A DNA stretch of 33,716 bases from Candidatus Vecturithrix granuli (GTDB taxonomy: Bacteria; Moduliflexota; Moduliflexia; Moduliflexales; Moduliflexaceae), in NCBI GenBank assembly GCA_000739535.1, contig DF820473.1, positions 246,056 to 279,771 on the forward strand, written 5' to 3'. Below, piece after piece: positions 1 to 33,716 of the stretch; position 1 is the first letter of the stretch; every line of letters starts with the position of its first letter. The translations under genes and the position numbers were made by a program. The notes under the pieces are model-generated. The model was not told the DNA's origin. It worked only from the letters and a program-made list of their open reading frames with translations, and searched no databases.

Positions 1-94
1 GATCTGAACATGATCACAAGATATTTGTCAAAGAACTTTTTTATCTACTGCGTAAAGTGAGTTATTATAATGAAAGCGGGAGAGGTGGGAGTCT

Positions 95-481
95 ATGGAC
101 AGATTAGATGAGTTAGAACAACGCCTTGACGAGTATCGACGCCATTCGCAAACGGCTGAAGGTGTCGCCTTGCAAAAACTCCAACAATATCCCCAAAGCA
201 ATGGCGAATTGTCCCCGGTCGAAGTGTTGCGCCGAGAATTACTGCGACATCATACACGGACCTTATTACTGGGCGAAATTAAACAGTGGATTGAAGAACT
301 GAAAGGGTTACGGCTTTATCAACTCTATGCTTTGCCGGATATTGATCACCAAGGCGGCCCGATTCCGCATGTACAGCAACACATGACAGAACAAGAAGCG
401 ATTGAAGTGAATGCCACTTATGAAGCCAATAACGAACGTTTACGGTGGAAACCAGTCGATCTGTTTCATGAAGAAGAATAA
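95..481 (+). CDS. Hypothetical protein, charged and helical
   Basis: I do not recognise this 128-residue protein. It is rich in Glu, Arg, Leu and Gln. The first 75 residues look like amphipathic helices, possibly a coiled coil. The C-terminal part is more polar (PDIDHQGGPIPH, then an acidic tail HEEE). No signal peptide, membrane segment or Cys cluster is visible. The start follows an AGGTGGGAG ribosome-binding stretch, and a TATAAT-like hexamer lies at 66-71, though with no convincing -35 box. It stops 27 bases before the kinase gene, so the two are probably co-transcribed. The first 94 bases of the window hold nothing else I can support. Confidence 0.6.
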   Translation: MDRLDELEQRLDEYRRHSQTAEGVALQKLQQYPQSNGELSPVEVLRRELLRHHTRTLLLGEIKQWIEELKGLRLYQLYALPDIDHQGGPIPHVQQHMTEQEAIEVNATYEANNERLRWKPVDLFHEEE

Positions 482-508
482 TTTCAGTGTAAGGAAAAGG
501 GGCAGAAT

Positions 509-1216
509 ATGCAGGGAGATAAATTTGTTGTCGCAGAACAGCACCTTGAGGTTGCCAAAAAGATGTTAGAAATCTTGCAGCCTCGTCTGACAGGTTCGCA
601 AGGCAAATATACAATTACAATTGCCGGGGAGTCTGGTTCTGGTAAATCAACGACAGCCGCGGCCTTGTTCACGATCCTTCAACAACAAGGGTTGTCGTGT
701 GTGCTGTTACAACAAGATGATTATTATATCTATCCCCCCATCACAAACGATCACACTCGTCGCCAGAATCCTGAATGGCGTGGGTTGTGTGAGGTCAATT
801 TAACCTTACTCGATCAGCATCTTCAGGAATTTCTGGAAGGATGCTCGCAGATTCAAAAACCATTGATCGTGTATGCGGAAGATCGGATCGACCATGAAAT
901 CATTGACGTTGAACAAGCCAATATCCTGATTGTCGAAGGCACGTTTATCAGCCTGCTCAAGCATGTCAACGCCCGTATCTTTATTGATCGTACCTATCTG
1001 GATACCAGGATTGATCGTCGTAAACGCAGTCGTTATCAGGCCGAACTTGATAATTTTACCGAAGGCATTCTTGCCCATGAACATGAGATTGTTTCAGCCC
1101 ATAAAGCCTTTGCCGATATAATCATTACCCAAAATTATGAAGTTCTAACCCCACCCCCGGCCCCTCCTCAAAGGAGAGGGGGGACAGCAGACAGGTACGG
1201 CGAAAAACAGACATAG
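509..1216 (+). CDS. Uridine kinase-like P-loop kinase
   Basis: This 235-residue protein has a Walker A motif GESGSGKST at residues 40-48, a DDYY segment near 71-74 where uridine kinases carry the substrate Asp/Tyr loop, an EGTF strand near 143, and the arginine-rich lid RTYLDTRIDRRKRSR typical of the uridine kinase/phosphoribulokinase family. It should phosphorylate a nucleoside or similar small hydroxyl compound in the cytoplasm; the substrate cannot be read from sequence. The last 20 or so residues (TPPPAPPQRRGG onward) are translated from an inverted repeat, so the native C-terminus was probably near residue 212 and has been replaced. The neighbouring sugar-phosphate-type glycosyltransferase suggests a shared role in sugar metabolism, which is inference. 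Confidence 0.72.
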   Translation: MQGDKFVVAEQHLEVAKKMLEILQPRLTGSQGKYTITIAGESGSGKSTTAAALFTILQQQGLSCVLLQQDDYYIYPPITNDHTRRQNPEWRGLCEVNLTLLDQHLQEFLEGCSQIQKPLIVYAEDRIDHEIIDVEQANILIVEGTFISLLKHVNARIFIDRTYLDTRIDRRKRSRYQAELDNFTEGILAHEHEIVSAHKAFADIIITQNYEVLTPPPAPPQRRGGTADRYGEKQT

Positions 1217-1260
1217 CAGCGCATCCCCCCTCTCCTTTGAGGAGGGGCCGGGGGTGGGGT
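1148..1260. repeat. 36-bp perfect inverted repeat element
   Basis: Arms at 1148-1183 and 1225-1260 are perfect reverse complements (C-rich, core CCCCTCCTCAAAGGAGAGG) separated by 41 bases. The left arm lies in the 3' end of the kinase reading frame, whose stop falls in the loop. The right arm ends 5 bases before the GAGGAGG ribosome-binding site of the next gene. In RNA it would form a very stable hairpin between the two genes. It could be a non-autonomous mobile element or an intercistronic processing or attenuation structure. Confidence 0.9.
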
Positions 1261-1277
1261 CAAACGAGGAGGTCGTC

Positions 1278-2699
1278 ATGCGCGTTCTTTTTGTCAATCC
1301 ACAGGGGAACTTTGACCAGCAGGATTCCCATTTGACAGAACATCCGGATTTTGGAGGTCAATTAGTGTATGTGAAGGAAGTCAGCATGGCTCTGGCGCAA
1401 CTGGGGGTGGATGTGGATATTGTAACACGCCGGATTGATGATCCGGACTGGCCGGAATTTTCAGAACCCGTTGATTATTATACCGGCTATGAAGATCATC
1501 TGCACATTGTACGGATTTCCTGCGGCGGGCCCAACTTTCTGAATAAGGAACGCTTATGGGAACATCTGAATGAATTTGCAGAGAACATTCTGAAATTTTA
1601 TGGCGATGATTTGCCCGATTTTGCAACCGGTCATTATGGCGATGGCGGCTATAGCTGCGTGTTGTTGAAACAAAAAGTCGGAATTGGATTTACTTTAACC
1701 GGACATTCTCTGGGCGCGCAAAAACTCGATAAGCTTGGCACGAGCTGTGAGAATTTCGCGCAAATGGAGCAGCACTATCAGTTTGCTAAACGCATCACAG
1801 CCGAACGCCTGAGCATGGAACAGGCGTACAAAATCATCACCTCTACTGGCCAGGAACGGATGGAGCAATACGCACACCCGCTGTATCAGGGCGCGGTGGA
1901 TGTTAAGGATGACGCCAAATTTGCGGTGATTCCGCCAGGTGTAAACACGCGTATTTTTACGACCCGGCCTGCTGCCGACGATGAGACCATCCATCGTAAA
2001 ATTGCTGACAAGTTATGCACCTATGAAACGAAACCGTGCGTGGTGGTCTCCAGCCGTTTTGATGAGAAAAAAAATCATCTGGGGGCCGTGAAAGCCTACG
2101 CGCTTTCAAAAGAATTGCAAGACAAGGCGAATTTAGGCATTTTCATCCGCGGCATTGACGATCCATTTTCCGAACTGGAACGTCTGCCGAAAAAAGACCA
2201 GAAGATTATGCGCCCCTTGTTAGCGATCATTGAACAACAGCAATTGAAAGACAAGGTCTTTTTTCTAAATATTCAATCTCAGAAAGAGTTAGCTTCGACC
2301 TATCGCTATTTTGCCAAACTGGGGTCTGTGTTCACACTGACTGCTTTTTACGAACCCTTTGGTCTGGCGCCGATTGAAGCCGCTGCCTGTGGCCTGGCTG
2401 TGGCCGCAACAAAAAACGGCGGCCCTTCAGAAATTTTTGAAGACGGTTCTGGCATTCTGGTTGATCCGTTTGATCCTAAAGACATGGCGCGAGGCTTTTT
2501 AAAAGGGATTGATGAAGCGGCAACGTATGCCAGACTTGGCGAGCAGCGAGTGAAAACGACCTATACCTGGGAAAATACCGCGAAATCTTATCTGAAGATT
2601 ATCGCAGCAGGCGCGCAAACAACCCACACGTCCGGTTTTGTACTGCCTGCGCTGGAAGATCACGAGCGACTGTTGACCTATCTGGCGACCCGTTCTTGA
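1278..2699 (+). CDS. GT4 glycosyltransferase, sucrose-phosphate-synthase type
   Basis: I place the start at 1278, after a clear GAGGAGG site; the upstream in-frame ATG at 1254 lies in the inverted repeat. The 473-residue product opens with RVLFVNPQGNFDQQDSHL and a GGQLVYVKE donor/acceptor loop, then TLTGHSLG near residue 145, as in sucrose synthase, sucrose-phosphate synthase and mannosylfructose-phosphate synthase. The C-terminal Rossmann half has SSRFDEKKN and the GT4 signature EPFGLAPIEAAACGLAVAA with GGPSEI. A retaining NDP-sugar-dependent transfer to a sugar or sugar phosphate is expected. No sugar-phosphate phosphatase partner is nearby, so the exact product (sucrose-like or mannosylfructose-like) is undetermined. 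Confidence 0.82.
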   Translation: MRVLFVNPQGNFDQQDSHLTEHPDFGGQLVYVKEVSMALAQLGVDVDIVTRRIDDPDWPEFSEPVDYYTGYEDHLHIVRISCGGPNFLNKERLWEHLNEFAENILKFYGDDLPDFATGHYGDGGYSCVLLKQKVGIGFTLTGHSLGAQKLDKLGTSCENFAQMEQHYQFAKRITAERLSMEQAYKIITSTGQERMEQYAHPLYQGAVDVKDDAKFAVIPPGVNTRIFTTRPAADDETIHRKIADKLCTYETKPCVVVSSRFDEKKNHLGAVKAYALSKELQDKANLGIFIRGIDDPFSELERLPKKDQKIMRPLLAIIEQQQLKDKVFFLNIQSQKELASTYRYFAKLGSVFTLTAFYEPFGLAPIEAAACGLAVAATKNGGPSEIFEDGSGILVDPFDPKDMARGFLKGIDEAATYARLGEQRVKTTYTWENTAKSYLKIIAAGAQTTHTSGFVLPALEDHERLLTYLATRS

Positions 2700-2780
2700 T
2701 ATAGTTCTTTTGAGTTGCCGTCACTTGAAGCGATGGCAACTGTTCAGATTTCGCGAGTCTCGATATGCAGAGCTCCTTTG

Positions 2781-2898
2781 AAAATGTAGCGCGAAACTCC
2801 AGTTTCGCGCACCAGTGAAACGGCCGCGAAACTGGAGTTTCACGGTACATCTCATTTTCATGATAACGGGTGAGCCTACGCTCATGGCAACTCCTTTG
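2781..2898 (-). repeat. Family A palindromic repeat, copy 1
   Basis: The core at 2785-2849 holds two hairpins, one built on GCGCGAAACTCCAGTTTCGC and one on GCGAAACTGGAGTTTC. On the minus strand the extended unit begins with AAAGGAGTTGCCATGAGCG, 3 bases after the stop of the PEP-CTERM gene, and ends ACATTTTCAAAGGAG. It lies between that gene and the convergent glycosyltransferase. Related copies are at 3609, 9491, 17037 and 20254. Confidence 0.88.
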
Positions 2899-2900
2899 TA

Positions 2901-3554
2901 TCAATGCCTTTTCCTCACCATCACAAACAAAAGAAGCAATCCTCCGGCAAACAGAGCGATAGTCGCCGGCTCCGGAACAGGCGTGAACCAAACTTGCACA
3001 GGGGCATTTCTGATGTCAAGAAACTGATAATGATCTTGATTGCATACTGTCACGCTTCCCTGAACAACATTGATCGCCAATGGCTGAAGAGCTATATCTG
3101 CAAGAACGCTTTCGGTTAACGTGAGAGATGTGCTGCCGGCAACATCAGCGGAGGTCTGATAATGAAATGTCAGAATATCACCGTTTCCCGGAATAATTGC
3201 TGCGCCATATTGGGAAAACAAGATCACTTCAACCTCAAGCGTACCGGAATCAAGGCTTGTCATCTGCCAGAGCGGAGGATCATAGCCTGTTGTACGCGAC
3301 GTCAAAGTCACATCATGAATGTGAAATCCCGGCATGGCGTAAGTAAAACGGACCTGTACGCCTGTGACCAGAGTGTCATTCGTTAAAGACAAACCAAATG
3401 TGCCTGTGTCCCCCTGCAATACTGTGACCGGCGGAAATCTGAGCGTATTCTCTTCCGCCGCTGCATTTGCAGGAAAACCACAGACAAAAAATAGTGTCAT
3501 AAGAGCTATAAACCCCAAAGTACGACTCCAGCGTCCCGTGTCATATACTAGCAT
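2901..3554 (-). CDS. PEP-CTERM sorted protein with cohesin-like domain
   Basis: An N-terminal hydrophobic segment (LGFIALMTLFFVCGFPANAAA) is a signal peptide with an AxA cleavage site. It is followed by a cohesin-like beta domain of about 130 residues (opening FPPVTVLQGDTGTFGLSLTND). The protein ends with VPEPATIALFAGGLLLLFV and a basic tail, a canonical PEP-CTERM signal for exosortase/archaeosortase-type processing. The product is therefore exported and processed at the cell envelope. I chose the second Met (3554) because GAGAAGG precedes it; an upstream ATG at 3575 has no ribosome-binding site. No exosortase lies in the window. The cohesin-like fold links it to the scaffold gene just upstream on the same strand. 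Confidence 0.82.
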   Translation of the reverse strand: MLVYDTGRWSRTLGFIALMTLFFVCGFPANAAAEENTLRFPPVTVLQGDTGTFGLSLTNDTLVTGVQVRFTYAMPGFHIHDVTLTSRTTGYDPPLWQMTSLDSGTLEVEVILFSQYGAAIIPGNGDILTFHYQTSADVAGSTSLTLTESVLADIALQPLAINVVQGSVTVCNQDHYQFLDIRNAPVQVWFTPVPEPATIALFAGGLLLLFVMVRKRH

Positions 3555-3608
3555 TTTTTTCGCCTTCTCACACATGTTACAGCATTATGCCGTAGGGGTG
3601 AACCCCGT

Positions 3609-3664
3609 GAATGTAGCGCGAAAAGTTCCTTTTCGCGCCCGCGAAACTGGAGATTCGCGGTACC
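3609..3664 (-). repeat. Family A palindromic repeat, copy 2 (short)
   Basis: This is a shortened copy with twin hairpins GCGCGAAAAGTTCCTTTTCGCGC and GCGAAACTGGAGATTCGC, keeping the TACC and ATGTAGC edges. It begins 7 bases downstream of the dockerin gene stop and lies about 55 bases before the PEP-CTERM start, in the same orientation as both genes. Its GGAG end has decayed to CGGGG. Confidence 0.8.
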
Positions 3665-3671
3665 AGAGCTT

Positions 3672-4903
3672 TTATGTTTTATTTTTCACGACCAGAAGTA
3701 AGTCCAGCACATCTATAACCCCATCCTGATTCAGATCGCAACCCTCACAGGATCCTTTTTCCTGAATGCAATCCAGCACAATTTTCATGTCCTCTTCATC
3801 AACGCTTCCATCTCGGTTTAAATCACAGAAAAGAGATGTTATCGGTGTTACTGTCGCTGTTGGCGTTGACGTTGAAACGGGGATTGCCGTTGTTGTCGCA
3901 GTTGGGGTCGGCGTCAGCGTCGGCGTCGCAGTTACGGTCGGTGTTGCAGTTGCAGTTGCAGTTGGCGTTGGGGTAGGCGTCGCAGTTGGAGTTGGCGTCG
4001 GGGTTGTTGAGCCGGGACACAAGATATTTGTACTTTCCACTAAAAAGATACTGTCTAACCAATTCTGAAAAGCCGCATCCCCTGGTTCGCACAGATTGGT
4101 ATTCTTGAACTTAAACGCCTGTAATTGTCCAAGGCTCGTCAAATTGTCCGGCAACGCCCCCTGTAATTGAGTATCATTGAGATAGAAAATATAGGTCTGC
4201 ACAAGGTTGCCCACCTTAGACGGCACATTTCCACTCAGTTGCGTATGGCTCAGATCGAGGGTGTTCAATTTAGTCAGATTGCCTATTGTAGATGGAATAC
4301 TCCCACTAAACAGGTTGTACGAGAGCCAGAGCTGGCGCAAATTCGCCAGATTACCAATCCAGGACGGGATTGAATCGCTCAGGTAATTTTGATAGAGGCA
4401 GAGGATTTCTAAGGCTGAAAGCTGCTGTAATTGCAACGGAAGTGAACCGTTCAGATTATTTTTCGACAGATTCAGCGTAGTGACATGTCCGTGCATGCAT
4501 TCCACGCCATACCACGAGCAAGGCGTGTAAGTATCCAGCCAGCCGGCGCGATTGTTCCAATTGTCGCCGCCAGTATTCTGATACAGCGTAGCCAGAGCTT
4601 CACATTCAACTTGAGGAATTTCTGTCACATAGTGGCAGAACGGCAAGGCCGGCGTTGAGGTATAAGTTGGGGTTGCCGTTGGTTTCGACGTGGGCGTCCT
4701 GGTCGGCGTTATCGTTGGTTTCGGCGTAGCTGTCGGATTCGGAATCACTGTTGGCAATGGCGTGGCAGTTGGGTGTATCGTTGCGGTCGGAACCGGCGTC
4801 GGCGTAAGTTCCACAATCTCGATCATGCCGTTCTGCGTTGTGTGAGACACAGACACGCCGGTCGGATCGGAAAGCTTTGACTTGACAAACTTGAGAGGTG
4901 TTT
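3672..4903 (-). CDS. Fragment: leucine-rich repeat and dockerin domains
   Basis: This is the 3' open segment of the scaffold gene. It carries the end of cohesin 2, a Pro-Thr-rich linker, and a leucine-rich-repeat domain of about 200 residues, opening with the plant-type capping pattern ALATLYQNTGGDNWNNRAGW and followed by repeats such as LNLSKNNLNGSLP and LDLSHTQLSGNVP. A second (PT)n linker and a type I-like dockerin follow, with two calcium-binding F-hand loops (DLNRDGSVDEED and DLNQDGVIDVLD). A start at Met 4856 is possible but has no ribosome-binding site, and coding sense continues upstream into cohesin 2 once one G is restored. Expected role: extracellular recognition and attachment through cohesin-dockerin contact. 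Confidence 0.75.
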
Positions 4904-4906
4904 CCC

Positions 4907-5680
4907 CAAAGGCGCATTGGAGACAATCTCTGCTGTGATTTTCAATAAGATGCCATCGCCGGAAAATGTGCTACTATGCGAAGAAGCGATCATGACCAGC
5001 ACATCCTGGATTTTGTTGTAAGTTTCTATCGTAAACCCGGCCAGCAAATTTGCGGCGGCAACGGTTTTCACGGTGATAATTTCAGGAACCTGGATAGCCG
5101 CCCCAAGTCCAGCGCAGGGTATCGCGCCATTTGAGAGCGAACAGGTTAACGTGATCATTTCACCGCGCCGGGCCGAAAGGCTATTGAGAGAGAGCCGCGT
5201 TTCTGACAGCGTGGGGGTCGTGGTCGGCGTTGGCGTCGGCGTCATCGTTGGAGTTACTGTCGGTGTTATTCCGACTGTCGGCGTCCCTGCCGGTGTTCCT
5301 GTTATCGTCGGTACCGGCGTTGGTGTAACTAATGGTGTCTCTGTTATCGTTGGCTGCGGTGTTGGGGTTTTAGTCGGAATCCCTGTTATTATTGGTTCTA
5401 GCGTTGGGGTAATTGTCGGCATTGCAGTGATAGTTGGAGTTAGCGTCCCTGTTGGGGTTCCGGTCGTGGTTGGTTCGGACATCGTCGTCGTTGCCGGAAT
5501 CCCCGTTGTTGTCGGCTCCGCCGTCGGCGTTCCTACATTCAGAGTTAGAGCCGGCGTCGGAGTATTTGCCGGCGTACTGGTTATTGTCGGTTCCGGCGTG
5601 GGGGTCATGATTGGCGTACCCATGGTAGTTGGCTCTGGGGTTGGTGTATTGGCCGGTGTGCCGGTCGTAATTGAAATAGA
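4907..5680 (-). CDS. Fragment: Pro-Thr linker and second cohesin-like domain
   Basis: About 150 residues of TP-rich repeats (TPTPEPT, TGTPANTP variants) lead into a cohesin-like domain: RLSLNSLSARRGEMITLTCS, then AIQVPEIITVKTV, then STFSGDGILLKITAEI. The strand pattern and the FSGDG turn match the cohesin in the upstream fragment. No start codon of its own is credible; the open frame begins inside the IS200-like element. It ends at the G run at 4904-4907, after which the cohesin continues in another frame (ETPLKFVKSKLSD). Confidence 0.68.
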
Positions 5681-6266
5681 TAAACCCCCGGCTTTGCCGG
5701 GGAGACTGTCCAACGTTTGACTTTTCCGGCAGTCGTCCATGACACTGGTTGGTGACCGCCTAAGTTCATCAACACAGGAGGACGTCATGGACGAGTACCG
5801 AAGTTTAGCGCATACGACATGGACCTGTAAATACCATGTGGTATGTATTCCCCAATATCGGCGTAACGTGCTGTATGGCAAGTTACGAAAGGAACTGGGA
5901 AGCATCTTTCATGAACTGGCTAAGCCCAAAGAAAGGACGATTGAACACGGGGGGCTGTCCAGATCATGTGCATATGGTGATCTGGATTCCCCGCAATCTC
6001 TCTGGGCACGCGGATTTTTTGTCAGTATGGTCGGGGTGGATGAAGAAACCATCCGAGAGTATATCCGTCACCAGGAGGAAGAGGACAAACGACTGGATCA
6101 ATTGGATTTGTTCCGGTCGAAAGGCTCTTCACATGAAGATGACAAAGACCAATTGCTGCCATAAGCCGTGACACACATGAGAACACCGTAACCCCCTTTG
6201 GGGGGTTCCAATCTTCACCGCCTTGGGCGGTTCACAGTTTCAAGCCTCCGGTTTTACCGGAGGTTA
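5681..6266 (+). mobile_element. Degenerate IS200/IS605-family element
   Basis: The element is bounded by subterminal hairpins at 5686-5702 (CCCCGGC stem, TTT loop) and 6245-6263 (CCTCCGG stem, TTTT loop), with a further hairpin at 6190-6207, as expected for a Y1-transposase element that inserts single-stranded ends without target duplication. It encodes a TnpA remnant. It sits inside the Pro-Thr linker of the scaffold gene, whose coding pattern resumes on either side. The outer limits are estimates to within about 10 bases. Confidence 0.75.
5787..6164 (+). pseudogene. tnpA: IS200-type Y1 transposase TnpA, degenerate
   Basis: The start follows GGAGGACGTC. The N-terminus (MDEYRSLAHTTWTCKYHVV) and C-terminus (LWARGFFVSMVGVDEETIRE, then YIRHQEEED with the presumed catalytic Tyr) match IS200-type TnpA in the first frame. 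The HUH nickase motif PDHVHMVIWIP is in the second frame, reached by a shift in the G6 run near 5949. About 35 residues normally found between the HUH strand and FWARG are missing around 5990-6000. The enzyme is therefore inactive, although frame 1 stays open by chance. Confidence 0.8.
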
Positions 6267-6990
6267 TGACTGGTTTTGGGGTTGCGGTATTGGCCGGCGT
6301 GCTGGTCGTGTCTGGTTCCGGGGTTACTGTATTGGCTGGCGTGTTGCTAACTGTCGGTACAGGCATTAATAGTGCTTCTGGTGTTGCGCTTGCGGTTGGT
6401 TCCGGGGCCGGGGTGGTTTCAGGCAGGTCGGACAGGTCGGACAGGTCAGAGAGGTCAGAGAGGTCAGACAATTCTGATTCTGATGCTGCGCTCATTTCGG
6501 GGCTTGTTGCCGCAATGTCGTCTGTCTTTGAGAGAATCTTTAGAGTTCCATTATAAGGCGAGTGCAACGCGAGAAAGCCATTGGCGTCAAACAGAGTGGA
6601 ATTCTTGATAAGCGCCGGATAGCCGCCGGGCGGCATGTCTGCGCTGATTTCAACCGTAATGGTCAGCAGCGCGCCGTCGCCGGAAAAGGAAGACGATGCC
6701 GTTTTTGGTGAAATTTCAGCCGCAACCCAATGCGGCATAATCGCTTCGGTTTCCAGCAGAAAGCCGTCAGTCAGCAATTCCCCGCGTGTAAGTTCTTTGA
6801 CGCTAACGCCTTCGGGGAATTGGAGATTAACCTCAAGGCCCGTGTAAGAATTTTCGGCGTTGAAGAGCGACAACCTCAAGGTGGCTGTTTCTCCCTGATA
6901 GGCATCAACCGTATTGAGGACCAGACCTGCACCAACCGGGGCTGGCGTGGGGGTTGGAACCGGCGTGGGAGTCGAGGGGGGGTGACTTTG
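6267..6990 (-). CDS. Fragment: first cohesin-like domain of the scaffold
   Basis: In-frame sense runs from about 6980 (TPTPVPTPTPAPVGAGL) through a cohesin-like domain (VLNTVDAYQGETATLRLSLF, then VNLQFPEGVSVKEL, then SSFSGDGALLTITVEIS). It then passes through five SDL tripeptides and a Pro-Thr linker that runs into the IS200-like element. The Met at 6879 is internal to the cohesin domain, so it is not the true start. The domain resembles cohesin 2 about 1.6 kb downstream. The segment joins the membrane-anchor fragment once one base is removed from the C run at 6976-6982. Confidence 0.68.
6425..6469. repeat. Five tandem 9-bp units coding (SDL)n
   Basis: Five consecutive 9-base units (AGGTCGGAC twice, AGGTCAGAG twice, AGGTCAGAC once) encode SDLSDL... 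on the minus strand, just after cohesin 1. The unit length is a multiple of three, so gain or loss of copies would change linker length without shifting frame. Confidence 0.85.
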
Positions 6991-7029
6991 TGGACGGGGT
7001 TGACGCTGGATCAGATTGCTTCGCTGTCA

Positions 7030-7317
7030 TTACCGCGAGGGTTTTTGATTACTCTCTTGAACAGTTCCACGTCGAGGGCTGGCAGCGTTGACAGGCGTGA
7101 CACTCTCCACTGAAAGATTGTCCGGCGTCGGCGCATCCTGCGCCAATGACGCTACGGTTGGGAGCAGCGGAATTTCTTCACTTTTGGGAACCCCCGGTAC
7201 ATCTCCTTGTTCAAGATTTTCAGATAATAAGAACATCACAAGCAGCATCCCGAATAACAACAGGACAAGCAGCCAGGTTCGCTTGTTTGATGAGCCATCT
7301 TTTCTTGTGATGTTCAT
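7030..7317 (-). CDS. Fragment: N-terminal membrane anchor of the scaffold
   Basis: The 95-residue open frame begins MNITRKDGSSNKR and continues with a single hydrophobic helix (TWLLVLLLFGMLLVMFLL), which reads as a signal anchor or uncleaved signal peptide. A Pro/Thr/Ser-rich outer segment follows. An AAGGA lies 13 bases upstream of the ATG, a loose ribosome-binding fit. The native frame is lost at the T5 run 7042-7046 (plus strand). Adding one A continues the sense as KTLAVMTAKQSDPASTPSTK into the Pro-rich linker before cohesin 1. It is best seen as the 5' end of the broken scaffold gene rather than a separate small protein. Confidence 0.62.
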   Translation of the reverse strand: MNITRKDGSSNKRTWLLVLLLFGMLLVMFLLSENLEQGDVPGVPKSEEIPLLPTVASLAQDAPTPDNLSVESVTPVNAASPRRGTVQESNQKPSR

Positions 7318-7488
7318 GGTGAAGCTTGTTCCTTATTTATTGACTTTCTCCTGAGAAAGCATCCGGCTCAGACATTTGACAAAAAAGCCATCTTGTTACG
7401 CACATCTGTATGGAGCGACGAAAGCATTCAACAGATCAAAGAGTTGCGAATAGATGAATCCTCATTATCCTCCCGATCTGAAATCCAT

Positions 7489-7588
7489 GACTACAGGAAT
7501 TAAGAATACACAAGAATCCGTGCGCAGGCGCAAAAACGGTGAAGATACCCGCTGAACCCATTCCTGCTTATTCTTCATTCCTGTAGTT
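7489..7588. repeat. Family C inverted repeat (CTACAGGAAT...)
   Basis: Arms of about 29 bases (7489-7517 and 7560-7588) are imperfect reverse complements built on CTACAGGAATGAAGAATA. The same motif recurs at 21448-21474, and a related one (ACTACAGGAATCGCATATA) forms the arms at 20167 and 20224. It lies in the gene-poor stretch 7318-7758. Apart from this repeat and possible promoter sequence for the scaffold gene, I see nothing there. Confidence 0.75.
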
Positions 7589-7758
7589 CCCCCACCCATC
7601 TCGCAGAGTGCCGCCGATAACGACGATTCCCCAGATGTTCCTCTGCGCCATCAGCGCAATCTGCGTCAATCTGCAAGACTGCCCCCTTCCCCGTGCCGAG
7701 AGATGGGCGAGGTTGCGGGAACGTTCATGCCCCATTCAAGAAACGTCGAATTTTTATT

Positions 7759-7917
7759 TTATCGGTTAGGAATTCCGCAAGAACTTCCAAAAGCTGCCAT
7801 AAAACCACACGGAGTCATTTGCATAATTCCATCATACACTCTTTTCGGTGTTTCTATGATTTCTATCACTCCTTCCACCACAGCATCTTTGGCATCATTG
7901 GCAGTATTAATACCCTC
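7759..7917 (-). other. Unrecognised coding-like remnant, no start codon
   Basis: After the stop at 7918-7920 the same minus-strand frame stays open for 52 codons and reads like natural protein: EGINTANDAKDAVVEGVIEI, then KRVYDGIMQMTPCGFMAAFG. AGGAGG overlaps the preceding stop, but no ATG or GTG follows at a normal distance. It may be a fragment of a gene joined to the transposase relic upstream. The opposite strand is also open (7703-7921), so the call is weak. Confidence 0.25.
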
Positions 7918-8310
7918 CTAACCAATATCCAAAACTGACTCCTTGTTCGGTCCGTTTCGACTTTTTTTTCGCGTGATCCCCACCCGCCGAAGACCCCGGC
8001 TGATGGTCGGTTGACTCACCGAACCCCCGGTATCAGCAGCGAACGCCTCACGCCACTCCTCTTGTGACCAATTGGGGTTCTTCTCAAGGAGACCTCACAA
8101 CACGTCCTCTCCGGCGGCATCAATCATACAGGGTGTGCTGTTCGCTATGGGGTTAGGCTCAAGCGTTCCCGTGGCTCGCCATTGGGTGACAAAATTTTTC
8201 ACAGAATTCGCCCTGACTCGGAACCGCTCGGCGACTGTCGGATAGGACAACTGCCCTTCCCTGTAAACCTCCACAATACGTGTCCGTACATCGGTTGAAA
8301 TCGGTGTCAT
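7918..8310 (-). pseudogene. IS630-type transposase orfA relic with in-frame TGA
   Basis: From ATG 8310 (preceded by GGGAGGC) the frame encodes a helix-turn-helix region (TRIVEVYREGQLSYPTVAERF, then VKNFVTQWRATGTLEPNP), typical of the N-terminal half of IS630/Tc1-like transposases. It meets TGA at 8095-8097. Beyond that TGA the same frame continues with GLLEKNPNWSQEEWREAFA, VSQPTISRGLRRVGITRKK, the normal second HTH of orfA, so the stop probably arose from CGA. The DDE catalytic half (orfB) is absent. Confidence 0.68.
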
Positions 8311-8386
8311 CTTCTTGCCTCCCAGGATGTTATGTGATGAAACCATCATCTCTTCTCCATCAGTCAAACGCAAGTGAATAATGCTG

Positions 8387-8436
8387 TAAGCAAGCATCAT
8401 GTTTCCTTCACAGCAAGGAAATATGATGCTTGCTTA
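8387..8436. repeat. 22-bp-arm hairpin beside the IS630 relic
   Basis: Arms 8387-8408 and 8415-8436 (TAAGCAAGCATCATGTTTCC with one mismatch) are separated by 6 bases. The TA at each outer edge and the position just upstream of orfA suggest IS630-type terminal repeats brought together. It also lies immediately after the 3' end of the DUF362 gene and could stop transcription there, although no T-tract is evident. Confidence 0.72.
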
Positions 8437-8440
8437 TCCT

Positions 8441-9478
8441 TTATTCCTGTCGTTTCAATTCATAGGTTGTGCTGCCTAAGCCTATTTTTTGACCGTAATC
8501 GAGGGTATGGCGGCCGCGGCTGAACACTTTTTTGCCGTTGCGCTGGTCGAGCAAATCCAGACAGGCTTGATCAAGCGCGACCGGATCAGTAGATGCTAAA
8601 ATTCCCAGGTCTGCGACGACCGATTTCATCGAACGGCCGTTGCAGTCGCAATTTTTCGTGATGTTCAGGGCAAACGAGAGGTAGATGTTGTTTTTCTCTT
8701 TGTGTGCCGCTAACGCATATTCAGCCAGCTTTTCATAAAAGGTGGTTGAAAATGAGGCCCGCAGCGGATTTAAACTAATCGCGCCAAAGGGACAGATGGC
8801 AAGACAGGAGGCGCAGCCGATGCACTTTTTGCTGTTGATGCGGGGCAGCCAGCCGATCTGAATGGCCTCGGCCGGACAATGGGGCACACAGGTGCGGCAT
8901 TTCTTGCACGTGAGAGGATTGATCAGCGGAATGGCGTTGGCATGCTGCTCAAGTTTGCCGCCTCGCGCCGCGCAGCCCATGGCCAATTGTTTGATCGCGC
9001 CGCCGAACCCGGCCAGCAGATGGCCTTTGAAATGACTGATGACGATCATTTGTTTTTGTTGGGCAATTTCTGTGCCAATCTTGCAGGTGCGGAAATGCTT
9101 CTGGTTGATTTCTACCTCTTCATAATCCTCGCCATGCTCGCCATCGGCAATGATGATTGGAATCTGCGTAAAGCCGTGCTCTTTGGCGAGCCTGATATGC
9201 GTGGTTCTGGTCGTGCGTTCGCCGCGATACAGCGCATTGGTCTCAATAAAACTGCTTTGCACCTGTTTTCCGTGAAGATACTCAATGACACCCTCAAAAT
9301 TCTGTGCGCCGATAAAGGTGGTATTACCCTTTTCGCCAAAATGCACTTTTAATGACACGTGCGGTTGCAGCGTTATCTGTTCTTTTTCAACGACCGTTTG
9401 CAGCAAATTTTTCGCTGTGGCGCGAATCTTTGCGGTCTCATGATACGATGCTATCGGGGTAAAATATACCTGTTGCAT
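8441..9478 (-). CDS. DUF362 protein with two 4Fe-4S clusters
   Basis: The start at 9478 follows GGAGGAAACCCA; an in-frame ATG at 9523 lies in the family A repeat and is not credible. The 345-residue protein has the DUF362 fold (VSLKVHFGEKGNTTF near residues 41-55, then SHFKGHLLAGFGGAIKQLAMG at about 148-168). A ferredoxin-like insert follows, with C191, C194, C197, C201 and C219, C222, C225, C229, each in the CxxCxxCxxxCP pattern for a 4Fe-4S cluster. No signal peptide is visible, so it is cytoplasmic and probably a redox protein of unknown substrate. It lies 89 bases downstream of the MbfA-like gene on the same strand, and a family A repeat fills most of that gap. Confidence 0.85.
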   Translation of the reverse strand: MQQVYFTPIASYHETAKIRATAKNLLQTVVEKEQITLQPHVSLKVHFGEKGNTTFIGAQNFEGVIEYLHGKQVQSSFIETNALYRGERTTRTTHIRLAKEHGFTQIPIIIADGEHGEDYEEVEINQKHFRTCKIGTEIAQQKQMIVISHFKGHLLAGFGGAIKQLAMGCAARGGKLEQHANAIPLINPLTCKKCRTCVPHCPAEAIQIGWLPRINSKKCIGCASCLAICPFGAISLNPLRASFSTTFYEKLAEYALAAHKEKNNIYLSFALNITKNCDCNGRSMKSVVADLGILASTDPVALDQACLDLLDQRNGKKVFSRGRHTLDYGQKIGLGSTTYELKRQE

Positions 9479-9490
9479 TGGGTTTCCTCC

Positions 9491-9562
9491 GAAAATGTAG
9501 CGCGAAACTCCAGTTTCGCGCACCAGTATTCCGCCCGCGAAACAGAAGTTTCGCGGTACATG
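9491..9562 (-). repeat. Family A palindromic repeat, copy 3
   Basis: Twin hairpins (GCGAAACTTCTGTTTCGCGG and GCGCGAAACTGGAGTTTCGC on the minus strand) occupy the spacer between the MbfA-like and DUF362 genes. The 3' edge, CTACATTTTCGGAGG, supplies the ribosome-binding site of the DUF362 gene. The repeat has therefore become its 5' leader. Confidence 0.87.
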
Positions 9563-9567
9563 ACTTC

Positions 9568-10440
9568 TTAAAGTTCGATGCCGAAAAAGGTTCGCATCAG
9601 AAAGCCGATTCCGAAACTCAGAGCAGCGACGCTCAGGCTGAGTCCGGCCATTTCCAGAAACCGCGCTCGAAACGGCTCGTCTTTTGCTACCGAGATGTAG
9701 TAGTTAAATCCGGCGATAATCAGCAGTGCGGCAATCAGAGTAAGTGCCAGGCATACATAAATATTGCCAAAGAACAGATAGGGGAAAATGAGGATCAGCA
9801 CCGTGATAATGTAAGCAATGCCGGTATAAACCGAGGCTTTGATCGGATTTTTGGCGGTTTGTTCGGATTTGGTGGAGAGATATTCTGACGCGGCCATGGA
9901 AAAGGCAGCGGCAATTCCGGTAATGGAACCAGCCAGGGCCACTAATTTCGTATGCTGCAAGGCTAAGGTCAAGCCGGCTAATGCGCCGGTCAATTCGACC
10001 AGCGCGTCATTCAGGCCTAATACGATTGACCCGGTATATCGCAGCCGTTCCTCATCCAACAAATTGATCAGCGCGGCTTCATGTTCGCTTTCTTCCTGAA
10101 TAATTTTTTTCAATTCCGGAACCATCTCAGCAAAATCTTCATAGTTCGCCTGCGCCTTTTCCTCGCCCTTTTCCATCAATTTAATCCCGAATGTGAAGCC
10201 GAAGATACGGCTGATAAGATAATAGAACCAAACCTTAAACGTATTGGGTTGTACGTCTTGCCTGGTATAAGATGTGAAAATCCGGGCATGTTCGCGCTCT
10301 TGCTGCGCAATGCGTTCCAAAATCCGGCGATTGTCCGGCGAGGCACTGCTCTGCGCCAGACGCATGTAAATCTGATGTTCAGTGATTTCGGTCTGTTGAT
10401 ACGCCAGCAGAGTGGCTTTGGCCTGCTCCGTAAGTTCCAT
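9568..10440 (-). CDS. mbfA: MbfA-like ferritin/VIT1 iron transporter
   Basis: Residues 1-130 form a rubrerythrin/ferritin-like four-helix domain with the expected carboxylate/His iron ligands (E21, E48xxH51, E117xxH120). Residues 135-290 form a VIT1/CCC1-type membrane domain with about five helices, including the conserved GLNDALVELTGALAGL segment and SMAASEYLSTKSE. This fusion matches MbfA (membrane-bound ferritin A) of Agrobacterium and Bradyrhizobium, an inner-membrane iron exporter that protects against peroxide stress. The length of 290 is normal for a full fusion. No ribosome-binding site is obvious upstream of 10440. The DUF362 iron-sulphur protein downstream may be co-transcribed. Confidence 0.85.
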   Translation of the reverse strand: MELTEQAKATLLAYQQTEITEHQIYMRLAQSSASPDNRRILERIAQQEREHARIFTSYTRQDVQPNTFKVWFYYLISRIFGFTFGIKLMEKGEEKAQANYEDFAEMVPELKKIIQEESEHEAALINLLDEERLRYTGSIVLGLNDALVELTGALAGLTLALQHTKLVALAGSITGIAAAFSMAASEYLSTKSEQTAKNPIKASVYTGIAYIITVLILIFPYLFFGNIYVCLALTLIAALLIIAGFNYYISVAKDEPFRARFLEMAGLSLSVAALSFGIGFLMRTFFGIEL

Positions 10441-10642
10441 AATCGTTTCAGAGAGAACGAAATCGTGATTTCCTTATCCCTGCCTCCTTACATGTGATGG
10501 ATTATTCAATCGCTCGGACAAATACGCCAACACCAGGGATTCTCTGTCAAGTGTTATCTCGAAAATCTTATGCAAACGATATTTTCGTTGACATACAGGA
10601 CAAAAGGAAGTACTACTCTGTAAACTATATTTGAGACTGCAT

Positions 10643-10720
10643 AAATTTGTGAACACCTCACCCCCCCTTCCCCTCTCCTAAATTAGGAGAGGGGGAGTGG
10701 TCAAAAAAAATCACAAATTT
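10643..10720. repeat. Nested inverted-repeat element
   Basis: Outer 10-bp arms AAATTTGTGA (10643-10652) and TCACAAATTT (10711-10720) enclose a perfect hairpin at 10670-10694 (CCCCTCTCCT stem). The inner C-rich stem resembles the 1148-1260 element. The gene-free stretch 10441-10845 contains this, the family B copy just downstream, and a possible weak promoter (TTGACA at 10588, TACTAC at 10611). Nothing else is visible. Confidence 0.75.
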
Positions 10721-10756
10721 ACCCGGCCTCAAGTATAAATTTTGAGAGGTTGAACA

Positions 10757-10805
10757 GGAGTGTCAAAGCTCAGCTTTGACGGCGAAAGCAGAGCTTTCGC
10801 ACTCC
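10757..10805 (+). repeat. Family B twin-hairpin repeat, copy 1
   Basis: GGAGTGTCAAAGCTCAGCTT leads into adjacent hairpins GTCAAAG...CTTTGAC and GCGAAAG...CTTTCGC, ending in CACTCC. The left flank (GAGAGGTTGAACA) matches the interior of the 13671-13793 element, so this looks like a truncated relative. It lies 40 bases before the nucleotidyltransferase gene. Confidence 0.85.
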
Positions 10806-10845
10806 GGGCATTCCGGGCGGGGACGACAAACTTAGAAAAATACGC

Positions 10846-11259
10846 ATGAAAACACTCCAGGAATTGAATACGCTTCTGCTGCGAGCGTGTCAAGATCAGC
10901 CGGCAATCATGGCAGTCTATATCTTTGGTTCTGTGGCCCAGGGACGCGCAAAAAGCCCCAGTGATGTTGATGTTGCCTTATTATTAGGCGAACGAAATTC
11001 AGAGTCGTCCTCGCTCCTGACGTTCATGACCCAACTCGAAGATCTCCTGGAATGTCAGGTTGATGTGGTGGTTTTGAATACGGCGCACGAATTGTTGAAA
11101 TACAATGTTCGCCGCACTGGGAAGCTCATTTTTGATCGTTCTCCGCAATTTCGCAAGAATTTTGACATTCGGAGCAGAAAAGCCTATGAAGATTTTTTGT
11201 ATTTACACAAATTTTATGTCAGCAAGGTGCTTTATGGTGGGAGACAGAATAATGCATGA
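10846..11259 (+). CDS. MNT-type minimal nucleotidyltransferase
   Basis: This 137-residue protein carries the polymerase-beta-superfamily signature GSVAQGRAKSPSDVDVALLL (G28, S29, D40, D42), with a likely third Asp in ECQVDVVVLN. The family includes MntA antitoxins that AMPylate HEPN (HepT) toxins. A HEPN gene normally follows directly. Here only a 19-codon frame overlaps the stop (ATGCATGA), and then an unrelated protein follows. The start has no strong ribosome-binding site (upstream AACTTAGAAAAATACGC). It may be an orphaned antitoxin or a stand-alone nucleotidyltransferase. Confidence 0.78.
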   Translation: MKTLQELNTLLLRACQDQPAIMAVYIFGSVAQGRAKSPSDVDVALLLGERNSESSSLLTFMTQLEDLLECQVDVVVLNTAHELLKYNVRRTGKLIFDRSPQFRKNFDIRSRKAYEDFLYLHKFYVSKVLYGGRQNNA

Positions 11260-11311
11260 TGATCGACCGATTGTGATAGAAATGGTATTTCATGAAAGGA
11301 GGATCGGATGA
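11252..11311 (+). other. Possible 19-codon coupling frame
   Basis: ATG at 11252 overlaps the nucleotidyltransferase stop (ATGCATGA), and its TGA overlaps the next start (ATGA at 11308). The peptide MHDDRPIVIEMVFHERRIG resembles nothing I know. It could be the stub of a deleted HEPN gene or a translational-coupling leader, or it may not be translated. Confidence 0.25.
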
Positions 11312-13149
11312 GCCAGGAACATTATCACGTCGAATTTCGCGGGGAAATCCAGCAAGGGCAATCAGTCCAGGACGTTACACAACGCCTGATCTCCATGTTC
11401 GGTTTGAAGAGCCAGTATCTTGAGCAGGTGTTTGCAGGCCGCCAGCCGCTCATGGTCAAGGAACATGTCAGCTATGAAGAGGCCCTGAAATATAAAACCG
11501 CTTTCGAACGCGCAGGGACAATCTGCCATATTGAGCCAGTCCAGACGCAGAAGAGCGCAACTTCACAATCGCCTCGTCCTCAAAATGCCTCTGATCAGGA
11601 ACGCCGCTATCATGTCGTATTTTCCGGGAAAATAGCTGCGGGTCATAATATTGAGCAGGTCAAACAGCAACTGGTGCAACTTTTTAAAACCGATCGCGCC
11701 CGGATCGACAAACTTTTTACCGGAAAACCAGTACGTATCCGGGAAAACCTTCCTCATCAAGCCGCGTTACAATATCAAAAAGCCCTTGAACGCGCCGGAG
11801 CCATCTGTTCGATTGAGCCTGTTGAAGAGCAAACGACACAGTCTAAATCGGAACAAACAAGTCCGGCTTCACAACAACCTTCTTTAGCAAAAAAGCAGAA
11901 AATACCCGAACCTGCTCTCGCTCCTATCACAGATGTCAGTTCCATCATCAACCAGTATCGTTCACAAGTGCAAAACCGCGACATCCTGCGGCTTGCCCCT
12001 CGTATTCCCACAGAAGTACTTGTACTGGCAAACAAGACGTATGCCTATGCGTTCAATAGACACACTGAAAAATCTTTTGCGGCCATTGATCTGGTTGCCT
12101 TAGGCTATGGGCTTTTGTTAACCGAGAAACGCTTATATCTGTATGAAAAACCCCATAAACCTCTGAATTTCAAGTTAAGCGATATCCAATCCATAGAAAT
12201 CCGGGTTGCCAAATTACACATCAATGGACGCGAGGTGATGTCAGTCCCTCCGGAGCTCCGGGAGGAGATGCCGATTCTGGTTGATCTCATACGGCAGATT
12301 GCCAATTTTTACGCGCAACATCCTGCGAAAACTGAGGAAGCCTCTGCTGTACTCGCTCAAGCTGAAGAGCTTTCGTCGGCGTCTGGTGTCCCTGTTCAAT
12401 CTGAAAGGCCTTCGTCGGTGTCCGGTCGTGGAAAAAAATGGCTATTCGCTGTGGCCGGGGCGCTGCTGGTTATTGCGATAGCGGTGGTGGGATATTTTCA
12501 GTTGCGCGGTCCGACCCTTCCACAAGAAGCATTGATAAAAACTTTAGTCCAGGAATTTACCCGGGATAAGCACATCACGGTGAATCTGGTCAGCGTCGGT
12601 CAGATTGGGAAATTCGATAGCCAGCAGAATTCGCTGCCGGTTCAGGTGAGCGTCTCCGGTCAGTGCAGCAACATGATGTTCCTGAAAGATCTGGAATTGC
12701 AGCTTTCACCAAATGCCCATGAGAAATGGTATATTGGGCAGCCTGAACTTTTTGCGTTCGAATATCTGCTCTGTCCGTTGTCTGATGAAGAAATTTCCGC
12801 TGTGCTTGACGCTGAAATTGAGAAAGAGTTAACGTATGTCCGCCGCGCCTACACGAAAGAGAACAAAGTGTTGCTGATCCCGATCAATGCCCTGCTGATG
12901 GAAATTGGGATAAAAGTACCGGCTCTGAAAGAAATAATCATCAAGTATAAAGACATCTACACCCAAAAAATCGCTGGGGTTGAAACCAATTTTGCTTATC
13001 AGAATTTCAGCGATGTCGAAATCTTCCTTTCCAGAGATCACGAGGGAAACTGGACCATCGGTGGGATGGAAGCCCTCCAAAAACTTGATGCGACAATTCA
13101 AGAATATATTAAAAAAGTTGAAGAGTTCGCCGCACAAATGAAACGCTAA
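11308..13149 (+). CDS. Membrane protein with duplicated N-terminal module
   Basis: The start follows AAAGGAGG. Residues 4-76 and about 100-172 are two copies of a module (YHVxFxGxIxxGxxxxxVxxxL, a long helical middle, then YxxAxERAGxICxIEPV). I have seen similar segments at the front of uncharacterised proteobacterial membrane proteins, but cannot name the domain. A Ser/Gln-rich linker follows, then a beta-rich region (about 230-335) reminiscent of a PH-like fold. A single membrane helix (WLFAVAGALLVIAIAVVGYF, about 377-397) and an external C-terminal domain of about 210 residues complete it. Topology is probably N-in, C-out. The function is unknown. Its placement directly after the nucleotidyltransferase suggests shared transcription. 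Confidence 0.7.
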   Translation: MSQEHYHVEFRGEIQQGQSVQDVTQRLISMFGLKSQYLEQVFAGRQPLMVKEHVSYEEALKYKTAFERAGTICHIEPVQTQKSATSQSPRPQNASDQERRYHVVFSGKIAAGHNIEQVKQQLVQLFKTDRARIDKLFTGKPVRIRENLPHQAALQYQKALERAGAICSIEPVEEQTTQSKSEQTSPASQQPSLAKKQKIPEPALAPITDVSSIINQYRSQVQNRDILRLAPRIPTEVLVLANKTYAYAFNRHTEKSFAAIDLVALGYGLLLTEKRLYLYEKPHKPLNFKLSDIQSIEIRVAKLHINGREVMSVPPELREEMPILVDLIRQIANFYAQHPAKTEEASAVLAQAEELSSASGVPVQSERPSSVSGRGKKWLFAVAGALLVIAIAVVGYFQLRGPTLPQEALIKTLVQEFTRDKHITVNLVSVGQIGKFDSQQNSLPVQVSVSGQCSNMMFLKDLELQLSPNAHEKWYIGQPELFAFEYLLCPLSDEEISAVLDAEIEKELTYVRRAYTKENKVLLIPINALLMEIGIKVPALKEIIIKYKDIYTQKIAGVETNFAYQNFSDVEIFLSRDHEGNWTIGGMEALQKLDATIQEYIKKVEEFAAQMKR

Positions 13150-13202
13150 AACATGAGATTAGAGGAATAACGCAATCAAAATTCACCCATATAACGCATA
13201 CA

Positions 13203-13270
13203 TACACCAGCCGGTCAATCTGACGGTCGGTGGCGTCGATCTGGCGTTGTAAGAGGGTGTGTGCCTGCGG
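13203..13270 (-). pseudogene. Duplicated 3' fragment of a type IIG RM gene
   Basis: These roughly 68 bases match 14019-14086, the 3' coding end of the restriction-modification gene, with about nine mismatches (shared runs include ACACCAGCCGGTCAATCTG and ATCTGGCGTTGTAAGAG). The divergence suggests a remnant of a paralogous RM gene, or an old duplication, rather than a recent copy. Confidence 0.7.
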
Positions 13271-13288
13271 CAGCGCGGCTTGCTCCAT

Positions 13289-13537
13289 TTATGGTACACT
13301 GGAGCAGAGCACACTATCCAGATACAAGGTATCCGGGCACAAATCCTGTCCGGTTTGCCATTGAATACTTCCTAAAATCGGCTTAACCGCCTGAAATGTT
13401 GGGATATCCTGTAATTCCTGAAAAATACCTGAGTGCAAATAGGGCTTGACGTCAAACATGTGAACTTCGCCATTGGTAAAGACTAAGGTCAAGGTATAAT
13501 CCTGATTGGGCTGAACCTTGATGACTCTTGGATTCAT
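13289..13537 (-). CDS. DUF2442 family protein
   Basis: This 82-residue protein opens NPRVIKVQPNQDYTLTLVFT, then NGEVHMFDVKPYL and a late QDLCPDTLYLDS. This is the DUF2442 pattern (small beta-rich proteins with a conserved D-x-x-P end). The start has AGGAGGG 6 bases upstream. It follows the broken DUF4160 gene by 10 bases. DUF4160 and DUF2442 genes are often found as adjacent pairs, and a toxin-antitoxin-like role has been suggested but I cannot confirm it from sequence. It is intact while its partner is disrupted. Confidence 0.8.
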   Translation of the reverse strand: MNPRVIKVQPNQDYTLTLVFTNGEVHMFDVKPYLHSGIFQELQDIPTFQAVKPILGSIQWQTGQDLCPDTLYLDSVLCSSVP

Positions 13538-13547
13538 AGTATCCCTC

Positions 13548-13945
13548 CTATTTTAATGGATCAATCTTAAAGATAGTTTGTCCCTGGCTGGCTAATTCCC
13601 AATCCGCCATTAACTCTTCACGGTGAATCTCGATCCACGCCTGAACTAAACGCAATTTATTCGTTCTCAGAAGCTGTTTTAAAAGTCCATGCAACGGGCA
13701 TTTCGAGAGAGGTGAACAGGAGTGTCAAAGCTCTGCTTTGACAGCGAAAGCAGAGCTTTCGCACTCCTCACCTGCAAACTTTTAAAACAGCTTCTCAGAT
13801 CGCCTTCCAGGATTTCCCCATCCAGAATTGCTATGACCGCTTCTTGATCTTGATATTTGATGTGCAAATGCGGTACATGATGTTGACGGTGATCAAAGTA
13901 ATACATAGAGACAATAATTCCGTAAAACATCGCGATAACAGCCAT
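13548..13945 (-). pseudogene. DUF4160 gene split by a 123-bp MITE
   Basis: From ATG 13945 (AGGAGG upstream) the frame reads MAVIAMFYGIIVSMYYFD, HVPHLHIKYQDQEAVIAILD, GEILEGDL, the DUF4160 N-terminal half with its PHxH motif. At 13798 it enters an inserted element and ends after 55 foreign bases or more. Beyond the element the native sense resumes at 13665-13548: LLRTNKLRLVQAWIEIHREE, then LMADWELASQG, the usual DUF4160 C-terminal half. Removing the element plus one 5-bp duplication (128 bases) restores a protein of about 89 residues. It starts 13 bases after the RM gene stop, in the same operon. Confidence 0.87.
13671..13793. mobile_element. 123-bp MITE with 16-bp TIRs and 5-bp TSD
   Basis: Terminal inverted repeats AAGCTGTTTTAAAAGT (13671-13686) and its complement (13778-13793) are flanked by direct repeats CTCAG at 13666-13670 and 13794-13798. 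The interior carries the family B twin hairpin at 13719-13767. It has no coding capacity. A second copy, identical over the 57 bases visible, begins at 33660. The clean target duplication and copy identity point to recent mobility by a transposase encoded elsewhere. Confidence 0.93.
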
Positions 13946-13958
13946 ATAAAAACCTCCT

Positions 13959-16900
13959 TTATTTTTCTCTTTTGTCCTCAATAATCTCAATCTCCTCCTC
14001 TGTCAAGCCGTACAATTCGTACACCAGCCGGTCAATCTGGCGGTCGGCGGCGTCAATCTGGCGTTGTAAGAGCGTTTGCGCCTGGGGCGTTTTGGCGGCG
14101 TGCAGTTGCTTGTGCAAATCCAACATCCGCTCGACAAGTTCAACTATTTTGTCATGATAAGCCTTGTCCGCAGGATTGGAAAAATTAATGATTCGAATAG
14201 GTAATTGAGCGAAGTATTGTTTTGTGCAAGTAATCCATCCTCCTCGAAACTTGTTACTTATCAATCGTAAATTCCAAAAAAGGAGTTTTGAATTGATTAA
14301 ACCCAGAATATAGAATGGGTTCATAGGATGGATTTCGTGTTTCAAGCGAATGCTAAATCCAGCGCTTGCCATCATGCAAAAATGCGTACTCTTTTGAGGG
14401 GCAGGGACACAGAGCCCGTGATTGGCTAATAGAGGAACGATTATATCGGCCCGTTCATGAATATGTAAACTTCGAGGAGCGCTATAGCCATACCAAATCC
14501 GGCATTGTTTCCGAGCTTCAAGCTTTTTCCGGTGATTCGAAAGATATTGATACGTATTTGGATATTTTTTACGCAAAACCGATTCTTCAATGGGATCAGA
14601 ACGATTTTCAGAGACATGGTAAGGGAATATTATGCGTTCCTTATTTTGAGGTTGGAAAAGGTACCTTGTAAAATCAGTGGCGTAAAGTGGGCGTCGCAAG
14701 ATCTCTGATTCGACTTCAACATGACTCCCATGTTTTGTGAACAATTGTCCTTTGGTCTCTACAAGACAAAAGATGTCATCTGCCCCTGTACTGATGCCAC
14801 GAGACATTTCTGAAAACAAATGAATGAAAGGTTGACTCTTGGCAGAGAGCTTTTGAAGTAATACATTCCCTTGATTACTGACAAATACCCATTGAGTATT
14901 ATCAATTGATTGAGATGAAATTTGCTGCGATTGAGAGACCTCAAACAGTTTATGAGGAGAGACGTTGATATATGAAAACTCTTTCGGCTGGGTTTTTGCA
15001 AGGAAAAGAAGACACGTATAGGTGGTTGCATTTTGAAAAACTTGTTCATGCCCAAAATCAACTATTCTTTCAACTACACGTTGACTTGAAAGTAAATTTC
15101 GTAAGGGAAGGCCATAGTCAGTTGATAAAAATTTACTCGGCAAAATAAAGCCGAGTTTCCCTGATAGATTCAGTAAACCCAACCCACATTCCACAAAAAC
15201 TACATATATATCGTAATTACCTTTGCTGGCAGCAACATATTTCCGCTTATAGAATTCAACCTCTAACGGAATCCATTCTTTAAGAGTCTGAATTCGAATA
15301 TACGGTGGATTCCCAATCACGGCATCAAATCCACCCTTTTGCATGATCTCAGGAAATTCCTTTTCCCAATCAAAGGCGTTCACCCGGTACATTTCTTCTT
15401 CATCCAGTAACAGCAATTGCTGCCCTTCATAAAAATCTGAGCCGATCAGCGAATTGCCGCTTATGATGTTGTTCGATAAATCGGGCAGCACACGCTGCTG
15501 AAACAACGCCATCTGGCTGTTGAGGGTCTGTTCGTCCTCGCCTTCGAGCACTTTGAGCAGCAGGGAGAGTTTGGTCACTTCCACGGCCTGCGAATCAATG
15601 TCCACGCCGTAGATATGGTTCAGCAGAATGCGTTTACGTTCTTCAATCGTGAGTTTCCATTCGCCGCGGTCGTTCTGATACAAACGCGGCTGGCGGCCCT
15701 TGCTCCATTTTTCAGGGTTTTCGTTCAAATAGGCGTCATGATACCAATCGAGCAGATATTGATACGCGCCTAACAGAAAGGAACCGGAACCGCAGGCCGG
15801 GTCAAGAATCGTCAGTTTTTCAGCCTGTTTTGGGCTTTTCTGCACTTCGACTCCGCTCAGTGACCGTTTGAGTAATTCGCCGACCGTGTGTTTGATGATA
15901 TATTCGACAATATAGGTCGGCGTGTAATAGACGCCGCCAGCTTTCTTGACTTCCGGCTTTTCCTCCACTTTGGCCTGGTGTCCGGCTGTTAAGCGGATCA
16001 CCTTGCCTAAAAACTGCTCATACACCTGTCCTAAAATATCGGCCGGCAGCACCGAAAATTCATAGGGACTGTCAGGATAGTAGAGATTCTTGAGCATGTC
16101 TTTCAACACCGCATCGTCAATTGTCAGGTCCGGCGTGAGCGTGTCGGGCGCTTCAGTCCGTTCTTTTTCCGATTTGAAGTGAAAGATACCGGAATTATAA
16201 CGGTCGTCGGCCTGATAGAAAAGGTGCAGCAGGCGTTGATAGATCTGCGTTCCGTTTTGCAACGCCATCAACTTGCCGTAGTTTTCAATGCCCCGGTCTT
16301 CGCAGATGCGCAAAAAAATGATACGGTCAATCGTGCGCTGTACGGCAAAATTCAGTTCGCGTCGGGTCAGACGCGGATTGCGCAGGGCAATATTCCGCGC
16401 TAACAAGTCGCGCCAGCGTTCGATCTCCTGTAAAAACGCCACATCCACCTCGGTCGTACCGCGTTTTTCTTTGTGCGACTCAGCGTATTTGTCGAACGAG
16501 CCTTTCAGGATCGCCTCGCGCGAAAAGATCGCAGCCAGTTCATCCCAACGCTGCAAATAGTCGCGATAGGTGAGATAGAGAGTGCGGGCTTTGGAAGCTT
16601 TGTCGGTTTTCTCCGGCTTCACGCGGCAGTCATACACGGCAAACTCTTCAAAATCGGTTAAAATGCTGAGCGCCAGTTTCGCGCTCCAGGCGTAACGCCG
16701 TAACTGATAGGCCGGATGAATGTCTTCTTTAATGTCAACCGAGGGTTTTTTGGCTTCCACGAAAAACTTGCGCACCCCGCCGATGCGAAAACTGTAATCC
16801 GGGGCTTTGGTGGCGCGTCCGATCTTGATCGCGTCCTCGTGCACCACGTCTTTATAGGCTTCGGCATAGCCTTGTTCATTGTCCATATCCCAGCCCAGGG

Positions 16901-17024
16901 ATTTGAACAATGGGTCAATAAACTCCTGCCGGGTCTGAGTTTCGTTATAGTGACTGTGTTTATACGCTTCAATATTGCGGTCGAATCGTTCGACAAGTTG
17001 CAGTATTTTGTCCGGAACTGACAT
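13959..17024 (-). CDS. Type IIG restriction-modification enzyme
   Basis: This 1021-residue single-chain enzyme has an N-terminal PD-(D/E)xK nuclease (P75-D76 ... E90-A-K92 in APDYSFRIGG...FFVEAKKPS). A helical connector follows, then an amino-methyltransferase domain with motif I LDPACGSGSFLLGAYQYL near residue 407 and the catalytic NPPY at 572-575 (adenine N6-methylation). The C-terminal target-recognition region is of the Eco57I/TaqI type (LPSKFLSTDYGLPLRNLL; LGLINSKLL). It should cut unmodified DNA and methylate host sites, so no separate R or M gene is needed. The start at 17024 has AGGAGAG 5 bases upstream, provided by a family A repeat. DUF4160 and DUF2442 follow in the same operon. Confidence 0.9.
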   Translation of the reverse strand: MSVPDKILQLVERFDRNIEAYKHSHYNETQTRQEFIDPLFKSLGWDMDNEQGYAEAYKDVVHEDAIKIGRATKAPDYSFRIGGVRKFFVEAKKPSVDIKEDIHPAYQLRRYAWSAKLALSILTDFEEFAVYDCRVKPEKTDKASKARTLYLTYRDYLQRWDELAAIFSREAILKGSFDKYAESHKEKRGTTEVDVAFLQEIERWRDLLARNIALRNPRLTRRELNFAVQRTIDRIIFLRICEDRGIENYGKLMALQNGTQIYQRLLHLFYQADDRYNSGIFHFKSEKERTEAPDTLTPDLTIDDAVLKDMLKNLYYPDSPYEFSVLPADILGQVYEQFLGKVIRLTAGHQAKVEEKPEVKKAGGVYYTPTYIVEYIIKHTVGELLKRSLSGVEVQKSPKQAEKLTILDPACGSGSFLLGAYQYLLDWYHDAYLNENPEKWSKGRQPRLYQNDRGEWKLTIEERKRILLNHIYGVDIDSQAVEVTKLSLLLKVLEGEDEQTLNSQMALFQQRVLPDLSNNIISGNSLIGSDFYEGQQLLLLDEEEMYRVNAFDWEKEFPEIMQKGGFDAVIGNPPYIRIQTLKEWIPLEVEFYKRKYVAASKGNYDIYVVFVECGLGLLNLSGKLGFILPSKFLSTDYGLPLRNLLSSQRVVERIVDFGHEQVFQNATTYTCLLFLAKTQPKEFSYINVSPHKLFEVSQSQQISSQSIDNTQWVFVSNQGNVLLQKLSAKSQPFIHLFSEMSRGISTGADDIFCLVETKGQLFTKHGSHVEVESEILRRPLYATDFTRYLFQPQNKERIIFPYHVSENRSDPIEESVLRKKYPNTYQYLSNHRKKLEARKQCRIWYGYSAPRSLHIHERADIIVPLLANHGLCVPAPQKSTHFCMMASAGFSIRLKHEIHPMNPFYILGLINSKLLFWNLRLISNKFRGGWITCTKQYFAQLPIRIINFSNPADKAYHDKIVELVERMLDLHKQLHAAKTPQAQTLLQRQIDAADRQIDRLVYELYGLTEEEIEIIEDKREK

Positions 17025-17036
17025 AGCTCTCCTATG

Positions 17037-17153
17037 AAAATGTCGCGCGAAACTCCAGTTTCGCGGCTGTCAAAAATGCGCGAAACTGGAGTTTCGCGCT
17101 ACATCTGATGTTCATTACGTCGGGTGAACGCCCGCTCATGACAACTCCTTTGA
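17037..17153 (-). repeat. Family A palindromic repeat, copy 4 (full length)
   Basis: Read on the minus strand: AAAGGAGTTGTCATGAGCGG, a CACCCGACGTAATGAACATC segment, then hairpins GCGCGAAACTCCAGTTTCGC and GCGAAACTGGAGTTTCGCGC, ending ACATTTTCATAGGAG. The final AGGAG is the ribosome-binding site of the restriction-modification gene. The unit also contains a 36-codon frame from ATG 17139 that stops just before the gene start. Confidence 0.88.
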
Positions 17154-17215
17154 AACTACAAGGATTCCTCATAAGCAAGGATTTTTATCTCTGGTTATGT
17201 GAAATCCCTGTAGTG

Positions 17216-17342
17216 CACACTTTCGGAAATAAGTACACAATGAAATACGCACTGGTAGCCCCGCCCTACGTGGCGGGAATGATGCTGATAAACCCGCCAC
17301 GTAGGGCGGGGTTACCAGTGTGTATTTATTTCCGAAACTTCG
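17216..17342. mobile_element. 127-bp inverted-repeat element with 8-bp flanking repeat
   Basis: Arms at 17221-17280 and 17293-17337 share TTTCGGAAATAA ends and a perfect GC-rich core (CCCCGCCCTACGTGGCGGG). Direct repeats CTGTAGTG lie immediately outside at 17208-17215 and 17343-17350. It has no coding potential. The metallophosphoesterase frame runs into it and stops inside, so the element rewrote that protein's last residues. The left CTGTAGTG also resembles the edge of a family C-like repeat, so the duplication is likely but not certain. Confidence 0.78.
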
Positions 17343-18295
17343 CTGTAGTGTTTATCATCCTGACCACTCCGCTTTTGCAGGGTAATCACTACAATTTCTG
17401 AATGCGTATTGTAGCGCACGGGTACGGCTGATGTGCCCACTCCGGCTGATGTATAGCCTTTGATATGTTTGTATTGCCATCGTCCGTACACAAAGGGCCC
17501 TTTCAATTTGGAATGGGTAATAATCGGCCCAAACAAGGGCAGGCTGATTTGTCCGGCATGGGTATGTCCGCATAGATACAGATTCACTGGTTCGGAATCG
17601 AGGTTGAAGAGTGTGCCGGTAGCGTGGGATAATAAAATGCGAAACGCCTCTTCAGGAATTCCGCGGTTCGCTTTGTGATAATCATCGCATTTGTAATAGT
17701 GCGGATCGTCTAAGCCCAGAACCCAAAGGCTCTCGTTTTCTCGTTTGATTTGAACGGATTCGTTAATCAACATCACAATGCCGAGGCGTTCCAGTGGTTT
17801 GATCATTTCCCAGGAATCATGGTTGCCTAAAATGCCGATAATACCTTCTTTGCTTTGAATATGCGGGACAAATTGCTCAAAGCGATCCATGACTTTGCGA
17901 AATTCGCCGCGAATATGAAAGCGATAATCGCCGCCAAGCAGGCAAAGATCAACCGCCGTTTCCTGTAATGCCTGACAAAACGGCTGAATCAGGGCGTCGT
18001 TGCCGTCAATGTGCAAATCTGAGAGGAACAGGATCGTGAAGCCGTCAAAGTTAGCAGGCAGATTTGGATCGTTGACTGTAAACGTTGTGCGCCGAAGGTC
18101 GAGCGCATTTTGCAGGCCGCGCTGATAAAGGCCTGATAATTTCAGGACGGGCACTACCAGGGGCACCAGGTATGAAATCACTTGCTCAATGGTTTCAAAA
18201 TGAAATGACCGCTGCCAAAAAATGGGATAGATCGGATTATGAACAATTTCCTTGTTGCGGCGTTCCGGTTTGACGTGCTCAAGAATGCGTTGCAT
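17312..18295 (-). CDS. YkuE-like metallophosphoesterase
   Basis: This 327-residue protein has the calcineurin-type metal-binding motifs in order: D93-x-H95 (LSDLHIDG), GGD123, GNHD (N158, H159), a later LSHAT His, and CGHTHAGQ. The family includes membrane-associated phosphoesterases such as YkuE and LpxI-independent lipid hydrolases. Residues 36-55 (ETIEQVISYLVPLVVPVLKL) form an amphipathic or peripheral membrane helix rather than a clear membrane span. It probably uses two metals to hydrolyse a phosphodiester or phosphomonoester at the membrane. The last 10 or so residues come from the inserted element. No strong ribosome-binding site precedes the ATG. Confidence 0.83.
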   Translation of the reverse strand: MQRILEHVKPERRNKEIVHNPIYPIFWQRSFHFETIEQVISYLVPLVVPVLKLSGLYQRGLQNALDLRRTTFTVNDPNLPANFDGFTILFLSDLHIDGNDALIQPFCQALQETAVDLCLLGGDYRFHIRGEFRKVMDRFEQFVPHIQSKEGIIGILGNHDSWEMIKPLERLGIVMLINESVQIKRENESLWVLGLDDPHYYKCDDYHKANRGIPEEAFRILLSHATGTLFNLDSEPVNLYLCGHTHAGQISLPLFGPIITHSKLKGPFVYGRWQYKHIKGYTSAGVGTSAVPVRYNTHSEIVVITLQKRSGQDDKHYSEVSEINTHW

Positions 18296-18605
18296 AGTTT
18301 TATTCGATAATGTTGTTGAATGACAAAGAGTTGTGGTCTAAGGGATTGTATGACGGATGTTTTCAGAAATGTCAATCTATTTTTCAAGACAAGAAGTACA
18401 GGAAAAATCAGATGAAATCAAAAGAACTTTGAAAAATCATTAAACCACCCCCCAGGTAAACGAGTCTTTCTTGACGAATATCATCAGGAAAAGACAGGAT
18501 TCAGCGCATTTTTTATGATTGAGTTTTATAGCAGCAATGTGTTCACAGCAGCCACGAGGTCGCCAACAGTTGCTGTTATACCATTGCTAAAGGTAGGGAA
18601 CGCTC
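18296..18605. other. Intergenic region between divergent genes
   Basis: These 310 bases separate the divergently transcribed phosphoesterase and HU-like genes and should hold both promoters. It is A/T-rich. I could not pick convincing -35/-10 pairs. The HU-like start is preceded by AGGTAGGG at about 18591-18598. No repeat or small gene is visible. Confidence 0.4.
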
Positions 18606-18887
18606 ATGACGAAAGCAGATATCGTTGAAAAAGCTTCAGCGGCCGTTGATATGCCAAAACGTAAAGGTGAAGTTGTGGTCAATATGGTGTTACGCTGCAT
18701 TATTGACGCCTTAGCTGAGGGAGAACGGGTAGATTTACGAGGGTTCGGCAGTTTCAGAGTGAGTTCACGCCATGATCGCACGGGTCGAAATCCACGTACA
18801 GGCCAGGAGATTGATATTCCGGCCAAGAAAGTTCCATTGTTTCGGGCTGGCAAAGAATTTCGCCGACGAGTCAATGACGACATGTAA
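18606..18887 (+). CDS. HU/IHF-family DNA-binding protein
   Basis: This 93-residue protein is of normal HU/IHF length. It starts MTKADIVEKASAAVDMPKRK and carries the family signature over the DNA-binding beta arms: RGFGSFRVSSRHDRTGRNPR, then TGQEIDIPAKKVPLFRAGKEF. The Pro in the NPRTG turn that intercalates DNA is present. It bends and compacts DNA. It could serve as an IHF-like partner for sigma-54 promoters such as the one at 27.6 kb, which is inference. It is a monocistronic gene; the inverted-repeat element 8 bases downstream may end transcription. Confidence 0.92.
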   Translation: MTKADIVEKASAAVDMPKRKGEVVVNMVLRCIIDALAEGERVDLRGFGSFRVSSRHDRTGRNPRTGQEIDIPAKKVPLFRAGKEFRRRVNDDM

Positions 18888-18895
18888 AGGCGGGG

Positions 18896-18994
18896 CTGTT
18901 CAATTTTTCGTATTTTCATCATCTCGACTCTGCTCGATGACTGCACCGCACGTCGAGCGAAGTCGAGATGCTATTTCTGATGAGAATTGAACAG
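18896..18994. repeat. 99-bp inverted-repeat element after the HU gene
   Basis: Outer 10-bp arms CTGTTCAATT (18896-18905) and AATTGAACAG (18985-18994) enclose an inner imperfect hairpin (CATCTCGACT...AGTCGAGATG, 18919-18970). No target duplication is clear. It could act as a transcription terminator for the HU-like gene. Confidence 0.78.
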
Positions 18995-19025
18995 TCCTGA
19001 TGTAAAAACGGCGATAGAGAATCCG

Positions 19026-19073
19026 GAATGCGGAAGCTCTGCTTTCGCGGTCAAAGCAGAGCTTTGACACTCC
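19026..19073 (-). repeat. Family B twin-hairpin repeat, copy 3
   Basis: On the minus strand this reads AGGTGAACCGGAGTGTCAAA, then the two adjacent hairpins, ending GCATTCC. It matches the interior of the 13671-13793 element, including the GGTGAAC flank, but no AAGCTGTTTT termini are present. Confidence 0.82.
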
Positions 19074-19122
19074 GGTTCACCTGAAATCCTTCACAAATTT
19101 TCTTACCTTGCTGTATTTTTGC

Positions 19123-19151
19123 TTGACGTGCTTTTCCCCAGGCGCTATTAC
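19123..19151 (+). promoter_or_regulatory. Sigma-70-type promoter for the ECF-type ATPase
   Basis: TTGACG at 19123-19128 and TATTAC at 19146-19151 are spaced by 17 bases and lie about 60 bases upstream of the likely ATG. Five of six and four of six consensus positions match. Confidence 0.45.
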
Positions 19152-19214
19152 ATAATTTCGTCGTAAAAAGAAAAGAATAACCCCTCATTCCGGTTGCAGA
19201 CAAGTGTTCCAATT

Positions 19215-20075
19215 ATGCGTCCATTTATGCAGTTTGAACACGTCAGTTATCAGTATCCCTCTCAAAACGAAAACGCGCTGACAGATGTCACATTTTCCGT
19301 GCATCCCGGGGAGTTTCTCAGCATCTTTGGAGCGGATGATTCCGGCAAATCAACGCTTGCCAAATTAACGAATGGTTTGTTATTGCCGGCAGCAGGAATC
19401 GTCACAATTGCCGATCTCCAGCTTGATGCCCATCTAAAAACATTGCCCTCTTTACAACAACAGCAGATTTTATATCGCTTGCATCAAAGGGTCGGAGTAG
19501 TTTTTGCGGATCCAGAAAATCAGCTTGTCGGCGCGACGGTGGAGGAAGATGTGGCGTTCGGTTTGGGAAATCTTCGCCTGCCCTCGGCAGAAATTCGAAG
19601 ACGTGTCGAAACCTATCTCAAGCAGGTTGGTTTGGCTCACTATGCCAAACGCTCCCCGCACAAACTTTCGGGCGGCGAACAGCAGAAATTGTGTATTGCC
19701 GGTATCCTGGCCATGGAACCTGAGTGCCTGGTCTGCGATGAACCCTTGACCTTTCTCGATAGCGCGAGTCGGCAGGAAGTGCTCGCGCTGCTCAGGGATG
19801 TTCATGCCTCTGGTAAAACGATCGTATATTTGTCCGGTTCTCCCGAAGAATTGCTGATAGCACAGAGGATTCTGCTGTTGTCGCAAGGAAAGATCTCTGG
19901 CGAATATTGTCCGGCAGCATTGTGGGGTCAACCTGTGTTGTTTGAAGAAATTGGTCTGACGCCGCCGGATATTATTACGCTGCGGGCCGCGCTACTCGCG
20001 TACGGCTACAACATTCAACCGGATTCCTTGACGCCTGAAGCCATTGTCGAGGATATATGTTCTTGTAACACATGA
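19215..20075 (+). CDS. Orphan ECF/CbiO-type ABC ATPase, degenerate loops
   Basis: The fold is that of an energy-coupling-factor ATPase (EcfA/CbiO): Walker A GADDSGKST (about residues 39-47 from ATG 19215), signature LSGGEQ (151-156), Walker B CLVCDEP with the catalytic Glu. Oddly, the Q-loop Gln of the usual VFQNPxNQ is Ala (VVFADPENQ, A98), and the switch His of the usual THD is Gly (YLSGSPEE, G208), so hydrolysis may be impaired. No EcfT or substrate-binding subunit is nearby. Alternative starts are TTG 19194 and ATG 19227; none has a good ribosome-binding site. Vitamin or metal uptake is the family's role; here the partner is unknown. Confidence 0.75.
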   Translation: MRPFMQFEHVSYQYPSQNENALTDVTFSVHPGEFLSIFGADDSGKSTLAKLTNGLLLPAAGIVTIADLQLDAHLKTLPSLQQQQILYRLHQRVGVVFADPENQLVGATVEEDVAFGLGNLRLPSAEIRRRVETYLKQVGLAHYAKRSPHKLSGGEQQKLCIAGILAMEPECLVCDEPLTFLDSASRQEVLALLRDVHASGKTIVYLSGSPEELLIAQRILLLSQGKISGEYCPAALWGQPVLFEEIGLTPPDIITLRAALLAYGYNIQPDSLTPEAIVEDICSCNT

Positions 20076-20166
20076 TATGCCGGCACAATTCATAATACAG
20101 TATTATTCAACAGTATTGACCTCTTGTATAGGAGTTAACATAAACGGGTTATTCGCCCGGCATCAT

Positions 20167-20253
20167 GAAACTACAGGAATCGCATATAGGAAAGAATGTG
20201 ATCTCAGGTGTGGCAGAAATCAATTCTTTCTTATATGCGATTCCTTTAGTTTC
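20167..20253. repeat. 87-bp inverted repeat with 30-bp arms
   Basis: Arms 20167-20196 and 20224-20253 (core GGAATCGCATATA) match at 28 of 30 positions around a 27-base loop. The right arm abuts a family A copy. The convergent-gene spacer 20076-20415 consists mainly of these two repeats. Confidence 0.87.
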
Positions 20254-20372
20254 AAAGGAGGTGTCATGAGTGGGTCACTCACCCGACGCAATGAAAATCA
20301 GATGTACCGTGAAACTCCAGTTTGGCGGGCGGATGACTGGTGCGCGAAACTGGAGTTTCGCGCTACATTTTT
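20254..20372 (+). repeat. Family A palindromic repeat, copy 5 (full length)
   Basis: Plus-strand order: AAAGGAGGTGTCATGAGTGG, CACCCGACGCAATGAAAATC, hairpins with GTGAAACTCCAGTTTGGC and GCGCGAAACTGGAGTTTCGC, ending CTACATTTTTAAAGGAG. It lies between convergent genes, so no start codon uses its GGAG end here. It has one base more than copy 4 after the internal ATG, so a common reading frame is not conserved. Confidence 0.86.
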
Positions 20373-20415
20373 AAAGGAGTGTCAAATTTATTGTGGTCAG
20401 GTAGGAGTTTTCTGA

Positions 20416-21441
20416 TTAAAACACTTCCACCGCGGTAGCTTTGAAGTGCAGATAGACCGGTATTCCGGGGTGAAGCTCCATCTCATGATAGGAATCTTTA
20501 GTAATTTTAACCTCAAAACTCTCTCCTGCCTGTACCTTTAAATCAACGTGATCGCCAGCGTCAATAATATGAGTAATATGGCCCTGCATATTATTGCGCA
20601 TGCTCGATTCAAAGGGATGTTTGGAAAGCGTGATGTTTTGGGCGGCAATTGCGACCGTCGCATGACCTTCATGCGGAGCGATCACCTCAAATTGCACGAG
20701 CGGCGTCGCAAAACAGTACAGATCGTTTTTGCGGGTAATCGTCCCATGAAAGATATTGTTGAGCGGCGATTTGACCGGACGCCCTTGAAAAAGATGAATG
20801 ACTTCATCAGCAATCCGATACGCCTGATCCTGATAGTGCGTGGTAAAGACCACGGTTGTGCCATATTGCGCGCGGATATTGTAGATAATATTTTCCAAAA
20901 TTGCCCGGTGTTTTTGATCGACATTGGCTGAAAATTCATCAAGAAATATCACGGCAGGCCGAATGGATAAGGCCCGGGCAATGGCGACGCGCTGCGTCTC
21001 TCCGCCGGAAAGCTGTCGGGCTTTGCGTTTTTGAAACCCATCTAAGCCGACGAGCTGCAAACATTCTTTGACTCGTTTTCGACGCATCTCGCGATCCATT
21101 TTGCGGATTCGCAGACCATAATCCACGTTTTTTTCAACGGTGGTGTCAAACAACAATGGATCCTGGTGGACCAGCGTGACAGAAGCCCGTAATTCCGCAA
21201 GACCGTCTTCGGCAGGGAAAATTTCTCGGCCGTTGAACACGATTGTGCCCGTGATAGGCTTCCTGAGCAAAGTTAAGGCTTCAAACAACGTGGTCTTGCC
21301 GGCCCCATTCGGGCCGTAGAGACAATAAATTTTCCCTTGCTGAAGCGTCAGGTGCTCAATATCGAGCACAAGCGTCTCATCAAACCGTTGGGTTAACTGG
21401 TGAATTTCGAAAATTGAATTTGATAAAGTTGATGGTGTCAT
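20416..21441 (-). CDS. tupC: Tungstate ABC transporter ATPase TupC
   Basis: This 341-residue ATPase has Walker A GPNGAGKT (43-50), Q-loop VHQDP, signature LSGGETQR, Walker B VIFLDEF with an ensuing D-loop (SANVD), and the switch His in TTHYQDQA. The C-terminal 110 residues form a TOBE/MOP-like domain (about 235-341), typical of oxyanion importers. It energises uptake of tungstate (or molybdate) through the TupB permease. It is third in the tupA-tupB-tupC order and starts 92 bases after tupB ends. A family C repeat lies in that gap. Confidence 0.86.
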   Translation of the reverse strand: MTPSTLSNSIFEIHQLTQRFDETLVLDIEHLTLQQGKIYCLYGPNGAGKTTLFEALTLLRKPITGTIVFNGREIFPAEDGLAELRASVTLVHQDPLLFDTTVEKNVDYGLRIRKMDREMRRKRVKECLQLVGLDGFQKRKARQLSGGETQRVAIARALSIRPAVIFLDEFSANVDQKHRAILENIIYNIRAQYGTTVVFTTHYQDQAYRIADEVIHLFQGRPVKSPLNNIFHGTITRKNDLYCFATPLVQFEVIAPHEGHATVAIAAQNITLSKHPFESSMRNNMQGHITHIIDAGDHVDLKVQAGESFEVKITKDSYHEMELHPGIPVYLHFKATAVEVF

Positions 21442-21447
21442 AAGCCA

Positions 21448-21474
21448 CTACAAGAATGAAGAATAAACAAGAAT
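21448..21474. repeat. Family C motif, single arm
   Basis: CTACAAGAATGAAGAATAAA and 7 further bases match the arms of the 7489-7588 inverted repeat. It lies between tupB and tupC, just upstream of the tupC start. Confidence 0.6.
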
Positions 21475-21532
21475 TTTCTGGCTCTGGAAATTCGTTTCTT
21501 ATTCCCAGAACAACAATCCGTCAATAAAAGCC

Positions 21533-22222
21533 TTACCGTTTACGCTGTAAAAATCGCAAAAGGAAATTTACGCCCAGGGCGACGCTCATGAGAATAATTC
21601 CGAGAGCCAGGCCAAATCCAAACTCCCCTTTGCTGGTTTCCAGGGCAATAGCCGTTGAAAGGTTGCGAGTATAGCCCTTAATATTACCTCCCAACATCAT
21701 GGCTGCGCCCACTTCTCCGATGACCCGGCCAAAACCGGTGACAATCGCGGCGATGACTGCAAATCTCGCCTCTGACAGCATGGTCATGGCCGAACGGAAT
21801 GGACCCGCGCCTAACACAATGGCGGTGCGCCGGATGCGGGGATCGACGCCCTGGGAGGCAGAAATTGTCAACGCGATGATCGTCGGCGTCGCCAAAATAT
21901 ACTGCCCCATTACCATGGCTGTCGGCGTAAAGAGCAGTTCTAAGGATCCAAAGGGGCCCTGTCGAGAAATCAGACCATAGCCCAATAAGCCGATGACCAC
22001 GGTTGGCAAAGCCATCAACGTATTAAGTAATGTAATAATGAAACCGCGGCCTTTAAATGTAGAAATCCCAATTACAAACCCTAGAGGGACTCCTGAAAGC
22101 GAGGCAAAAAAAATCGCTGCGGTTGAGACTTTGATTGATGTGAAGGTAATCTTCAATACCTCGCTATCCAGAGCGATAATTAAACGTACCGCTTCTGCGA
22201 AAGCCTGTCCAAAATATCCCAT
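21533..22222 (-). CDS. tupB: Tungstate ABC transporter permease TupB
   Basis: This 229-residue integral membrane protein has about five to six helices. The binding-protein-dependent transport EAA-type loop is near residues 130-170 (RRTAIVLGAGPFRSAMTMLS, then AIVTGFGRVIGEVGAAMMLG). It matches TupB/WtpB-like permeases in length and in the VIGLLGYGLISRQGPFG segment. It forms the membrane channel for tungstate delivered by TupA. It lies 144 bases downstream of tupA, separated by two hairpins that may reduce read-through and so set lower expression of the permease and ATPase than of the binding protein. Confidence 0.87.
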   Translation of the reverse strand: MGYFGQAFAEAVRLIIALDSEVLKITFTSIKVSTAAIFFASLSGVPLGFVIGISTFKGRGFIITLLNTLMALPTVVIGLLGYGLISRQGPFGSLELLFTPTAMVMGQYILATPTIIALTISASQGVDPRIRRTAIVLGAGPFRSAMTMLSEARFAVIAAIVTGFGRVIGEVGAAMMLGGNIKGYTRNLSTAIALETSKGEFGFGLALGIILMSVALGVNFLLRFLQRKR

Positions 22223-22242
22223 ACACAGTTGTTGAATATACT

Positions 22243-22275
22243 AAAAACCGGGTTTCTTGAAGAAACCCGGTTTTT
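22243..22275. terminator. Hairpin terminator between tupA and tupB
   Basis: AAAAACCGGGTTTCTTGAAG starts a perfect 14-bp stem with T-rich tails on both strands, so it could work in either direction. It is one of two tandem related hairpins in the tupA-tupB gap. Confidence 0.7.
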
Positions 22276-22316
22276 CGGATCGCATAGATTATTGAACTTC
22301 AATTATCGAACATACT

Positions 22317-22350
22317 AAAAACCAGGTTTCTTGTAGAAAGCTGGTTTTTT
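22317..22350. terminator. Second hairpin terminator between tupA and tupB
   Basis: This is a slightly diverged repeat of the preceding hairpin (ACCAGGTTTC...GAAAGCTGGT, TTTTTT tail). Both copies share the flank ATACTAAAAACC, so they are a duplicated unit. A broken form with the same sequence appears at 33640. Confidence 0.7.
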
Positions 22351-22366
22351 GGGCAAACAGCACAAA

Positions 22367-23185
22367 CTATTTAATCACCAGTGGATAAAACAGCGGCTCC
22401 CCAAATTTATCCGTGCCATACTCTTTAATAATGGCCTGCCCCTCCGGTGAAGTGACCCAACCGATAAAGGCCATGGCTTTCAGGTAATTGGCATGCGGGA
22501 ATTTCGCCGGATTCACGGCAATCACTCCATAAGGATTGTAGAGGATTGGATCGCCTTGGAAAAGGACTTTGAGATCCATTTTTTCCGTAAACGCCAGATA
22601 GGTGCCCCGATCAGACAGAGTATAAGCTTGCTTGTCGTTTGCAATCGTCAAAACGGCCCCCATCCCCTGACCAGCTTCCATGTACCACTTGCCTTCCGGC
22701 TTGATTCCTGCGCTTTGCCAGACTTCTAACTCTTTTTGATGGGTTCCGGAATCGTCGCCGCGGGAGATAAATTCCGCCTGGGCGTCAGCAATTTTTTTCA
22801 GGACTTCTGCCGCGCTTTTGGCCTCTTTCACTCCGGCAGGATCGGCTTCCGGGCCAAGAATGATGAAATCGTTATACATCACATCCCGCCGATTCACACC
22901 ATTCTCCTCTGCAACGAATTTATCTTCCGCTGCGCGAGCATGCACAAACACGACATCCACGTCGCCATTGGCCCCTAATGCGAGGGCCTTTCCTGTCCCG
23001 ACTGCGACGACGTCAACTTTCACGTTGAATTTTTCTTCAAAAGGCGGTAATAACACACTCAGTAAGCCGGAATTTTCGGTGCTGGTTGTGGTGGACATTT
23101 TCAGGCGTTCCTGAGCGAACCCGATATTAGCGACTAAAAGTAATGTGAGTAAAATCAACAGACTGATACGAATATAATGCTTCAT
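22367..23185 (-). CDS. tupA: Tungstate-binding protein TupA
   Basis: I chose ATG 23185; a TTG at 23194 is the longer alternative. The N-terminal ISLLILLTLLLVANIGFAQ is a signal peptide with cleavage near the A-Q. The mature part begins with the tungstate-binding signature STTTSTENSGLL and continues with VDVVFVHARAAEDKFV and SRGDDSGTHQKE, all diagnostic of TupA rather than ModA. It captures tungstate in the periplasm for TupBC. Tungsten points to aldehyde oxidoreductases or formate dehydrogenases in this anaerobic-type genome (inference). No clear ribosome-binding site or molybdate/tungstate cofactor riboswitch was recognised upstream. Confidence 0.9.
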   Translation of the reverse strand: MKHYIRISLLILLTLLLVANIGFAQERLKMSTTTSTENSGLLSVLLPPFEEKFNVKVDVVAVGTGKALALGANGDVDVVFVHARAAEDKFVAEENGVNRRDVMYNDFIILGPEADPAGVKEAKSAAEVLKKIADAQAEFISRGDDSGTHQKELEVWQSAGIKPEGKWYMEAGQGMGAVLTIANDKQAYTLSDRGTYLAFTEKMDLKVLFQGDPILYNPYGVIAVNPAKFPHANYLKAMAFIGWVTSPEGQAIIKEYGTDKFGEPLFYPLVIK

Positions 23186-23194
23186 ACTGGGCAA

Positions 23195-23519
23195 TATTTA
23201 CAAAAAACACCATCTCTGATGAATTTTGAAGGGTGCCTTTCTCACCCAAAATGAATAAATTCTTCTTCTGAACAAGTTTTTACGGCAATATAAATAAAAT
23301 GTCGTTTTATATACTTTATAGTCAATAAAAAAATATATTTTTTTATCAATCGTGAAAAATAACTTAGAAAAGAATCAAGCAACAAAGAGTGCTTTATCAT
23401 TCCCGGACTCTCTGTATGGTGCTTTTTCTTGACAAATTTTCCGCAAAAGAATATCGAGAAAGCTTCGGAGCTAAACCTATTTATTCTGAGAGACTAATTA
23501 TTTCACCGGAGAACATACT
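23195..23519. other. AT-rich divergent promoter region
   Basis: These 325 bases separate tupA and the divergent omptin-like gene. The centre (23280-23360) is strongly A/T-rich, including TATATACTTTATAG and a run of T. It should hold both promoters; only the one toward the omptin-like gene is listed. I see no gene or repeat here. Confidence 0.4.
23429..23457 (+). promoter_or_regulatory. Possible promoter of the omptin-like gene
   Basis: A perfect TTGACA at 23429-23434 is followed 17 bases later by TATCGA at 23452-23457, a weak -10. The gene starts 62 bases further on, with GGAGA as its ribosome-binding site. Confidence 0.38.
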
Positions 23520-24509
23520 ATGAAAAATAGCGATCATATACGGATAAGCCTCATCATGTTCTGGATTTGGAGTATTATGCTATTCATCCCTGCGGTTGGT
23601 TGGAGCATGATTGCCTCGAATGTTCCGGGGATTACGATCTTTGGCAGTCAGGATGATGCGTTTCACCTCTCTTTTGGACCATCGTTCCAGATAGAAACCG
23701 GGGACATGACCTACACCATTCAAGGTCCGGAGGATGGAGGCTGGAAGAGTCGTCTGAAATGGGATCTGGAAAAGTTATTCTATCTTGGGGGGTTAGCCTC
23801 AGTCCGGTTTCGCGGAAAATATGAATTGACGGCGGGTGTCTGGAAAGCCGTCGCCGGAGGAGATGATGGCACGATGCAAGATGATGATTGGTTTTATGGG
23901 GACTATGGAAGTTCTCTGGCGGTGCAATCCCTGTCGGATCTGGAAACCGATGGATTTCACTTTAATGTGAATTTGCGCTATCATTTCAGGCTGCGTGAAG
24001 GGCTGACTCTTAGTCCTGTTGCCGGGTATTCCTATACTAAATGGGACTGGGAAACGCTGGAGGGATACCAGACAAGCATCGATCCGCTTGCTTTTTATGT
24101 GGGTCCCCTGGAAGCTGGTAGCATTATCTATCAGGAAGAACTGCATGTACCATACCTGGGATTGGCCTTCTCAGGATTAATAAAATCCTCTGGGTTTGGC
24201 TTCAATGTGTACGCGCTCTTGAGTTTGATCGTTCAGTGTTACGACGAGGACGATCATACCTTGCGTTCAAAGTTAATCAAGGGCGATGCGGATGGCTCAT
24301 TTCTTTCTCTGGGCGGGGATCTGCGTTGGGAAATCACCAAATCCTGGTCTATCGCCGGCAATGTCAACTATACTCGCTATGATTTGAACGGGGAACAAGA
24401 ACAATATTATTATGCTGGCGATTATGCTGACACCCTCTTTACTGGCATTGATTTGGAAATCGAGGGTAGCCAGACCTATTTCGGCCTGATGGCCGTTTAT
24501 GAATTCTAA
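23520..24509 (+). CDS. Omptin-like outer-membrane protease/beta-barrel
   Basis: This 329-residue protein has a signal-like N-terminus (SLIMFWIWSIMLFIPAVGWS) and then alternating amphipathic strands, ending in aromatic YEF as outer-membrane barrels do. The layout follows omptins. D121, D123 and W124 in QDDDWF correspond to OmpT D83, D85 and W86. D244 and H246 in DEDDHTL correspond to the OmpT D210/H212 pair. HVPYLGLAF matches the conserved MPYIGL strand before that pair. If correct, it is a surface endopeptidase of the A26 family. Overall identity is low, and a non-proteolytic omptin-fold porin remains possible. It is probably a monocistronic gene divergent from tupA. Confidence 0.62.
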   Translation: MKNSDHIRISLIMFWIWSIMLFIPAVGWSMIASNVPGITIFGSQDDAFHLSFGPSFQIETGDMTYTIQGPEDGGWKSRLKWDLEKLFYLGGLASVRFRGKYELTAGVWKAVAGGDDGTMQDDDWFYGDYGSSLAVQSLSDLETDGFHFNVNLRYHFRLREGLTLSPVAGYSYTKWDWETLEGYQTSIDPLAFYVGPLEAGSIIYQEELHVPYLGLAFSGLIKSSGFGFNVYALLSLIVQCYDEDDHTLRSKLIKGDADGSFLSLGGDLRWEITKSWSIAGNVNYTRYDLNGEQEQYYYAGDYADTLFTGIDLEIEGSQTYFGLMAVYEF

Positions 24510-24583
24510 CGACATTTGAGAGCGCAAATGCCCTGGAACGCCAATGCCTTAGTCCTACTGTATTAGAATTGTTTTGTTCGTAG

Positions 24584-24622
24584 TGAGTTTGTCGAATCAT
24601 GAACAAACCTTCGACAAACTCA
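24584..24622. terminator. Hairpin repeat downstream of the omptin-like gene
   Basis: Perfect 13-bp arms TGAGTTTGTCGAA (24584-24596) and TTCGACAAACTCA (24610-24622) surround a 13-base loop. No T-tract follows. It could act as a terminator or be a dispersed palindrome. Confidence 0.55.
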
Positions 24623-24728
24623 CGATTGAACATAGACAAAGCATCTTTCAAACTCTTCCTAATTGTAGTATCTTGTTAATAGTAATACACTTCATATTCA
24701 TTGATTTGAATATCGTAAGGAGCATTGT

Positions 24729-27410
24729 ATGTCAAGATTCCATTTACGCCGGATTATCCCAACATTCCTGAAAAAAACCTCTTTCCAGACAATTCTCATT
24801 CTGGTATTTGCTGCACAAGTGGTTGCTACAGCGTGTCTGACAGGCTATCTTGCCTTTCGGAATGGACTCCTGTCGGTCAATGACGTGGCGAATCAATTAC
24901 GGAGTGAAATGACTGCTCGTATTACTCAGCATTTGCATACTTATTTGGATACCCCCCATCTGATTAATACACTCAATATCAATGCGATACACCTCAAACA
25001 GATCGATATCATAGATTTTTCAACCTTAGAGCATCAATTCTGGAAACAAAGTCAGATTTTTCCTTCCGTCAGTTATATATATTTTGCCAGTGAACGCACC
25101 GGAGATTTTATTGGCGTAAAACGACTGTCAAACGACACATTTCATCTTAGAAACGGGAGCGGACCAACCTTTTCGGTTTTTACCACGGATGCTCAAGGAA
25201 ATCGAGGGGAATTATTGTCTGTAATGCCTTATGTTGATTCGCGAACCCGTCCCTGGTATCAAGCAGCAAAAGAATCGGGAAAAGCGATTTGGAGTCCGGT
25301 CTATACGTGGGTGGGAAGCCCGAATATTAGTATAGACGCGGTCTGCCCGGTTTATAATGATTCGGGAACGTTAGAAGGGGTGTTCGGCGTCTCTTTAATT
25401 CTTGCAGATATCAACGAATTTTTGAAAAATTTAAAAGTGGGTACCTCAGGACAAACCTTTATTATGGAACAATCGGGTTTGTTAATCAGTACCTCTTCCA
25501 CTGAAACCGGCATGCTTGTCAATGGAGAGACTGCTGAACGCGTTCATGCAACTGAAAGCGAAAACCCGTTTATACGATTAACTGTCCAATATTTGAAGGA
25601 GTCTGGAAGCGATCCTTTACCTCATGAGAAACCGACACCGGTAAGTATTAAACACATTCGTTCCTTTGATCTAGTAGAAATTGATGGAAAACGCCAATTT
25701 GGGCAGGTGACGCCGTTTCAGGACAAATGGGGATTAGATTGGCTAATCGTCGTGCTTATTCCTGAAGATGAATTCATGATGCAAGTCTATGCGAATACCC
25801 AGCAAACATTTATCCTAAGTCTGTTAGCCCTCTTTGTTGCTGTCGGAATTGGCGGGATCACCGCTCGTTGGGTCATCCGACCACTAGCCCGCTTGAATAT
25901 TGCTGCTCAGGCTCTGGCAAGAGGTGAATGGGAACAGCATGTGCTGATCGATCGGGAAGATGAAGTCGGCCAGTTAGCGAAATCATTTCACACAATGGCA
26001 ACGCAATTGCGAGAATCCTTTGCGGAATTAGATCAGAATGAGCAGCAATATCGTTTTCTGGTTGAACATGTGGCGGATGGAATCGGAATTTTTCAGAAAG
26101 AACGATTGGTATTTGTCAATGATGCCTTTGCTGCTCTGTTAGATTTTCCTCAAGATCAATTGATCGGGAAAATTCCAGAAGAGTTATTTGGGAAGGATTA
26201 TTTGTCTCGATATAAAAAGATCCAAAAACAACTTCAGGTTGGGGTTCTTCACCCGGACTGGCAAATATTCGAATTTGCTCTCATGAAAAATGACCAGAAA
26301 ATGTGGTTAGAAGGCCGTCATAAGATGATTTTATGGGAGGGGGCTCAGGCCATCCTGGTCAGTATCCGCGATGTTACGATACGAAAACGTCAGGAAGAAG
26401 AAAACAAAGCCACTCAGAAAAAACTCCGCCAGGAAAACATCCGACTCAGATCCACCATAAAAGATCGCTATAAATTTGAAAACATCATTGGGAAAAGTTT
26501 TGCTATGCAGGAAGTCTATGAATTAGTGCTGAAAGCCGCTGCGACCGACACGAATGTGGTTATTTACGGAGAATCCGGCACAGGCAAAGATCTTGTTGCC
26601 CAAACGATCCACAGGTTAAGTGATCGTCAGAAAATGACCTTTGTGCCTGTCAATTGCGGGAGCATTCAGGAAACTTTATTTGAAAGCGAATTCTTTGGGT
26701 ATCGGAAAGGCGCATTTACAGGAGCATTGCGGGATAAACCCGGTTTTTTTGATGCTGCCCATAATGGAACGCTCTTTCTCGATGAAGTCGGGGAATTGGG
26801 CCTGAATATGCAAGTCAAATTGTTACGAGCGATTGAAGGCGGCGGTTATACGCCTGTTGGGGACCAAACAGTGAAACATGCCAATGTGCGCATTATTGCC
26901 GCAACCAATAGAAATTTATCAGTACAAATTCAAAGAGGAGAAATGCGCTCAGATTTCTTTTATCGGATCAATGTGATTACGATCAATGTTCCTCCTTTAC
27001 GTGAGCGAAGAGAGGATATTCCCCTGCTAGTTGAATATTTTTTACACCTGTATGGAAACAAGTCTCCCATCCAAACGCTTCCGGGACATATTCTGGAAGC
27101 CCTGTACAACCATGATTGGCCTGGAAATGTTCGTCAATTGCAAAATGTGTTACAGCGTTATCTGACCCTCAAATCTCTTGATTTTGGAAATGGGGTTCAT
27201 TATCCAGAAATTTCTCGTAACACTCAGGATAATAGTAGGGGCTTTACTCCTACTACTACTCATCTGCATGAAGCCATCGCAGAATTTGAAAAACATTTTA
27301 TTCTCAGCATGTTAACCCAAAATCAGGGGCGCAAAAATAAAACTGCCGATATACTAGGTATTCCCGCCAGAACACTTCGTCGAAAACTCAGCAAGTATCA
27401 TCCTAAATAA
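24729..27410 (+). CDS. Membrane Cache-HAMP-PAS sigma-54 activator
   Basis: The start follows AAGGAG. Order of parts: membrane helix 1 (about 20-42); extracytoplasmic double-Cache sensor (about 50-340, with RPWYQAAKESGKAIWSPVY); membrane helix 2 (about 353-376); HAMP (about 375-425); PAS (about 440-550); coiled linker; AAA+ sigma-54 activator domain with Walker A GESGTGKD (about 614-621), GAFTGA loop at 661-666 and LFLDEVGEL Walker B; and a C-terminal Fis-type helix-turn-helix (about 868-893). It should sense an external ligand and directly activate sigma-54 RNA polymerase without a separate kinase. The next genes on the same strand carry matching upstream sites and a -24/-12 promoter, making them its likely targets. 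Confidence 0.93.
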   Translation: MSRFHLRRIIPTFLKKTSFQTILILVFAAQVVATACLTGYLAFRNGLLSVNDVANQLRSEMTARITQHLHTYLDTPHLINTLNINAIHLKQIDIIDFSTLEHQFWKQSQIFPSVSYIYFASERTGDFIGVKRLSNDTFHLRNGSGPTFSVFTTDAQGNRGELLSVMPYVDSRTRPWYQAAKESGKAIWSPVYTWVGSPNISIDAVCPVYNDSGTLEGVFGVSLILADINEFLKNLKVGTSGQTFIMEQSGLLISTSSTETGMLVNGETAERVHATESENPFIRLTVQYLKESGSDPLPHEKPTPVSIKHIRSFDLVEIDGKRQFGQVTPFQDKWGLDWLIVVLIPEDEFMMQVYANTQQTFILSLLALFVAVGIGGITARWVIRPLARLNIAAQALARGEWEQHVLIDREDEVGQLAKSFHTMATQLRESFAELDQNEQQYRFLVEHVADGIGIFQKERLVFVNDAFAALLDFPQDQLIGKIPEELFGKDYLSRYKKIQKQLQVGVLHPDWQIFEFALMKNDQKMWLEGRHKMILWEGAQAILVSIRDVTIRKRQEEENKATQKKLRQENIRLRSTIKDRYKFENIIGKSFAMQEVYELVLKAAATDTNVVIYGESGTGKDLVAQTIHRLSDRQKMTFVPVNCGSIQETLFESEFFGYRKGAFTGALRDKPGFFDAAHNGTLFLDEVGELGLNMQVKLLRAIEGGGYTPVGDQTVKHANVRIIAATNRNLSVQIQRGEMRSDFFYRINVITINVPPLRERREDIPLLVEYFLHLYGNKSPIQTLPGHILEALYNHDWPGNVRQLQNVLQRYLTLKSLDFGNGVHYPEISRNTQDNSRGFTPTTTHLHEAIAEFEKHFILSMLTQNQGRKNKTADILGIPARTLRRKLSKYHPK

Positions 27411-27447
27411 TCTGGCCCTGTTTGTTTCTTGCTCAAAAATTCGATTC

Positions 27448-27469
27448 GAGCGGTCATTTATGTCCGCTC
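27448..27469 (+). promoter_or_regulatory. Upstream operator 1 for the sigma-54 activator
   Basis: This 22-bp palindrome has arms GAGCGG and CCGCTC and inner CAT/ATG, matching its own complement at 18 of 22 positions. It lies about 200 bases before the expected transcription start. It matches operator 2 at 16 of 22 positions. Confidence 0.6.
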
Positions 27470-27534
27470 GGATCAAGACGACCTATTGAAAGATTTCTTT
27501 TTTTTTCAATGGGTTAGAGAATATCTGCTATTTT

Positions 27535-27556
27535 TAGCGGTCAATTGTATCCGGTT
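27535..27556 (+). promoter_or_regulatory. Upstream operator 2 for the sigma-54 activator
   Basis: AGCGGTCA, a 7-base centre, then TCCG repeat the pattern of operator 1, 87 bases further on (about eight helical turns) and about 120 bases before the expected transcription start. This is the usual distance for enhancer sites. Confidence 0.55.
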
Positions 27557-27641
27557 TTTTCGTGTTCTGCATTCCTCTCTGTATTGAAAAAATATGGTAT
27601 AACCTTCATAAACATCATCAGTTAAATTATATGTCTTTTTT

Positions 27642-27656
27642 TGGCATTATTCTTGC
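27642..27656 (+). promoter_or_regulatory. Sigma-54 (-24/-12) promoter
   Basis: TGGCAT, five bases, TTGC: the GG and GC elements have exact sigma-54 spacing, with one deviation from TGGCAC. Transcription should start near 27668, leaving a leader of about 80 bases before the DUF1446 gene. The upstream gene encodes a sigma-54 activator. Confidence 0.82.
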
Positions 27657-27748
27657 TTTATAAACAGGCAAGCGAGTCAGCCATCAATTTTGAAAAGCGC
27701 AATACAATCATTTTATTTGATTTTCGTATATCATGGGAGGAAAATAGC

Positions 27749-29113
27749 ATGAAAAACGCATTACGTATTTTATGTCCGAATGGACATCTGGGATTTGCTC
27801 CAACAAAAGAAGAGAGTTTTTGGATTGGCGCAGAAACCCAACCGGATTATTATTGCTGCGATTCAGGGAGTGATGATATTGGTCCTGTGCCTTTAGGAAG
27901 CGATATCAGTGTGAGCTTTTATGAATGGCAAACTCACGATTTAGAACTCATGCTGCTGGCATCCAGGAAACAAGGAGTGCCGATGATTATTGGGTCTTCT
28001 GGAGATACCGGTACAAACAGCCGGGTAGATATGTATGTTGACATCATCAAGAATTTGGCCAAAAAACATAAGCTTGCGCCTTTTAAGCTCGTCTATTTTT
28101 ACTCTGAGGTGAGTAAAGAGTATCTTCAACAAAAAATGCAGCAAGGGATCGCTATAGAAGGACTGGATGGGCGAGAAAATCTCACCCCTGAAGAATTGGA
28201 ACACACGGAGAGAATTGTGGCAGTGGCGGGCGTACATCCGTTTATCAAAGCATTGGAGATGGGAGCGGATGTGATTATTGGCGGTCGTAGCAGCGATGCG
28301 GCCGTATTTGCCTCAGCCGCCTTATATGAAGGATTTCCGGAAGCGCTCTCCTATTACCTTGGCAAAGTGCTCGAATGCGCCTCTTTTTGTGCAGAACCCT
28401 ATATGGCAAAAGAATCCGTGATTGGAACGATAACGGATGAGGATGTCAAAGTCACAGCGATGCATCCCCAACAGCGATGTACAATTGCCTCAGTCGCCGG
28501 ACATGCGATGTATGAGCGTTCCAATCCGTTCTATGAATATTTTGCCGGGGGGATGCTCGACATGACCCACTGTCAATATGAGCAATATGACGAAAAAACG
28601 ACACGAATTACCAATCCTCTTTTTGTGCCTATTGATGGAAAAACCAAGGTCAAGCTCGAAGGGGCTGGCAAAATTGGAGAACGCTACATCGGTATCGTTG
28701 GGGTCAGAGATCCTTACACCATTCAGAATATTGATAAAGTGATTGAATGGGCCAGAAGCCAGGTCGCAGAACGATTCTCAGAGAGCGAATATCAGTTATA
28801 CTATAAAATTTATGGCAAAAATGGTGTAATGGGAGACCTGGAACCGATCAAAGAGATCCGCTCACATGAGTTGTGCATTGTGGTTGAAGGAATTGCTCCG
28901 ACAGAAAAAATAGCTGAAGAAGTCACCCTGATCGGTGCACGGCAGATTTTTTACGCCCGACTACCTGAAGTGAAAGGCACCGCCGGTACGGCCGCCTTTG
29001 TCATTGATGGCGTGCTGTCTGCGCCGCCTGCCTATCAATGGACAATGAATCATGTTGTCCCGGTCGATGACCCGATGGAACTTTTCACAATGCACGAACT
29101 CACGATTGAATAA
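27749..29113 (+). CDS. AtuA-like DUF1446 protein
   Basis: The start at 27749 has GGGAGG 8 bases upstream; a longer in-frame start overlaps the sigma-54 promoter and is rejected. The 454-residue protein has the DUF1446/AtuA pattern: CDSGSDDIGPVPLG near the N-terminus, IIGSSGDTGTNSRVD, then GADVIIGGRSSDAAVFASAA and HELCIVVEG. AtuA was named from the acyclic terpene utilisation cluster of Pseudomonas, but most members have unknown substrates. It is cytoplasmic, with no signal peptide. It is first in the sigma-54-driven cluster and 14 bases from the DUF4387 gene. The two families are regularly paired, and they are presumed to act together on a carboxylic acid or CoA ester (inference). Confidence 0.88.
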   Translation: MKNALRILCPNGHLGFAPTKEESFWIGAETQPDYYCCDSGSDDIGPVPLGSDISVSFYEWQTHDLELMLLASRKQGVPMIIGSSGDTGTNSRVDMYVDIIKNLAKKHKLAPFKLVYFYSEVSKEYLQQKMQQGIAIEGLDGRENLTPEELEHTERIVAVAGVHPFIKALEMGADVIIGGRSSDAAVFASAALYEGFPEALSYYLGKVLECASFCAEPYMAKESVIGTITDEDVKVTAMHPQQRCTIASVAGHAMYERSNPFYEYFAGGMLDMTHCQYEQYDEKTTRITNPLFVPIDGKTKVKLEGAGKIGERYIGIVGVRDPYTIQNIDKVIEWARSQVAERFSESEYQLYYKIYGKNGVMGDLEPIKEIRSHELCIVVEGIAPTEKIAEEVTLIGARQIFYARLPEVKGTAGTAAFVIDGVLSAPPAYQWTMNHVVPVDDPMELFTMHELTIE

Positions 29114-29127
29114 TAGGAGGATTTGCT

Positions 29128-29451
29128 ATGAAGACCAAAAAACTTGTTGAACTCGCCAAAACGATCCGAAGCAAAAACGCCGGTACGGATAAAATTACTT
29201 TCGATATTATTTTTCGAGAACGAGAAAACTATGAACTCGTTAAGAAGTCCAGGGTATTAACCAGGCAAACGATAGCACAATTATATGCGATTCCGGAAGA
29301 ACGCATCAGCGATTTTGTGGAATTTGATCCGGCGTTTGCGATCAAATTTACCATCTATCGCCAGAAGCCCAGCGGAAGCCCTGGTGAAACCGACGTCTTC
29401 GGATGTCAACAATATCCTCCTTTGCTAGACGTTGAAGTACCTGTTGTATAA
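29128..29451 (+). CDS. DUF4387 protein, partner of the AtuA-like protein
   Basis: This 107-residue protein opens KLVELAKTIRSKNAGTDKIT, then FDIIFRERENYELVKKSRVL, the DUF4387 signature, and continues with IPEERISDFVEFDPAFAIKF. The length is normal. The start follows TAGGAGG. It probably forms a complex with the DUF1446 protein just upstream; in other bacteria the two occur as neighbours or as one fused chain. The biochemical role is unknown. No membrane segment or Cys cluster is visible. Confidence 0.88.
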   Translation: MKTKKLVELAKTIRSKNAGTDKITFDIIFRERENYELVKKSRVLTRQTIAQLYAIPEERISDFVEFDPAFAIKFTIYRQKPSGSPGETDVFGCQQYPPLLDVEVPVV

Positions 29452-29455
29452 CTTC

Positions 29456-29506
29456 TTCCCCCTGTTGCAAATAGACTGTATGAGACCAGCATTTGTAACA
29501 GGGGAA
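29456..29506 (+). promoter_or_regulatory. Intercistronic hairpin before the symporter gene
   Basis: Arms 29456-29472 (TTCCCCCTGTTGCAAAT) and 29491-29506 (ATTTGTAACAGGGGAA) pair with one bulge and one mismatch and are followed by TTTTT, then the TAAGG ribosome-binding site. It could act as a partial terminator or RNA-processing hairpin that lowers symporter expression relative to the two enzymes. Confidence 0.62.
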
Positions 29507-29526
29507 TTTTTAAGGAAAAACCCAAC

Positions 29527-30930
29527 ATGTCAATTCAACTGATTATTATTCTTCTGTATCTCCTGGCAACAATTGGAATCGGTCTTTATGCCAGGAAAAA
29601 ATCTGTAAGTTCAGATGCTTTTCATGGGGTAGGCCTGGGAGTACTGATGTGTGTGGCCGCCGGAACCGGCGAATGGTTAGGGGGAACATCTACCACTGGA
29701 GTGTCTGAATATGGGTATATGTTTGGCGTATCCGGCGCCTGGTACACGATTGCGAATGGTATTGGAGTCATGGTACTTGGATTGTTTTTTGCAAAACTCT
29801 ACAGAAGTCTGGATACCGTCACGGTTCCAGGCGTACTAGGCAGTTTTGTCGGACAACAAGCTCGAACGATTGCCAGCATTTTGCTGATTTTCGTGATGAT
29901 CGCTGTCGGTACAGCGCAGATTATTGCAGCGGGAACCCTGGGAGTTACGGTGCTTGGCCTGAATTTTACCATCTCTGTTATTGCGCTTGGGATCGGATTT
30001 ATCATCTACACGCTGGCAGGCGGGATGACCGCTGTGGGATATACCAATATCATGCATTTATGCGCCATGTACGGTGGGGTATTCTTTGCTGTCATGTATG
30101 TCATTTCCGGGGCCGGAGGGTTTCAGCAAGTTCATCAGCAACTGCCCGCCAGTTATTTTAGTTTTACGACGATTGGGATGCCTAAAGTATCATCATGGCT
30201 GATTGCTTCAATTCTGGGGGCCTGTACAGCCCAGGCAGGAATCCAGCCGATTCTCGCGGCTAAAGACGTACATGTTGCCAAAAAATCGGCGATTATCACG
30301 GCGTTTGTCGTCGCGCCGTTTGGCATCTTCACGGCGTTTCTGGGGATGGTTGCGAAGATCAAATTCGACGCTCTGGCAAACGCGAAACTCGCTCTGCCTA
30401 CCCTGTTAATGAATTTACCTCCCATTATTGGCGGCATTGTGCTTTCAACGATTCTGGCCGCGATTTTATCAACAGTCTCGCCCATTATTTTAGCCTGCGG
30501 TACGATGTTTACAAAAGATATCTATCAAAAATTGATCAATCCATCGGCTACTGATACCCAAATGTTGAAGATCTCGCGTCTTACGACCGGTCTGGCAGGA
30601 GTCATCTGTATTCTTCTGGCCCTGATCCTTTATGGAAGCACAGCAATCCTGGATATCGTCTATTTTGCCTATACGTTACGAGGGTCCCTGTTCGTCGTGT
30701 TATTGTTTGCGATTTACTGGAAAAAAACTTCAACAAAAGGAACGGTCTGGGCGATGCTGTTAACCGCCTTTACTGGGTTTCTCTGGATTCTCTTTAAAAA
30801 GATCACGGGGCATTATCCGATTCATCCGATGCTGACTGAAACCTATATCTCTGTGATCGTCGCCTTTATCAGTACCTTAATGCTCAGCACCTTTTTTCCA
30901 GAAGATCACCTATCGCCAAAAACCAGGTAA
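29527..30930 (+). CDS. Sodium:solute symporter (SSS family)
   Basis: This 467-residue protein has about 12-13 membrane helices. SSS-family landmarks include the early AARKKSxSSDAFHGVGLGV-like segment, GTGEWLGGTSTTGVSEYGY, TVTVPGVLGSFVG, and later ILAAILSTVSPIILACGTMFTKDIY. It should import an organic solute with Na+. Substrate specificity cannot be read from sequence, but its position after the DUF1446/DUF4387 pair under the sigma-54 promoter suggests it brings in their substrate. The start follows TAAGGAAAAACCCAAC. A family B element begins directly after its stop codon. Confidence 0.87.
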   Translation: MSIQLIIILLYLLATIGIGLYARKKSVSSDAFHGVGLGVLMCVAAGTGEWLGGTSTTGVSEYGYMFGVSGAWYTIANGIGVMVLGLFFAKLYRSLDTVTVPGVLGSFVGQQARTIASILLIFVMIAVGTAQIIAAGTLGVTVLGLNFTISVIALGIGFIIYTLAGGMTAVGYTNIMHLCAMYGGVFFAVMYVISGAGGFQQVHQQLPASYFSFTTIGMPKVSSWLIASILGACTAQAGIQPILAAKDVHVAKKSAIITAFVVAPFGIFTAFLGMVAKIKFDALANAKLALPTLLMNLPPIIGGIVLSTILAAILSTVSPIILACGTMFTKDIYQKLINPSATDTQMLKISRLTTGLAGVICILLALILYGSTAILDIVYFAYTLRGSLFVVLLFAIYWKKTSTKGTVWAMLLTAFTGFLWILFKKITGHYPIHPMLTETYISVIVAFISTLMLSTFFPEDHLSPKTR

Positions 30931-31046
30931 TAAGTACTTGAGCAAGAATACGCTGAAACTCTCAGGAGTGTCAAAGCTCTGCTTTGACAGCGAAAGCAGA
31001 GCTTTCGCACTCCGGTTTTATAAAAATACTTCTGCTCAAGTACTTA
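30931..31046. mobile_element. 116-bp MITE with family B core (copy 4)
   Basis: Perfect 14-bp terminal repeats TAAGTACTTGAGCA (30931-30944) and TGCTCAAGTACTTA (31033-31046) enclose the family B twin hairpin at 30965-31013. The core is nearly identical to that at 13719-13767, but the ends are entirely different from AAGCTGTTTTAAAAGT. No clean target duplication is seen. It begins at the base after the symporter stop codon and separates it from the C26 gene. Confidence 0.85.
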
Positions 31047-31096
31047 CAATCGTATTCAGCGTGTATGAATAGCCATAAGAACTGAGGAAAGATGTT

Positions 31097-31819
31097 ATGA
31101 AGATGAGGATAGGTGTCACAAGCGGATGGGAACCCGGGATGGTTGTCAAAGGATGGCCCCTGATTTACACGGTGAAACCAGTGATTGAGAAAATTGAAAA
31201 GCTGGGGGGCATTCCCATCATTATTCCGGTGCTGGAAAATACCGACTATCTTGCAGACTACATGGAATTCCTCGATGGGATCATTGTCTCCGGGGAAGTG
31301 ATGAGCATTAAACAGAATGTGATCAAAGAAGGTAGTAAAAATATCCTCGAAACAAGCAATCCACTGCGCTATAAAAATGAAGCCGTGATTATCCGGCAGG
31401 CCTTAGCCCAAAATGTCCCTTTATTAGGAATTTGTCGAGGGTATCAGGTCCTGGTTGTCATTGAAGGCGGTACAGTGACTGATGAAGATATTAATATCAA
31501 TAATTCCATTATTCATCAACAAGGGGAATTGGCATCACCTGATAAAACGGTTCATAGTGTGACAATGACGCCGGGGTCTCACCTTCAGAATTTACTCGGC
31601 GTTGACACGATCATGGTCAATAGTTTCCATCGTCAAGGCGTGAAATCCGCGCCCGAAGGTTACAGGATCTCAGCGGTTTCGCCGGATGGAAATATTGAAG
31701 CCATCGAAAAAAAAGGGAAAACGTTTGTTCTGGGAGTCCAATTTCACCCGGAAATGCTGGGAGGTGATATATGGGAACAATTCTTTGTTCGCCTTTTTGA
31801 ACATCTGAAACAGAAGTAA
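31097..31819 (+). CDS. C26 class I glutamine amidotransferase-like hydrolase
   Basis: This 240-residue protein is of the gamma-glutamyl-GABA hydrolase (PuuD) type. The nucleophile is C113 in LLGICRGYQVL, with the His-Glu of the triad at H217 and E219 in GVQFHPEM. The usual SGGGDVxP oxyanion segment after the first domain is altered to IVSGEVMS. The family hydrolyses gamma-glutamyl amide bonds, for example in polyamine or amino-compound breakdown. This suggests that the substrate of the cluster passes through a gamma-glutamylated form, although no gamma-glutamyl synthetase is in the window. GAGGAAAG precedes the ATG. It is probably read from the same sigma-54 transcript. Confidence 0.82.
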   Translation: MKMRIGVTSGWEPGMVVKGWPLIYTVKPVIEKIEKLGGIPIIIPVLENTDYLADYMEFLDGIIVSGEVMSIKQNVIKEGSKNILETSNPLRYKNEAVIIRQALAQNVPLLGICRGYQVLVVIEGGTVTDEDININNSIIHQQGELASPDKTVHSVTMTPGSHLQNLLGVDTIMVNSFHRQGVKSAPEGYRISAVSPDGNIEAIEKKGKTFVLGVQFHPEMLGGDIWEQFFVRLFEHLKQK

Positions 31820-31951
31820 TACTCAAGACAGACAGAGCGCATTTCTCATCAACGCATGAACACGAAATTAATGTCTTCAGGAAAGATTATCCAGGCGTAC
31901 GGGAAATCATCAAGAGGGCATTAACCCATTTTTGAGAAGAGGTACCATGTT

Positions 31952-33343
31952 ATGCAAACCATTGGAATCTTCCCACTAGAGGTCTTTTATCTTTTTTTGC
32001 TTTTAGGATTTGTGTTTCTCATTTTTGTGCTTTTCAAAAGGCCGATCTATGAAGCCATGTTTCTGGCCTTTGGGTTTAGTATTGTCATGACAGGTCGCTA
32101 TGATATTTTTATGAAATATCTGCTGTATCCTGCGACGCAAAGTAGTTTGTTTTATATCATCGTGGCCTTTCTGACGCTGGCATACGTGTTGAGTAAAACC
32201 AGAGTGGTTGAGAAATTCATTAACATTATCTTAGCTATTTTTGGAGGACTTCCCGGTGGGGCCGGATATGTCGCCCTGTTCTCAAGCAGCGGATTAGCGA
32301 TGATGACCGGAACCGGACCGGGAAATGTCGCTGCCACAGGCGTGTTTACGATTCCGGCCATGATTAAAAGCGGATTTTCGCGTCCTTTAGCCGCAACAAC
32401 AGAGATGGCCGCCAGCATGTTAGGCAATCAAATGGGGCCAGGCCTGAATATTGTGGGGTTCGGAATTCTGGTCAATCTCTTTCCTGATAAAAATTACGAC
32501 TTAGGAAAGTTTTGGGTGGCGCTGTGGATCGTTGGGGGATGGTTAGTCATTCACCGCCTGATTACTCTGATCGTCCTCTGCAAAATTCAGGGGGTCAAAC
32601 CAATTCCCAAAGAAGAACGCCCGAAAATAGGGGAAGCCTTTAGACGGGGATGGGATGCCTTATTATTGCCTTTCTTTGTGCTCTTTCCGATCATTATATC
32701 TTCAAAATATTCAGCCTTACTGGAATCTCGCTTTGGAGTTGACGGAACAAAAGCCTTTTCAGGAACAGTACTGATGTTTTCAGTCGGGGTATGTATGGTG
32801 TATTCCCTATTTATGGGAAGACAGGCGGTTAAAGAATCAGAAGGAGGATTTTCGCTGCAAATCATCTTTAATATGTTCCGAAATAGCCTCCGGTCGGTTG
32901 TGCCTGTGGGAGCAACCATTTATTTTGCTTACGCAATCTCTCTGGTTTTTAAGGAAGTGGCTATGGCAGAAGCAATTACAGCCTGGGTCATAGGATTTGG
33001 CCTGGGGAAATTGGGATGGGCATTGCTCATCACCCTGTTTACAGCCCTATTAGGCATGGTGCTGCCAGGGTCATCGCAGGTCGCTCTTCTGGGTGCTGCA
33101 ATTATTTCAACCGGGGCGGCGGTGGGTATAGATCCCTTCCGGGTTGCGGCTGTCATGCCGACTTTAACAGGAGTTATGGAGGGAATGACGCCTCCTTTAG
33201 CACTGGCGTTATTCACGGCAATGGGAATTGCCAAATCTGAATTCTGGCCATCGGCTAAATTAGCGTATGTCTGGATTGCCGGGCAGATTGTATTTTCGGT
33301 GCTACTGTTAACAGGAATTCTTCCTATCTTTATTCAGGGGTGA
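31952..33343 (+). CDS. DctM-like (TRAP large permease type) transporter
   Basis: This 463-residue protein has about 11-12 membrane helices. It has two pseudo-symmetric re-entrant motifs: SSGLAMMTGTGPGNVAATG with FTIPAMIKSGFSRPLAATTE in the first half, and VLPGSSQVALLGAAIISTGA with MEGMTPPLALALFTAMG in the second half. This is the DctM/ion-transporter superfamily pattern. TRAP systems also need a periplasmic DctP and a small DctQ, and neither is seen; the next gene is a two-helix membrane protein. It is thus either a binding-protein-independent member or depends on a distant partner. GAGAAGAGG precedes the start. It lies 132 bases after the C26 gene; that gap shows nothing notable. Confidence 0.75.
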   Translation: MQTIGIFPLEVFYLFLLLGFVFLIFVLFKRPIYEAMFLAFGFSIVMTGRYDIFMKYLLYPATQSSLFYIIVAFLTLAYVLSKTRVVEKFINIILAIFGGLPGGAGYVALFSSSGLAMMTGTGPGNVAATGVFTIPAMIKSGFSRPLAATTEMAASMLGNQMGPGLNIVGFGILVNLFPDKNYDLGKFWVALWIVGGWLVIHRLITLIVLCKIQGVKPIPKEERPKIGEAFRRGWDALLLPFFVLFPIIISSKYSALLESRFGVDGTKAFSGTVLMFSVGVCMVYSLFMGRQAVKESEGGFSLQIIFNMFRNSLRSVVPVGATIYFAYAISLVFKEVAMAEAITAWVIGFGLGKLGWALLITLFTALLGMVLPGSSQVALLGAAIISTGAAVGIDPFRVAAVMPTLTGVMEGMTPPLALALFTAMGIAKSEFWPSAKLAYVWIAGQIVFSVLLLTGILPIFIQG

Positions 33344-33347
33344 TGCT

Positions 33348-33620
33348 ATGAAAAAAACATTGATTGAATTATGTAAAACAATATTTGGAGTATGTATGTT
33401 TTACGCCGTATTTATAGGAGCCGTGGCAGCCGTTCTGTATGTATTAGGGTTTATTGCGGGCGGCTCTTTTGGAGCAAGCTGTGCCATGTTCGGGGCGAAG
33501 ATTATGAAAACAGGAATTCCTATCTCAGCCTTAGGGTCGTGTATAGGGATGCTTGGGTTCTATATTGAAGGGACTCATGAATTGACAATGAATCAAAAAC
33601 ATCAAGAAACAACAGATTGA
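33348..33620 (+). CDS. Small two-helix membrane protein
   Basis: This 90-residue protein has hydrophobic segments at about 11-37 (TIFGVCMFYAVFIGAVAAVL onward) and about 52-73 (ISALGSCIGMLGFYI), and a polar tail. I do not recognise the family. It starts 4 bases after the DctM-like gene stop, so the two are translationally linked. It may act as a small partner subunit of that transporter, in the place a DctQ subunit would occupy, although DctQ has four helices and is longer. It is the last gene of the cluster within the window. Confidence 0.65.
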   Translation: MKKTLIELCKTIFGVCMFYAVFIGAVAAVLYVLGFIAGGSFGASCAMFGAKIMKTGIPISALGSCIGMLGFYIEGTHELTMNQKHQETTD

Positions 33621-33639
33621 ATTTCGGTTTTATACGAGT

Positions 33640-33659
33640 AAAAACCAGGTTTCTCTAAG
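33640..33659 (+). terminator. Terminator half interrupted by a MITE
   Basis: AAAAACCAGGTTTCTCTAAG matches the left arm and loop of the tupA-tupB hairpins (22317-22340). The complementary arm is replaced by the start of the element at 33660. The last five bases CTAAG would be the target duplication, so the other half of the hairpin is expected after the element, outside the window. Confidence 0.55.
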
Positions 33660-33716
33660 AAGCTGTTTTAAAAGTTTGCAGGTGAGGAGTGCGAAAGCTC
33701 TGCTTTCGCTGTCAAA
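33660..33716 (+). mobile_element. MITE copy 2, truncated by window end
   Basis: It begins AAGCTGTTTTAAAAGTTTGC and is identical over all 57 visible bases to the complement of 13793-13737. It includes half of the family B core (copy 5). The right end lies outside the window. Confidence 0.9.

Follow-up and report, generated by a model that had tools for sequence, protein, structure and literature searches.

Known one-component sigma-54 systems

In the Desulfovibrio vulgaris set of one-component EBPs, a sigma-54 promoter adjoins 10 of the 13 EBP genes, and for DVU0569 (Desulfovibrio) this promoter is likewise located downstream of the activator gene (PMC4641369). Most one-component EBPs of the Clostridiales set sense by PAS and carry no membrane segments (PMC6615313). 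The locus described here, contained in a window of 33,716 nucleotides (the whole stretch of DNA analysed), resembles these systems (PMC4641369; PMC6615313) in the AAA+ domain with GAFTGA, the Fis-type HTH, the adjoining predicted sigma-54 operon for transport and catabolism, and a probable inverted-repeat UAS upstream of the promoter. The described one-component EBPs sense mainly by cytoplasmic PAS/GAF domains, whereas the window activator carries a membrane dCache-HAMP before PAS. Its site motif, GCGGTCA-N3-ATGTCCG, is also different from the common TGT-N10-12-ACA type. Among named models, the nearest is PrdR (NCBIfam NF041552), to which the PAS-AAA+-HTH region is aligned over residues 429-891, but the match scores 330 bits where 795 are required and leaves out the first 428 residues, and the protein is not a PrdR. 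NifA, NorR, NtrC and other named equivalogs were all below cut-off.

The membrane-bound activator

The activator gene is located at 24729-27410 (+ strand) and encodes a protein of 893 aa with the order TM-dCache-TM-HAMP-PAS-AAA+(GAFTGA)-HTH_8. Pfam matches above the cut-offs, hydropathy and motifs all agree here with the initial annotation, in which the gene had been read as a membrane Cache-HAMP-PAS-AAA+ activator. Two TM segments estimated by hydropathy (residues about 18-40 and about 356-382) flank the extracytoplasmic dCache_1, and the dCache_1 portion identified by Pfam (25227-25724, +) is similar to dCache domains of chemoreceptors with known structures (6mni, 3c8c, 5ave). By Pfam, HAMP (378-429), PAS (440-549), AAA+ (586-816; PF00158, 4.4e-63) and HTH_8 (850-890) follow in this order. 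The AAA+ domain includes Walker A (GESGTGK, 614), GAFTGA (661) and Walker B (LFLDE, 682). The C-terminal Fis-type HTH (PF02954, 2.6e-10), encoded at 27276-27398 (+), contains the recognition helix region PARTLRRKLSKYH. Walker A and B with GAFTGA, a C-terminal HTH and an RpoN in the same genome are thus all present, as expected of a bEBP, and the TM-flanked sensor, HAMP and output are combined in one chain, as expected of a membrane one-component regulator. A domain search of the protein gave neither a histidine kinase domain nor a receiver domain. Judged from the sequence, this protein combines a sigma-54 activator and a predicted extracytoplasmic sensor in a single polypeptide.

The predicted sigma-54 promoter and downstream genes

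The -24/-12 element TGGCATTATTCTTGC is located at 27642-27656 (+), and fits, at the correct spacing and upstream of a gene, the pattern TGGCAY-N5-TTGC, confirming the exact-spacing element noted previously. In genome-wide scans, which were based on patterns rather than a full matrix, this strict pattern gave 21 matches as against 2 in the reversed control. Because of this enrichment, together with a single sigma-54 gene (RpoN; one PF04552 match, on contig C19), the element is a credible sigma-54 promoter. No sigma-70-like match was found on the + strand between the activator stop codon and the ATG at 27749, no IHF consensus was found in the intergenic region downstream of the activator, and a search for RNA families gave no match.

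For the DUF1446 gene, the mechanical ORF begins with TTG 27641, but the start preceded by a Shine-Dalgarno sequence (GGGAGGAAAATAGC-ATG) is located at 27749. The latter start places the promoter between the two genes and, if transcription begins near 27668, gives a leader of about 81 nt. The genes that follow, all on the + strand, encode an AtuA/DUF1446 family protein similar to citramalate lyase subunit A (27749-29113; PDB 9ERQ chain A), a DUF4387 protein similar to subunit B (29128-29451; 9ERQ chain B), an SSF-family sodium:solute symporter (29527-30930), a class-I glutamine amidotransferase/peptidase C26 (31097-31819), a DctM-type TRAP large permease (31952-33343), and a small ORF of 90 aa near the contig end (33348-33620) with no Pfam match; the others were assigned by Pfam, and the first two also by structure-database matches. 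Co-transcription is uncertain for the amidotransferase gene, which follows a gap of 166 bp, and for the permease gene. Both subunits of citramalate lyase CmlAB (PDB 9ERQ, 9EVF; functional assignment as named in the PDB entries) match the window pair encoded together (E 5.6e-73 and 6.1e-23), which suggests an acid-catabolism operon. The CmlAB-like pair and symporter genes support the downstream uptake and catabolic cluster of the initial annotation. For DUF4387 no paper was found in the literature searched, an absence that is weak evidence.

The paired candidate enhancer sites

Between the activator gene and the promoter lie two related sequences, the probable enhancer site 1 (CGAGCGGTCATTTATGTCCGCTCG; 27447-27470, +) and site 2 (TAGCGGTCAATTGTATCCGGTT; 27535-27556, +), centred 183.5 and 96.5 bp, respectively, upstream of the -24 TGG. 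Their starts are 87 bp apart and they are identical at 16 of 22 positions. Tandem enhancers were taken as a pair of related palindromes located about 80-200 bp ahead of a promoter, and both positions fit this range. Site 1 is a 24-bp palindrome with 10 of 12 pairs matched. Site 2 is self-complementary at 5 of 11 pairs, and for this reason the description as twin palindromes was overstated; the coordinates, the identity, the spacing and the palindrome of site 1 stand, but site 2 is a largely non-palindromic copy.

A 16/22 pair by itself may well arise by chance within 231 AT-rich bases (p = 0.13), whereas the combination of a strong palindrome with a second copy is rare against shuffles (p = 0.001; combined score, p = 0.0015). 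The same combined score was reached by 14 of 287 tiles of the real DNA of the window. Six high-scoring tile places inspected were long inverted repeats, mostly of an interspersed repeat family, and sites 1 and 2 lie outside this family. A pattern scan of the genome, in place of the matrix scan that the initial annotation had suggested, located the motif almost exclusively here and beside the closest paralogue; further matches at C17:157922 and C20:648213 are probably due to chance because they are inside coding ORFs.

Loci with the same layout

The closest paralogue of the activator in the same genome, L073, is 60% identical and carries a near-identical recognition helix (PPRTLRRKLEKYH). Its locus likewise contains paired sites (ACCGGCCAGAAATGGCCAGC and AGCGGCCAAAAATGGCCGAT) followed by a -24/-12 element (TGGCATGGGAGTTGC). 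One L073 site shares 16 of 20 bases with window site 1, a level reached in 0 of 3000 shuffles, while six other control regions of the same genome reach 10-12. This matching paired layout gives the best support for the window sites as probable enhancers, the local pair that the initial annotation had proposed.

In Desulfobacter vibrioformis, the activator L025 (54% over AAA+/HTH to the window activator) is accompanied by two palindromes with a spacing of 79 bp, the centres of which lie 175.5 and 96.5 bp from TGG; the geometry is nearly that of the window, but the palindrome sequence is different. Within the genome the layout is recurrent, since five other activators sit 187-211 bp upstream of a -24/-12 promoter. 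Of the 21 strict -24/-12 matches, four follow an activator stop codon at a distance of 202-232 bp, as against an expected number of about 0.02, and L073 and L083 show the same layout with slightly relaxed elements.

No close orthologous cluster was found among 385 genomes, and therefore the sites could not be compared between orthologues. The DUF1446 protein is present in 13 of these genomes, the copies outside this genome being 31-38% identical, and none of the latter has an activator or a -24/-12 element nearby. A DUF1446 paralogue at C10:197727 (61%) was considered as a parallel locus and set aside, being without activator or -24/-12 element beside it. The window copy is the only DUF4387 gene in the genome.

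Proposed circuit and alternative readings

Altogether, the activator, two sites, -24/-12 element and operon are best read as a self-contained one-component sigma-54 circuit, with a probability of about 0.77. The membrane-anchored activator would bind both sites through its C-terminal Fis-type HTH, and the sites, whose centres precede the -24/-12 element by about 97 and 184 bp, would serve as enhancers. Upon a signal from Cache and/or PAS, the AAA+ domain may assemble and, by DNA looping, contact RNA polymerase-sigma-54 via GAFTGA, leading to promoter opening. The predicted output takes in, at a minimum, the citramalate-lyase-like genes (27749-29451) and the symporter gene that follows, and citramalate or another C4/C5 hydroxy acid is perhaps the ligand. 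Against this circuit stand the lack of a close orthologous cluster among the genomes searched, the poor palindrome of site 2, the missing IHF consensus, and about 45 other activators of the genome that could drive the promoter. The candidate sites and the sigma-54 promoter very probably switch on the neighbouring acid-breakdown and uptake operon.

Site 1 starts 37 bp past the activator stop codon, and could be a terminator or an mRNA hairpin of that gene, with site 2 a chance resemblance and the true enhancers elsewhere or weaker. The weak significance of the repeat alone and the hairpin-like tiles of equal score, which are not rare in the window, would agree with this, but site 1 is followed by no T tract and is absent from the terminator scan, so that a terminator is unsupported; furthermore, the L073 copy is also paired and the same pairing is found in D. 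vibrioformis, making this explanation very improbable. It is also unlikely, if less so, that the promoter is real but driven by another activator (for instance, of the response-regulator type) while the membrane activator next to it acts elsewhere. The genome does encode about 45 other activators, and L073, whose recognised motif is probably very similar, could cross-act; against this, the adjacency of activator and promoter recurs with a specific geometry, the window motif was not found at other promoters, and the sites of L073 itself carry GGCCA, not GGTCA, half-sites.

A variant compatible with the one-component circuit is that control is exerted from the cytoplasm via PAS, Cache/HAMP mainly anchoring or modulating and reporting no external ligand. 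The protein has a cytoplasmic PAS domain, as do most one-component EBPs, which lack membrane segments (PMC6615313), and close paralogues share PAS-AAA+-HTH but carry a receiver domain where this protein has Cache. The complete TM-dCache-TM-HAMP, matching chemoreceptor sensor domains, is retained here, however, and we consider this variant rather doubtful, albeit the most plausible of the three alternatives.

Implications and related membrane activators

The locus is a neat, fairly ordinary version of a known regulatory design that is repeated elsewhere in the genome. It offers a compact regulatory unit that can be tested, from a phylum that has been poorly sampled, a predicted pairing of recognition helix and site backed by an independent paralogue, and a link between the DUF1446/DUF4387 (CmlAB-like) pair and an apparently inducible uptake system, and it raises the mechanical question of how a membrane-fixed AAA+ ring reaches enhancer and promoter DNA. 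More tentatively, and at somewhat less than even odds, it may represent a lineage class of membrane-integral sigma-54 activators that read an external carboxylate directly via Cache and, still tethered to the membrane, bridge the roughly 100-180 bp between a dedicated enhancer pair and the promoter by DNA looping, without phosphorelay, here toward a citramalate-lyase-type operon.

As a description, the view that a sensor fused to the activator stands in for the usual two-component pair holds, but the arrangement is not special, since one-component activators by their own promoter are common (PMC4641369) and similar proteins were identified. No description of a dCache-HAMP EBP was found in the literature searched, an absence that is weak evidence. 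A second membrane Cache-HAMP activator (L068) is encoded by the same genome, and its counterpart (L124) by a genome of the same family (G001). Both are membrane Cache-HAMP-PAS-AAA+-HTH proteins like the window activator, but differ from it in the order sCache_3-HAMP-PAS-PAS, with a single Cache instead of dCache, and in the recognition helix. The intergenic sequences ATACGCAACAATTGCAT and ATACGCAAAAATTGCAT of L124 were rejected as a palindromic pair, being not significant by pair score (p = 0.37). Downstream of the L124 gene lie a -24/-12 element and a DctPQM TRAP operon.

Organization of the activator gene and its downstream cluster

The gene at 24729-27410 encodes a protein of 893 residues, with a transmembrane segment, an extracytoplasmic dCache_1 domain, a second transmembrane segment, HAMP, PAS, a GAFTGA-bearing sigma-54 AAA+ domain and a Fis-type HTH, and this domain content bears out its initial annotation as a membrane Cache-HAMP-PAS-AAA+ activator. 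An AT-rich gap of 231 bp, holding site 1 (27447-27470), site 2 (27535-27556) and the -24/-12 element TGGCATTATTCTTGC (27642-27656), separates it from genes on the same strand for, in order, DUF1446/AtuA, DUF4387, an SSF symporter, a C26 amidotransferase, a DctM permease and a 90-aa ORF. Translation of DUF1446 is placed at 27749, where a Shine-Dalgarno sequence accompanies the start, and not at the mechanical TTG 27641. The spacing is 166 bp upstream of the C26 gene, including a palindromic repeat, and 132 bp upstream of the DctM gene. In outline, the proposed self-contained sigma-54 circuit very probably holds; added here are a likely substrate class and support for the motif from a paralogue.

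Sigma-54 promoter element

Judged from the window alone, the -24/-12 element is poorly supported: with one mismatch allowed, 6 matches were found against 5.9 expected. Across the whole genome (8.38 Mb, with a single RpoN gene; the window forms the end of contig C11), the strict pattern TGGCAYN5TTGCWT gave 21 matches against 2 with a reversed control, indicating that real promoters probably make up the majority of them. Of these matches, four (at the window and the own-genome loci L062, L063 and L064) lie 202-232 bp 3' of an activator stop codon (about 0.02 expected), and two further activator-promoter layouts, L073 and L083, carry slightly relaxed elements. From the activator stop to 27749, the activator strand gave no sigma-70-like match. 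L062 (C11:235000-240000), which lies on the same contig some 36 kb upstream, is a response-regulator activator also followed by a promoter.

Candidate enhancer sites

The two sites had been described as twin related palindromes. Site 1 is a 24-bp palindrome (10 of 12 pairs) and the sites agree at 16/22 positions, as claimed; site 2, with 5 of 11 pairs self-complementary, is a weaker palindrome than stated. Among shuffled sequences, a 16/22 pair alone arose in 13%, a palindrome as strong as site 1 in 1.5%, both in 0.1%, and the combined score in 0.15%. Real DNA is a less kind control, since 14 of 287 window tiles reached the combined score. Six high-scoring places inspected were long inverted repeats, most of them belonging to an interspersed family whose core is GCGCGAAACTGGAGTTTCGCG (337 genomic matches to the 21-bp core against 0 in the reversed control). 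The pattern built from sites 1 and 2 matched exactly only at the window locus, which places them outside this repeat family. The interspersed repeat, palindromic and of the form TGTAGCGCGAAACTCCAGTTTCGCGC...GCGCGAAACTGGAGTTTCGCGCTACA, occurs near 2645-2990, 9430-9560, 16905-17120 and 20240-20370 and genome-wide, and a second repeat of like style (GTGCGAAAGCTCTGCTTTCGCTGTCAAA and its complement) lies at 30940-31060, in the gap separating SSF from C26, and again at 33680-33716, the contig end.

The closest relative of the activator is a paralogue at C17:456475 (L073/L090; 60% over residues 397-893), in which a receiver and PAS replace the membrane sensor and the recognition helix is almost identical (PPRTLRRKLEKYH versus PARTLRRKLSKYH). 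Downstream of its gene, too, lie a paired motif and a -24/-12 element. The L073 site AGCGGCCAAAAATGGCCGAT matches site 1 at 16/20 positions on the better strand, a score reached in 0 of 3000 shuffles and compared with 10-12 for six control regions behind other own-genome activators; this match lends independent support to the window motif. The window sites are 87 bp apart, with centers 183.5 and 96.5 bp from the TGG of the -24 part, and those of L073 72 bp apart (155.5 and 83.5 bp).

In Desulfobacter vibrioformis DSM 8776 (L025), an activator 54% identical over AAA+/HTH, with a different recognition helix, precedes a region (7045-7252) with two near-perfect palindromes, GCGTGGCGATACGGCCACGC and CGTGGCGTTATCGCCACG, of another type (CGTGGCG-N4-CGCCACG), 79 bp apart and centered 175.5 and 96.5 bp from TGGTGTAATTATTGC; this strain is cultured, making its similar activator-promoter pair convenient to test. 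In L010, a desulfobulbacean relative, a single very long palindrome and TGGCAAGGTTATTGC precede a small ORF and a gene for an SSF-like symporter. The layout thus recurs across several activators, and site sequence varies with the recognition helix, as real activator-site pairs would be expected to show. By the same score, L063, L062, L064 and L083 keep the layout without a significant palindromic pair, so paired sites are not universal in it.

Relation to known circuits

The window circuit is a well-made instance of a known design, not a new kind of system. In D. vulgaris, 10 of 13 one-component EBP genes adjoin a sigma-54 promoter, which for DVU0569 lies downstream of the gene (PMC4641369), and the majority of Clostridiales EBP regulatory domains are without transmembrane regions (PMC6615313); by these surveys, the dCache-HAMP fusion is the less usual part. 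The membrane Cache-HAMP activator is not unique, having counterparts in L068 of the same genome and L124 of a same-family genome, both with sCache-HAMP-PAS instead of dCache-HAMP; the comparison set covers this phylum with four genomes only. L124 (G001:C23:58000-68000, reverse strand, reverse-complement positions 5298-5700) is a parallel circuit, in which TGGCACAACGATTGCA and the whole of a DctPQM TRAP operon come after the activator.

Likely output and neighboring genes

The DUF1446 protein matches chain A (E 5.6e-73) and the DUF4387 protein chain B (E 6.1e-23) of PDB 9ERQ/9EVF, annotated as the citramalate lyase subunits CmlA and CmlB. Most likely, the circuit would serve to take up and cleave citramalate or a hydroxy acid like it. 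The Cache domain of the activator resembles dCache domains of chemoreceptors, a fold with diverse small molecules as ligands. A second DUF1446/AtuA copy (C10:197727-199088; L057 7728-9095), 61% identical, is without DUF4387, activator or sigma-54 element, and is preceded by a gene for what appears by eye to be a glycosyltransferase-like membrane protein.

Upstream of the activator, on the minus strand, 20416-23194 encodes a tungstate-type ABC transporter (TupA- and TupB-like proteins and an ATPase, all below equivalog cut-offs), which may hint at tungsten enzymes. An omptin-like outer-membrane barrel protein (23520-24509) scores above the Pfam cut-off and far below the NCBIfam omptin cut-offs, and an inverted repeat GAGTTTGTCGAA...TTCGACAAACTC lies at 24583-24624, between its gene and that of the activator.
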